Below, in pieces: positions 1 to 64,000 of a stretch of DNA of 64,000 nt. This DNA comes from Hypomyces perniciosus (Eukaryota > Ascomycota > Sordariomycetes > Hypocreales > Hypocreaceae). Positions within the stretch are counted from its first letter, which is position 1, and each line of letters starts with the position of its first letter. The stretch covers positions 1,318,705-1,382,704 of the forward strand of contig SPDT01000008.1 of assembly GCA_008477525.1 (NCBI GenBank). Direction: 5' to 3'. A program made the translations under genes and the position numbers. The notes beneath the pieces were generated by a model that was not told the origin of the DNA, did no database searches, and saw nothing but the letters and a program-made list of their open reading frames with translations.

Positions 1-3000
1 ATAATTAACTCCCTAATATCTAGCAATTAAATTATTATAAAGTAGTATTGAAATCTTAATATAAAGACCTATTAATATATAAACTTTACCTTAATAGTAA
101 ACTAGCTAGTTATTACTGATAACCCAGTTATTACTATAAAATATACTAACTACTCTTTAACTTTAAACCTTTTATTAAATAAAGTAATCTCTTTATTAAA
201 CTTATAAAACAGCTAAATGCAAAAACTTTTATAGTTCTAGCAGTAAACCTACAGTAGTCTACTATATAACCTGTAAACTAGCAGTTATAACTCAGCTACT
301 ATACTTTATAGGTAAACTATCTGCTAAATAGCATCTAGTCCCTATCCCTTAACCTAAAGCGACACTAAAGCAATACTCTTATTTATAGGCAACTTTATAT
401 ATTCCTAGTTATTATAGTATACTGCTGCAGATCCTTTTAGTTTATATATACTATTGGCTTTTATACTATAAAAATACTGCAAAATTATTAATATATAGCC
501 TTACTGCAATTCTTTAATTTTAGTAAGATTATAAAAATCAAGGCATTAAAATAAAGTATTAGCAGGCTTAAACTTCCCTAGCCTATATTTAATGCAAAAA
601 TTAAATAAAGCTAGCTTATTAAAAGCCTCTGCCTACCAGTATAAAAGCTTTTATATATCTATAAAATAACAGTAATTAAAATAGTCTATTATAACCTAAA
701 TCTCTATACCTATATAAGCTAGATAATATTTTTATATTTAAAAAGCCTTTATAATAGTAAGAAATTTAATATTAAAGGTATAATAATATAATTTAAAACT
801 ATTTAGCTTTTTTAATATATATACTATAAAGTGCTAGGTATCTCGCTAATATTAAGCCAATACTGCTTTAATTATATAGTTTAATGCATCTATCTTTATA
901 TAAATTAGTACTTTTAGATTATAATATATTAAAACAGGTTTCTTTAAAAACTTTCCTTTAAGCTATTCATAAGCTTTAAAAGCATTAGGCTTTAACTATA
1001 AAAAAACCTTCTCGCTTCTTATAAGTAAAATCTATTAAAGGTACTGTAATTTTACTGTAATTTCTAATAAAGCAATAGTAAAACCCTATAAATCCTAGAA
1101 ATATAAACATATTATAAATACTTTTAAGTACCAGCCATTTAATAATAGCTTAAATGCATAACTGTTTTATCTTAATTCTATTAAGCGTAATAATATATCT
1201 AAAAAAAGGTACTAAAATAGTATAAAAAATGCATTTATTAATATTAATATATAGCTTTGCGTCTTATAACTTTTTAAAAACCTAGCAAATATACTATATA
1301 TACTCTTTAAAGGTGCGGCTATAGATCAGTATATTATTAAAATATACAATACAAATAAAATTAACTAGATTTTATAGTATATTATTAATATATTACTAAA
1401 AAGTTATAGGGGAATTTATAAGGCCAAATAGTATAACGTTACACTTAAAGTATCTATATTAGCAGCGAAATATTATTTTCTACCTATCTTCTTTATAAAT
1501 AAATATCCAGTAATATATATCCTTTAAATTAAGTTTAGTGAAAATCTTAATATATAAAAGTCTATTAAAAATCTTAAAGATTAATAGTAAAAGAGCGCAG
1601 TTCTTACAAGTTATTTTATTTAAAGTATAGAAATCGATATATATTTACAGTTTACTGCCTTTCTTTAATATAAAAATTACAGGGGCACTTGCAGGACTAA
1701 CAGACCGCTAAATCCATACATTCTATAATACTTTTTCCAAATACTTGCAGAAAGCTTCCAGCTCTTTAGGTATTAAATTATAGATAAAACTCTATAAAGG
1801 CATTTTCCTATCTTTTAACTTAATAGTATACTATTAACTTACTAATATATTAACAGCTTCTTTTACAGAGAAGACATTAATAAGATTATAATATATAAGA
1901 AGCAATTTTAAATATAAAGCTAACTTATAGTCTTTTAGGGAAATAGCTTTATTTAAGTCAAGAGATAGTAAATCTTTTAAAGCTTTTAACTTAACTTCCA
2001 GCTTCTTTTCAGTTATTAATATAAAAGCTATTTAAACTTCTTTAATAGCTTATTATAGCTGCTTTTTAAAGGCTATTAAAGTAATAGAATCCCTAGTTAA
2101 AGGATAATTCTATTAATTATACTTTTATAAAAGGGTAGGATTAGTTTCCTAAAACTAAAGTCTTCCTAAAATAAAATCTTTTAAGCTATTAGCAATAATG
2201 CAATAAAATAGCTACTTTTTCTCTACTCCCTAGTCATTAACTATCTTTATAAATATATCTATATAGCTATAAATTATAGCAGAAACACTTAAAAAAATAG
2301 CAGTAAACTTAAAAGCCAGTAATAGACTTTTTAATTAATCCTTTTATTATAAAGAGATAATATAAATATCGCTACCAGGATCAAATAAGGCATTCATATA
2401 TTACCAGTAGCCACCTAGCCGCATCTTCTCTAATTATTTTATAGGTAAATCTATATAGCAATTATATTCCTAGGCTTAACAAACTGCAGGTTTAGTATTT
2501 CCGCCAGTAAAGTATAGCTAAATAAGGTTATTATACTTTTCAGTAAAGTAATACTTACTATTATACTTTATACAATTAAAAGCTTAGCAGGAGGTCTTAT
2601 AGTAAAGACTATTATATTTCCAATAAATTACTAAGCTAAAGAGGTTTCTCTATTCTCTTAAACCTCTAGATATTTCAGTTATTATAGTTTTTAAAATATT
2701 AGTAGTATAATCCTAGTGTAATCCCCGTTAACTAGTAGGTTTAGTCTTCCTATATTTTCCTTAAAATTAAGATTCCTATTAAAAGCCACTTGCATTACCA
2801 GTACAGCTATATATAAACGTCTTAGCAATTATACTAGCATAAATCAACTCCTACTAGGTTATAGGGATTCTATAATAAAGTATCTGCTTATTTATTGCAA
2901 AGGAAAGGCACTATAAGAATATATAAATCTTAAACTATAAAAGAGTTATCTTAAAGAATTTACTTTTAATAATCTTAAATTAAAAAAGGAATAATTAAAA

Positions 3001-3965
3001 ATTCTATCTAGCAGTTTAATATAGGCGAAAAATCTATAAAGTTACTTTATAGTACCTAGTTAAACTATCGCAATTATTATCTTTAAGCTATTAACAAAAT
3101 TTATCCTAAATAATTAATCTAGCAAATCTACCTTTCTCTTTAAAATAACTAACTTATTGCTATTAAATATCTCCTTTTAAGCAAAAAGCAGTATAAATAA
3201 TCTTATAAGCTGCTTAAAAAAAGGTATTAAAAGATAATTTAAACTGCCTTTTAATAATAGTAAAAAAAGTTTATAATTTTGCCTAAAACTTTCTTTTATA
3301 ATAAAAAGCTTAAATTTACACTTTACCTTAATTGCCTTTATAAAGTTATTTTAAACTAATAGTATATAATAAGCTAGTTATAGGCAATAAACCTTTAATC
3401 TTTAAAAGTTTAAAAAAAGGGTTCTCTCTTTAAAAAAAAGTATTTAAATATTTCCTTTTTAAATATACTTACTACTCTTTTTTTATTTACTAAATATAAG
3501 CATTAAATTCTTTTTCTATAAATAAAATACTATCTAAAAAGCTTAATTAATAATTTAAAAGAGTAACTTTACTTAAAAGTCTTTATATTTAAAATACAGC
3601 CTTTTTACTAAAAGTAAATTAATTATTTACTGTTAAAGGTATCTTTAACTTTAATAGTCTTTTTACCTTTACTAAGAATAGTAAAAGACTAATATATTAA
3701 AAACCCTCTTTAAAGCAGATAAATTAAATAAAGGGCTGCAACTTTAAAGAAAAGTAAAGGAGGTTAAAGAGCAGTTACTTAAAAGAGAGATAAATACTAA
3801 TAAACAGGTAATAAGCCAGAAACTAATAGTTAGGTATAATAGTAATAGTTTACTAGTCTCTAAAGTTTTATATTTTTAGGGACTATAGTTACTTTAATAT
3901 ATATATTCCGGCCTATATAATATTATAAAAGCTCTGGAGCTTCCAGTCTCTTAACAGTATTACAC
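1..3965 (-). mobile_element. RIP-degraded Ty3/Gypsy retrotransposon, inverted copy, cut by the window edge
   Basis: This stretch is the reverse complement of the Gypsy element at 10180-13985. For example, the first bases match the complement of about 13960-13985, and 2460-2650 matches the complement of about 9800-9990. Its LTR-like start lies near 3965 and the reverse transcriptase part runs towards base 1, where the window cuts it. No ORF survives. TpA is very common and differences from the other copies are mostly C/T and G/A changes, as expected of RIP (repeat-induced point mutation of duplicated DNA in ascomycetes). Edges were judged by eye. Confidence 0.8.
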
Positions 3966-6039
3966 TACCTAGGATAATAATAAATTCCTAAAAGATATAA
4001 AGTTTAATAATAAAGGAACTTAATAATAAAATAAAAAGATTTAGATTTTAAATAAACTTTAAAAGAATATAGTTATAGAAGTTTATTAATACCTAGTATA
4101 TAGATATAAAGGTATTTGTAAGACCTGCAAATAAATATAAAGGTATTTCGAGTTTTAAAGGCTTAAAAAAATAATATAAAATATTATCTCTCGCTATATA
4201 ACTTACAGAACAGTTAAACCCTTAAAATATAAACTATACAGTAAACTCTAACCTTTACCAGTACTAGAATAACTATAAACGTTAATTTTATTAAACTTTA
4301 TTATTAAACTACTATTATTTATTAAACCAGGATCAAATATTAAATATAATAGTATTTTAATAATTATAAACTAATTTATTAAATACTTTTATTTCCTTTT
4401 ATATAAAGAAATAATAAATATAAAGATACTAGCTTATATATTTTTACAATTTATTGCAGCTAATTATATAATTGCAGTCAAGATTATTTCTAACTAAAAA
4501 TTAACCTTTATATTTAAATTCTAGCAAGTATTTATAAATTAATTAAATATAAATTATAAGTTTAATACTGTATATTACCTATAAACAGATAATTAAACAG
4601 AATACATTAACTAGATTATTAAAGCTTATCTAAAAAGTTATATTAACTTTAACTAAAACAATTAAGTAAAAAAGCTATTAATTATATAAATATCTTATAA
4701 TAGTAATATTTTAGAGTTAACTAGACTTAGCTTTATATATATTAACTATAGCTTTATATTAAATATATATAAAGTATTAAAAAAGGCCTATATATCGATA
4801 AAGTATAAATTAAAGCTGAAAATATAAAGTAGTTATATAAAGAAATATAGGTATACCTTTACTTTATATAAGAAAAAATAAAAAAGTATACTAATAAATA
4901 TAAATTAAAGGGACTAATCTTTAAAGAGGGAGATATAGTTTACCTATACTAATATTCGCTAAGGAAAAAGACTGCAAATATTAAAATAATATAATTAAGC
5001 GATAAATTAGATTTTAAGAAATTTAAACCCTACCTAGTTAAAAAGGTTATTTTAGAAATTACTTATAAACTTATATTACTAGACAGTATTTAAATTTACC
5101 CGGTATTTTATATTTTACTACTTGAAAAAGTATTATAAAATAAATTAGAAAATAAATTAATTATAGATTTAATTAAAGTTTTACTAGTTAAAGAAAAATA
5201 TAAAGTTAAGGAAATTAAAGCTATAAAAATAGAAAATAATAAACGCTAGTATTTAATTAAATGGAAAAACTATAGAGAAAAATATAACTTTTAGGAACTT
5301 AAAGAATACTTTAAATACTCCCAGATAACTCTATAACAATTTTACTGAAATCTTAGCCTATTAATAATAGATTAAGTAACCTAAAGGCAGTCTAATTAAT
5401 CACGTTAATAGCCCTGAAAGAATATATATCGATAGCAGCTTTTACTTTACAATATTCTGCTTTATTTAACTCGTCTAGAGATTTAAAACTACGCTAAACT
5501 ATCTTATAACTATAAAACACTATAAACTAACGCTATTACTTTAAGCGCGCCAACTTTGCAAAAGCTTTATTCACCTTTTATTAAGTATAGAGTAAATAAG
5601 CCTTAATCTCTTTTTCTTCCTACCTTATCTTTTACTTTTTTAAAATTATATATTACACTATACTATAAATTAAAAAGATTTAATAAAAATTAACGAAAAA
5701 TAAACCTATAGAAAGCGTAATGCCAAAACTATTACATAAATAACCTTACTGTATATATTTATTATAATGTAAATTATCTGCAATTATTTTATAAGAAAGA
5801 TTGTAACTGTAATAGAATAAATAAGGTATAATAAAATTATTAGTAGCCTTGATTAATAAAAAAAGAGCTAGGCGCTGTTTAGTTTTATAAAAATAAGATT
5901 TCGCTATATAACCTAATATTTTATTAGCAGAAAACATAAAATATAAGATAAAGGCACTATACCTATAAACTATAAGGGATAGCAGTATTTATAAAGGAAT
6001 TAATAGGTTTTAGGGATAAGATTAATAGGAGGGGGATAT
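3966..6039 (+). mobile_element. RIP-degraded Ty3/Gypsy 3' half (integrase and chromodomain remnants)
   Basis: Conceptual translation on the plus strand, through many stops, gives an integrase-end signature near 4680-4760 (YNSNI followed by LELTR) and a chromodomain-like stretch at about 5150-5330, with YLIKWKNY where chromodomains have YLVKWKGY. The order integrase, chromodomain, purine tract (about 6027-6035), LTR is that of a plus-oriented Gypsy element. No open frame of useful length remains. The 3966-4300 part is AT-rich and unassigned. Confidence 0.7.
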
Positions 6040-6427
6040 TGTATTATAACCCGACTATTATAAGAATGTGATATAGTATATACCTGGGGGAACCTTGGAT
6101 AAATAAACCAATTAGCATTAGATTACTTAGGTTACTATAAACTATAAAGTAATCCTAGTAAACTAATAAAAGGATTGACTATAGATTGTTAAGAAAATAA
6201 ATATAATTTAAGGTAATCTAAGATTATTCCCTTTATATATATATAACTGGCTTGTTATTTATTTAATATAGTTATTTAAATAGTTATTAATAATTGCATT
6301 TACTAAAACTGCCTATTCTATAGAATTGTGACTATATTACCCTGCTTAGTATTTATCCCTGACCTCTCTGTCAATATAGACCCACGAACCTCGGTTTATC
6401 CCTTAAAAATCAACCCGGATCATTACA
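6040..6427 (+). repeat. Gypsy 3' LTR (about 388 bp)
   Basis: The segment begins TGTATTATAACC and ends ATCATTACA, so it has TG...CA ends with imperfect inverted termini. It directly follows a polypurine tract (AGGAGGGGGAT) and the remains of a chromodomain integrase. It is less AT-rich than its surroundings, so it may be younger or escaped part of the mutation. I did not find the matching 5' LTR in the window. Confidence 0.65.
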
Positions 6428-8492
6428 AGGGGCAGGGGGTATTGTCCTGCTTAAAGGGGGGGGGTCCTTAGATCTAGGCCCTAAAAGCAGTGGGAGATCT
6501 GGCCAGGGCGGCTTAAGGAGCTCCTCCTTTAAATGCACTGGGTTTAGGCTTAGGGGCAGGGGGGGCAGGGTTCCTTTTTTAGAATTCTTAGGTCCTGAGT
6601 TCTCTGATGCTTTTGAGTTATTCTTTAATAGTATATACTTTTACGCTGTCTTTAATAGTCGGGCGTATATAGCAGTTTAAAGTATTAGATTAATAAGGTT
6701 TAAGGCAGTTAGTATATTAGGTAGGGTTATTGCAGTTTTTATTTTTATTAGTGTATTAAAAAGCAGGCTTACTGCATTTCTTGCAGTATATAGTTTTGGT
6801 GTATCTTTAAGGGTTATAGAAGTTAAGGTACCTATTATATTAGGTTACCTATACCTTTTAGGTCTAGAGCTTTGCTAGGGCTAAGCAGTTAAAGAGTTTA
6901 AATCTTATTTTAACTTCCTTTCTGAAAAAGATAAAGTAGTAGTAAGTGTTAGTAGTCTTGCTAAAAAGGGCCTTCTGGCAAAAGATTAAGGGTTCTTTAA
7001 ACCTAGCGCTCCCTTAAGCCTTAATCGGGACTAGCGCGTTAATAAGGAAAGTGCTTAAGGTGTTAGTATAGTATTTAAGGACGCTTTATATAAGAAAACT
7101 CCTTTATTTGTATGCCTCCTTAATCCTTAAGCCGCTAGCTTCCGCAGTTAGGCCTAAAGCAAAGATCGCTTTCTTAATCTTATTATTCTTAGCTTATAGT
7201 ATAAAGCTAGATTTTATTTCTTAAAAGTAAATAATATTCTCTTTATTAAGCTTTTTAATTTTAATAACTTTTTATTTAACTTTAATAACAGAAATCTTTT
7301 TTTAACTATAGTTTAGCAGGACTTACAAAAAGATTCTATTATTAAGTTTTTTAATTATTATATTTTATTTTTAGGTTTTAGTTTTTATAATAAAGGCTAG
7401 CCTTTTATTATTTTATAAAGTGAAATTACTTTTTTTTCCTATTAAAGGGTTTTTATTTATACCTTTAGCTGCAACTATAGCCTATATAATTTACTTTAAA
7501 CTATTAATTGCTAGCTAAGTGCTTAAGTTAGTTTAAGTTAAAGGGTAAAGTTTAGATTATTATTATTTATTGTTTTAGTAGGTTTTTTTACTGATTGGCT
7601 ATATAGTTGTTAGTTAGGCTAAAGGGGGGTTCCTGCCTAACTTTTTAAGGTTTATAAAGGCCTTTAAAGAAAGGAGGCCTTAAAGAGCGTTAATAAATAC
7701 CTTACTTACTTGCAGGGTAGCCAGGAGGTAGTGCTTTCTTTAATATTTAGCTAGGCAGTTATTAATAGTTTAGGCTACTAAAAATAAAACTTTTTATCTA
7801 GCTTTTTAAATTGCTTTAATTTCTTTAATTTAAGTGAAGATTTTATAAGCTATAGTAAACTGCTTGCTATTATTAAAGGCAGGTACTTTTATTAGCCTAC
7901 TTTAAAAGGAGGAAGAGAGGCTTTCCTAGGTCCCTTTTAAGAAAAGAGAGATATTAGGTTTTATATTAAAACCGAAATTAAGTTTAGGGATATTAGTTTC
8001 GATATATTTATTGTTAATATAGCGTTTTTAGGCGTAAGCGGGAGGACTATAGTTCCTCTTTATCTTAAGAGTAAAAGAGTGCCCTCCTTTTTAAGTCGCT
8101 GGATTACTGCCTACTTAGCAGCAGCAAGGTTTAGTTATCCCTAGTTCGCTTAAAGTTTAATAGTATTCGTTATTTTTCTTTAAATGCTTAAAAGGGGCAA
8201 GGGAGTATTATTAAGCTTATTTTTTTTAATAGCTAGTTAAAAGGTTATAAATTTTGGTAAATAGGCACCTAAAAGGTAAGGTACCTGTAGGTATAGGAGG
8301 GAAGCTTATTATTATTAACAGTAATTATAAAGTTTATATTTAAATAAATATATTACTTTAATATAATAATTTAGGCTATTATAAATAAAGGATTAAAAAT
8401 AAAAAAAATACTTTTAAAGGTATTAATTAATTTAAAAGTTAAAATTATTTAAATATTAGTATATAACTTTAAAGTTAATACTATAATAAAGG
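6428..8492 (-). mobile_element. RIP-altered Tad1-type LINE fragment (ORF1 side)
   Basis: Bases about 6580-6670 align with 37255-37345, the C-terminal part of the LINE ORF1 on the minus strand; the shared core reads GAATTC..TTGG.CC.GAG.TCTCTGATGC with C-to-T changes. The G-rich stretch 6428-6560 fits the GC-rich linker of the same ORF. From about 6700 onwards the sequence is too changed to assign to parts of the LINE, so the right edge is arbitrary and set by the next Gypsy copy. No ORF survives. Confidence 0.5.
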
Positions 8493-10010
8493 TATTAAAA
8501 GACTGGAAGCTTTAAAGCTTTTATAATATTATATAGGCCGGAATATATATATAAAAGCAACTATAGTCCCTGAAAATATAAAACTTTAAAGACTAGTAAA
8601 CTACTGCTACTATATTTAACTACTAGTTTCTGGCTTATTACCTGCTTATTTATACCTATTTCTCCTTTAAATAACTACTCTTTAACCTCTTTTACTTTTC
8701 CTTAAAGTCGCAGCCCTTTACTTAATCTATTTGCCTTAAAGAGGGTTTTTAATATATTAATCTTTTATTATTCCTAATAAAAGTAAAAAAACTATTAAAG
8801 TTAAAGATGCCTTTAGCGGCAAATAACTAGTTTACTTTTAGTAAAGAGGCTATATTTTAAATATAAAGACTTTTAAGTAAAGTTACTTTTTTAAATTATT
8901 AACCAGGCTTTTTAGATAGTATTTTACTTATAAAAAAAGAATTTAATGCTTATATTTAGTAAATAAAAGATAAATAGTAAATATATTTAAAAAGGAAATA
9001 TTTAAATACTTTTTTTTTAAAGGGAAAACCCTTTTTTTAAACTTTTAAAGATTAAAAGTTTATTGCCTATAATTAGCTTATTATATACCGCTAGTTTAAA
9101 ATAACTTTATAAAGGCAATTAAGGCAGAGTATAAATTTAAGCTTTTTATTATAAAGGAAAGTTTTAAGCAGAATTATAGACTTTTTTTACTATTATTAAA
9201 GGGCAGTTTAAATTATCCTTTAATACCTTTTTTTAAGCAGCTTATAAGATTACTTATACTGCTTCCTACTTAAAAGGAGATATTTAATAGTAATAGGTTA
9301 GTTATTTTAAAAAGAAAGGTAAATTTACAGGATTAATTACTTAAAATAAATTTTATTAATAGCTTAAAGATAATAATTACAATAGCTTAACTAAGTGCTA
9401 TAAAGTAACTTTATAGATCTTTTGCCTATATTAAGCTATTAAATAGAATTTTTAGTTATTCCTCTTTTAATTCAAGATTATTAAAAGTAAATTCCTTAAA
9501 ATAACCCCTTTATAGTTTAAGATTTATATATTTTTATAGTGCTGTTCCTTTATAATAAATAAGTAAATACTTTACTATAGAATCCCTATAACCTGGCAGG
9601 AGTTAATTTATATTAGTATAATCGCTAAGACTTTTATATATAGCTATACTAGTAATATAAATAGCTTTTAATAGGAATCTCGATTTTAAGGAAAATATAG
9701 AAAGACTAGACCTACTAGTTAATAGGGATTATACTAGGATTATACTGCTAATACTTTAAAGAATATAATAATTAAAATATCTAAAGGTTTAAGAAAATAA
9801 AGAAACCTCTTTAGCTTAGTAATTTATTAAAAATATAATAGTCTTTACTATAAAACCTCCTACTAAGCTTTTAATTATATAAAGTATAATAGTAAATACT
9901 ACTTTACTGAAAAATATAATAACCCTGTTTAGCTATACTTTACTGGCAGAAATACTAAACCTGCAGTTTATTAAGCCTAGGAATATAATTATTATAGCAG
10001 AGCGCAGTAC
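8493..10010 (+). mobile_element. Partial Gypsy copy (LTR and gag side), direct repeat of 10180-11690
   Basis: The segment is colinear with 10180-11690. It starts with an LTR-like TATTAAAAGACTGG, where the other copy has TGTCAGGAGACCGG, and ends near a shared C-rich motif around 9960-10010. Differences between the copies are overwhelmingly transitions, for example GACTAG against GACCAG and TTTAACTACTAG against CCTAACTACTAA. It lacks the protease, reverse transcriptase and integrase parts. This is direct evidence of RIP acting on duplicated DNA. Confidence 0.75.
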
Positions 10011-10179
10011 AGCTATATAGAGTATAAAGAGATAGGAAACGAAGCTTGATTCTATAAAAGAGAATATACCATAGTGGCCTCGCTATATATATATATAGCT
10101 AACATAAAGAAGAAGCTGTATATAGGCGCTTACAGCGCCTACATAATCTAACATATCGCTTATATAATATATATATTAG
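10011..10179. other. Short spacer between two Gypsy copies
   Basis: About 170 bp with higher GC than the flanks, including a GGCGCTTACAGCGCC hairpin near 10114-10128. It does not match the neighbouring copies as far as I can see. It may be the original target DNA or part of another repeat. Confidence 0.3.
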
Positions 10180-12438
10180 TGTCAGGAGACCGGAAGCTCC
10201 GGAGCTCTTATAATATCATATAGGCCAGAATATATATATAAAAGCAACTATAGTCCCCGAAAATATAAAACTTTAAAGACCAGTAAACTACTGCTACTAT
10301 ACCTAACTACTAATTTCTAGTTTATTACCTACTTATTAGCATCTATCTCTCCTTTAAATAACTACTCTTTAACCTCCTTTACTTTTCCTTAAAGTTATAG
10401 CCCTTTACCTAATCTATTTACCTTAAAAAAAGTCTTTAATATATTAATCTTTTACTATTCCTAGTAAAAGTAAAAAGACTATTAAAGTTAAAGATACCTT
10501 TAGCGGCAAATAACTAGTTTACTTTTAGTAAAGAGGCTATATTTTAAATATAAAAACCTTTAAGTAAAGTTATTCCTCTAGATTATTAATTAGGCCTTTT
10601 AAATAATACTTTACTTACAGAAAAAGAACTTAATACTTGCATTTAGTAAATAAAAGAAAAGCAGTAAATATATTTAAAGAGGAAATATTTAAATACTTTT
10701 CTTTAAGGAAAAAACCCTTTTTTTAAACTTTTAAAGATTAAAGGTTTATTGCCTATAACTAGCTTATTATATACTGCTAGTTTAAAATAACTTTATAAAG
10801 GCAATTAAAGTAAAATGCAAATTTAAACTCTTTATTATAAAAAAAAGTCTTAAATAAAATTACAGACTTTTCTTACTATTATTAAAAGGCAGTTTAAATT
10901 ATCCTTTAATACCTTTTCTTAAATAGCTTGCAAAATCACTTATACTGCTTCCTGCTTAAAAGGAGATATTTAATGGCAATAGGTTAACTATTTTAAAGAG
11001 AAAGGCAGATTTGCTGGATTAATTACTTAAAACAAATTTTATTAATAGTTTAAAGACAATAATCGCAATAGCCTAACCAAATACTATAAAGCGACTTTAT
11101 AAATCTTTCGCCTATATTAAACTACTAGACAGAATTTTCAGTTATTTCTCTTTTAATTTGAGATCGTTAAAAGCAAGTTCCTTAAAACAACTCCTTTATA
11201 ATTTAAGATTTATATATTCTTACAGTACCTTTCCCCTATAATAAATAAACAGATACTTTACTATAGAATCTTTATAACCTAGCAGGAGTTAATTTATACT
11301 AGTATAATCGCTAAAACTCTTATATATAGCTATATTAGTAATATCAATGGCTTTTAACAGGAATCTTAATCTTAAAGAAAATATAAAAAGACTAGACCTA
11401 TTAATTAACAGGGATTACATTAAGATTACACTGCTAATATTTTAAAAAATACAATAACTAAAACATTTAAAAGTTTAAAAGAATAAAGAAACCTCTTTAA
11501 CTTAATAATTTATTAGAAATATAATAGTCTTTACTATAAAACCTCCTACTAAACTTTTAATTGCATAAAGTATAATAGTAAGCACTACTTTATTAAAAAG
11601 TATAATAACCCTATTTAGCTATACTTTACTAGCAGAAATACTAAACCTGCAGTTTATTAAGCCTAAGAATACAATTACTATATAGATCCACCTATAAGAC
11701 AATTAGAGAAAATGCAGCTAAATGGCTACTAGTAATATATAAATGCCCTGTTTAATCCCGGCAGCGATATTTACATTATCTCTTTACAATAGAAAAATTA
11801 ATTAAAAAGTCTATCACCAGCTCCTAAATTTACTGCTATTTTCCCAGGTATTTCTGCTATAACTTATAGCTATACAGATATACTTATAAAGATAATTAAC
11901 GATTAAAGAGTAAAAAAGAAGTAGCTACTCTATTGCATTATCGCTAATAGCCTAAAAGACTTTATTCTAAAAAGACTTTAATTTCAGGAAGCTAATCCTA
12001 CCCTTTTATAAAAGTATAATTAATAGAATTATCCTTTAACTGGGGATTCTATCACCTTAATAGCCTCTAAAAAGCAGCTATAATAAGCTATTAAAAAAGC
12101 CCGAATAGCTTTTATATTAATAACTAAAAAAAAGCTAAAAGTTAGGTTAGAAGCTTTGGAAGACCTACTATCTCTTAACTTAAACGAAACTACTTCCTTA
12201 AAAGACTATAAGTTAGCCTTATATTTAAAATTACTTCCTATATATTATAATCTTACTAGTGTCTTCTCTGCAGAAAAAGCTGCTAATACATTAACAAGTT
12301 AATAATATACTATTAAATTAAAAGATAAAAAAATGCCTCTATAAAGTCCTATCTATAACCTAGCATTTAAAAAGCTAAAAGCTCTCTGCAAGTATTTAAA
12401 AAAAGCACTATAAAATATATAAATTTAATAGTCTATTA

Positions 12439-12830
12439 GTCTTGCAGGTGCCCCTATAATCTTTATATTAAAGAAAGGCAGTAAACTGCAAATATATATC
12501 GATTTCTATACTTTAAATAAAATAACTCGCAAAAACTGCACTCCTTTACTATTAATCTCTAAAATTCTTAACAGACTCTTATATACTAAGATTTTCACTA
12601 AACTTAATTTAAAAGATATATATTACTGGATACCTATTCGCGAAAAAAACAAATACAAAACGGCATTTTACTGCTAATATAAACACTTTAAGTGCAATAT
12701 TATACTATTCGGCCTTACAAATTCCCCTATAACTTTTCAGCAATATATTAATAATATACTATAAAATCTAGTTAATTTTATTTGCATTATATATTTTAAT
12801 AATATACTAATCTATAGCTACACCTTTAAA
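12439..12830 (+). pseudogene. Gypsy reverse transcriptase, RIP-inactivated
   Basis: The plus-strand translation reads as a Ty3/Gypsy reverse transcriptase: AGAPIIFILKKG, then YIDFYTLNKIT, then FTKLNLKDIYYWI, then FGLTNSP. The catalytic box that should read YLDD reads YFNN, so both catalytic aspartates are lost. An in-frame stop lies before the catalytic box. The pattern fits mutation of a once functional pol gene. Confidence 0.8.
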
Positions 12831-15029
12831 GAGTATATATAATATATTTACCAGGTTCTTAAAAAGTTATAAAACGCAAAGCTATATACTAATATTAATA
12901 AATGCATCTTCTATACTACTTTAATACCTTTCTTTAAATATATTATTACACTTAATAGAATTAAAATAAAATAATTATATATTTAAACTATTACTAAATA
13001 GCTAATACTTAAAAGCGTCTACAATATCCTTATATTTCTAGGATTTACAGGGTTTTACTATTACTTTATTAAAAATTACAGTAAAATTACAGCACCTTTA
13101 ACAAATCTTACTTATAAGCAGTAAAAAGGTTCTTTACAGCTAAAGTTTAATACTCTTAAAGCTTTTTAACAGCTTAAAGGAAAGTTTTTAAAGAAACCTA
13201 TTTTAATATATTATAACCTAAAAGCGCCAATTTATATAAAGATAGACGCATTAAACTATACAATTAAAGCAATACTAGCTTAATACCAGCAAAATGCCTA
13301 GCACCTTATAGTATATATATTAAAAAAGCTAAATAGTTTTAAATTATATTATTATACCCTTAATATTAAATTTCTTACTATTATAAAAGCTTTCTAAACA
13401 TAAAGACACTATTTAGCTTATATAAATATAGAGATTCAGGTTATAATAAACTATCTTAACTACTATTACTTTATAAATAAATAAAAGCTTTTACGCTAGT
13501 AGGTAAAGGCTTTTAATAAGCTAGCTCTATTTAATTTTCGCATTAAATATAGGCTAAGGAAGTTTAACCCTGCTAATACTTTATTTTAATGCTTTAATTT
13601 TTATAATCTTATTAAAATTAAAGAATTACAGTAAGGCTATATATTAATAATTTTGCAGCGTTTTTATAGTATAGAAGCCGATAGCCTATATAAACTAAAA
13701 GGATCTATAGCAGTGCACTATAATAACCAGGAATATATAAAGTTGCCTATAAATAAAAGCGTTACTTTAGTATTACTTTAAGTTAAAGGACAGGGATTAA
13801 ATACTACTTAGCAGATAACTTACCTGCAAAATATAGTAGCTAGAGTTATAACTGCTAGCTTATTAGTAATAACTAGCTAGTTCGCTACTAAGGCAAAATC
13901 TATATACTAATAGGTTTTTATACTAAGATTTTAATATTACTTTATAATAATCTAACTATTAAATACTAGGGAGTTAATTATACTTTAAAACGCATTATAC
14001 TAACCTATTATTAGTAAAGTATAAAACGAGATATTAAGCATTATATATCTATATATTACATTTACCAGACAATAAAGGCAAGAACCTATTAACCTTATAG
14101 CGAATTTACTTTATTACCAATACTAGAAAGACCCTTTAAAGAAATTTTTATAGATTTTATTATAGATTTACTAGAAATCCTAAACTATAAAGGCAAACAC
14201 CTATATAATACAATTCTTATTATCATTAATTAATATATAAAATATACCCTATATATACCTATAATAGTATATATTATAAGCAGTAAAGTTACTGACCTTT
14301 TTATAAAACATATTTATTTAATTTTTAAAACACTATAAGGAATTATCTTTAATAAAGATTGATTATTTAAATCTAGATTTTAGTAAAGTTTCTATTACCT
14401 ACTTGCTTATAAACAGTAATTTAATACTACTTTTCACTTATAGACTAATAGTTAAACTAAATAGCAAAATTAAGCCTTAAAGTATTATTTATATTCTTTT
14501 TACAGTAAATAATAAAATAATTAGCTGTAAAAATTATCTTTTATTTAATTTATATATAATAATATTAAATATTCTATAACTAGCTATTTACTAGCTTTTT
14601 TACTGCTTAGCTATAAGCCTAATACTTTAGGTTACAATAAACTAACCTACTATAAATATTATACTAATACTATTATAAAGGTAAAAGAGCTTTAAGCTAC
14701 CTGTAAAATAGCTAAATAAACACTATAACAAAGCTAAACAAAATATAAAAAGTAGTATAATACTTACTGACTTAAAAAGAAATTCGCTGTTAGCGATTAG
14801 GTATTACTTTCTATAAAATACCTAAAACTCTAGCAACTTAGCAAAAAATTTACTAAAAAGTATATTAATCCCTACTAGATTAAACACTACATTGGAATAA
14901 GTAGATTAATATACTAAATTTATCTCTTATCTTCTATTAAAATTTATAATATTTTTAATATTATAAATCTTAAACTATATTATAGCCGTAAAAGAAAACC
15001 TTTTAAGCTAATAGATTACCTTTTTAGCG

Positions 15030-15130
15030 CTAAAAAGATATTTAAAATTAAGAAAATTATTAATTATAAATATAAAGGGATATAACATTTATATTTAATT
15101 AAGTAAAAAGATTATTTAAAGACTAATAAT
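15030..15130 (+). pseudogene. Gypsy integrase-linked chromodomain remnant
   Basis: Translation gives KKIFKIKKII followed by YLIK-stop-KDYLKTNNT, which lines up with the usual chromodomain core (YLVKWKGY...NTWEP) with the tryptophan codon turned into a stop. It is the last recognisable part of the Gypsy element before the GC shift. Confidence 0.6.
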
Positions 15131-15152
15131 ACTTAATAAAAGAAAAGTAATT

Positions 15153-15341
15153 TTACTACCTTAAACAATGAGACGGCGACTTTACTACCTATTTTGGTGG
15201 TTTCTACCGTCCAAGGTAGTGGCCGTTTTGCCAGGAATCCAGCGCTGCTTTAAGGCCAGCAATCAGTCCTGTCGGCCCAGTCACCCCCTCCTGTGCCGCC
15301 TTGTACCCAACAGGTACCACATTCACACCCCACTACCTTGG
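15153..15341. promoter_or_regulatory. ACTACCT repeat cluster and 12-bp inverted repeat at the AT/GC boundary
   Basis: ACTACCT occurs at 15155-15161, 15184-15190 and 15332-15338, and its complement AGGTAGT at 15214-15220. The last two lie inside a perfect 12-bp inverted repeat, CCAAGGTAGTGG (15211-15222) and CCACTACCTTGG (15330-15341). A TTAC-N7-A match lies at 15153-15164. Four copies of a 7-mer in under 200 bp are not expected by chance. I infer recombinase-binding or terminal repeats of the DUF3435-bearing element; promoter elements of that gene are the alternative. Confidence 0.5.
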
Positions 15342-15576
15342 CCAACACGAGGATAGAGCTCAAATGTGCGCGCATCTGGAAACCTCTTTTCGCTACCCCC
15401 AGCGACGAGGGGCCACAAACCACCAGAAATGGCGGCATCACGCAGGTTGTACTTAAGGGTCGCTCGCTCCGCCTCGAGCTTGTCCTTCCCTCTGTTCCAA
15501 ATTGTGTTTTCTCCCACTGCCATGCCCACCTACAGAGTGCATCACCCTCTTCCACAAGCACCAGAAGACTTCAACT

Positions 15577-18036
15577 ATGGCGCACCGAAAGCGCCGTTTC
15601 GACAACACGTACGATTCAGATGCATCATATTTGCCTGAAGAGGAAGACGATGACGACGTCTTCAGCCAGAGCCAGGCTAACATCTCGGGCCCGGAAACAG
15701 AGGCAACGGACGTTGAGCACCTATGCTTCAATGGCGGAGACAGTGATATCGACGTCGATGTCGAAGGTCAAGGCCAGCTCTTCGGCGGCAATGTCCATCC
15801 ACCCGCGTATTACCGGCAGGCAATTGAAGAGTTTAACGAGAATGCCTACGAAACACAGGACTACAGTGACGGCAGCCTGCAGCTCCTGGATGCATGTGAA
15901 GAGCAATGGCGCCAGTACGCAGCCTGCTATATAGTTTCCCTTTTCTTTCCTAGTCACTAATACGTGTATCTCTCTGAGCTTCAGGTACTGCGATGTTCTG
16001 AGGCGCGACCCTCAAGAATGCTTCGAGTCCATCTCCAAGTCCAGCTCTCTGACGCTGCTGTACAACTTCTTCAACTGGTTACTGAACCAGAAGGTTGGCA
16101 AAGATGGCAGGAGGAAGCGAGGAACTAAAAAGAGCAGCTCCTTGAGTACATATTGGAAGGTCTTCAGGCTCGTCTTCGAGAGGGCTACAAGGGAAAAACT
16201 CGACCCAAAGATGACTCGGCGTATGCATAAGGTATGACCAGTCCCGACTATCGCTGGGGTGCAAGGCTAACCATGAAGGTGCTCCGAGACCTGGCCAAGA
16301 GACATGGGTTGAGCGACCAGAAGCGAGCGAATCGTTGCATGACGATCGAAGACCTGAAGGAGCAAATCGAGACAACGATTAGCACAACAGAGAAGTCGTT
16401 CAAACTTGGGGAACTCCGAATTCTCGCCGTTCTCTTTCTGCTGCTGCTCGCTCCAGCAGGAGCTCGTCCCACATCCATCCTACGCATCCGATTTGGAGAC
16501 ATCCAACTTTCGTTGGCAAGAGATCCAGAGGGCGGGCCTCATAAAATCTTGATTCGGTTCACCCTGGCCTTCACAAAGACATATCTCGGAGTCAAAGACG
16601 CGTATGGACACCGGGGCATCTATGGTTGACTCAACGGCGCTGATGTTGTATTAGGAAAACTTTCACACTCCCCGAGACTCTGGTTGACCCGTCTCTGCTA
16701 CTCAACCCACATGTCTTCTTATTGGGTGTTTTGTTTCGCCACCGTGCGTTTCAAGCGCCAAGTCTTATCTCGCCCGAACACCTAGCCAACCTTGACATCC
16801 ACCCAGGGGAGTCGGAGCTGCTGTTGCCACTTAGGGATGATTTGAACCGCATATACATATTCCGTCGGGCTGTTCAGACACTTACCGGGTATGAACTATC
16901 CCAGGACCAGCCTATTTCCTACCAGATGATTGCACAGTGGATCAGAAGGATTGGCGAAATTTTGGGGTTGGAGTACCCTACTATTCCCTATAACCTGCGC
17001 TATAACGCAGCCAACGAGTTCGATCGAAGTGGTTTGTCTATCCTTTCCTTTTTGCGAGGTCTTTTTGCTCACTCTGAATCTAGCTGACATCAGCGAGTCG
17101 CTGCGAAATCTCGCGCTAGATCATGCTAACTCGAATCCCTTCCAAAGGCACTATCTAGGACGCGAGGTTTGCGCAGATACATGGGCCATCATCCAACGAC
17201 AAAAACCGCAGCAGGCACTAATTAGGCAGGCTTGCAGCGTCGGCCATTCGAAAAGCAAACGGCGGCCCACGGGCCTTACAGCCGAGCAAGCAGCATCTGT
17301 CAATACTGATCCTCTGATCAAGCGATTAGAGCGAGACCTTCGGGGCTTTCCTCAAGGGTCGGAGAAATACATCAACGCTCGCCGCGAACTGAGAAATCAG
17401 AAGCAGAGGTTGAAGAGGGTACTGATGCAGGAGATTCGAGAGAAATGGACCCCCAAGCAGGCAGTTGAAGACATTGAGCAACAATTGCAAGGGACGAAAT
17501 TCACCAAGCAGGCAGCTGCAAACATAACCTGCAGCCCTCGACGGCCAGCTCAAATACGGCTCGTTGAAGCACTCACAGCCCCACTTGGCGATACACTAGA
17601 AGACCAGTATCGGCGGAGAGACAACGCTATCAACTCCATTGCTGCATACTGCCTGATAGAGGAAGGGAAGACCACCCATCACCTGAAATCTCCATCGACT
17701 AAGTCAAGCAAGCATCCCCCTGTCGACGAGCCTCCACTCAACAGCCCTCTACATCCAGCACTGATGTCTATTTTTGTCAAGACGGAGAAGGAAAGACCAA
17801 GAATGTGCTTCATATGTGTTGGCAAGGCACTCACCTTGGCACCTGATGACGAAGCTGCTGGGGATCTCATCCGCGAGTTCTATACTCCGGGGGACTTGTC
17901 CAAGCACTTCCGACGTAAACACTTATCCAACTTACGGGATGGCGATGAGATCAATTGCCAGGTTTGTGACTTGCGCCTTGACAACAAGGGACACTTTCAG
18001 AACCATGCCCTCCGAGTGCACGGAACCGTGACTTGA
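15577..18036 (+). CDS. DUF3435 tyrosine recombinase, Starship captain-like, with C-terminal C2H2 fingers
   Basis: The five-exon model is 15577-15914, 15985-16231, 16279-16601, 16655-17028 and 17084-18036, giving 744 codons without stops. All introns (47-70 nt) have GT/AG ends. The acidic N-terminus (residues 15-60) is followed by the DUF3435 domain. Tyrosine-recombinase boxes are visible: Arg258 in GARPTSIL, Arg418 in YNLRYNAA, His441 in LDHANSNPF and Tyr451 in RHYLGR as the likely nucleophile. Two C2H2 fingers close the protein (C669, C672, H702, H707 and C719, C722, H735, H740). Captains of Starship giant elements belong to this family and cut and join DNA at element ends. The ATG at 15577 begins a conserved-looking MAHRKRRFD. 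The gene points away from the AT-rich block. Not every DUF3435 gene is an active captain, so mobility is inferred. Confidence 0.88.
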
Positions 18037-19187
18037 GCTACACAATCTTACCACAGAAATATTTGTACCTTCAAATTTATGTGGATCTTCCTCAGCAGAT
18101 GATTGTTCGCTCTCCCAAAAGTCAATCTATCACGCCAATTTTTATTTTATTAGTTTAGACAGAGCCTTATTGCTTTGGAGCCTTGCTACAATTTCTCATT
18201 ATTTGATTTGGCTGCATGTACGGAGCATAGATGAATAGAATCTAGAGTTGGAGCTGGTACTACCTTCGGCCAAGTAAGCAGCTATGTCTCTCGTAGAGAC
18301 TCTGTCCACTAATTTAGATGTCGTATTCCTTGAAAGTCGGAATGTGTTTCCTCTTGTCGGAGATAGCTGCGTTGTGCTGATCAGTGCAATGTAATTCTCA
18401 ATGATACGATAAGCTTCCGCTGTGTGAGGTCGATGTGCCAAAGATACTTCACAGGCTACGCCTCGACCTGATGCACAAGTCTTCTTAGGGAGGGGAATCC
18501 TACGGGTTCATCGGAATAAGTTGCTCCGTTTCCGCTGGCAGAAAGCGCTTGGGCCGCTTGACAGTATGCACAGTTGCTGTTACACTGTATTCTGCCGGCA
18601 GTAAACACTCCCTCTTGTGTATCTAGCTTTTTATTTCTGTCATGGCATTCTGCCAGCTATTTCTTTCTCGGTGAATTGGAACACCCCGGTTGCTCTAGTG
18701 CTGTCAGGACTCTCCCCAACTGGGGAGAGCCATTGATCAACTTAAAGGGAGTTTTAATATGATTCCATGAAGCAGTGGTAAAGAATGAGACCATGAATCA
18801 TGAAGGGGTTGCACACGTTGCTGATGCTGGCACACGCACGACGGCACGTGAACCATTTTTCTGCCGGCAAAACTACAAACAACGCGATGTCCTCCCCGGA
18901 CACACCGCCTTTCTCTACCGGCAGTATTTTCTGCCGTCAGAATTCTGCCGGCAGAATTTCGACCGGCTTGACAAACTATTAGCCTGTCAGGGGTATCTAC
19001 CTGCAATGGGTTAGTTCACGATGAGCCCGTTCATTAAAAATCTGAAACTTCAAATAGGAACTGTCAGCAATGTACAAGTTATTCTGTCTCCGCTCGCTTG
19101 CCCTTGAACTTAATTGCAACACGTATTCCGAAATCGGGTGATGAGCCCACCACGAGCAAGGACTTTACAATGTGCTGAGATTTCTTG
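18037..19187. other. Non-coding stretch after the recombinase gene
   Basis: No convincing gene. Short ORFs here lack domains and overlap on both strands. The notable content is the palindromic CTGCCGGCAG cluster listed separately. Confidence 0.4.
18590..18958. repeat. Cluster of CTGCCGGCAG palindromes
   Basis: Copies or half copies of TTCTGCCGGCAGAA occur at 18590-18600, 18858-18870, 18915-18924, 18929-18940 (one mismatch) and 18941-18958. The last is a perfect 18-bp palindrome, AATTCTGCCGGCAGAATT. A related GCAGTAAAC..CCTCTTGT stretch follows the first copy and recurs near 26830. Such a cluster could be protein-binding sites or the edge of a repeat family. Confidence 0.55.
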
Positions 19188-20997
19188 ACACCTTGTCAGC
19201 ACCTGTCACACAACAACATTCATGAACTGAACCACGCGGTCCGTTGGGGGCAGGAAAACGCGATCTCCTTCGCCCCAGACAAAGCTGAGCTTCTTCACTT
19301 CCATAGGAGGCGTGGACCCAACCCTCATCATGGGGTTTCACTGGAAGGGAAACAGATCAACCCTAGCCCGCACATGAAATAGCTAGGCGTCATCCTCGAC
19401 CCCAGGCTCTCGTTCAATATCCATGTGGAAACTCGAGCGACCAAGGCTTTAAAAACGGCAAACTTCCTCAAATCTCTCAACAAAACCAGGAAGGACTCTC
19501 CCCTAATGCAGTAGCGGCCAAGGCCTGTACATTACCAGTTGCCCTGTACGGTATAGAGGTATAGAGGCTAGGCCTGGAAAGGGAGTCCAGGACCAACCCA
19601 GGCAGACTCGTGAGTACTGGCGTGAATAACCTCGCGATGAAACTGGATAAGGCTTTCAAAACAGCTGCCCGCGCCGCCCTCCCGATCTGGAAGACCACCC
19701 CTATCCCGGCGCTGCACAGAGAATCCGGCATACCACCTGCACTCACGGCACTCGCCCAGGCGAGACTGAGATGCTCTGCCCGGCTTGCAGGTCTGGATCG
19801 TTCCCACCTGCTGGCAGACAGGATTGACAGACCAGCCGTTCAGCTCCCCACAACATGGCTGCAAAGGACAGCTAGACTGGTCGGCCGATCTATCCGGCCC
19901 ACTCTCTTCGCCAAGAAGCCCCGCTTCGTCAAGGCCGGACCAAACTTCGAAGCGCTAGGGAAGGAAATGGCCACGAAGAAACACCTCGAGCTGTTAGACT
20001 CGCTGCCAGCCTCAGCAATCGCAGCTTACTCCGACGACACCCAACTCAACCAGGAATCAGGGTGGGGATTAGCGGTGTACTATAGGGCAAAGGCATACAG
20101 GAACTTTAGACCCCTTGCTAACGCAGAAGTCTATGATGCAGAAGCTACAGGTGCTGCTTGGGCTAGAACGGCAGCCGAACTTACAAGAAACGACTCCCGG
20201 GTCAGTGGTCAAAGGCCTTCTGGGCGAAGCCCCGGCCTCGTCACAAGGGGAATTCATGAGATTCCAAAGCACAGCTGAAGAACCATACCCCTGCAGGGTA
20301 TTCGTCTCCTGGGTTCCTGGTCATAAGGACATACAAGGCAATGAAACGGCGGACGAGCTGGCGAAAGAAGGGGCAGCTCTCGACCCCCCTCCCCAGCGCT
20401 GGAGCACTCTAGCATACATCAAACGATGGAAAAAAGCGGAAAGAGCCACCCTCCAAGAGAAATACTGGGAGGCAAACGCTCCGGAAAGCTACCAAGCGTG
20501 CGGCCTAGGAGCACCTACAAATCCCCCGGAACTAAAACTCCCCCGACCCATTCTACACAGGCTGCTGGCAGAGAGGTCTGGTCATGGAGACTTCCAAAGC
20601 TACCACGACCGGTTTGGCTACGATACACAGTCCCACTGCAGGTGCGGCTCCCCCAGGGAACTGGGCCACTTTGCTGAATGTCGCATGGTGAGGAGCTTCC
20701 TCCCCGAAACGCCTAGAGGCGAGGGACCCGTTATATACCTACTAGGACCCAAGGGAAGCAAGGCTTTTTAGAAACTAGTGGAGGAGGTGAACCCGACGGC
20801 CCCCCTATATAAGACATAGATTGAGAACACACATAAACTTTCCTTTGTCCAGCGAAACGCAGCGAACAGGGTCTAGACCCCTGGCTCCTACCGACCTGTT
20901 GCCCAGACGAGGCTATTATACGTACAGAGTGGTCGTAAATAGTAACAAATAAAATAAAATATAAAATAAAAAAATTAATAAAAAATAAAAGTAAATT
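19188..20997 (+). mobile_element. 5'-truncated Tad1-type LINE: reverse transcriptase end and RNase H
   Basis: The fragment begins inside the reverse transcriptase (FAPDKAELLHF near 19270) and runs through an RNase H domain (AAYSDDTQLN near 20023; VSWVPGHKDIQGNETADELA near 20308) to a zinc-knuckle-like C-terminus (CRCGSPRELGHFAECRMV near 20638). An A/T-rich tail at 20940-20997 looks like a LINE 3' end. An in-frame stop at 19380 and several frameshifts make it inactive. The RNase H motif YSDG is changed to YSDD. GC content is normal, so it is hardly touched by RIP. Confidence 0.85.
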
Positions 20998-21053
20998 AAA
21001 ACAGACGACCTGTTGGAAGTCTTGGGAGACTGTGGAAATATCATTCCAATATA

Positions 21054-22196
21054 TCAGCAAAGTAGCTTTACAGACAGACCCCTAGAATCCAGTTCCTTCT
21101 CTAGATACCGAACTGCTGTCTTTAAGCCAGACACTCCACCTTCACAAGCTCCGCTTTCAAGATGCTGGGCGAGCCCACTCAGTGTTGAGAAATGCTTCCC
21201 TTTGCCCCCCTTTATCTGCTCAGCATCAAAGCCTAGTAGACCTAAGGGACAGTGAAAGATTTTTATCGCGTGAGCGGGAGAGTTCATGTGGTCCTTAAGG
21301 CCTTGAGGGGTGGCAAACACTCGGTGTTGTGGTGGGCAGAGGGGGCAATGTAACGATGTGGTTTCTGTGTAGTTGACAAGAGCAGTATTTATCATGGAGG
21401 GTAGACTAATTTGACTGCTTGAAGGTGTCAATAGGACACCACCCGTCTCTGTGCTTGATGTCCACATTTCGGGACTTGTAAGTTCGCTGACTGGATTAGA
21501 GTCTGACAGCATCTGGCAGGTGCCGTTTGTATTGGTGATAACGCGATCGGGATCATTTTCCGTAATCATATCATTTAATCGTTCTCTATCAATACCGGAA
21601 GAACATCGCCCGCTTTCGAGATGATGGAACATCGCGGAAGGGCATGAGAAGCTAGTAGTGCAGCCATTCGAATCAGCAATGCATCGAATCTTGCTGATAG
21701 GGCGATGAGCCACTGAGTCGAGATGTTGTTGTAAAGCTTTCTCATTCTTGAATTCTCGGTCGCACCTCTTGCAGTATGGAAGTTCCGGTTCTTTAATGAC
21801 TGGCTGATGGATCTTGTACGCCAAATGTTGATCCAAGGCTTTTGAGTTCACAAAGCTTCGATCGCAATCACAGCAGCGGAACTCGACAGCTGGATGCAAC
21901 AATGCACAATGATTCTTCAACACCGCTTTGCTTTTGAAAGACATACAACAGTCACGGCAAGACCAATGGCGGGTGGCCTGTTGATGTTGAGCTAGGCTGG
22001 TCTCGTCTGCGAAATGCCTGCCACATTTCCCACAGCTGTAAGACGAGTGTGATTTCCGTTGGTGTCGATTGAGACGATTCGGCGTTCCGCAACAACTTCC
22101 ACAAAGCTCACATATAAACTTGCCAGCTCCATCCCGCCTATGCTGCGCAACCGCAACGGGATTTTTAAAGTTGCGACCGCAACTGCAGCCTGGCAT
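21054..22196 (-). CDS. Multi-finger C2H2 zinc-finger protein
   Basis: An uninterrupted frame of 380 codons runs from the ATG at 22196. The frame stays open upstream to 22352, but the downstream ATG (MPGCSCG) starts the cysteine-rich part, so I prefer it. Fingers or half-fingers: C29/C32 with H45/H50, C55/C58 with H71/H77, C80/C83 with H96/H101, C109/C111 with H124/H130, C142/C145 with H158/H164, then C-terminal units with CPLC and GLKDHMNSPAH. Spacing is irregular, as in fungal accessory C2H2 proteins, and nucleic-acid binding is likely. The gene lies just right of a LINE tail and left of a LINE insertion. Its target is unknown. Confidence 0.75.
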   Translation of the reverse strand: MPGCSCGRNFKNPVAVAQHRRDGAGKFICELCGSCCGTPNRLNRHQRKSHSSYSCGKCGRHFADETSLAQHQQATRHWSCRDCCMSFKSKAVLKNHCALLHPAVEFRCCDCDRSFVNSKALDQHLAYKIHQPVIKEPELPYCKRCDREFKNEKALQQHLDSVAHRPISKIRCIADSNGCTTSFSCPSAMFHHLESGRCSSGIDRERLNDMITENDPDRVITNTNGTCQMLSDSNPVSELTSPEMWTSSTETGGVLLTPSSSQISLPSMINTALVNYTETTSLHCPLCPPQHRVFATPQGLKDHMNSPAHAIKIFHCPLGLLGFDAEQIKGGKGKHFSTLSGLAQHLESGACEGGVSGLKTAVRYLEKELDSRGLSVKLLC

Positions 22197-22408
22197 ATTG
22201 GCAGGTGGTTGGTTTAGGACCTCTCGTCTGTCTATACAATAAGCTGCAAAGAGGATATAAAAAAGTGAAAGACGAAACATATCTAGCCTTGAATGTGGGG
22301 GATGCCGATTTTTGTAGGTAGTAACGCAGGCTGCTTCTCGAAAGCAAGCCACTATTCCGACGCAACAAAGCTATAACACTAAGCGTCTCCTCAAGACTAA
22401 TAATTAAA

Positions 22409-22422
22409 CTCCAATAGGGCAT
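22409..22422 (+). repeat. Target-site duplication, left copy (CTCCAATAGGGCAT)
   Basis: This 14-bp sequence is repeated exactly at 22742-22755 and brackets a LINE 3' fragment, the signature of target-primed reverse transcription. Confidence 0.85.
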
Positions 22423-22741
22423 TGTTTGTTTGTTTGTTTTATTATTTACGTCCACTAAGTAAACTAGTTACACAAATCCCTTATGGGCAATAGGACGTCA
22501 GGAGCCGGCGGCTTGCGCCGCTGTTCGCTGAGTTTCAATTTACAAAGGAAAAAGGGTCAATCTGGGTGGTGTCAATCTGTTTCCGCCGGGGGAGGGCCAT
22601 AAGGGTCCGCTTCCTCCACTAGTTTCTGGAAGGCCTTGCTTCCTGTAGGTCCGAGTAGGTAAGAGAGGGGGGTCTCTCCTGGGGGGATGTCTGGGAGGAA
22701 AGGCCTGACCATTCTGCATTCCGCGAAGTGGCCTTGTCTCC
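22423..22741 (-). mobile_element. 5'-truncated LINE insertion (about 320 bp) with intact TSD
   Basis: On the minus strand the fragment encodes FAECRMVRPFLPD and LLGPTGSKAFQKLVEEAD, matching the last ORF2 residues of the LINE at 19188-20997. It then has a 3' UTR and a tail of CAAA repeats, seen as TTTG repeats at 22424-22440 on the plus strand. Exact 14-bp duplications flank it. It inserted upstream of the zinc-finger gene. Confidence 0.88.
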
Positions 22742-22755
22742 CTCCAATAGGGCAT
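22742..22755 (+). repeat. Target-site duplication, right copy
   Basis: Exact copy of the 14 bp at 22409-22422. Removing 22423-22755 restores a continuous pre-insertion sequence. Confidence 0.85.
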
Positions 22756-23176
22756 ACGGAGTATACTTAAATCTAGTTGTTGCACTGCCCTCTTGTTCGC
22801 GATGTCCGCGTTCATCGTGACGTTTCATAAGTGGGACATGAGAGCTATAACCCCGCACCTGGGCCGCTCATTACGCATTAACCTTACTACACTTATGATA
22901 TTATGACATCACGAGACACAACCGAACTTAACTTTGGAAGCACTGGATCAGAAGTTTTCAATGGGATGTCACCTCGCAGGCATTTGCTGGACAAGGTGAC
23001 GTTGGAACCTAAATTTGCTGCTTGACAACTCAACAACATCACCATAAACGAACAAAATTGCATGATCACTTCCTACATCGTCAATTGATTCTTTGCGGGC
23101 CCTTAATAGATTGACCCCATTGTGACGCACATGTCGCCTCTACGTATTTGACACCGCCCTAAAGACTCCAAACCAC
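22756..23176. other. Intergenic region before the methyltransferase gene
   Basis: No gene seen. It contains a TACGGAGTA-type motif near 22755 and the presumed promoter of the gene starting at 23177. Confidence 0.35.
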
Positions 23177-24330
23177 ATGGCTACCTCTCATCTCACCTCT
23201 AGTGATGATCAAATCCTCGCATCGGACGTCCTGCCTCTTCAACAGGTTATTATAGAGTTCGTCCTGGCACGAAGCCCTGAGTTCCGCCATCTTCATGAAC
23301 TTCGCAAGCTGGCAAGTCCCCATAAACCACGAAATGGCATAAGATCTTCCCCCTGTAGATTCTAATAGTATAGTAGGGGTGGGCCAGTCCTGAAGGAGAT
23401 GCAATTTTCCAGCAGGAACGTCAAAGAGCCGACAAACCGACTCGAAGTGATAAGAATATGTTTTACAAGATGACTCTGAATATCAGCAATGAGCTGCATC
23501 AAGCTACCAAAGCATTCCGTGTCCTACAGTCAAGCGAAGAGCCTATGGCCCTGGACATGGTAATGGCACCTGGAGGTTTTTCTGCAACAATTTTGAAACA
23601 ATACCCAAACGCGAGGGAGAGAGCAATCACTCTTCCACATTCGGAAGGTGGCCACGCCGTTCAGTTCAACCATCGGAATTTAAAGTTAGATTTGCGGGAC
23701 ATTAACACCCTGGCTGGGGATTTAGGCCTTGCAGCTATTCCTGCGACGCATCGCGAAGCAGAGGGATTTACGGCTGAGAGGACACTGGATGGGGAGAGGT
23801 ATGATATCGTCATTTGTGGAGGACAGGTCACGCGAAATCAGGAGAAAGAAGAATGGCGCGAAGCGCGAGAACCTCGTCGCCTTGAACTGGCACAGCTTGT
23901 CATTGCATTGAAATATATCAAACCTAGCGGTACCTTGATCTTCGTTTCGCACAAGCCCGAGTCTCTTCATACTATTCAGACATTACGTTCCCTCTCACTC
24001 TTCTCGGACGTCAGACTATTCAAGCCCAGGAGAGCCCATGCCAAAAGGTCATCCTTTTATATAGTCGCAAAGAATGTTGAGTCAAGTGGCTCAGCAGCTA
24101 TCGAGATGGTGAAGACTTGGACCAAGGAATGGATGATCGCAACTCGAGGGACTGATGAAGAGTATGCAAAGGTTACATACATAAGCCTTGAGGATGTTCA
24201 ACACATAATTGAGGAGTTTGGCGAGAAGCTAGTTAAGCTCGGGAGGCCTATCTGGATGATACAAGCCGAGGCGTTGGAGCAGGCGATTAAGCGTTGGAGC
24301 AGGCGATTAAGCGTTAGAGCAGGCAATTAA
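23177..24330 (+). CDS. FtsJ-like SAM-dependent methyltransferase
   Basis: Two exons, 23177-23311 and 23377-24330, give 362 residues. The 65-nt intron has a GC donor (CTG|GCAAGT) and a TAG acceptor; with it the protein reads ELRKL-GWASPEGDAIF without stops. The glycine-rich SAM-binding motif is MAPGGFSATIL, at about residues 105-115, followed by YDIVICGG, a usual second motif of RrmJ/FtsJ-type RNA methyltransferases. I recognise a fungal family of this kind with ERQRADKP and FYKM before the SAM site. The substrate is unknown; RNA 2'-O-methylation is the family precedent. The last residues were changed by 20-bp repeat slippage (see next entry). The gene stands alone between transposon remnants. 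Confidence 0.75.
24271..24330 (+). repeat. Three tandem 20-bp units at the 3' end of the methyltransferase gene
   Basis: The unit GCGTTGGAGCAGGCGATTAA occurs exactly at 24271-24290 and 24291-24310, and with two changes at 24311-24330, followed by a fourth start GCGTTGGAAAGAATAA. Because 20 is not a multiple of three, each extra unit shifts the reading frame. With a single unit the frame would run into AAAGAATAA and end a few residues later. Confidence 0.85.
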
Positions 24331-25016
24331 GCGTTGGAAAGAATAAGATCAAATAGAAGGAATAGCCCGCTGTCCTATACTATTCTTCTATTCTCTAATG
24401 CTTGCTATGTATGTACGCCTATATATAACGATTAACCCATAATTTAAGAACCTCTCTAGACCTTCTAGAGCGCGTGCTTGAAAAAGCATGTAAGGCAATA
24501 CAGTAAACTTTCTTAAAATCATTTTAAGAGGTGCCTAGGGGCTATACAAGTATTGCTCCTGAAAAGCAGACGATTCGGAGCAGGCGCTGCTGCGATGCGG
24601 GCGAATTTGTGTTGTTGGCGCGACTGTAAGGCCGCCGGCAATGCAGGATTTTACCCTATCACGACACGCGTCACGACGCAATCGCGTCGCTCCTTAGTCG
24701 GCCTTGTACCAGCTATTCTACCACAAAGAGGGATTTGGGTTATGAAAACCACCAGACTCTTTGATTGTTCTAATCAAGAGACAGGGCACCCTCGGGCTCA
24801 GCCGGCTCTGAGTCAACAGCGCGGCGAGAAATCGCAGCGAAACCTGCGCGCTATTGCAAGGGCTAGAGTCCTCACATAGTTCATTTTTGCTGTCAAAACT
24901 CAAACCCAAAGTTCCAGACGGCTTCCACCCAGCTGAGTGTGGGCCTCTAGTGAGTCTGCTCCACCTTGCCCTGGTCAACGATTATGAATTGATGCGAAAG
25001 TCAAAGGCCAATGTGG
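24331..25016. other. Non-coding stretch
   Basis: No supported gene. Small ORFs near 24553-24978 on both strands show no domain. Confidence 0.35.
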
Positions 25017-26797
25017 TACAGTTAGGAGCAAAATGGCCGTCCTGTCAATACAAACTCTTTTATAAATTCATGCTGCGGGCATGTCCACTTCAGTGTCTAC
25101 CACACATAGTACATCAGCTGTACCTAGCTATTAACAGGGCTTGAATATCAGAGTTTGTGCCTTGGGCATATTAGTTCGTATTTTGCGGCAGCTTATGCAC
25201 TGTCCATAATTCACGTGATTTGTTAGTAGCTTTATGTACTTAGCAGGACTTCAAGGTTATTTTCTAGCAGCGACTTAAATGGTACGAAATCCCTAACAGG
25301 CAATTTTATATAGGGTGATTTTTAAGCCATTTTAGGCTATGCAGTAGTGACCTTGTATTGAAAAATATCTGTAGGTACATACTCAGCTAGTCATGACTGA
25401 CCAGTCTCTTTTGACCTCAACCTTCATACATACTCCGTACTCCGTACTCCGTAGTAAAACCATATTCGGCCAAAGACGTCCTTGATTCAAGAGCAAGCAA
25501 ACAAAGAAGCCTAGACTCTATGTAAACCTAGTCGCTACTGTACATAGAGAAAATGGCATCATGAACAAGCATTTATTTGTCCACTTTGGCCGCATTATCC
25601 ATTTGTTGACTTTTAGCATTCTAAAGAATTGCGCTAAAGTCTACAACAGAAAATTGTCCACTTTTTGACTTTTAACCTTATGGTTCATTGCGTTAAAAGT
25701 CGAGAGATTGTCCATTTGTTGACTTTTGGCCTTATGCACGTCTTGTGGATGAAAGCCAAAGCCGGGTGCTGGTACCGCCACAAAGACGAGGACCCTTGCA
25801 AGACGAAAATGGGATCCAAGTGAGTGTCCGTTTTCAGTCTTAGTAGGCATTATACCCCTAAGAACCCCAGAATATCCATTTACTGGCACTCTTTGGAAAT
25901 TTCAGAGAACGGACCAGAGGTACAGTAGGGTGCGAAATAAGTGTCCGCAATTTTGTATTGAACTTCTTTCCGCAGGGACTATTTTTACAGTGCTTGTGGC
26001 TGATACAGTATAACTTTGCGACGGAGTGTTAAAGTGGACTGGATTAATTTATACCCCGTACGTCTTATTTATTATCATAACCTCTTGTCAGATGCATGAG
26101 AGTGGCGATTGCAGTACAATTGAGTTTATATATTACGCTATTATAATACTAAATTGACTGAAGTATTCCCGCCGTCCTGCTTTTATAAGTCGCTACTCCT
26201 AAGCATTTAATAAGAAACCTCTAGAATTTAGAGTTTGGGAGTGATATATGCGTGTTGATTGGAGAGCTATGCTACCTACACATACTACAGTGGCGAGCAA
26301 TTATCCGGCTTGTACTCCGTACTTCGTATAGAGAGACGAATTCACTAACCTTTACTCCGTAGTCTTTATCTCTTTCTCTTATAATTGAAAATGCAAGCTC
26401 GCCTTTTAGGAATTTAATATCGCTATCTGTGGCGCCAAGGTATATTAGTGGGGAAAATTAACCTATGAATACGCATATGACCTGATATGTAATTCATTTT
26501 AAGAATATGTACCGAAGGAGAATATTTTCGTATTTTGCGTTAGCCTTAGCACTGTCTACAATTCATGTAGTTTACTGCTGGCCCTATATACTTCAAAAGA
26601 CCTTCAAGCTACTTCCTCTCCGTAACCTTGCGTGTAAAAATCCAAAATAGGCCAGGGTTTATGGGGTAATTGGGGGCTAGTTCCAGCTGTCTAGAAATGG
26701 CAATGTATATATATGTATATGGCAGGTACTGATGGTCTGTGCTTAGAAATTCTCAAAGAGTGTAAAGAGGACGGCGATTTCGCTCCCAACTGTAACA
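25017..26797. mobile_element. Candidate non-autonomous DNA transposon with TACAGTT termini
   Basis: The left end at about 25018 reads TACAGTTAGGAGCAAAATGG. The complement of the right end at about 26797 reads TACAGTTGGGAGCGAAATCG, then both continue with CCGTCCT. These look like terminal inverted repeats next to a TA target, as in Tc1/mariner/Fot1 elements. No transposase is inside. Internal parts repeat directly: about 25172-25260 resembles 26528-26615 (TCGTATTTTGCG followed by CACTGTC). A different terminus-like motif (TACAGTAGGGTGCGAAATAA) lies at about 25921. Confidence 0.45.
25594..25740 (+). repeat. Imperfect tandem repeat, unit 54-59 bp
   Basis: Units begin at about 25594, 25653 and 25707 with ATTRTCCAYTTKTTGACTTT and have a second shared block (TTGCGYTAAARTC). 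A related start lies at 25577. No coding sense. Confidence 0.6.
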
Positions 26798-26849
26798 ACT
26801 TAATCTTTACTAAAAATGACCTATATATTGGCGGCAGTAAACCCTCTTG

Positions 26850-27090
26850 TCTTTACTGCATGCTGTTGGAAAACCCAGTTACGTAGTCAGCTTGTTCACA
26901 TCACGAAGATGGGGCGCCAGAATTGCACTCAATTGTTGCCTTGTCCTCTTTTTCCTCCCGCCATTTTATCATAGAAGCAGAACGCCGCGCGTTCTGTTTC
27001 ACCTCACGTCAGACCACAGGTTCCCTTGCATATACATTTTTGCTTATTCCAACAACTAGACCGACGTTATCCGACAGATCCACCAAATCT
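26850..27090 (+). repeat. Outer inverted repeat, left arm
   Basis: This matches the complement of 32888-33148. The shared core includes CCATTTTATCATAGAA, a GAAGCAGAACG/CGTTCTGTTTC hairpin (26974-27000), CACCTCACGT, TTCCCTTGCATAT and TTGCTTATTCCAAC. The right arm lies directly upstream of the RecQ gene. The arms may be terminal repeats of a 6.3-kb unit or copies of one repeat in opposite directions. Confidence 0.65.
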
Positions 27091-27349
27091 AGCTTTATGG
27101 CTCTACAATCCCCTCTTGATAGAAGGAACCTCGAAGTCGACGATGTAGCCATGGTCGGCCAGTCACCATGCGCGATTCATCAACAATCACAATAATTGAA
27201 GGACCTATGGAAGACACTGTCATTGAATCTTGATCTCTCTGACACTGCCTGTTGGGGCTGAAGTTACAGAGCATAGAGAATACAAACCACTGAGCAGTCG
27301 CAGAATAGAAGAAACATGGGGAGCGGCAGCCGTGGTGCTTGACTGACAG

Positions 27350-27760
27350 CTGGCGGACTGTAATTGGTCCATAGAAAAGCCACCTCAACCAGGTGGGGTT
27401 GTTGGCCTCCCGCATATATGAGGCTTTCATTTATCTTCCGATTCAGAGGAATGACTACCATGTAACTGTTAACCATTCGATGGCTGTGAGGAACGGACGG
27501 TCCAAAACTCGTGCATACTGAGGACCACTCAGACGCTTCATGCATCGCTTTATTGACCGTTGTTATCTGAATTGGTTTCCCTTCTGACCTTTTTATCATA
27601 ACAAGAAAGCAACACGCGTTCCGTTTCATCTTTGTTCAGCTCCTCCGGTGAGGCTGACCGTCTTGCATATCCAATTCCCAACACGAAGACCGATGTTATC
27701 CGACAGCGACACGGAATTTTTGGCGTTTAATGAAGCGGTCAATCCAGTTCTTCCCGACCG
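27350..27760 (+). repeat. Inner inverted repeat, left arm
   Basis: Two parts match inverted copies to the right: 27350-27520 matches the complement of about 29500-29660 (shared GGCCTCCCGCATATATG and GCTGTGAG.AACGGACGG), and 27590-27706 matches the complement of about 28113-28245 (shared TTTTATCATAA, GTTATCCGACAG). The order of the parts is the same in both arms. Confidence 0.6.
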
Positions 27761-27887
27761 TTGGGGAGTTATCTTATTGGGCCGACGATGCCCTCTCACG
27801 AAGAATTTTTGCAGCACCAACCACAAACCCCCGGCATACAGCAAGGTCAATATTATCGAGATAATCAATATAGCTACACAAGGCCTT

Positions 27888-28280
27888 TTATTCTAGTTGC
27901 AATAGCTTTAAATTCATATATTGACGGCTACGTGGCGCATCAAATTCACGCCCTAAACTCATGAGCTTGGCGCCAGGATTGGCGTCGAAGTAATCAATAA
28001 GTAACTGAATATTCTGTTCCATAGCTATTTGAGGGTTCGAGGTGATGTTGATTGAGAAAATAAGATGTAAACGATGAAGGTTTGCAAAAATAGCTGGGTA
28101 GCCAGGGAGCACCTGTCGGATACCATCAGCCTTGGTGCCAAGAAGCGTATATGCATGTATCACAGCCCCATCTTTTGAGCTGAAGAAATGTGAGACAAAA
28201 TGTGAGACAAAACGCGCGCTTTTTTCTTTTTCGGTTATGATAAAACGGCGGGGAAGGAACCAATTGTGGGGAGGGAACAT
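27888..28280 (-). pseudogene. Possible transposase N-terminal fragment with helix-turn-helix
   Basis: The frame ends with a stretch starting at 28022 (MEQNIQLLIDYFDANPG...SLGREFDAPRSRQ). It has the spacing of the psq/pogo-type helix-turn-helix at the start of fungal Fot1-like transposases. The frame stops at 27888 and no DDE catalytic part follows. It lies inside the inner inverted repeat, as expected for the remains of a DNA transposon. The match rests on pattern only. Confidence 0.35.
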
Positions 28281-28365
28281 GGTCAATTAAGTGGAATTCT
28301 CGCCCTGCCTTCGTGATGTGAACAAGCTGACTACGTACCTTGGTTTTCCAACAGCACCAGCTTAT
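28113..28365 (-). repeat. Inner inverted repeat, right arm (first part)
   Basis: The complement resembles both 27590-27706 and the left part of the outer repeat at 26850, with CTGTTGGAAAACC and TACGTAGTCAGCTTGTTCACATCACGAAG shared. A local duplication, ATGTGAGACAAA twice, lies at 28188-28211. Confidence 0.6.
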
Positions 28366-29430
28366 TTGCGAAATAAATGGGTCGTGGCACGGCTATTTCT
28401 CCTGTAGGGTGGATTTCTCCTCCTTCGCCCAGTGTTTGATGTGGGCGAGGGTGCTTCGGCCCTTGGTAGGGGAGTGAGGGTCGCTCCTTTTTTGGCCAGT
28501 TCGTCAGCCGTCTCGTTGCCTCGTATGTCCTTATGGCCTGGGACCCATGAGACAAAAACCCTGCGTGGGTGAAGTTCTTCCGCGATGCGTCGGAACTGGA
28601 TTAACTCCCCTTGTGAGGAGGCAGGCGCTTCCCCAAGTAAACCCCTGACCACTGATGTGTTGTCGAGAAAAACATGTACTTCGCTGATTCTGGGGTCGCC
28701 CCTCGCAAGTCCAGCTGCTGTTTTGATCGCTTGGCTGGCTCCCGTGGCCTCTGCGTCGAACACTTCTGCATTGACGAGGGGTCCGAAGCTCTTGTGGACT
28801 CTCTCCCTGTAGTACACAGCCGTTCCCCAACCTGACTTGCCGTTAAGCTGGGAGCCGTCCGAGTATGCTGCGACTGCTGTGGCTGGCAGTGAGCTTATCA
28901 GTTCAAGGTGTTTTTGTGTAGCCATTTCTTTCCCTAGCTCTTCGAACTTTGGATCTGCTTCGACGAAGCGGGGTTTCTTTGCGAAGAGGGTAGGTCTGAT
29001 GGACCGGTCGACCAACAGGGTGGCTCTCTGCGGGCGTCTCAAGGATAACTGTGCGATTAAGCTATCAATGTTCTTGGCCAGAGGGTGTGCACAGCCAAGG
29101 CCCGCAAGCCGCGCCGAGCACCTAAGTCTTGCCTGGGCGAGAGCGTGAATGCGGGCGGGATGTCAGACTCTCTGTTTGGTAATGGGATGGGAGTGGTTTT
29201 CCATACCAGGACAACGGCGCGAGCAGCCATCTTGAAGGCCCTGTCCAGCTTCGCTGAGAGGTTGTTTACGCCGAACCACCTCATGTGCGCGCTAGGGTTG
29301 ATCTGCTTTCCCTTCAGAGTGACTCCCTGGTAAGGGACGAATCCTCGTCTTCTGTAGAAGTATGGAAGTTGGACTTTGTCCAGGGCGAAGGATAACGCAT
29401 TTTCCGCCCCCACCGAACCTCTGAGTCTAA
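28366..29430 (-). mobile_element. Internally deleted LINE fragment: RT end and RNase H
   Basis: The minus-strand frames encode the same protein as the LINE at 19188-20997: ALSFALDKVQLPYF, then the RNase H motifs AAYSDGSQLN (intact here) and VSWVPGHKDIRGNETADELA. About 70 residues are missing between the two reverse-transcriptase parts near 29280. The 3' end is lost at about 28366. It interrupts the right arm of the inner inverted repeat, so it arrived after that repeat formed. Confidence 0.82.
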
Positions 29431-29459
29431 AAGGAGCTGAAGGGAGGAAGGTAGAGATA

Positions 29460-29660
29460 CATCGTCAATTCAGCATCATCATAATAGAATCACCCAATTA
29501 TGCTAAACCGTCCGTTGCTCACAGCCACCGAAATGTCTACAATCACATGGCAGTCATCCCTCAAATTGGTTCTTATTTAATTGGAAGATGAATGAAAGCC
29601 CCATATATGCGGGAGGCCAACTACCCTCTGCGTTGGATGGCTTTTCCATGAGCCAATTGC
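29460..29660 (-). repeat. Inner inverted repeat, right arm (second part, beyond the LINE)
   Basis: The complement matches 27350-27520. It also starts with CAATTCAGCATCATCA (about 29464), which recurs near 37640, so this repeat is dispersed. Confidence 0.6.
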
Positions 29661-29926
29661 AGACCACCAGGTTAGGGTCCTCGACACGGGCGTCATCATC
29701 TTACACATCTGGTCATCTTTCCACGAATTCGGCTATCTTCTCACGATGAAGTCGTCGTAGAATGTTGCTGTATGCCGGATCTGGTCATGGTTTCATTCCT
29801 GAGGTTGACAGATTAATAGAGATAGAATTAAGTTACTGGAAGTCCCTTATCTGTGTAATGAATGCTGAAAAACACAGCCGAGCTATGGAACACTAGGTTG
29901 GTCCACACAACGCCGAAGATCCCGTG

Positions 29927-32760
29927 TTAGTCGGAGTCCAGCCTGGAACCTTCGGCTCTACAAGCCTTGGTGAACTCATAAAGTAACATCTGCAGATTTG
30001 TTGTCAGTTAAATAGCAACAACAGATCCAAGACAGGCTCACTTACTTCAAAATCATGGTCCTTCAATATCCCTAAAACCTTGCGCTTATTTCGTCGCATC
30101 TTCCTAGTCCGCGGGCTGCCGACGCCAAAAGCCAACATTGCCAAGAATCTAGGATCGTCCCGGACGTCGCATGCATCAAGGACTTTGCGGACCCCATCGA
30201 TATCCACCCCACGAGTTGGTTTTTGAGGTATGGCAATCTGCTCACCTGTTACGCAGAAGTTGCAGTGTCCGCACTTGTCCTTACAGTCTGGAAGCTCTGC
30301 ACCAAAGTACTCAGCCAGTGCCAGAGAATAGCACTTATTCCCAGTTATGAGCTTTATCATGTCTTCAGTGCGACTTAGATTCTCTCGCTCACGAGCTGCC
30401 AAATCTGCATGCAGCTTTTCGGCTAGGTCATTGATCTCTTCGTCTGTGCCGGGCAATGGACCAAGGACGCAATATACTTCATTGAGCCCCATGTCCTCCA
30501 GCGTAATGAAACCGATCCTTTCTAGTTGCTTAAGTTTGTTGTAAATGTCTTGGACGGGGATATTCACAGTATGCGCAGCCTTGTGGATGTCAAGATGGTG
30601 GAACCTGGCATTCTTTTCTGCGAATACTCGTATCGCGATGGTACTAGACGATGGGTCGGACTTCATGGCATCATGATATCCTCGCCTCGCCTTGAAAATG
30701 CACCGTCCATATTGTGTCCACATTTTTCTAATGAGACCAAAGCGCAAGTCGAGATCTGTGTATATCTTTTGTAAAGGGATCTCATTCAAATCAAATTCTC
30801 GGCCTTGCATGAAGCTGTTCTTCTTAAATGTTTGATCAACTTGCAAGCCACGAACATGACTGTCAAAGATATCCTTGAGTAGACGGCAAATAGAGCGCTG
30901 TGATGGCAACTCTCCGCGTGTAAAGCACTCACGAAGGTGGAGGTCACTTGGATGGAGGTAGAGCATGCATTGGCTTGGCACCCCATCACGACCCGCACGT
31001 CCAATTTGCTGACTATATTGCTCAATGGTAGAAGGGAGGTCGAAATTTATAACGATTCGAATGTCTATGGTGAATTATGAATGATGAGATAGATGGGTAG
31101 TAAACGGTCCAGGAGAACACCTACCTGGCTTGTCGATGCCCATACCAAAAGCAACAGTGGAGACGACCTTTGTGAGATCACAGTTAGAGGAGGTTCAATA
31201 CCAATAACTTCCGTACAGTATGAAACGAGGCCGTATCTCACAATCTGGAGTTTAGATGACATGAAGTCGTCTTGAACACGTCGTTTAACATTTGACTCCA
31301 TTTCTGCATGGAAAGCATGGGCATCAAAGCCGTTGCTCTGAAGGATTCTGGCAATACTTTCAGCCCGCTAGACCACCATGTCGTTAGTCAGGGATGTTTG
31401 GTTAAAGAAAAAGGATAGGAGAAACATACATGTCGCGTATTTACGTAGATGAGGCTAGAACCTGGCTGCCCGCTCAAAATCTCGAGTATTCTCTCACATC
31501 TGTCGTTGTCATCCTTTGCGGGCTCAGCATGAAGATGCAGACTGGGGATATTAGTGACGAATTGCTGATTTACATTTATGTACTCACTTTGGTCGATACG
31601 GTGATGTCCGAAAAACCCCTGAACTGCTAATGGAGAGAGACTCGCAGATTTCTTTCACAACGGTAGGAGTAGCTGTGGCCGTCAGACAGATAACACTTTC
31701 CGCCCCAACTTCCTTGACAAATCTAGGAACTAGATCTACGTCAGAAAAATGATAGTCACCCCGAAGTTGCCACATAGACCCTCGTACCTTTGAGATAGTC
31801 CGGCCTGAAGGAATGACCCCACTGTAAATATTGTCAGATCTGAAGTTTAGGACTGAAGACCACTGGCAATGGTAGAAACGCACCTCTGAAATACAATGCG
31901 TTTCATCAATAGCTACTAGTCTAATGCCTCCAGGTACTTCCTTCATACTCTGGATAAAGGACTCATCAGTAAACCTCTCGGGTGAGCAGTATAGCATCCG
32001 TAGCTCCCCTTTCTGCAAAGCCAGCCGGACTTGTTGTATCTCTTCAGGCGTCTTGGTAGAGTTAATACTGTCAGCGCGGATCCCTCTGCTCTGGAGAATG
32101 TCAATTTGCCCCTTCATCAAAGATACTAAAGGGCAAATAATAATTGTGAGGCCATGGTCACCGGGTCTTCTGGCTATGCTTGGGTACTTATAGTCAATCT
32201 TCTCGTAAGCAAGAGCTGGGACCTGGGGTGGGTTTTTTTGGTTAGCTGATAGTTGGAACACGGAGAAAAAATTGCATAAGGAAGTAGCTCACCTGGTAGC
32301 AAAGAGATTTCCCAGCCCCTGTGGGAAAGATAACAAGTGTGTTCTTTCCCTGCAAAACGTGATTTATAGCCGCCTCTTGCTCATGACGAAAGGAATTGTA
32401 TCCGAACTTCTCTGCCAATACTTGACGAGCAATCTCAAGCTTGCCATCGTTCTGATTCTCCCTGACATTACCTGTATCAGCCTGTGAATGCGCCGGCGCC
32501 AACAGTTCATCTTGGCTGTTATCGAGTTGTTTCTGGACTTTCAGCTCATGTTTCCCGACGGTGTTGGGCTGTCCATTTTTGGAGTCACCATCACTCTCTA
32601 TATTCCCCATCCGATGAAAGCCATAGGGTCGGCAGTCAAGACGATAGAACAAAGGCTGCGCAAATGACACCCTTGCTCCCCATAGACTCTGGTGGTGGAC
32701 AAAAGCCCAAAGTTGAGGGCGCAAGATGGCAGCGACAAAGTTTGGGAGTTTTGGTACCAT
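29927..32760 (-). CDS. RecQ-family DNA helicase
   Basis: Nine exons: 32760-32293, 32222-31884, 31821-31788, 31735-31588, 31541-31430, 31367-31242, 31167-31125, 31064-30046 and 29989-29927. They give 783 residues with no stop, and every junction restores a helicase motif. Seen: Walker A PTGAGKS (146-152), SLCYQ-VPAL across intron 1, DETHCISE-WGHSFRPDYLK (motif II DETH, 262-265), LTATATP (298-304), VVSTVAFGMGIDKP, QQIGRAGRDG (442-451) and zinc-site cysteines near 668, 684, 688 and 691. RecQ helicases unwind DNA 3'-5' in recombination and repair. The zinc module lies about 215 residues after motif VI, an unusually long gap holding a winged-helix-like stretch. The first 50 residues lack acidic residues and could be a mitochondrial targeting signal; a start at Met51 (MGNIESDG) is possible. 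The gene sits inside nested inverted repeats. Confidence 0.9.
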
Positions 32761-32887
32761 GATTTCGTACTACATAGGTCTCTCAGCGGGGAAATGATGG
32801 GGTGTTTACCCAGGAGGCAGATACGATCAATGTCTAGGTCTGGAAATGGAAGCTGCCCTTCCGCCCACCCAAAAAGAGTTTTATCAT

Positions 32888-33148
32888 GGTGTTGGATAAC
32901 GTCTGTCTAGTTGGAATAAGCAAAGAAGGGATATGCAAGGGAATCGGTGATCTTACGTGAGGTGAAACAGAACGCGCGTCGTTCTGTTTCTATGATAAAA
33001 TGGCTGGAAGGGAATCGAATGAGGAGGCGAAAGAAGGTAAAAGGAATACACAGAAGATGGTGCAATTGACTGGACCATGAGGTGCCTAAGAATTCCCTGC
33101 TATTGTGATGTGTTCAGTCTGACCATGCAACCACGTTACGCAACACAT
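32888..33148 (-). repeat. Outer inverted repeat, right arm, upstream of the RecQ gene
   Basis: Complement of 26850-27090, about 80-90% alike in the core by eye. It ends 130 bp before the RecQ start codon, so it supplies at least part of that promoter. Confidence 0.65.
32964..32990. promoter_or_regulatory. 27-bp palindrome upstream of RecQ
   Basis: GAAACAGAACG (32964-32974) and CGTTCTGTTTC (32980-32990) are perfect 11-bp inverted arms around CGCGT, about 205 bp before the RecQ ATG. The same structure with one mismatch lies at 26974-27000. It could be an operator-like site or a transposase-binding site. Confidence 0.5.
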
Positions 33149-34595
33149 GGTCATGATACATAGCCGCAATAAATTCACTGGCATCGTTGCTAGCTAATTA
33201 CCTGCTAGTGCCTTTACTTCGGCCTCAATGCTCCGTGCTATGGGAGGACTTGATGATACGTCATACAACCATCACAGTTTAACATGCCTGAATATATCGA
33301 AAGTTTAATATATTTACTTTCCAAACCTTGGTATGCAGAAAGTGGACAGAATACACAGAATACCGCACAGAGATACTGCAATGCACCGACACAAGAAAAA
33401 GCAACCTGTCGTCTTACCTTGGAGGCAAAAAAGCATCAGATGCTAACAAATGGGTTCTAGATATGGAGACTGTCCGAGCGACGATACATAGCACCATCCG
33501 AGGGCCAGAATCTAGAATCAGGCAACGACGCTCCAGTCTGGAGCTTGCTTCGATGGGCTGCATATGAATCGTTGCCTCTTCGATATGTATGTACATCGGA
33601 GGAGAAAGTGTTCCACTGTTTCTCGCGCTTGATCACATGGGCATTGGTTCGTCAGTGCTGCTCCGATCTAATGGAAATACCCATTTGATCACGAGATTCC
33701 TATCTTAAACTGAGCCAGCATGTTAGCCTCCTCTGAGGGCAGTTGGTCGTATAGTTATCGCATGTTTCCCCAGCTGTGCCGAGTCAACTCTCTTGGCGTA
33801 TTTTCCCACTCCTTCCGGTAGTGTCCTGCTATTATGTTGCTATGCTCTTGCCACATTGAGTATAGTGGATCACACTCTGTATGCGAGTCTCTTTGAAGAT
33901 GTGTCTTGCGTGATTGTGTGGTTACGCGCCATCCTGATATCTTGATCTCGCCGGAAAACGAGCGCGAGATCCTTTAGACTCCGCGCCCTTGAACATCATG
34001 CCAATGCTATCCTTGCAGCCAAAGGAGATACAATGAGGGCGTCGCGGTTTTGGGCAAAGAAGTTTGTGAGATGGTCAAAAGAGCATTTTCAAATTCGAAA
34101 ATCTACAATGCGAGATGCAAAGCACAAAGCTATGCAGGATAGATATGTGGTTTCGATGGCATGTGTATAGTGCGGACTATAGGTATAAGACACGCAATGC
34201 CAGATAGCAGACTATGATTTGTCACAATGGTCCCAAACTAAAGCCGTGAGTTTTTACGTAGGCAATATAAGATATGTATACATAGAAGGCGAAACGGGTG
34301 TCGCGGGCTTGACTACATAATAGTTATGTCAACCTCAAGAACCCGGATAGTCATTACCTAGTCCAAGAACCCGGATAGTTAGCAGGTTCTGTGTATTTAT
34401 GTAGCAGCTTTTCCCACCTAACTTGGGATGAGCAAGAGAGTCAAATCCTATCATTTTATGCATTTACCAATGAGCCCTCATACTGTTGATCTGTGATTGA
34501 TAAGTTATAACGATGTCCGTTTTTAGTCAATTGTGGCTTTGCAGCCCGGTTGGCTTGTACTATCAAAGTATGTAACATTGTAAATATTGGCAAGC
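33149..34595. other. Non-coding stretch
   Basis: No supported gene. ORFs near 33328-33596 are short, overlap on both strands and show no domain. Confidence 0.4.
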
Positions 34596-34599
34596 CAGC

Positions 34600-34960
34600 T
34601 TGGAGGCGATTCTGCAAGTATTTAGCGTTCTATCTTTGGCGACTGAAGCGTTGCCTGCTGTTCGTGATCAGTGTGGGTCAGGTCGGCTGTATAGTGGGTT
34701 AGAGGTATGGCCCGTGGCCATTGCGAACCGGATTGCCGCTCGCGCTGCTTCTAGATCATTTTCTTTTCCAAAGGTTTCTGTCGTCCCAGGTAGCTCTCCG
34801 CCCGTCTCGTCCAGGACTGCTGCTCGGAGGACACTATCGACTTTGATGCGGCAGAGGTCATCTTGTAGTAATCTGGCACCTCGAGCTACCTTTTCTCCTA
34901 GTACTCTTTGACTTCCGCATGTTCTAGTTCATCTCTGCATGCAATCCTGATGCGGTGCAG
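34600..34960 (-). mobile_element. LINE ORF1 (gag-like) fragment
   Basis: A minus-strand frame reads RVLGEKVARGARLL, then CRIKVDSVLRAAVLDETGGE and TFGKENDLEAARAAI, the middle of a Tad1-type ORF1 as I know it. It lies downstream of the ORF2 fragment although ORF1 should precede ORF2, so two LINE pieces are joined out of order. Confidence 0.6.
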
Positions 34961-34975
34961 ATTCTTTGGGTTCTG

Positions 34976-36861
34976 AGTTACCCCGGCAGGGTGGTCCCGT
35001 CTCCTTTGCGGATAGAGCCGGTCCTGTTGCTCATGAAGGACTCCGCCCATTTAACAAACTGGACTGGCCATCCCTGCTGCCTGAGCCGCAAGACTAGCCT
35101 GTTCTTCATGACGATGTCAAAGGCCCTGGAGATGTCAAGGGTGAGTAGCGTCGCTACTTCACCTCTGCCTAAAGCGACTTTGACGTCACGTATTAGGCAG
35201 GCTACTAGGTCCGTGGCCGCCCTTTTGGGGAGAGCCCCGAAGTACTGCTTAGGGAGGATCTTGTGCTCGAGTGCCAGGAGGGAGATTCTTCTTGCCAGTA
35301 GCCTCTCCAGGCCCTTTCCCACGCAAGACAGCAGCGAGATGGGTCTGAAAGCCTTGTGAGTCGTGTAGTCCGGTTTGCCTGGTTTCGGGATGATTGTGAC
35401 ATCCGCGTTTCTGAATGGGCTGGGGTGGTAGCCGAGCTTGAGGCAGCCCTTGAAGAGGTTCGTGACAAAGTCCTCGATGGCCGGCCACGCCTGTTGGAGG
35501 AGGGCAACCGATATGCCGTCTGTGCCGGGAGCGGTGTTGCCCGCTCCTGTCGTGGCCTTTCTTGCTTCTTCCTTCGTGATCGATTCGTCCCACTTGATCC
35601 GGGGGTTTTGTAGTGCCTGAGGTTCCCATGGGTCGTCGATGTCTTCCTCTGCTCCCTTGCGTTGCAGGAGGCGTTCCCCTAGGTAGGCCGCCCGTTCCTC
35701 GGGGTTAGATTTGCTTCTCGTCCCGTCGACCAAAGGGGGGGGGGGCTGGAATCGGTCCGTGGCCTTCCGCCACTTGGCTACTTGCCAGATGCCTCTGCCC
35801 GGGCCGGCCGAGGCTATGACCTCGTCCCAGTGGGTCCGTTTCTTGCGTCTGGTGATATCCCGGAGCGACTTCCTCGCTTCGAGTTTTTCAGAAGATCCTT
35901 GGGGTGCCGCAGTAAAGGTCTTGTGTGCGGTTCGGCAGTCTCTGTCCCACCAGGGGGCGCTGTGCCAGTTCTGGTGTCTCTTCCTGCCCGCCGCCTGGAT
36001 GCAGTCTGTGAACAGTTCCTGTAGGGCTCGTGCGGCTGCGTCAAGATCCGCCTCCGTTGGGTTGTCTGTGTCCACCTCGGGAAGGAGCCAGGCATGTGTG
36101 TGCATCACCTGGCCGAATTCCTGCAGGTTTTCCAGGGGGACATACTTTTTTCCCGCGCCGGGCGTAAGCCTGACAGGGTCTGGCAGCGTGGTAGTGACAG
36201 TGTAGTGGTCCGACCCTGTGTCTAGTCTTCTCGCTACTGCCGAGGAGACTGGGCAGTTCGAGAATACTAGGTCGATGCATTTTCCAGAGTCCCTCGTCGG
36301 GGCGTCCGCCAGAGCCGGGGTGAGGTCGTGTTCTTCTGCCCACTCTGCTATCTTGTTCCCTGCTGCGTCTGGCACCCGGCCTGGCTGCCAGGTCCAGTGT
36401 GAGGCGTTGAAGTCTCCAGCAATGATCGTCCGGGGGGGAGGACGTCCCCACTTCGCGAGAGTATCCGTTACGATATCAAGGGTCGCTCTGCGGTAGATGT
36501 TGAGGATGGTGTAGCCGCATATTTCCACCCAGCAGGCGCAGTCGTTCTCCAGGCCTGCGGGTGTGAGTTGCCGACATGGGAGGTTGGGGGATTTTCTGAT
36601 GTATGTGAGGACGGAGGGTCTGGTCTCCCTCCAGTCGTTGGTTGGGTTAAATGCTTGGAATCCGGGGTGCGTTTTCGTTTGTCTCCTAGACATGGTGTTG
36701 TCCCATCGTGTCCAGGGTTCCTGGATAAGCACAATGTCAATGCCGTCTTCCCAGGCGAGTGAGATGGCAATATCGTGGTATTGTCCTTGTTTTCCCACGT
36801 TCGCCTGGAAGATTTTTAGGCCAGATGTCTTTCGGCGGCTCCGACAGGGCCTGTCGTTCAT
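34976..36861 (-). CDS. LINE ORF2 fragment: apurinic-type endonuclease and partial reverse transcriptase
   Basis: A 627-codon open frame from the ATG at 36861. The N-terminal 220 residues form an endonuclease/exonuclease/phosphatase domain: FQANVGKQG, VLIQEPW, TIIAGDFNASHWTW (metal-binding D and N) and TGSDHYTV. The reverse transcriptase starts at about residue 440: DVTIIPKPGK, AFRPISLLSCVGKGLERLLA and LLTLDISRAFD (first catalytic aspartate). The frame stops before the PQGS and FADD boxes, so it cannot copy RNA. GC is high and no RIP is evident. The Tad1 clade is inferred from domain order and the ORF1 type. A G11 run lies near 35738-35748 inside it. Confidence 0.85.
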
Positions 36862-37017
36862 AGCTCTCCGTCTTTAGGTTCATCTCCCCCTAGGGGCTGG
36901 CGTGATCGCTCTCCATTTCTTCGTCAGTGAAGTCATAGGGGTCCTTCGCCGTGATCTGGTCTTCTTCAAGGGAGGACTCCCGTTCGTTAGTGAGGTCGAT
37001 TTCTATGGTGGGTTCCT

Positions 37018-37413
37018 TCATCCCTGGGGGCGGCGCTCTGATGCGTTTCTTTCTTGCGGCGGGGAGCTAGCCGGGCCCGTTGGGGATGGGGAGGGGGCCT
37101 GGCAGCTGGGTTCGGGGGCAGGGCCACTCCGTTCCTGGCCAGCTCCGTCCCCGTTCGCGGCGGCGGCGGCGACATCCCTAGTGAGGCCCGGGGCAGGGAG
37201 GCCCCGGTCGCGGTCCGGAGTCTGAGTCTCGGTTTCGGAAGCCTTAGGGCTCTTCTTCAGGAATTCCTTGGTGCCGAGCTCTCTGATGCCCTTCAGTTGT
37301 TCCTTGGTGGCGTGTGTCTTGGTGATCGGACGTTTGTCGGTCGTATAGCCAAACGGGGATTTCTTGCCAAGATCAAAACAGCAGGAGACCTCTTTGAGCA
37401 CACGCAAAGGCAA
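37018..37413 (-). mobile_element. LINE ORF1 C-terminal fragment
   Basis: This is upstream of ORF2 in the correct order. It encodes GKKSPFGYTTDKRP, KEQLKGIRELGTKEFLKK and then a proline/alanine-rich tail ending near 37018. No ATG start and no earlier ORF1 part are present, so the insertion is 5'-truncated near 37415. The RIP-altered block at 6580-6670 matches this part. Confidence 0.7.
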
Positions 37414-37439
37414 TTATCGAACCATTAGACCAAGCCAGC

Positions 37440-37849
37440 TAAAGTGAGGTGTACGCTTCAGCAATTGTAACTACGAGTAACAGCGCAGGTTAACCCCTGT
37501 ATGCACAACAACTTGGTCTGTTAGATACTGCTTTATGCAACAGGGGGGCGTATGCTGAGGTCAGGGTGTAAATCACAAGAGGAAAAAAGGGCCGAAGAGA
37601 GACAAGCTTCCTCACGAAAGGAGGACGACAGGAACAGGTTTCAATTCAGCATCATCACAATAGATTGACTCCATTTGTGCTGCAATCGCCACTCCCGTGC
37701 GTCTAACACGAGCGCGGTACGCTTCGCAAGTGGGTTGTCCAAATCCTACCTAAGATCGGAGGCCTCACTAAGGGAGTGATTCGCGTATTAGAACTCTCAG
37801 GGCACGGACCAGGCTGCTGCTGCAACTAGTCAGATTATTATTGAATATT
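37440..37849. other. Non-coding stretch
   Basis: No gene seen. CAATTCAGCATCATCA near 37640 matches 29464. Confidence 0.35.
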
Positions 37850-38165
37850 AGCCTAACAAAAGCCATTTATGGCTTTTTAATGTTAGATATTAAGATAAAA
37901 GTCAGAAACGGCATAGGGCTTATAAATTTAGAGTCTTTTCTATTAGTAAAGAGCTTAGAGCGGCTTTCGGCTGTTTCTTGCCGTTTTCCCTCTATATGAC
38001 AACGGCGAAATTGTTGTTATGTAATATTAGGTAAAACATTAAGAAAGCACGGTCGGGCTGCGTTCATAGGAGTATTGGTTACGGAAATCAGAGGTAGAGC
38101 TTGTGCTCAGAACTTTCCATGGACAAATTCCAAAATGCGGACACTACTGTACATGCTGGTGGGTA
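37850..38165 (+). repeat. Dispersed repeat, copy 1 (DNA-transposon-like right end)
   Basis: Direct repeat of 42900-43255. It begins with a hairpin, CTAACAAAAGCCAT-TT-ATGGCTTTTTAATGTTAG, and ends GCGGACACTACTGTA, resembling a Tc1/mariner-type terminus next to TA. The internal part is diverged. Thirteen bases of the terminus present in the other copy are missing here. Confidence 0.6.
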
Positions 38166-39840
38166 AGATCATGAGGACTGGTGGAGCGGCCGTTTGTACT
38201 GGCGACACCGAGATTTTGAGAAAAGATGGTGTACAGTTGGGAGCGAAATAGGTGTCATCTACTCCGTACACACTCTTAATAATTTTTTTTTACCAGATAT
38301 TAAAGGTACATACAGAAGAGGCCGAAATTAGTGTCCGCATTTTGTACAATATTGCTCATATTCGGTTTCCTCTTTTATAGAGTCTCTGTTTCTTTAGAGA
38401 CCAGACGCACGGACCAACAGGTACATAAAAGTACTTATATATACCCAGTTAAATGGAGGATCCAGAAGTGGCCGAATTTAACCCTAGTAAAATTGCGCTA
38501 GAGTATATTTTAGGCACAAACTGGCAGCAAAAAGAATGTCGCCTTAAAGTACTAGTAAGTAAATTGGACAGTGCCGCCCTATACTGGTAGGTACAAAAGA
38601 TACCAAGTGTTTGCAAAATAGCTACTTTATTGGCGTTCACACTTGGCAGTGCGTAATTAATCGTTCAATATACATAGATTTGGACCCATTCTTATTGACT
38701 TAATGACGGGTAAAGCGTGAAGAAAGAGCTCCAAAGAACTGTTGCAGTATTGTGACTCATCGCTGGTGTGTCAGTGTTAGAAGATAGTAAGACGCACTAT
38801 GTGGGTCTTTCCAAATATTAGAACAGTGTAGGTGAAAGAGGAAGCCGAATATGAACAGCACTGTACCAACCTTTGAAATGACGGACCTGACAACCATTCT
38901 GACGCATGCTACAGCCAATACCAGACCATAGTCGGGAGGCGGCTACGTGCGCAGTACTCCGTGAATGCTGGCACATGTTAGCCAGGCTGAGGTACTCACT
39001 GCATGCATTTAGCTTCGTTTGTCTCCGACGTCACACAACTGTCAGGCAGCAATATGGTGATATGAGAGAGCTCTAAAGGTCATCTTGGCTCAAAGTTGCA
39101 GTACTGTACAAGCCAGGCCAGACTTACTGATTCGCCGAGATAGAGAAGAATTCTCACGCCATGGGATCTCAATGGCTGCCATTCTCCATTCCCCATGGCG
39201 TGACCAGCAGGCAGAATGTTTATTGGCCAGCTGCTGCCGCCGAGGAAGAGATCAGTCTGTCAGCGACGGGTCAAGACGAGTGCCACTTCGGCTGGTGTCG
39301 TACAAAGCAAAAGATTTGAGTTGTTCGCAACGGAGCAAAGCGGAATGAGCTTGTTGCGGAAGAGGCAACGGGGAGCAAACATGCGGCAAGCCGGTGCATA
39401 CGGGAAGCCGATAAACGGAGGTTGGAAGGCGTGGTTTGAGTTGCCGGCCGCAAATCTGAGAGGGCAAACTTCATCAAGGGCCTGGGTCAACTGCTGATCC
39501 AGTGGCTGGTGACCGAGAAAATGAGGGAACATTTCTGAATCTGAGGGCTACGCCGAATTCATGCAGTCTTGTGGCGTCGCGGAACAGATGACGCAGTTGA
39601 GGTCTGGATGGCTCTCCTTTCGAATCTTCGTGTACCATCCAATTTGTAACCGGGAGGAGGATTGCAGATCACTGGTGGACTTGGACACGATTCAGAACGT
39701 CGGCTGGCCTCGAGTGCATAGCCGGCTAAGCAATCCGGTAGCAAACAACGCCCGCTCATCTCAGACCACACTGCGCAGTCATCATAGATGCCGTTCCCTC
39801 TACAGTCCGTTCTTAAGCGGGTTCAGCCATAGTGATACAG
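38166..39840. other. Non-coding stretch with transposon-terminus motifs
   Basis: Terminus-like motifs lie at about 38232 (TACAGTTGGGAGCGAAATAG) and about 38309 (ACAGAAGAGGCCGAAATTAG). ORFs between 38449 and 39771 lack domains and overlap on both strands. I call no gene. Confidence 0.4.
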
Positions 39841-39846
39841 GGGAGA

Positions 39847-39852
39847 TATAAA
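39847..39852 (+). promoter_or_regulatory. TATA box of the gene at 39948
   Basis: TATAAA lies about 100 bp before the ATG, followed by a pyrimidine-rich leader (TTTCTTCTTCATCCTCATCC), the usual layout of a fungal core promoter. Confidence 0.5.
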
Positions 39853-39947
39853 GGTCCGGCTCCTCTGTCTGTGGACGATCGCAGGTTTCTTCTTCATCCT
39901 CATCCTATCTCAACCTTCTTTTGCAGTCAATTCTACACCAGTGGCTG

Positions 39948-40904
39948 ATGTTTTATGCTAACGACATCGACGGTGATGGTGGCTGGGGGCAGTCAGCCGA
40001 GCTCAGTGACGCTGCTTGCTTGGGCACTTTTTGGGGACACGATGCTGCCTCCCATGATGTGGATTTTTTTAACACCAACAATTCCCTTAATGCTATTGAG
40101 GGCGGGGATAATGGCGTCACTGGAGACTTCTCTGATATTGAGGAGCCTTTGTTTGACTGTATGGCTTGGGGCACGACGGTTCACCAGGGTGACGTGGATA
40201 TGAAGTGGGAGCCAATGTTCTTCCATGGCGGCAGCCCTCAAGGAGACAACTGGGCATCTACAGTTCTCAGCGCTCATTTGCTACAGGATGCTCTGCCCTC
40301 GCTGGACCCGAGCTTATCACCGACTGACTTCCAAAGCCTGTGCGACGAATTTTTCCTGGACGGGCCGATCTCAGACCACGGCGTGGACCACTCAGTCTTT
40401 GAAGGGTCGCCAACCCTCAACAACGGGTCAACTGTCATCGACCTCACCGGAGACTCCACAGATGAAGAAGCCGGTAACCGACTTACCAAACCTCGAACAA
40501 AAGGAAGAAAAGGCCGCAAAAGGAGAACGGGAACATCAAAAACACCCACGAAACACGTTACACTGAGCCCAACAGCGCTCATTGTGGGTGGAGTGGAATA
40601 CGCATGGAACAATCGTCGCGGGGAATGGCGTGAAAGGGATGGAGGCGTCAAACCCAAACAGTTCACAGGAAGCCTTGACGACTTGAGCTATATTGAAGTG
40701 CGTCCTGACTATTGTGGTTTTCCGATTCGGCTGGAATATGATAAGTCATCTGGATGTTGGCATGGAATGAATGATTTTATGCGACTGGTTATCAAAGCGG
40801 ACATTGCACAGCAATTAGTACAGCATCATAGTGTGTTGATGCCGCCCGCGGGCACGGTTACCTTCGGGAAGCAAGTTGGGCCGCAGGTCAGATCAAGGAG
40901 GTAG
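39948..40904 (+). CDS. Fungal hypothetical protein with a VIDLT SUMO-interaction-like motif
   Basis: A single frame of 318 codons. I start at the first ATG (MFYANDIDGD); the frame is open further upstream without an ATG. The N-terminal half is acidic and low in basic residues. VIDLTGDSTDEE, near residues 163-174, is a hydrophobic-core-plus-acidic motif like SUMO-interacting motifs. A basic stretch follows (KGRKGRKRR, nuclear-signal-like), then a compact C-terminal region (GGVEYAWNNRRGEWRERD, DLSYIEVRPDYCGFP) without a name I know. Nuclear action is inferred. A TATA box and pyrimidine-rich leader precede it. A similar IIDLTGDS motif occurs at 62456-62716. Confidence 0.65.
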   Translation: MFYANDIDGDGGWGQSAELSDAACLGTFWGHDAASHDVDFFNTNNSLNAIEGGDNGVTGDFSDIEEPLFDCMAWGTTVHQGDVDMKWEPMFFHGGSPQGDNWASTVLSAHLLQDALPSLDPSLSPTDFQSLCDEFFLDGPISDHGVDHSVFEGSPTLNNGSTVIDLTGDSTDEEAGNRLTKPRTKGRKGRKRRTGTSKTPTKHVTLSPTALIVGGVEYAWNNRRGEWRERDGGVKPKQFTGSLDDLSYIEVRPDYCGFPIRLEYDKSSGCWHGMNDFMRLVIKADIAQQLVQHHSVLMPPAGTVTFGKQVGPQVRSRR

Positions 40905-41124
40905 CTAGCTTAAGTGTAGAGACGACAATAACGGCCTTTCAACCTTTAATTCTTTAACCTTTTCATGATTCCTTTGCCCGGCATTGCATCGATCAGATGC
41001 TTTGTATAACAATCTATGAATAAGATCACGCTCAACCGCGAAACACAGAGTCTACGAACTCCTAAAGTGCACAGGTATTTCAGGCACCAACCAAGGACTT
41101 TATTGCTATCGTGTTCAAAATCCG

Positions 41125-41839
41125 TTACAAGTTGGATTCCAGCATTTTTAATAAGCTTGTTGAGTGAAGAGGAAAACAGGTTACATCATGCTTCATCTGA
41201 ATCTTCATTAGCTCTTGCTCTCTCCTCTTTCGTCGTTCCCTGCGCTCACAATACTGTAAAGCGCGCTTGGCAGCTAAGACAAACAATTACCATCTCCATG
41301 AAACTCATGAATTACGCAGCGAGAATAACTCGCAGATAAGACTTACCCCAGTTTTGTGCGTTGCACTTCATTTCAGCATCTACCCAGGAGTAGTGAATGA
41401 CTCGCTCTGGATATCTCTGCGCCAGTCCTGGGGGCTCCATAGGCTTTTCCTGGTTACCCTTCTTTCGACACTTGATACTGATGTGCCCTGGCTCGACGTC
41501 ATCATTTTTCTCGAAGATGAGCCAGCCATTTTCATCCCAGAGGGGGATGCGCTGGTTCATGCGGTAGTACCAAGCCTGGAGACCCTGGACGGTTCGTCCG
41601 GGAGTCTTGCCGAAGATAGCAGAAAAATTCTGCTCGATACACTGCCACTTCAGCTTCTTGTCGCACACAGCGTAGATGATGAAGTCGCCCTCCTCCGTCG
41701 TGTATTTCTGTTTCTTGTGTCGGTTCTTGCTCTTGGGGGGTTGGGCTGGGGTATCTATCTTTCATTGAAGGCTTAATACCCTGCTCGAACTTTTGGATGC
41801 TAGGGAGCTGTATCAGAGACCTGAGTGGTGGGTGGACAT
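41125..41839 (-). CDS. Small Myb/SANT-like DNA-binding protein
   Basis: Three exons, 41839-41821, 41754-41347 and 41273-41125, give 191 residues with GT/AG introns of 66 and 73 nt. A basic N-terminus (KSKNRHKKQKYT) leads into a Myb/SANT-like helix set (EEGDFIIYAVCDKKLKWQ, RTVQGLQAWYYRMN) and the conserved stretch IPLWDENGWLIFE, then GLAQRYPERVIHYSWVDAE. The C-terminus is a charged helix (ERRERRKRREQELMK). I recognise a recurring fungal accessory family but know no function; DNA binding is inferred. The tiny first exon is the weakest part of the model. The 3' end faces the gene at 39948-40904, and the two genes converge. Confidence 0.7.
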
Positions 41840-42895
41840 GAGTGAAGCAGGTAATGCGAGAAATGTCTCGGGGAAAGCTTAAGAAAGACTCTGTATCGTT
41901 GCCTGGTCAATCTTTCTTGTATATAAATAACCATGACAGAAGCCAGTAGAGAAGTCATACCCTTATGCTTTGTTATCAAGCTTCTAGATATTGGACTAGG
42001 TAGACTTGATAGATGATGAGACAGTGATCTGCAAAGAACTGTCGGAGGAAGGCCCGTAGATAATTTGCGAGGCTGGAAGTCCTCCATATGAGTGATGGCG
42101 CTGATTTCCAACTTGTTAGAGATGGCCGGTAAAGGCCTGTGGAGTTCGCAAGATAGCGACTGCATCATTATTCAAACCAAGTACTTGAAAGTGTGATAAG
42201 GCACACAGGGGTCTGAATGGACAAGAGGGCGAGTAGATTGTGAATAGCAAGAGATGTATGGCCATGCCAAAGAGTGATGTACGAACGCGACTTGCGTAGA
42301 AGGGAAAGGGACAGACCGTCGAGGATACAACGCAAGGGGTCGCACGAGGAGTTCGGCTTCTTGTATCCCCCAACGGGTATGTCTGTTCAGGTGAGTTCGA
42401 TCACCATGCATCACACTGCTTCCTTTATGCTTGACTTGAATTAACTGTGCTGCGCCACCCCTGCTCAGACCTAACAATCAATCCCGATACAAATCTACCT
42501 AACAGCACAAACCCGAGCCCGACCCACCTATTGGTTTGATCTCTCCTCTACGTTCTAGAAATAAAAGACCACAATGGAGTCGAATTGGCGAAGTCGTCGG
42601 GCATGCCGACCTGCCAAATGACACAAATGGATTCGATGACAAATGCCAAGATCCTTACAATGTAGACCACGGATGCTGTGTGGCGAAATACCGATTGTTG
42701 AGGGTACCAAAAGAGAATGGCAACTTCCGGCTAGGTGCTGAAGATATCATTTGAGCAAGTGTTGGGCCGTAAGTCCACTATATAACCAAAGCGCTAGGAA
42801 AAATGAAGACAGTCACCGTTTGTGCTATTGGCCATTTTTTGATCAATGTGGAATCGCGCCTCCAGAATCCCAAGACAATAAAGCCTGGCAGGTTG
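41840..42895. other. Non-coding stretch
   Basis: Several short ORFs on both strands, none with a recognisable domain. It includes the presumed promoter of the Myb-like gene. Confidence 0.35.
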
Positions 42896-42899
42896 TTCT

Positions 42900-43255
42900 C
42901 TAACATTAGCCTAATAAAAGCCATTTGTGGCCTTTTAATGTTGTAAATTGGGATTTTGATCCTTCTTATTCTTAAAAGTCAGGAACAGCAACTTTAAAAC
43001 ACAACACTTCTGGATCTAAAGGTTTTTCTATTAATAAAGAGTTTACAGCGACTTTCGGCTATTTCTTGCCATTCCCTATTATATAATAATGACGAAATTG
43101 GTCTAAGGTAATATTAGGTAAACAGTAAGAAGGCACGGTTGGGCTGTGTTCATAGAAGTATCGGCTACGGAAATCGGAGGCATGGTCTGTGCCCAGAAAC
43201 TTTCTATATTGACAAATCGCGGACACTCGTTTCGGCCTCTACTGTACATCTATGG
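42900..43255 (+). repeat. Dispersed repeat, copy 2 (DNA-transposon-like right end)
   Basis: Direct repeat of 37850-38165. It ends GCGGACACTCGTTTCGGCCT, then CTACTGTA. The complement of that end resembles the motif near 38309. Confidence 0.6.
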
Positions 43256-44100
43256 ACCATTTTGGCAGTTTGGGCTTTCATCCGTGTCTTCAATAATTCT
43301 TTGACTGAAATCTAACGGCGTTCTCTTTACTTCTGGTGGATAAACCTTCTCCTTATTCGATAATTAGCTCGTAGAAAGTGCATGAGAGTTTGAATCTACT
43401 CACCAGATCAATAGAGGAGATTGGGAATGATGAGTCACTCGTGGAATTGTAGGAGTAGTGTCTGTGTTGTTGTCGCACGAGAATATAAATGTCAGCGTCA
43501 TATCGACGGCTCATTTGGTTACATCTTCTCATGATTCGAAATGTTGCTCGTGTGAAATTATCTCTTGTTCTGTCTCGTTTCTTGGGGACAGATTCTAGGT
43601 CCATTTTAATGACAGTTCAAGATAGCAGCAAATATGACAAGGGAATACGCGAATGTAATGTCTAAAAATTCCAATAATACACGTAGCAGCATATAAATAC
43701 GTCATAGATGCGCACGTAGAAGGTTAGCATTGCATGGTTATAGGGCCATCGGGATTCAATCCCGCTCCTTTTCTGACCATGCTTGCAAATGAACCTAGAA
43801 TTATCCTTACTGCGCTGGTTAGGTTCTTCTGTGAGTTTGAGCAAAAAGCAGACAAATGCACAAGCAGTTAGCATAACCGAAACCAATCTTACTGCAGGTG
43901 ACAGGTACATATAGTGCTTTAGACACTTCGTATGCCTGCTGGAAGAGGCCCAGGGATAGGAAGGTGAGAAGGGTACATGCCGTTGTCGCAATTACGTACG
44001 TCCTTAGTTGCTATCTTACCCACACGACCCATGATCGTACCTCGCTTTCCCAGCACTGAGACGTGTCCTAGTCATAACATGCCATCTACTTACACAGTGC
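43256..44100. other. Non-coding stretch
   Basis: No supported gene; short ORFs only. Simple AT-rich parts near 43350-43700. Confidence 0.35.
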
Positions 44101-44144
44101 TGGCGGAACCCTTCCGCCAAATTCTTACCTCTAGGGTATAAAAA
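44101..44144 (+). promoter_or_regulatory. Palindromic CGG-type site and TATA box
   Basis: TGGCGGAA (44101-44108) and TTCCGCCA (44112-44119) are perfect 8-bp inverted arms around CCC, giving CGG-N7-CCG, the pattern bound by Zn2Cys6 factors. TATAAAAA follows at 44137-44144, about 125 bp before the ATG at 44269. Confidence 0.5.
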
Positions 44145-44268
44145 GACACATACATACTTCCCCATCTTAACCTCAACATTGTCTACGCCTCGGCAACGTC
44201 CACTTGTGTCATGAACGCTTGCTCGAACTTCCATTTTAACATTACCTCTCCGTTTCACCTTCGCTGCG

Positions 44269-45002
44269 ATGTCGAGGGCAGACAGGACTGAATCTTCTTA
44301 TTTGAAGATTTTGAATTGGCAGGATAGTTCCTCAGCACAGTCAAGCTTTTTGCTTAATAACTTGTCGTTCAGCAAGTATATCAATCCCGCAAACAGCCAT
44401 TCAAAATGCCGCCTCAAATCTTCACCCCATTCAGGGTGTTCGATGCTAAGGACTGAGCTTGGGGCAAATTGTGATGACGATGACTGCGACTCGCAGGTAT
44501 CAACGGATGGTGAGTTATTCCTCAACTTCCAGGAGGCGAATTCATAGCTTCAAGACTGAGCGACTTTGTTTGGGTGGTATCAGATGCCAGGTCGGAGGTT
44601 CTCAAGCATCATGGAGAACTCTTTCCTGAGGCTTATAGCCAGCGGGTAACAACGCCGGCACAAGGTAACTTACATCTTCTGCTCTACAGCATTGTGGTTT
44701 CTCGGTGCTTGCTAACACCATGGAAAGAAGGCCCTGAACTTGAATGCTGCCATCCTCAAGCGCACCCCAATGACATTAATCAAGTCAACAGTCAACAAGA
44801 CTGTCAAAAAGCAACACCAGATCCAGCTGTGGCCAATCAATGGCAGAAAAGGAAAGTCACTCGCTCCATAGGTTCGAGCGGGAAGCGACTGCTACGAAAC
44901 ACGCACAGTATGACTTTGAGGCCGCGAAAGCAGCGCAAGACTGTTTCCACCCGTTCTAAGCTTCGACAAACACGGAGCGTGCGTCGATCCAGACTGGCCT
45001 AA
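44269..45002 (+). CDS. Hypothetical basic protein
   Basis: Two exons, 44269-44509 and 44584-45002, join in frame across a 74-nt GT/AG intron and give 219 residues. The first exon ends with an acidic cluster (CDDDDCD). The C-terminal 45 residues are rich in K and R (RPRKQRK, RSVRRSR) and could be a nuclear signal. No domain is recognised and there is no signal peptide. The CGG palindrome and TATA box upstream support expression. It could be a lineage-specific protein or a chance model. Confidence 0.45.
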
Positions 45003-46125
45003 CCCTGCAACGGAGATGGACGACTCCCCCGTTCGCGTCAATGATAGAATCTCTATTCTGCTAACTGGGCGGCTCCGTGGGCTTCATATTGCTCACCGAG
45101 CAGTTGATTTCAACTTCCAAAGGCATGCGACGAGGCCCAAAAACGGTGCCATGTGGAGACCCACAAGCTGGAAACCCCCCGAGGACCTTCCATGTTTTTC
45201 ATTTCCAATTGTATCCATATCATTGTCAATAAGCTGCCGTTGAATGTTGGCAAGTGTTAGGTACATAATTCCTCGTACGAAGCCTGTTGGCTAAGCAGCT
45301 GTGGACCAACCAATAGTGGGTGAAATCTACCGTAGATATTTTTTATTAGATCAAAAGCTTAAAGTCCAATTGTGGCCTGCTGCTCCCTGTCAAACTTCCA
45401 ATGTGAGCTAAGTTGCATCCAACAACATTATGCATGGAGTGCCGTTGAATTCGGTCTATTACAAACCGTTACATACCTTTGTCTAATGGTTTATTTCTTG
45501 TCAATACCTTTTATTGCCACAGAGACCCACAATCCAGCCCCCCTTGTTGATTCTTTTTTACTAAACAAGCTCGAAGCTTAATTTTCATGACAAAGTCGAG
45601 AGATATGTATTCCTAGTTCATGAAGCCGCATTTTAAACGTGATGCATCTGAGCCGGGTATTTTGTCGTTTGTATAACTAGAAGGAGGTTATTTGAAGATG
45701 CGTTCGTAATCTACCACACCTGTCATCACACAATTCGGATACATGACATAATTCGATGTCAAATAGCCTGGCTAAGCCAATTGTTGTTTTGCTGACGTTA
45801 CCACACTATGGAACGGTATGCGCTAGGTTCAGGAAGCGGGAAGAACTTTTCGGTCCGTTTTACGGCCACAAATCAAGTATTTACGAGGACATCATGTAGC
45901 CGGCCTCCCCCTTCGTTTTTACTGTGCCTTCTACTGTATTGAAATTATAAAAGAATTCCGAAAGCCTCCTGATGGGCATCTTACTACGTACCAAACATCA
46001 GCGCCTTTTGGCCGAGATTTTCTGGATAGCAGCCCTCTTGCGGGTGGTCTCTATGGCTATGCTTCAGACATAGTTTATTAGTTATGATTATGTACATAGA
46101 CAGCTTATCAAGAAATGAAATTAGC
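45003..46125. other. Non-coding stretch
   Basis: No supported gene; one 69-codon ORF near 45372 without features. Contains the 3' flank of the glycosyltransferase-like gene. Confidence 0.35.
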
Positions 46126-47504
46126 TCAGTACGTCCCTCGTTCCAATGGAGGATTGGTATTGCTTGCGAGCCGTCCGGACTCAATGCTGCAAAAGACGTG
46201 GTCCTGAGCAAGAGCGCTATATCTTGTCACGGGGTCAGTCTCTGTCAATTCTGGCTGTCCAGAGTACTGGAAATGAGCTCCAAGGGCTTCTCCGAGAATC
46301 ATGACGGCTATAGAAGAATCAGAAAAATTAGTAAACAGAGCAATCTGCCCATTTGTAGTTTGTACGTACGACGGCGCAATCGCTGTGGCAAATCAATGAC
46401 AATCATGTCCTCATGGCCTCTATTCTCCGGCCAATGTGTGATGTCGGTATCTAAGATATCGTCGGCGTAGAAACACATGAAGTTGATCCTAATCCGCTCA
46501 CCGTTCATGTTCCACGGTTTGTTGAATTTGTAGAGGTCCAACCTCCTATTCTCAATGTTTTCGAGTAAGGAGTAGTGCATCTGAGCAGCAATTGCCCAGC
46601 TGGTATAGCTGTCACCCCAGACCTCGTACTGAAGCTGGGCAGCGGGGGTCTGTACCATCATCTTGTCATCCCTCACCCTGAGCCATCTGTGGTGCTGATA
46701 TGGGGGATCTTTGTCAAGCGGCCAGGTGAAATTGTCTGGTTCATTCCAGAATGGGTGATGGGAGGGTTTCCATGATTTCGTGACAATATCGGGCTTTTCG
46801 ATCTCCGGTAAATACGGATGAAGTGCACCCATGTGGTAATGTAAGAAGCCCAAAGAAGGATTGTTGATAATGTTCGCAGAGACAACGAAATCGGCTGGAT
46901 GATGGATTTTTCGGGTAATAAGTTGAGGAATAGCATCATCATCAATCCACACCTTGGTTTTGATGACATCCATGTAAGTAAATATAAGGCTGCACTAACA
47001 CAACGCATGTCTCATTGACGTAGAGTTTGTGTGATGGGTTCTAGAAAACATACAATATCGTCATCAATTTTGACGTAGTATTTTCCACGCTCAAGATGTT
47101 GCCAAGCTTTGAAGTAGGTATATGTCCATAGTCGTCCGTCAGGGACAAGTTTCTTATATCGGGCGGGGTTGCTGAATATGATCTCGTCCAGATAGCGAAG
47201 GTCTTCTATGTTATCGGTGTTGGCGATCCAGAGGACCTCATCTAACCACCCACCATTGTCGGCCATATTTCGCTATTGAAGGACAATGGTCAAGCTGCGT
47301 ATGATGCTGTAATAGGTTCGTTTGACCATGACCACTTACTTCCACGTAACGGCGCATGCATGAGACTCGGTCCTTGCGACCGTAGAATATCAATCCACTG
47401 ACAGTGACATTGTTAGGCTTCACGAGCACTGGCTGGGCATGTAAAAGCTTGTTATTTGTCAGTTGGGAGTGGCGCCTGAAGTGGGTAATATTGATTAGAA
47501 ACAT
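46126..47504 (-). CDS. Fungal glycosyltransferase-like protein with DDD motifs
   Basis: Four exons, 47504-47340, 47272-47054, 46952-46370 and 46307-46126, give 382 residues. The introns are 67, 101 and 62 nt; the last has a GTACGT donor and an ACTAAT branch site. The protein reads VKPNNVTVSGLIFYGR, DNGGWLDEVLWIANT and KIDDDIVWIDDDAIPQL (residues about 123-139). These acidic clusters resemble the DxD metal/nucleotide-sugar site of GT-A transferases. Then come FVVSANIINNPSLGFLHYH, HHRWLRVRD and the C-terminal LPQRLRRPVMILGEALGAHF. I recognise a conserved fungal family of this shape. Enzyme activity and sugar are unknown. The short hydrophobic N-terminus may be an incomplete membrane anchor, and the real start may lie in an unseen upstream exon. 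Confidence 0.72.
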
Positions 47505-48784
47505 AGGAATAAGAGCGGCAGCAACTTATGTACGCCCTCGGAAGCCAAAGAAAAGTTGGGCCATGGGTGACCTCGGTTTGGCTAGTCAAAAAGGCAGAAC
47601 TAGCAAAAGTGAAGTATTTATACACCCCGGCAATTTTCGTCTTTATATATGCTCTATCTTCACTGTGGCAGATGGCTTTGGTCGAGAGTCAAAACATTTG
47701 CCCAGTGTTTGGAGATAATGGGTCTTCAGATTATTGAGTTATCGTTGAGGTGACGGCTAATGGGCTTCTTGCTTTCACAAGCTAGGTCAGTTTTAGGGAT
47801 ATGATCTGTCCATTTAATCCGTTGCAGAGAGGAGTGGAAATACTTGGAAACGCCAAAAGAGTCTGTTCAGCACCAAGATTCTGAGAAATGCCTTGCAGTA
47901 CATAACTGTCGAGGTGAAATATCTTGTTTTGTTTCTCTTCACACGGTGTTACAGCAGAGGATACTGGTATATCACTCCAACGGGCTATTTTTCTTATCTA
48001 TCGCTGTCACCTTCAGGACCTTTTCGTCCGCTAGTCTGAATGTTGACTACATTGAGAATAGGAAAAATTCCGTATTTAGATTGTCATCAAACGGCAACAA
48101 CAATAGACCAACTTTTAGACATTAATAGTGGGGCGGAAACATTCGTCCCAGGGCCAATTTGCACAGCAGAACGTAAGAATCACACGGGACAGCTTTCGGC
48201 GCTCCCCCAACTCAAAGACGGATACGATGCGCAGTTGGCCAGACCGCATGGATAGGGAGGTCTCTGCTGACGGCGAAGGGCCCGAGTCATCAAAACAACA
48301 ATATCATACATATTTTACCAGCTAAAGCAAAAAACACTATATTCGGTATGTACACGGAAATGTGCCAAATAATTACTGCATGAAGAGAAACACATGGATA
48401 TGCGCAAGTCTTAAGACTAGAAAGCACCTCTAAAGGAATGATTGTATTCAAGACTCTTCGACACTCTTGCCGTTGCTAGCTATGTGGGAAGAAGCTGCTA
48501 CTTAAATACACGATAACTGATAATGGAAACTAATGACGGAAACTGATTGAAGGAATGACGAAACGGGATCTTGATCCGTATCATAATGCTGCAATGCTGC
48601 AATGAACTTTGGCTACGAAGTCACCAAGAATATCTCACTGCCACAGATTGAGCGCTTGGCTTTGGTCGAGTTCTGAGAAACCGAGATGGCCGTCTTCTCC
48701 ACTTTCAAGATACTCTACGATATGGACGTCTATGGCCACTACATAACCACCGCCTCAGTATCAGATGCCATTCATGTATTCTGC
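47505..48784. other. Non-coding stretch
   Basis: No supported gene. Short ORFs at 47528-48325 lack domains. Confidence 0.35.
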
Positions 48785-51229
48785 TTAGTTACTGCTGGCA
48801 TTTAGGATAAGAACATCCTCCTGGTCTTCCTGCGTATCCACGACAGTCGCCTCGGGGACATCCAAATCGATGTCATATTCAGGGGCAACCGAAAACGTTT
48901 GAGATTCGTCCCACCTCAGCCACTTATTCAAGCTAGCGATTCTGCGCCCGAGCCACAAGATCCTCTCCTTTCGTACCTCCATCATCGAGCCCTGCTCAAC
49001 GTACGTCTCATCCTCATCGACTGTCTCAAAGGAGAACCAGTCGTTAGGGAAATAATTTTCTGTGTAGATGAGACCCCGCATTGCATAATCCTCCGGCAAT
49101 GGCCGTGGGATATCGTTCTTTAGTGCCCTGGGGAATTCTTCGCTGGTTATACGAAGCTTAAGTTTGCAAGACTGCTTCAGATAGTTTAGCATCATGGCCG
49201 TTAGTTTCCATGGAAAGTCCCGCTCAAGGTAGGACATGGCAGCAGGGAACCGTGACATGTGATTCAAGAAGACCAATTGTGTATGGAGATAAGGCAGAAT
49301 ATTCATATCCCCCCATCGATGTGTGATAATTTCGTATGTGCGAACAACAAAGGAAAGCGTTTTCAAGAAAGTCTCTGTGGGAGTCAATTCTGATGTGGAG
49401 ACCCTCTTTTTAGCAGTGTCAGACCTATCGACTTTTTCAGACTGGTCAGACTCCTCAGGTCGCTTGAAGGTAATCGCATGCTTGAGAACATTCGACTCAT
49501 CCCCATAGCCCAGGAGAGAACATCCGAGGGAGATTCCGATCAAATATCTATTTCGATTGTTAGTAAAATTATGCGAGAACATTACGGATTTGTTTAGTGC
49601 GGTGACTTACCCTGGCTCCAGCCAGCCTTTGGTTATTCTAGCAATATGTCCATCCAGAAGTTCAAAGAATTGTTTCATTGAAGGCTCTAGCTGGTCCTGA
49701 CACTTGCCAGAGAAAATGATTGCATGAACACGAATGAAAGCGGCATCAATGGGCTCCAGACGCGGCGAGGTCGAGCTCAAAACCGGGTCAAATAGAGTCA
49801 TTATACTCTCACGTGCGCTCAGAAAGGGAATTGGCACGCATAGTGATTTTGTGTAGTAGTAAACCTGTTGCAAGGCGTTCGGCCGGGCGAGAATCGCCAG
49901 GTGATGATAGAGGCGGCCCGTTGTTGGTGATTTATCTGAAGCCTTGCTATACCAATACCGCGAAACGGACGTCCATGTCTCTCGGTCCCGAATATCGTCG
50001 TCTTCAATTGCCATGCGGTACCTTCCCAGATCTCCAAGGCATTCTATCCACGTATCCTCAAAGGCAGGCACCGTCTCGTAAAGAAGAGCCATCATGCTGT
50101 ACGCAATGTAGATAAACGTGAGCATAGGCTCCAAAGAAAAGGGTAATTTGTGCCTCAAAAGCTCCAGAAATGAATGAATTCCGTGTCGCCACATCCTCGC
50201 TGGCATTGCATATTTCGCGGCTAGACGGCGAAGGGCTGGACTCGCGGATGGATGTTGACTGGCCAAGAAAAAGTCGTGATGTTCGTGTAGTAGGGTGCGG
50301 TGCAAGGCGATCAGTGCTTGCCACTGTTCGTTGCTTAGTTGTCGCAGGGTATCCTTGTTGGATGATTGGACATTGTCGACTTCTATGCATTTGCTTTCTA
50401 CCATGACAAGACCAGCATATATGCCCTTGACCTCGGCAACAAGCTGCTCCTGAGAAATTGGCCTCGTCTCCGGTTGAAGAATCATTTGCGACACTGTTAG
50501 GGTCGAATCTTCTGATGGCTGGTTTTGGGAGTCTTGATGCGGCTGCGACTGGGACTGTTGAAGTCGGGACGGGAGTTGGGATTGCCGGCCCTGTCTTGCC
50601 TGAGGCGGGCACTTCACATGTGAGAAAAGACCAGGCTGCGGCGCTCTCGATTGTGGTCTCCTCGGCTGCTGCTCGTCATCCGGAGACCAGAGCTGTCGAG
50701 CGCTTATGACTTTTATACCACGTTTAAATTCTCGCACGTTGTCGACTTGTTTCCCCCTGTTCCGACCGGGAGTCAACGGTGGTGGTGGCGAGCTCGGGGG
50801 GGAACACAGCTTCTTATCATCGTGCTCGTCGTTGTCTGCCTGGCCAGCGGCTTCATTTTGGGATTCCAAAGCTGCAGGCCCAGACCTCTTTCGCGATCTT
50901 TTGGCCTGGTTGTGATGGTCGCCACGGCCAGAAGTTGGACTCCTGAGGATCCGGTGGTTAATTAGGCTAAACGAGGGTGCATGTTGGGGAGAAGGAACGC
51001 ACTGAGGTTTGGGAGGGTTTATTCTCATCCTCTCAAAGGCCGCTTTGATGTCTGCTTCGTCCTCAAGATCCAGGTGGTTTCCAGTATCGTTCTGGACGTG
51101 GCTTTTGAACCCATCGATGGTTGGTGGTCGGACATCGGCATGACAAAGCGGACAGCTCAACTGCCGCGAGCTGCTCCTGAGATAGTCCACCCAACTCTTG
51201 GATGTATGGGATTTGCCTGGTGGAGCCAT
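48785..51229 (-). CDS. Est1-type TPR/DNA-RNA-binding domain protein
   Basis: Two exons, 51229-49611 and 49547-48785, joined across a 63-nt intron (GTAAGT donor, ACTAAC branch site), give 793 residues. I start at MAPPGKSHTS; the frame is open above it. The N-terminus has a cysteine/histidine knuckle (CPLCHADVRPP...FKSHVQNDTGNH). A long disordered stretch follows, rich in Q, P and S, then helices (LSNEQWQALIALHRTLLHEH) and the signature TGRLYHHLAILARPNALQQV with SLCVPIPFLSARESIMTLF. This is the Est1/SMG-type domain of telomerase and RNA-decay factors. Fungi carry many accessory copies of unknown role, so telomere function is not implied. The C-terminus is acidic. Confidence 0.78.
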
Positions 51230-52884
51230 TTTGAAAATGGTATGGCACAGTATCAGCTCGGAGGGGACGTGAGACGCGTGCGGGAGGCCAGATCGACGAA
51301 TGGCGAATAGCAGCAAGCGTCGGTTGCAATTCGCACGATATGCACGCCAGTAGTGCGTATTTCTGTGCGCTGCTTTCTATAGGGACTCGAAAGGGTTTCC
51401 TGCCGTTCTCCTGAGAGGAACTGCCCGTATTTATCGTGGTTAAGGTGGTTCGCGGCCACAACGAGAAGGCAACCAAGCCATGCAGGAAGAAGAATGAGGC
51501 GACACAATGCCACACCATCCGACCAGGTCGCCAAGCTTGCCTGGCAAGAAGACTCCGAACAGCGAAATGTGCCTGTATTCTCATTGAAATGAGAATGTTT
51601 ACCTCTATGAATCCAGTGTGCAATATTGGTTAATAAGAACGCTTGGACGCCAAAACATCACGTCTAGTGTTGGCTTTGGGTTTGGTTGTGACCTGTGCTT
51701 TCTACTTCGTGGACCCGGATAATACCTACAATCGGGGTTAGGTGGGAGAAAAAGCAACAGCAAACATTATCAGTGGCTGACCAAATCCAAGGGCCACTGA
51801 GACCCTCCTTGGAGAGACTGGTGCCTAATAACTCTCTAGCCTTCACACGCTGCGTAGCCGGATCAAGGTGCCACATCACATCGACGCATGTCAGTGGACC
51901 CAATAACTTCGCGTACATTTGGAGGGCTGAGCAAAGAGGGGTTTCTTGATCGTTGAGTGCTCGGTGAGGAATTTCTTCCTTGCCTCCATACGTACAGGTT
52001 ACAACCACGGATACCTTCCCTAGCAGGGCAACAGTGATGTCTATTAGTAAAGAAATCCATGATTGGCCGAATGTGCAGTGATTGAAACAAGGACATCGGT
52101 ACTACTGCCTGCATGAAAGTCAGTACTGTATACCTTGATGTTCTCTTATTACCTAGCCTACGGTGCCCCCAGGGCCCACACACCCGGCCCACGAGACCAG
52201 GATTAAGAGTGTCCGCCTCGATAATTATGACGTGGCTTATGAGCTTCCACAAGACATGGAAGCAAACTGGTAGGCTTACAACCAGTAGACCTACGAATGC
52301 ACGTAAATATATTGAAAATGGAGCGTGGTAGATGCGTAGTATGGCAATTATAGAACAGTAACATAATATAGTGTCCCGTCTGATGTCTGGTAGCCCTTCT
52401 CGAGCGCGCCTGACCGGCTGTTAGATGTCTATTATTACTTGGGGGGTCTGAAAGTCAACCAATTTCAGACCCGCAACTTAACGACAGGACTGTGCCGCCG
52501 TAGCCTACCCAAGTTGAACCTACCGACCGCAAGCCTCGTACAATAACTAATTCTGATATTTACCACAATCGTGGACCAGCATAATTGGCAGCCGCTCAAA
52601 ACACCCTGCTTTACTCCGTAGTGGGTTCCGGGCTTTACTGAGTGTCTGTTGTGATTGGCCTGCCCTCAGCCGATTCTAGGACGAAGGACTCCCATTCTGT
52701 CTCTCCCTAGTATGCAGTAGCTACAAATATGATGATAGATCGAACCAGAGGAGTTGAGCTCGCAAGGAAATCAATTCACAAGAGAGGTGCATTTGTTAGC
52801 GCTGTTGCCAATCCTCTCAGCTCATCCAGAAGCCACGTTTATCTCTTCCGTGTCCCATTGAGGATAACGTACAACCAATCGAAT
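51230..52884. other. Non-coding stretch
   Basis: Overlapping ORFs near 51063-51623 and 51863-52252 have no domain. A TACTCCGTA motif lies near 52613. Confidence 0.35.
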
Positions 52885-53725
52885 TTACGCCTTCCCGAAG
52901 GCAAATGAGCTCTTCATAAAAGCTAGTGCCCCAATAAACTTGTACTCAATCTTGAAGGTTCTGTCTCCGAGCTCCACCACCCCCATCACTTTCAGTACTA
53001 CTAACGAGAAGCCGAGTCTAATGACAAGCTGTTGCCCTTTAGCCTTGATGGTAAAGTGAATCGTCAGGAAAGATAGAGGAATTTTGGACTTCGGATATTT
53101 CGGTGCCACGTCTAGGGTGTCGCAGGTTTGGGCAGCTCGAGTTTGCGTACTTTGGAATGCATCAACGCCCGTAAAACATTTACGAATGAGGACACCAAAA
53201 TGATTCCGAAAGTAAGTTTTGCCAAGATGTCGTACCAGTTCTTGTCGTTAAAAGAAAATAGAATCGAAGAAGCTGCAGGAATGTGAAGGGCCGTCCAGGA
53301 TCCTGCAAACGATTGAAGATGTTGAACATTGCGCGTATCAAACATTCTGTCCATGGAGAGACCAGAACGCTTTTGCTATCTAAAGTTCATTGCTTAAAAT
53401 CCACGAGAACTTTGTCAAAGTCAAGCAAGCACATCAGAGGCGGGATTGGCTTTTTTGTCTGTATTTTGAACACATCACGCATTGCTTTTTGAGGGCCTGG
53501 ACTGCAAGCCACCATACTGTATCCATCCTCTGATTTGAGCGAATTGCCGTGTAGGAGGAGATCAGCCGATGGTGGTTTAGGTTTGGGAATGAAAATGTCA
53601 GCTAATGGAAGTCCATGGCGCCCAACAGGCTTTGCTTCTGCTAGAACAGGGACTCCATCACAAACAAGTCTTTGACCCGACAGCAGGAAGAATGATTTAC
53701 CACATGGACTAGCTAACGCAACCAC
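52885..53725 (-). pseudogene. Decayed gene of unknown function
   Basis: Three consecutive minus-strand frames (53725-53387, 53354-53112, 53109-52885) read like parts of one protein but are out of frame with each other. The second break is near 53110-53117. The middle part has a hydrophobic segment (TFGIILVSSFVNVL) that could cross a membrane. The last part is beta-rich (LVIRLGFSLVVLKVMGVVEL). No ATG is found for the first part, and no family is recognised. Confidence 0.4.
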
Positions 53726-54149
53726 GACTACCCCTCAACCAACTGGCAAACTCGGAGGCCCCAAGTATGCTCACAGAACCTCGACTCTTACTGTCCCCCC
53801 AGCCAAGCAATCAACTCATTAAGAAATAGCAGCCCATTTTACTTGATCAATCTGTCGGTATCTTGGTTACGCGCTTCCGTGCTAGATTAATAATGTTGGG
53901 GTCGAGCTGGCTAGGTATTTTCGTACCCGATTGGATGTACGGTGCGATGATCCCATCCCGGAATTCCGACATGACGGCCACGTGGGGACTTGGTGGGTGA
54001 CGGTTGACCTCGAGGGACCATTGCAGAATCTGTCTGACAAAAGGGTGATATGTGATAACCTGAGCTCCTCAGTACTTGGCCCTTAGCCGTGCTGACAGAA
54101 TGTCAGTTGCGGGTGGATCATTCTCATCAAAGAGAAAGCTTGGTGTAAC
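53726..54149. other. Non-coding stretch
   Basis: No gene seen. Confidence 0.35.
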
Positions 54150-55052
54150 CTAATCCATGCCGGAAACAGCATCGGCCACAAGCCTCACGCTCTTGAGCCT
54201 GTCTGGTCTGGCTCGGCTTGAGTCATCTGGCGAGTAGAATATGCGACGGATGCTGTTCAAGTGCTTCCGGAGATATAGCTGCCCGGGGTAGCTGTCTAAA
54301 ACACTGTGATCAAACCCCTCGACAATGCTCATGTTAGGGTGTGGCATGTCGTCCCCGTACTGCAAAAGGCCGGAAGGAGGCAACGGAAGCGAGGTAATCA
54401 AATCACTAACATAAGTTAGTACATACTAAAACAGCAGGCCACTCACGACCTTGAGTGCCAGAATCCTACCTCCCAAGTGCGACATAATTTTGGCTTCCGG
54501 AAAATCCGGGTTGCCATCAAAACCAAGAACACCGCCTCGGTATTCGACTTGGTCACCAGGGCTAAGGCCACCAAGCTGGCCCCAGTCTGCAGCTGGAGAT
54601 GATAATGCCGCATCAGACATGTCGTCTGCCATATCGATTGTGCCAGAATCTCCCAGGTCGCTGTTGTACTTTGTCAAAACTGCGTCCTCACCTTGCCCAT
54701 ATACTTTCACTATCCCCCGACATTGCTCAATACTTATGGGATATTCTCTGGCAAATCGAACTCCTTCCCGATCTAGGTGGGGTTGTGTCAACACTTTGAT
54801 CGGGTCCCATTCCAAAAGTAGTCCGGCTAGTGTAGTATGATTGATCGGGATTACTGGTTCTCCTTGGGCAATAGGCGGATCTGGTTCTGCCTCTATTTCA
54901 TCTTCAAGCATCATGGATTGTGTTGATAACGTCGCTTGATCTCGTATAGGGGCGTCCACATAGCAGTGATTAAAGGGATGTTCATCCGGGGGGGCAAGCG
55001 GAGAATCAGGAGCGACTTTGAACTGTTCATGCTGAGTGGGATCTCGTTTACC
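54150..55052 (-). CDS. Hypothetical protein, start unresolved
   Basis: Two exons are visible: 55052-54447 and 54359-54150, joined across an 87-nt intron with a GTGAGT donor, a perfect TACTAAC branch site and a TTTTGCAG acceptor. The left exon is preceded by TTTCAG, an acceptor, so a further 5' exon is expected beyond 55052. The intron or insertion there (55060-55200) is very AT-rich. The visible 271 residues include acidic stretches and VEYRGGVLGFDGNPDFPEAK. No domain is recognised. It may be a gene truncated by the AT-rich insertion. Confidence 0.5.
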
Positions 55053-55059
55053 CTGAAAG

Positions 55060-55200
55060 ACAAAATATCTATATTATATACTGATATAAAATAAAACTCG
55101 AATAATATATACTATCTATTTGCTCTTTATTATATGAATTTTTAATTTCGAATTGATAAGTATTTTCTTTTGGAATTTATACGTGAAGTTACTTAATGCA
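55060..55200. other. AT-rich insert or intron
   Basis: About 140 bp of very high AT (TATATTATATACTGATA and similar) in otherwise mixed DNA. It could be a long intron of the neighbouring gene or a small RIP-affected insertion. Confidence 0.35.
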
Positions 55201-55599
55201 GGTCTAGCCAATCAGAATCTAGGCACATGAGGAATTGCTCACTTAACCTTTGAGATCCCTGTGGCATGTACAGCCGGGGCAAGTACCCGTGCTCCTTACA
55301 TGCCACATCACCAAGCGTACAAGCCCCCCGCATGTAGATTTGCAATTGGCTACTCCGTACTCTAAACAAAATTGGTACCCCGCCAGGTGCCTGCTGTCCT
55401 TAAAATCAGAGGCGTCCAATCGGAACACAGCTCCAGGACAGTGAACGAAGGTGAGCGCTAACTCCCTAACATCTGTGCGAGTACGGAGTACAAGTCTCTT
55501 TGATGGTCGTACTTGTAGGCAGCACCGAGGTAAGCCCGGTCGTTTGTCCAATTAGGAAATCAGCTACGTAGTGAATAAGGATACAGTATGCAACCGATT

Positions 55600-55775
55600 C
55601 TTACAAATCCATAAAGAGTTGTGTCGTCGGTCGACATCAACTACATCCACCACTTCGCGCACCGTAAATATAGCATAGCTGTGGGTGAACGGCTGTTGTT
55701 TGCAGTCAAGACCCGTGCTTCTTCAGCCACCACACCTTGTATGTCTCTCCCTCATACCCTACAGACTTCGTAGAC
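55600..55775 (+). repeat. Dispersed repeat, copy 1
   Basis: Resembles 61900-62045: shared CACCACTTCGC, ATAGCATAGCT, GATGAACGGC/GGTGAACGGC, CACCACACCTTGT and CCCTCATACCCT in the same order and direction. It lies in non-coding DNA before the nuclease-like gene's 3' end. Confidence 0.5.
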
Positions 55776-56016
55776 GCAAACCATTTGTCCGTTAATCAAG
55801 GCAGATAAGTGAATGAAATTTAGTGATGCTATTAATTTAGGGCTGTCGTGGGAATCTACTCTGCAGATGTCAAGTTACTGTATAGAGAATGCGAGTGGAA
55901 ATAAAAAATTGATATATTAGATCTTCTAAGTTCTCCAGTACGGTGGCTTGGACGCTTATAGGAGCTTAGCTAACACAGGCATCAAACAGATGTTGCAATT
56001 ATAGACAACACGGCAC
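55776..56016. other. Non-coding flank
   Basis: No gene; 3' flank of the nuclease-like gene. Confidence 0.3.
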
Positions 56017-57590
56017 TCATTTCTCCTTTCGCTGTTTCCCTGATCTGGACTTGTTCTTTCCTTCCTTCCTCCCACTGCCCTTGCTTGGTGGCGGTTGATG
56101 TATCGGCTCGACTCCAAGGGGGTCGTCGTCGTCACCGCCGGCGCCGAGGTTAACACCGGCAAGCATGTCAGCGATGTCAGACTGTGGTGGCTCGGTCATT
56201 GCCGCAAGTGGGTCCTCGGAGCTTTGCGAGTGGGACCGGAGGTGCTTTGTTCTCTGCTGAGTCAATGCGGCCGGAACATCCACAACTGGGCCGGTAGACG
56301 TGATAGGATCACCAGAGTCGGCCGATGGATATCGAACATGTCTGACCTGCTTGCGGTTCCTATCTCTCTTCATCTTAACTTCGATGGCTTCCGTCTGAGC
56401 CGGAGCTTTGCCTCTCGAACCAGATACCACCGTTCGGTTGTCATCTTCGTCGTCGTAATCTTCGTCGTCGTCCTCTTCTTTCTCATAGTCATCCACAACC
56501 GTCTCTCCCTCTGAATAGTGACTGAATTGCGAAGTATCTTCGATAGTGCGGGCCCATGCAGCGGTATAGCTCTCTACATCAATCTGCGAAGCTGATTCCG
56601 GTACAGTGGTTGCATTGCTCCCGGAAGCCTCTCCAGCGGAATCTAGTTCCTCGTGTTTATCCTTTCTGCCAAGGACATCTTTCTTGGCACCGGAGGTATT
56701 ATGGATATAGTGTCCTTCCATACAATGTCGCCAGGTATCCAGGCCGGGATATGAGTACTCGATGGAGTTGCCGCCATGCACTGCCATCTTAGCCAAGGCC
56801 CATAGGGCCAGCTTGATGGTGAGTTTTCCCTTCCCCGACGCGTTCCAAGAAACAACAGCGTATTCCGGGTCATGGAACGGCCACTGTGATGGTTGGTTGT
56901 CCTGGAACAGATCACCGCTTGACGCCATGGATATATCAGGTTGGTTCCTGAAATTGGTGTTGACAAGCGCTCGTCTAGGACGCGAGGCAGCAATGCCTGG
57001 CTCAATGAGCCTTCGAGTAATCCTGAAGACTACAAGATTTCCGTCCGTGATGACAAAGCCGTACCGGGAACGGTGGTGAGTCATGTACAAAAGGATTTGG
57101 TTCATGACTTTTTGCCATTCGTGGTAATCGTCCTCGTCGCCTCGCATATCGGGCCGCCATTTCTTGTCCAGCTTAGTGTCTCCCGGCACAAGGTTGGTAA
57201 AGAGACCATTGTCGTCCAGCCGCTGATCGGAAACTAGAGACCAGTCGGGCTTGAGTTGCTCGGATTCTACTCCGCAGCGAGTTCCTCGTCCATAATGAGA
57301 CTTGACGTCTTGCTTATTCAGTGCATAGTTGACGATGGGAACTTCGAACCTACGCAGCAAGTCGTCGAAACATTCCTCGTTGAAAACTCTCAGATCTTCT
57401 GGCAACGGCTGTGGCTTCTTGAACCTCGATAGGACCTATCAAGCTCGGCTTGGAAGATGCGAGTGATTGTTTGGTAGGTGAAGTCGCGCCATGGTCTCCA
57501 GTTTCCCACATCGATTATTTGCTTGGTCTTCGTATTGGGGCCTGAATTAACCAAGGAACTGTCGACGGCGACGTTCGGCTCGGTAGGACT
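56017..57590 (-). pseudogene. PD-(D/E)XK-like fungal protein, frame-broken at the N-terminus
   Basis: The main frame from about 57435 to 56017 is open. An upstream part (about 57590-57435: VDVGNWRPWRDFTYQT-like, then FQAELD) continues the same protein in another frame, so one frameshift lies near 57425-57445. Seen in order: ECFDDLLRRFEVP, PDWSLVSD, VPGDTKLDKKW and QILLYMTHHRSRYGFVITDG. The acidic-x-acid-x-lysine pattern (PDW...GDTK) with a following QxxxY helix suggests a restriction-endonuclease-like fold. A long acidic and basic tail follows (EKEEDDDEDYDDEDDN; KNKSRSGKQRKEK). The fold is inferred. It diverges from the kinase-like pseudogene at 58503. No start codon is certain; if the break is a sequencing error the gene could be intact. 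Confidence 0.55.
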
Positions 57591-58502
57591 TCAAGAAGGG
57601 TTGGCATCTTGGATGAATGCGGGCAAGAACGAGCGCTTTCTAAAGTAAAGGTGATTTGTGGAATGATGAAGGGCATCTTGAAAAAGCTCGACGAGGAGAT
57701 GCCTGCCATTTTATAGTCGTCCTGGTCAAGATCATGGGGGGCAGTCAGCACGAGGTTCACACACCAAATGGTGACCAAATGCAGGCGCTTCATGGATTTG
57801 CAGGGGAGCGTTCGAAGTTCGGACTACCGGCATGATTTGGGCGTTTGGCCCAACTTTGGACCCGTAGCCTGCAGCCCGCTCAGCTATGTTATAATCCATG
57901 TTTTCGTGAGCGGGCTTATCGTTTTGACCTTCTGACTAGGTACGTGAGCGCTGTGTCCTCAGGGAAGGGAAGAAATTCGGAACACGAGTTATATAAGCAA
58001 ATGACAATAACCGGCGGAGACTAGGAAGATTTGCGGAAATATAAGTAAGTTAGAGGAGTAACCTTAGAGATACCTTGAGTGCGTGTATTCCATAAAGCTA
58101 TCTGAGCATTACTATCCTAACTTTGAGGTAGAAATTAGGGAGCCATCGGTCCCGTGAATTCTGGCGGGAAGGTTCCCCGCAGGAGTTGGGCTCATGTACA
58201 TTTCTCTGGATAATCCCAGAATCTTGCGCATCGTGCAAGGGTGGTCAGGCGTCTTTCATTTTTTTTTTCATTTCCCTTTTTAAGCCGGGCTGTGCTTAGC
58301 TGGCTGGCAGTGGCAACGTTGAAACTCAAGTTCGCTATTCTGGAGTTACGAGTGCTGAGGTCTACGACTGTTGCCCTGGGGCGCGCCATACACGTGACAA
58401 GCCACTTTAACCGTCTACCTTTTATCCTCGCTCCCCCTTTTTTGGGGTTGTTTATTTCTTTATTTCTTATTCTTTCCCCTGACACTCATCAACCACAACA
58501 AC
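57591..58502. other. Divergent intergenic region of the nuclease-like/kinase-like pair
   Basis: About 900 bp shared by both upstream regions. A pyrimidine-rich leader (TTATTTCTTATTCTTTCCCC, about 58456) precedes the kinase-like start. No gene seen. Confidence 0.35.
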
Positions 58503-59412
58503 ATGGCTGGAACACCGCCAGAGCTCCTCCTCCCGTATGAGAAAACACCGTCTGAAAATGCTGTCAATGTGCTTCCTCGATAATGAGCCCATGATCGGAC
58601 CCCCTAGATTTATGGGGAAAGATTTCCAGAAGCCGCGACTTCGACGCTGCACCTTTGATTTAGACACCATCGCCTTTGAATCCCGACTTGGAGGCGGGGC
58701 TGATGGCTACGTCTGGAAAGTCAGGTTCGGCGACGAGGGCCCCTTTGCCCTGAAAGTGGTGAGTATCTATGCGTTGAGTTGCCTTTACCTTCACTTATTA
58801 TTTAATGCAGTTTCTGGGACCAAGAGCCCCCCCAAGAGTTTGGCAGCTACTATGCCTTGCAGCGGGAGTGCCAAAATGGCGCTGTTCTTCAGATGATGCA
58901 AGCGTCTGTGGCGTCTGCTCCAGTTTTGGTGTACGACAGTCCCGAAGGAACAGAAGAAGTCACGGACAACTTTTCTCGTTTTGCAAGGAGAATGACATCA
59001 TTTCAGAGACCAATCTATCTGAGGGTATCAGGCTCATCTCTCGTCGATACCGCGCATGGCGAAATGTTATGGCTGGCTGAAGCTACACAGCGACCTGTGG
59101 GATAGGCTCCCTTTGAGGCTGCAGGCTCCGCGCCTGAAAATTGACAAGACTGAGAGGTACATGAAAAGCAACAAGGAATATGTTTCACTTATTTATGAGC
59201 TGATCGAAGACGGTGAGAACGTACCGTCTGTTGTGGAGGAGGTGGCCGATTTCTTCTGGCACGCTGGTTTCGCCTATACCCCGACACCCTGGCGCGAAAT
59301 TGGAAAAGCAGTGTTTTGGTGGATCATGCAGACATTGTCCATCGTTGGGGTTTCGGGTGGAACGAGGGTTCCTACAAGAAGAGAAAGGCCAGCCAGATAC
59401 TGCGGGAGTGAG
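58503..59412 (+). pseudogene. Protein-kinase-like gene with several frame breaks
   Basis: The protein starts MAGTPPELLLPYEK at 58503 and meets a stop at 58581, where the reading continues in another frame (NEPMIGPPRFMG). Next comes a kinase N-lobe: glycine loop LGGGADGYVWKV and the lysine of FALKV. An intron-like segment (58759-58810) does not restore the frame. FWDQEPPQEF, YYALQRECQNG, CYGWLKLHSDLWDRL and a C-terminal GFGWNEGSYKKRKASQILRE follow in different frames, with breaks near 58940-59050 and 59280. I recognise a fungal kinase-like family of about 300 residues. At least three frame breaks argue for a pseudogene. No HRD or DFG motif is seen, so even the intact family may be atypical. 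Confidence 0.6.
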
Positions 59413-59505
59413 AAGACGGTAGACATGCTTATATACTATATACTACATACTCTTACTAGCTAGAATAATGATAATGTTGCACGGTTTGATTCATGTTGAG
59501 CCAAG

Positions 59506-59907
59506 TCACCGTGGTTGTATCTTTTTACGGACCGCGTGAATCTCACTCGTTGCGAAAATAGCATCTCTTACTCGACAACCAACTCGTGTACCTGGCAATT
59601 CCGCCTTGCGCCATGCGTTGTGCGTTTTGTCACCAACATCACAACACTCCTCTCCGGCATTGCCTATTTCTGTAATAGTGGGTTGGCTGGTGAGCTGTAG
59701 GAAATGCGGGGAACTTGGGACAGTCTTTGCATATACCTCCCAGAGGCCGAACATTGGAGGGGCGCATTTCATGCACCCCACATCACAAACTTTGGACATG
59801 TGGCTGCATCCTGGTGAAGGCTCCAATTCTTTCCCTTTAAGAACGCCGTCGATAAATAAGGGAACGGGAGGCTCCCCAAGTTGGACCCGGGTCTCGTTCT
59901 TCATCAT
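59506..59907 (-). CDS. Possible small cysteine-containing protein
   Basis: A 133-codon frame from an ATG at 59907 has nine cysteines (CSHMSKVCDVGCMKC, GEECCD). It has no signal peptide and no recognised domain. It is a weak gene candidate supported only by length and composition. Confidence 0.25.
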   Translation of the reverse strand: MMKNETRVQLGEPPVPLFIDGVLKGKELEPSPGCSHMSKVCDVGCMKCAPPMFGLWEVYAKTVPSSPHFLQLTSQPTITEIGNAGEECCDVGDKTHNAWRKAELPGTRVGCRVRDAIFATSEIHAVRKKIQPR

Positions 59908-59949
59908 TTGCCCAAATTTTGTCCCTATATCCCTAACGTCCCAGCAACT

Positions 59950-60282
59950 ATGGCTACCTGCGGTAGTATCTTGATAGCTGACATGGAATCAGTCGTTGTA
60001 AACAATCGAAGCCATGCCAGCCCAGTTTCACAGGCCCAGCTTTCGTCCACCAGCCTGGAGGTTGATCGACTCCGTGAACTGGCTGCAAGAATACTTGACT
60101 CTGCTCAGTGCCTCCAGGAAAAGCTCATCGGTGCGCACCAGGATGGGCACCCGAGGTCTTACAAAAATTCCGATGACCAACATATCGCGGGCCAGGTTGG
60201 CCATGCAAAGTGTTGCCCATGCGATATCAAACCAGGCCAATCCTCAAGAGAAACCTATTGGCCATCTTCCAAGGCCCCCTAG
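59950..60282 (+). CDS. Possible fragment of unknown protein
   Basis: A frame from an ATG at 59950 gives 110 codons, with a helix-like stretch (LEVDRLRELAARILDSAQCL). Other frames continue to about 60590, so a broken gene is possible. No family is recognised. Confidence 0.25.
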   Translation: MATCGSILIADMESVVVNNRSHASPVSQAQLSSTSLEVDRLRELAARILDSAQCLQEKLIGAHQDGHPRSYKNSDDQHIAGQVGHAKCCPCDIKPGQSSRETYWPSSKAP

Positions 60283-61899
60283 GCTCAAGCCTTGATTCCG
60301 CCGCCAGACTCGAGAGGAAGAAGGCTAGACGAGCGCAAAAAGTGCGCCATTATTCGTGGTCTGAAGCCTGCTGTAATTCTAATCGTGGGCGGTTGTCCCC
60401 TACCCCCAAGCACATGGGAGGATATGACCAGCTGGTATTCAAAACATCGAACATTGTGAAGCACATGAGAGCGAGGATTCGCTTAAAAGACATACCACCA
60501 GCACCAGCTATCCAAGAATCATCATCCAAAGCCTTGGGAAGGAAGAACCATATGCAGAATTGCGTCGTACAGCGATTTCATACAAGGTAAGTTTCGTGCA
60601 TACGAATGCCAATATAACTGTAAATATAAAGCAGTGCTAAAGAAGGGCTCGGGCGCGCACCAGGCATCGAGAGACTCGTTGTCCGATATGTCCCAGCCAC
60701 CACCATCGTTTAAAAAGACGAAGGGTTGACGAAGGTTCCCACACACCTGCGGGGGACTCAGCCCCGCAGGCGACGCGGTTTTTTTTCGGGCATTGGAGAC
60801 GAAGGACTGATGGCGGTCGGCACCAATACCAGCGCCGGCACCAGCGAACGACTGCTCAATCCGAAGTGCTCGACACCCCCAGAGTTGTGGTGGCTACCAC
60901 TCCAGCATCTAGTAGGTTGCTAATAATGGATGTCTTAGTAACACAGGTCCCCTTGTGCAGGTAGGGTTACGATGTGCCAGATGAGAAGGCGGCGGAGTTT
61001 GCTTGGTCTCCGCGCGCTGGGACGAAGAACTGCTGCCCATTGTGGCTGGGCATCCCTATCAACGAGCTCCCGGCGTTTGTCTCTTAGCGTATCGCGAACC
61101 AGCACTTCACTATAACACTAGGAGGATAGGCAAGGGTTGGTAAGAACCGGAAAAAAAAATGGGAAGAATATTGCACAATTTGTGCTAGCGCTGTAATGAG
61201 CTCGACCTCGCTGACCATGGCTTCGCATTCGCTCCCCGCAGGAATGATCCCATATAGGCGCCCGTTGGCTTCTCACCTTCTCCATACCGGGGGCTTCTTC
61301 ACTTTCTTGGCATTAAACATGGTTGTCCCTTTCATCGCAGTACTCGTATGCATCCAAAAACCGGCCTCTCGCGCTCGCGGTCGAAAGACGACGACGCGAT
61401 CCGCCGAATGGCTCTCGAAGAGCCGGGCCGTGATACTTTCGGATCGGTGGTTTCCGCAATCAGATGCGCAAGGAGTCACCAACTTGAAAGAAGCAATAGT
61501 CTCACAAGCGTTCGTCCGTGGAAAGGGTTTGGTGGAAACGACAACCTTGCTCGTGACATGCGCAAATAATTTCTCCTGTCGTCATGCAGCGTCTGAAAGA
61601 CGCATAAAAATTCGTTGTCCAGCACTGTGAGTGAAGCCCTTGTCAGGCGGAGTCTGAGGCGGTTGAGGCAAGGCAGTTGGCGCGGAGAGAGAAAGATGTC
61701 GTTAGGAAAGGCAAATTGCCTTGGATGAATAAGATGATCTCATCCCAGGTGGGCCAAAGCCATTTTTGACGCCTGACACCCCCATCCCACACCGCCACAA
61801 TATATATACGGCGTGTCACTCAGTCGTTTTATAATAAGTCGATTAACGCAAGGCCGGACCTAATCCGATAGCTAATGTCATTGTTGATCCGATCTGGAA
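60283..61899. other. Non-coding or unrecognised stretch
   Basis: ORFs of up to 144 codons (61196-61630) have no domain. I can support no gene. Confidence 0.3.
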
Positions 61900-62050
61900 C
61901 ACACAAGAGCTGTCAACCATGACGCGTCCGGTATCATGCCGTCACCACTTCGCAACACCGCAATAGAGCATAGCTCTGGATGAACGGCCCATGCGGTCTT
62001 CAGCTACCACACCTTGTGTTGCCCCCCTCCCTCATACCCTCGCGGCCGGA
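61900..62050 (+). repeat. Dispersed repeat, copy 2
   Basis: Second copy of the repeat described at 55600-55775, direct orientation, with insertions and deletions between shared blocks. Confidence 0.5.
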
Positions 62051-62455
62051 ATGATGATTGATGACCCCAATCGCCATTGAACGTTCCCTCATGAACATTG
62101 CAAGCAGGGCACTATTGTCATTTACGATATGCCTTTCACACATCTTTGATGAAACACATCCCTAATATGCCATATATACGCGTCAAACAAACCGCTACAA
62201 GACTAGGACCGAGAGCTTTAAATCTGAAACCACAAGAGAGGCAACACAGCATGTTTTTTGTGAAAGAGTCCAAGTAGCAGATGCTACAATCTTCAATCTA
62301 ACCCAAAGTCTTCCTCCCAAGATGTTTCCCTCCGTGACTCTGATGCCCTCGAATGTTACAGGAAAAGTCCTGCCTGCCCAACGCCGGGCATCTTTGGCAT
62401 TGCCACGTCTGGCGTAAGCTGCTATCCTTGTCAGAAAGATGGACCCACGATCTAA

Positions 62456-62716
62456 TTAAGACGCCCGTACCGCCACATTTTCGCAGGAAGGGTTCTTATT
62501 CAATTGGGCCGTTGCCTCCTGCGCATACGAAATCTGAGTCTCGCCGTTACAACCACAGGCTGGTTTTGGGCATAAACTTGGCAGGCGAACATGGTGTCGT
62601 CCGGAATCCCCATGTTTGTTGTCACGCCGAGGCTGCTTCGGTTCGGGGACTTCGTCCCTGGCTCCACTATCGCCCGTTAGATCAATAATTTCCGGAGCGA
62701 TGAGAGGATCAGACAA
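62456..62716 (-). pseudogene. Fragment with IIDLTGDS motif
   Basis: A minus-strand frame without ATG carries EIIDLTGDSGARDEVPEPKQ. The motif resembles the VIDLTGDSTDEE of the protein at 39948-40904. The rest is not alike. It could be a relic of the same family or an independent SUMO-interaction-like motif. Confidence 0.25.
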
Positions 62717-64000
62717 GTTCGGTCGACAATTTTCTGCTGATCAAAATCGTTCAGCCTATGACGAGAGTTCTTTCTCCTTCTCGGCTGAAACAAACTTCAT
62801 TCTACATGGAAGACTTGTAAACTAGACGTAAAGAATAGTAAGGGATATCGTTCGGTTGCAGGACAGTGAGGCAGACACAGCGAGTCGCGGTTAACATAAC
62901 AGACAGTGATGGTGCTGACTCTAAATAGGAGGCGGAACCTCCACCTTGCCAGGAACAAGAACACTAGATGATTGCAAGGCCATGGAACTAAGAGAAAAAA
63001 TGCAATTGGGTCAATCTACTAGTCCATTAGCTTATCCTAGCAAGCTGAGGATGAGTATGGTGTGGGGTAGAGATGTCGAGTCTGAGTGTGGAGATAGTTG
63101 TAGAACAGCTTTCCTGCCCATCTTATTAAGCACAGAACGGGTCAAGATATTTATGTAATCGGGTTTTCGTGGCCGTGTTCTACACGGTGGTAAGGGACAT
63201 CTGATTGGTCGTCAACAGGTCTCATAGACCTTGCTTTGCAACCGTTTCAAGCATCGAAAAAACTTTGAAGGAATGGGCACTTCTACCATTTTCGGTCGGC
63301 AGATATGGCTTACAATCGTACTTTTACCTTCCATCCACTGTGGCTAAGGGGGGGGGTATGCTGGGCGGGGGCGACGTTGAGGGGTTCACGCAAGTCCAGG
63401 TCGAGACGTTGGATAAACGGAACGGCGTGGCAGGCTTCAGGTAAACGAGGGATGTGACACGATACACGAATGCGTCCTATGTCCAGGTAAGAAGCGGAAG
63501 ATGACCAAAGTTACCCCTGTTTTGGTACCCACAGAGTTCTCAACATAGCCCCCTGATCTATCCAGAACAGCTTATAATACGGCGAGTATGGTGTGGTTCC
63601 CCAGCAATCTGGAGCTTTGAGAAAACTGGGTGCATGAATTTATTATCTTTAGTCAATCCTTGAAACATTTTTCGACCGTTCCAGTGACCTCAACGACCAG
63701 AAGAAGGAAATAACCATTAACGTCAACATTGACCGAATTGGGCCGTAAATCTAATAGCAGACTAACAACAAGAGTATCTAGTGATCTCATATCGCAAACA
63801 CAGGACACTCGTGGAACCTCCTTGGCCCCATTATTGCTATAACCATGGATATTATTAGTGCGAGCTCCATCGGTAGGCATTTTTTTTGACATGCAACATC
63901 GTTGAAAATCCCTCTTATCATAACCTCAGAGAAGTTTGTCGCTGAGGTGTAACGGACTGCTGCTGCTCAACCGGCAATTTGTATCCGCCAACCGTATAGC
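62717..64000. other. Non-coding stretch to the window end
   Basis: No supported gene; short ORFs only. Confidence 0.3.

Follow-up and report, generated by a model that had tools for sequence, protein, structure and literature searches.

The left end of a probable Starship element inserted into RIP-degraded repeat DNA of Hypomyces perniciosus

The sharp composition boundary in the window, a 64,000-base stretch at the end of contig C7 (1,382,704 bases) in a genome of 44.0 Mb and 23 contigs, is very probably the left (5') end of a genuine Starship that has inserted into a dead repeat. The initial annotation had proposed such an end, and the proposal was borne out by a common terminus at seven loci, empty sites for four elements, a captain gene that reads inwards and shared cargo. 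We found no description of this element in the literature searched by title and abstract, a coverage that leaves out most subscription journals. What makes the element of interest is the number of its copies and the collection of target sites they provide; otherwise, it is a known kind of transposon.

The junction, its common terminus and the empty sites

GC content was 0.18-0.34 in 1-kb windows entirely left of the edge, compared to 0.51-0.52 in the first ones entirely to its right. Over 1-15150 the RIP index, taken here as product minus substrate, reached +1.05, and three blocks beyond the edge gave -0.44 to -0.51. Gene content and RIP index switch at one base, at the TTAC of 15153-15156 (+ strand). 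The boundary initially placed at about 15165 is thus real by GC and RIP index, and its exact edge lies about 10 bp further left. When 14900-15500 was compared with the genome and 40 of 123 candidates were scored, 63 matches were obtained: the window itself, 32 left-repeat copies, seven copies of the DNA right of the edge, a left flank at C3:2190k, and 22 short secondary hits within the repeat. In this scored set, 31 of the 32 left-repeat copies ended at window positions 15154-15158, and the seven right-hand copies began at 15134-15153; the few copies that extended the match up to 20 bases further left did so through chance A/T runs. The junction is therefore a meeting of two repeated sequences found separately elsewhere in the genome. 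The observation named beforehand as fatal to a Starship end, that all relatives with the repeat also carry the boundary with conserved synteny around it, was absent, as these 31 other copies match only to the junction.

The left flank (1-15152) is an AT-rich, RIP-type dead repeat, with 32 other copies of its last 259 bases scored. It is probably the remnant of an LTR retroelement. Insertion into a dead Gypsy element had been suggested; the paralogous copies uphold insertion into a dead repeat, and the name Gypsy has one weak SH3_Tf2-1 match at about 14795-14980 in its favor, which fell under the Pfam cut-off (E 6.7e-4, two of six frames tried).

Seven loci were read: the window, C8:4180k, C3:5029k (element B), C3:2190k, C5:1592k, C8:1155k, and C4:678k. 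All share a 5' terminus consisting of T or A followed by TACTACCTTAAACAATGAGAC, and all lie behind AT-rich RIP-type left flanks, with RIP indices of +0.84 to +1.10 for the six flanks outside the window. A genome search for TACTACCTTAAACAATGAGAC allowing up to 3 mismatches returned exactly those seven loci, plus C14:781k with 2 mismatches, so that a precise 5' boundary is kept at different insertion sites. The same pattern read backwards, used as a control, gave zero matches in the genome. Element A, whose captain lies at C3:4420.9 kb, had no TACTACCTTAAACAATGAGAC terminus in the genome search with up to 3 mismatches. The copies are not equally complete. C3:2190k retains only the first 664 bp of the element, and C14:781k matches 351 bp of 14900-15500 at 82%. 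A further left-end copy extends from C8:4180169 to the contig end at 4186231, where the contig end cuts off the rest; its captain is frameshifted. Within its first 70 bp the element has an 8-bp inverted repeat, which was dropped as a candidate feature, being near chance level by our own estimate.

For four of the seven elements, the left side of a paralogous empty site was recovered, where the genome carries the same dead repeat without an insertion. The element flanks, 118-150 bp long, aligned with the paralog precisely up to (T/C)TAC, after which the paralog goes on as repeat. Three of these alignments were gapless and one had a single 1-base gap; scores were 172-264 compared to no more than 84 in 100 shuffles each. 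In the empty site of the window (L008), the repeat continues without the element as TTAC|TAATATTA. The corresponding sites were TTAC|CTTTTTAG for C3:2190k, TTAC|CTTAAATT for C4:678k, and CTAC|TAGCGTAA for C5:1592k, the last with a second paralog reading CTAC|CAGTATAA. RIP of C to T would turn the CTAC of a paralog into TTAC. The blastn comparison of flanks at about 60% identity was too permissive and gave many AT-rich chance matches; flank matches were retained only where re-alignment with shuffle controls supported them.

The junctions read TTAC at six of the seven loci and ATAC at one. By comparison of these sequences, the core common to the target sites is TTAC. Seven junctions and the empty sites of four elements come from one captain family in one genome, and the target core is therefore readable from DNA alone. 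A TTAC-N7-A match at 15153-15164 had been put forward as the target. The match is present and its TTAC belongs to the target; the N7-A portion was rejected as evidence beyond TTAC because it is part of the element's own conserved end, and its A is satisfied in two of the four paralogous empty sites.

The captain gene and the DNA behind it

The first gene at the 5' edge starts at 15577, 420 bp inside the element, and occupies 15577-18036 on the + strand, reading inwards. Its five predicted exons (15577-15914, 15985-16231, 16279-16601, 16655-17031, and 17084-18036) are separated by four putative GT-AG introns and would encode 745 aa without a stop, with C2H2-like Cys/His motifs at the C-terminus. 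The product matched the DUF3435 profile along its whole length (1-418 of 418, E 4.6e-108). The intact DUF3435 recombinase initially described as pointing away from the boundary was hence confirmed. Catalytic residues R258, K295, Y415, R418, H442, and Y452 were invariant among 26 sequences; in a second set of 26, the H and Y of the captain were only nearly invariant. The structure model of a captain homolog has a Cre-like fold, and a search of solved structure chains with the captain sequence returned no match at E up to 1.

The nearest captain homologs are from Metarhizium, Hirsutella, and Tolypocladium. The closest are DUF3435 proteins of Metarhizium brunneum (P0001, 73% identity) and Hirsutella minnesotensis (P0002, 68%), which form one clade with the captain (support 100/99). 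A homolog was also found in A. fumigatus (P0106, 39%). Genome-wide, there were 34 DUF3435 exon matches, 33 of them above the cut-off, which by our own grouping correspond to about 15 loci, seven of the captain's family. The captains of the window and of element B are uninterrupted, and that of C8:4180k is frameshifted. DUF3435 loci outside the family were also seen on C12, C16, C22, C23, C4, and C3, and a DUF3435 gene at C8:2075248-2076543 has many internal stops, as a RIP-killed captain would show. Just behind the captain, a cluster of palindromic CTGCCGGCAG-type motifs at 18590-18956 is kept in the copies sampled there (L010, L013, L014, and L049); these motifs resemble TTTCTGCC near the element terminus.

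The element fills the window from 15157 to 64000 (+ strand), a left part of 48.8 kb to the contig end, with the right end placed beyond it. Twenty-nine ORFs of the window were scanned; eight had a family above the Pfam cut-off, one had a sub-threshold FTA2 match, and 20 had nothing. The eight comprise a C2H2 zinc finger (21054-22370, - strand), an FtsJ-like methyltransferase (23377-24330, + strand), two retroelement-type pieces, three pieces of a RecQ-like helicase, and an EST1-like DNA/RNA-binding protein (49607-51376, - strand) whose nearest homologs are mostly from Trichoderma. The helicase matches (DEAD, Helicase_C, RecQ_Zn_bind; several exons or pieces) lie at 30004-32769 on the - strand, and a non-LTR retroelement ORF with endonuclease and reverse transcriptase lies at 34978-36873 on the - strand. 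A dispersed repeat is nested at 19228-20969 (+ strand), with many partial or full-length copies of 74-92% identity among the matches listed. NLR, PLP, FRE, and DUF3723 accessory genes are common in Starships and are not required. None was found among the 29 ORFs scanned, a scan in which introns and unsampled parts leave room for them. Rfam gave nothing within the window at the gathering score.

Large parts of this DNA recur in elements A and B. Positions 15152-22422 and 22746-25382 matched B at 95.5-98.1%, and 25380-25953 matched it in inverted orientation; 37671-45496 matched B at 98.6%. Element A matched 34982-37071 and 37433-45499 at 98-99% and contained 28394-33335 inverted at 95%. From 37433 (37671 for B) to 45.5 kb, identity to A and B was 98.6-98.8%; 45300-54300 matched both at 99% end to end, and the last 3 kb of the window (61000-64000) matched both at 89%. 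A cargo block common to A and B can thus be drawn at 37433-64000, with matches established for 37433-54300 and 61000-64000. At 26.8-37.4 kb, in the middle of the window, there is no collinearity with B. The proposal that the genes to the right are cargo was supported by these blocks common to two other elements, the last 3 kb of the window included.

Past the window's end, B and A were 99% alike to C3:5097921 and C3:4563266 (a 3-kb stretch of B). If each is one unit, element B would measure at least 68.6 kb and element A at least 142 kb. Identity of the window to A and B drops from 99% (45.3-54.3 kb) to 89% (61-64 kb), although A and B still agree at 99% immediately past that stretch, and the window's element looks mosaic. 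The last part of C3 (4.42-5.36 Mb) contains A, B, and many cargo paralogs and resembles a nest of elements of this type.

Proposed insertion mechanism and alternative explanations

In the mechanism we propose, the captain, a Cre-like tyrosine recombinase, would recognise the end of the element itself along with a TTAC core in the target. It would presumably exchange strands at TTAC and insert the whole element, with TTAC left at the junction. The target here would have been a repeat already killed by RIP. Elements of one captain family occupy seven places in the genome. The 48.8 kb to the right, with the captain, nested retroelements, the RecQ-like helicase, and the EST1-like, FtsJ, and zinc-finger genes, would travel with the captain, presumably as one unit closed by a right end that also carries TTAC. 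Allowing for RIP changes, the second half of each element's own dead repeat would follow TTAC at that right end, reading approximately TAATATTAAATTAATTT in the window copy, TAGCGTAA in C5:1592k, and CTTAAATT in C4:678k. Searches for a resumed dead repeat downstream of C5:1592k (40 of 121 candidates scored) and of C4:678k (40 of 97 scored) gave no match, although they may miss a right flank. Twenty-two probes of 40 bases, 12 past C4:678k and 10 past C3:2190k, met no RIP-like DNA, the lowest GC being 0.28.

Could the mobile part be much smaller? A captain-only unit, either a crypton-like element or a captain indel, with ordinary host DNA to its right, would account for three findings: all copies have just the first part in common, C3:2190k keeps only its short initial segment, and sampled interiors of C4:678k and C8:1155k are unlike each other. 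Crypton-like elements are a few kb long and carry little besides the recombinase. In contrast, this element and others of its family have tens of kb downstream of the captain in common, in the same order: 15152-25953, 37671-45496, 45300-54300, and 61000-64000 recur in that order on C3 behind another family captain, and we regard the small unit as very improbable. Slightly less credible still is the breakpoint of a segmental duplication or translocation. Elements A and B do occur on a single contig, about 0.6 Mb from each other, and have more than 26 kb in common with the window; however, the element begins at the same base behind different flanks at seven loci, and for four of these flanks an unoccupied paralog carries on through the TTAC, which refutes a breakpoint for the left edge.

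A different matter is whether a genuine Starship left end belongs to a derelict copy, one that has lost its right end or is immobile. The right end was unseen, and relatives are damaged, with the captain frameshifted at C8:4180k, C3:2190k truncated, and C14:781k reduced to its 351-bp match at 82%. Against this, the captain has an uninterrupted reading frame, and RIP index values along the element are below zero. We consider dereliction unlikely, while giving it appreciably more weight than either of the preceding explanations.

Known Starships and the RIP puzzle

The portions of published reports available describe Starships as large elements that have empty sites and direct repeats on their flanks and whose 5' edge carries a DUF3435 captain (PMC12153272, PMC12506042). 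The left-side features were all found here, in 48.8 kb of window to the contig end. The Hephaestus family (HhpA) is given the canonical target TTAC(N7)A (PMC12153272). Our element resembles it in its DUF3435 captain at the 5' edge reading inwards, its TTAC junction, and a tyrosine where Cre has H289; unlike the canonical target, N7-A occurs in just two of the four empty sites here, and the likeness is one of motif, captain position and residues. For Janus, a Phoenix-family Starship of Aspergillus fumigatus, the predicted target is A(N3)TTACTA(N2)A(N15)CT (PMC12153272). TTACTA is present in the window's empty site and at six of the seven junctions, where the TA may be the element's own; however, two of the four empty sites have TTACCT instead, and the positions outside this core do not generally hold. 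The target motif therefore fits Hephaestus and Phoenix alike only in part.

Horizon also carries a DUF3435 captain (PMC9594970). The accessible descriptions of Sanctuary and Horizon agree with our captain in size (786 aa compared to 745 here), a C-terminal DNA-binding part, a Cre-like fold (here in the model of a homolog), and comparable catalytic residues (PMC12506042, PMC9594970), and the residue order and Y-x-x-R motif of the Sanctuary and HhpA captains fit ours (PMC12506042). They differ in host, and both are described as complete elements with direct repeats and empty sites, whereas the left end alone is seen here.

Insertion of Starships into other transposons or AT-rich DNA is on record, without a clear pattern in the text available (PMC12134995; also PMC11623301), and is not new here because it is already in print. 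Runs of 24 A/T numbered 123,686 in 44 Mb and 272 in the 24,150 bases of the seven flanks; run count divided by flank density suggests an AT-rich share of about 11 Mb or 25% of the genome. The chance of seven AT-rich flanks in seven would be 0.25^7, about 6e-5, or 0.4^7, about 0.002. As evidence of an insertion preference this is suggestive only, given a more than tenfold variation in density and a calibration drawn from these very flanks. The same AT-rich bias would arise if insertions in genes were selected against.

The ends of C8:1155702 and C4:678660 (L006, L007) were 100% identical over at least 1,843 bp from TACTACC despite unrelated flanks, which points to recent transposition of both. 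A 3-kb segment in both interiors, thinly sampled and also present elsewhere, was only 92% identical and had different surroundings; these two elements are thus not simple copies where sampled, and captain ends may have been exchanged between different cargo. The window's 20 private changes included 3 G to A after T and 0 C to T before A, and judged from such changes the copy-to-copy differences are not dominated by RIP-type mutation. The puzzle is that RIP has been highly destructive to repeats in this genome, yet giant elements present in several closely similar copies lack a RIP signature. Elsewhere, multi-copy Starships of other fungi are reported as RIP-degraded, while certain species build up copies (PMC12153272, in part), and in Verticillium dahliae most transposons within Starship regions are described as free of a RIP signature (PMC12289983, in part). 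One tentative explanation, which we hold to be possible but not the favored outcome, is that one Starship family has undergone a burst of recent activity, settling in RIP-killed repeats as safe landing pads, escaping RIP though duplicated, and exchanging captain ends between cargo hulls. It draws on the RIP-type flanks at seven of seven loci, the two identical captain ends with differing sampled interiors, and the 99% blocks beside an 89% stretch. Separately, long A/T runs recur every 2.9 kb or so from the start of contig C2 (133, 3037, 5942, 8848, 11752, 14655); this series is a tandem array with a 2.9-kb unit.
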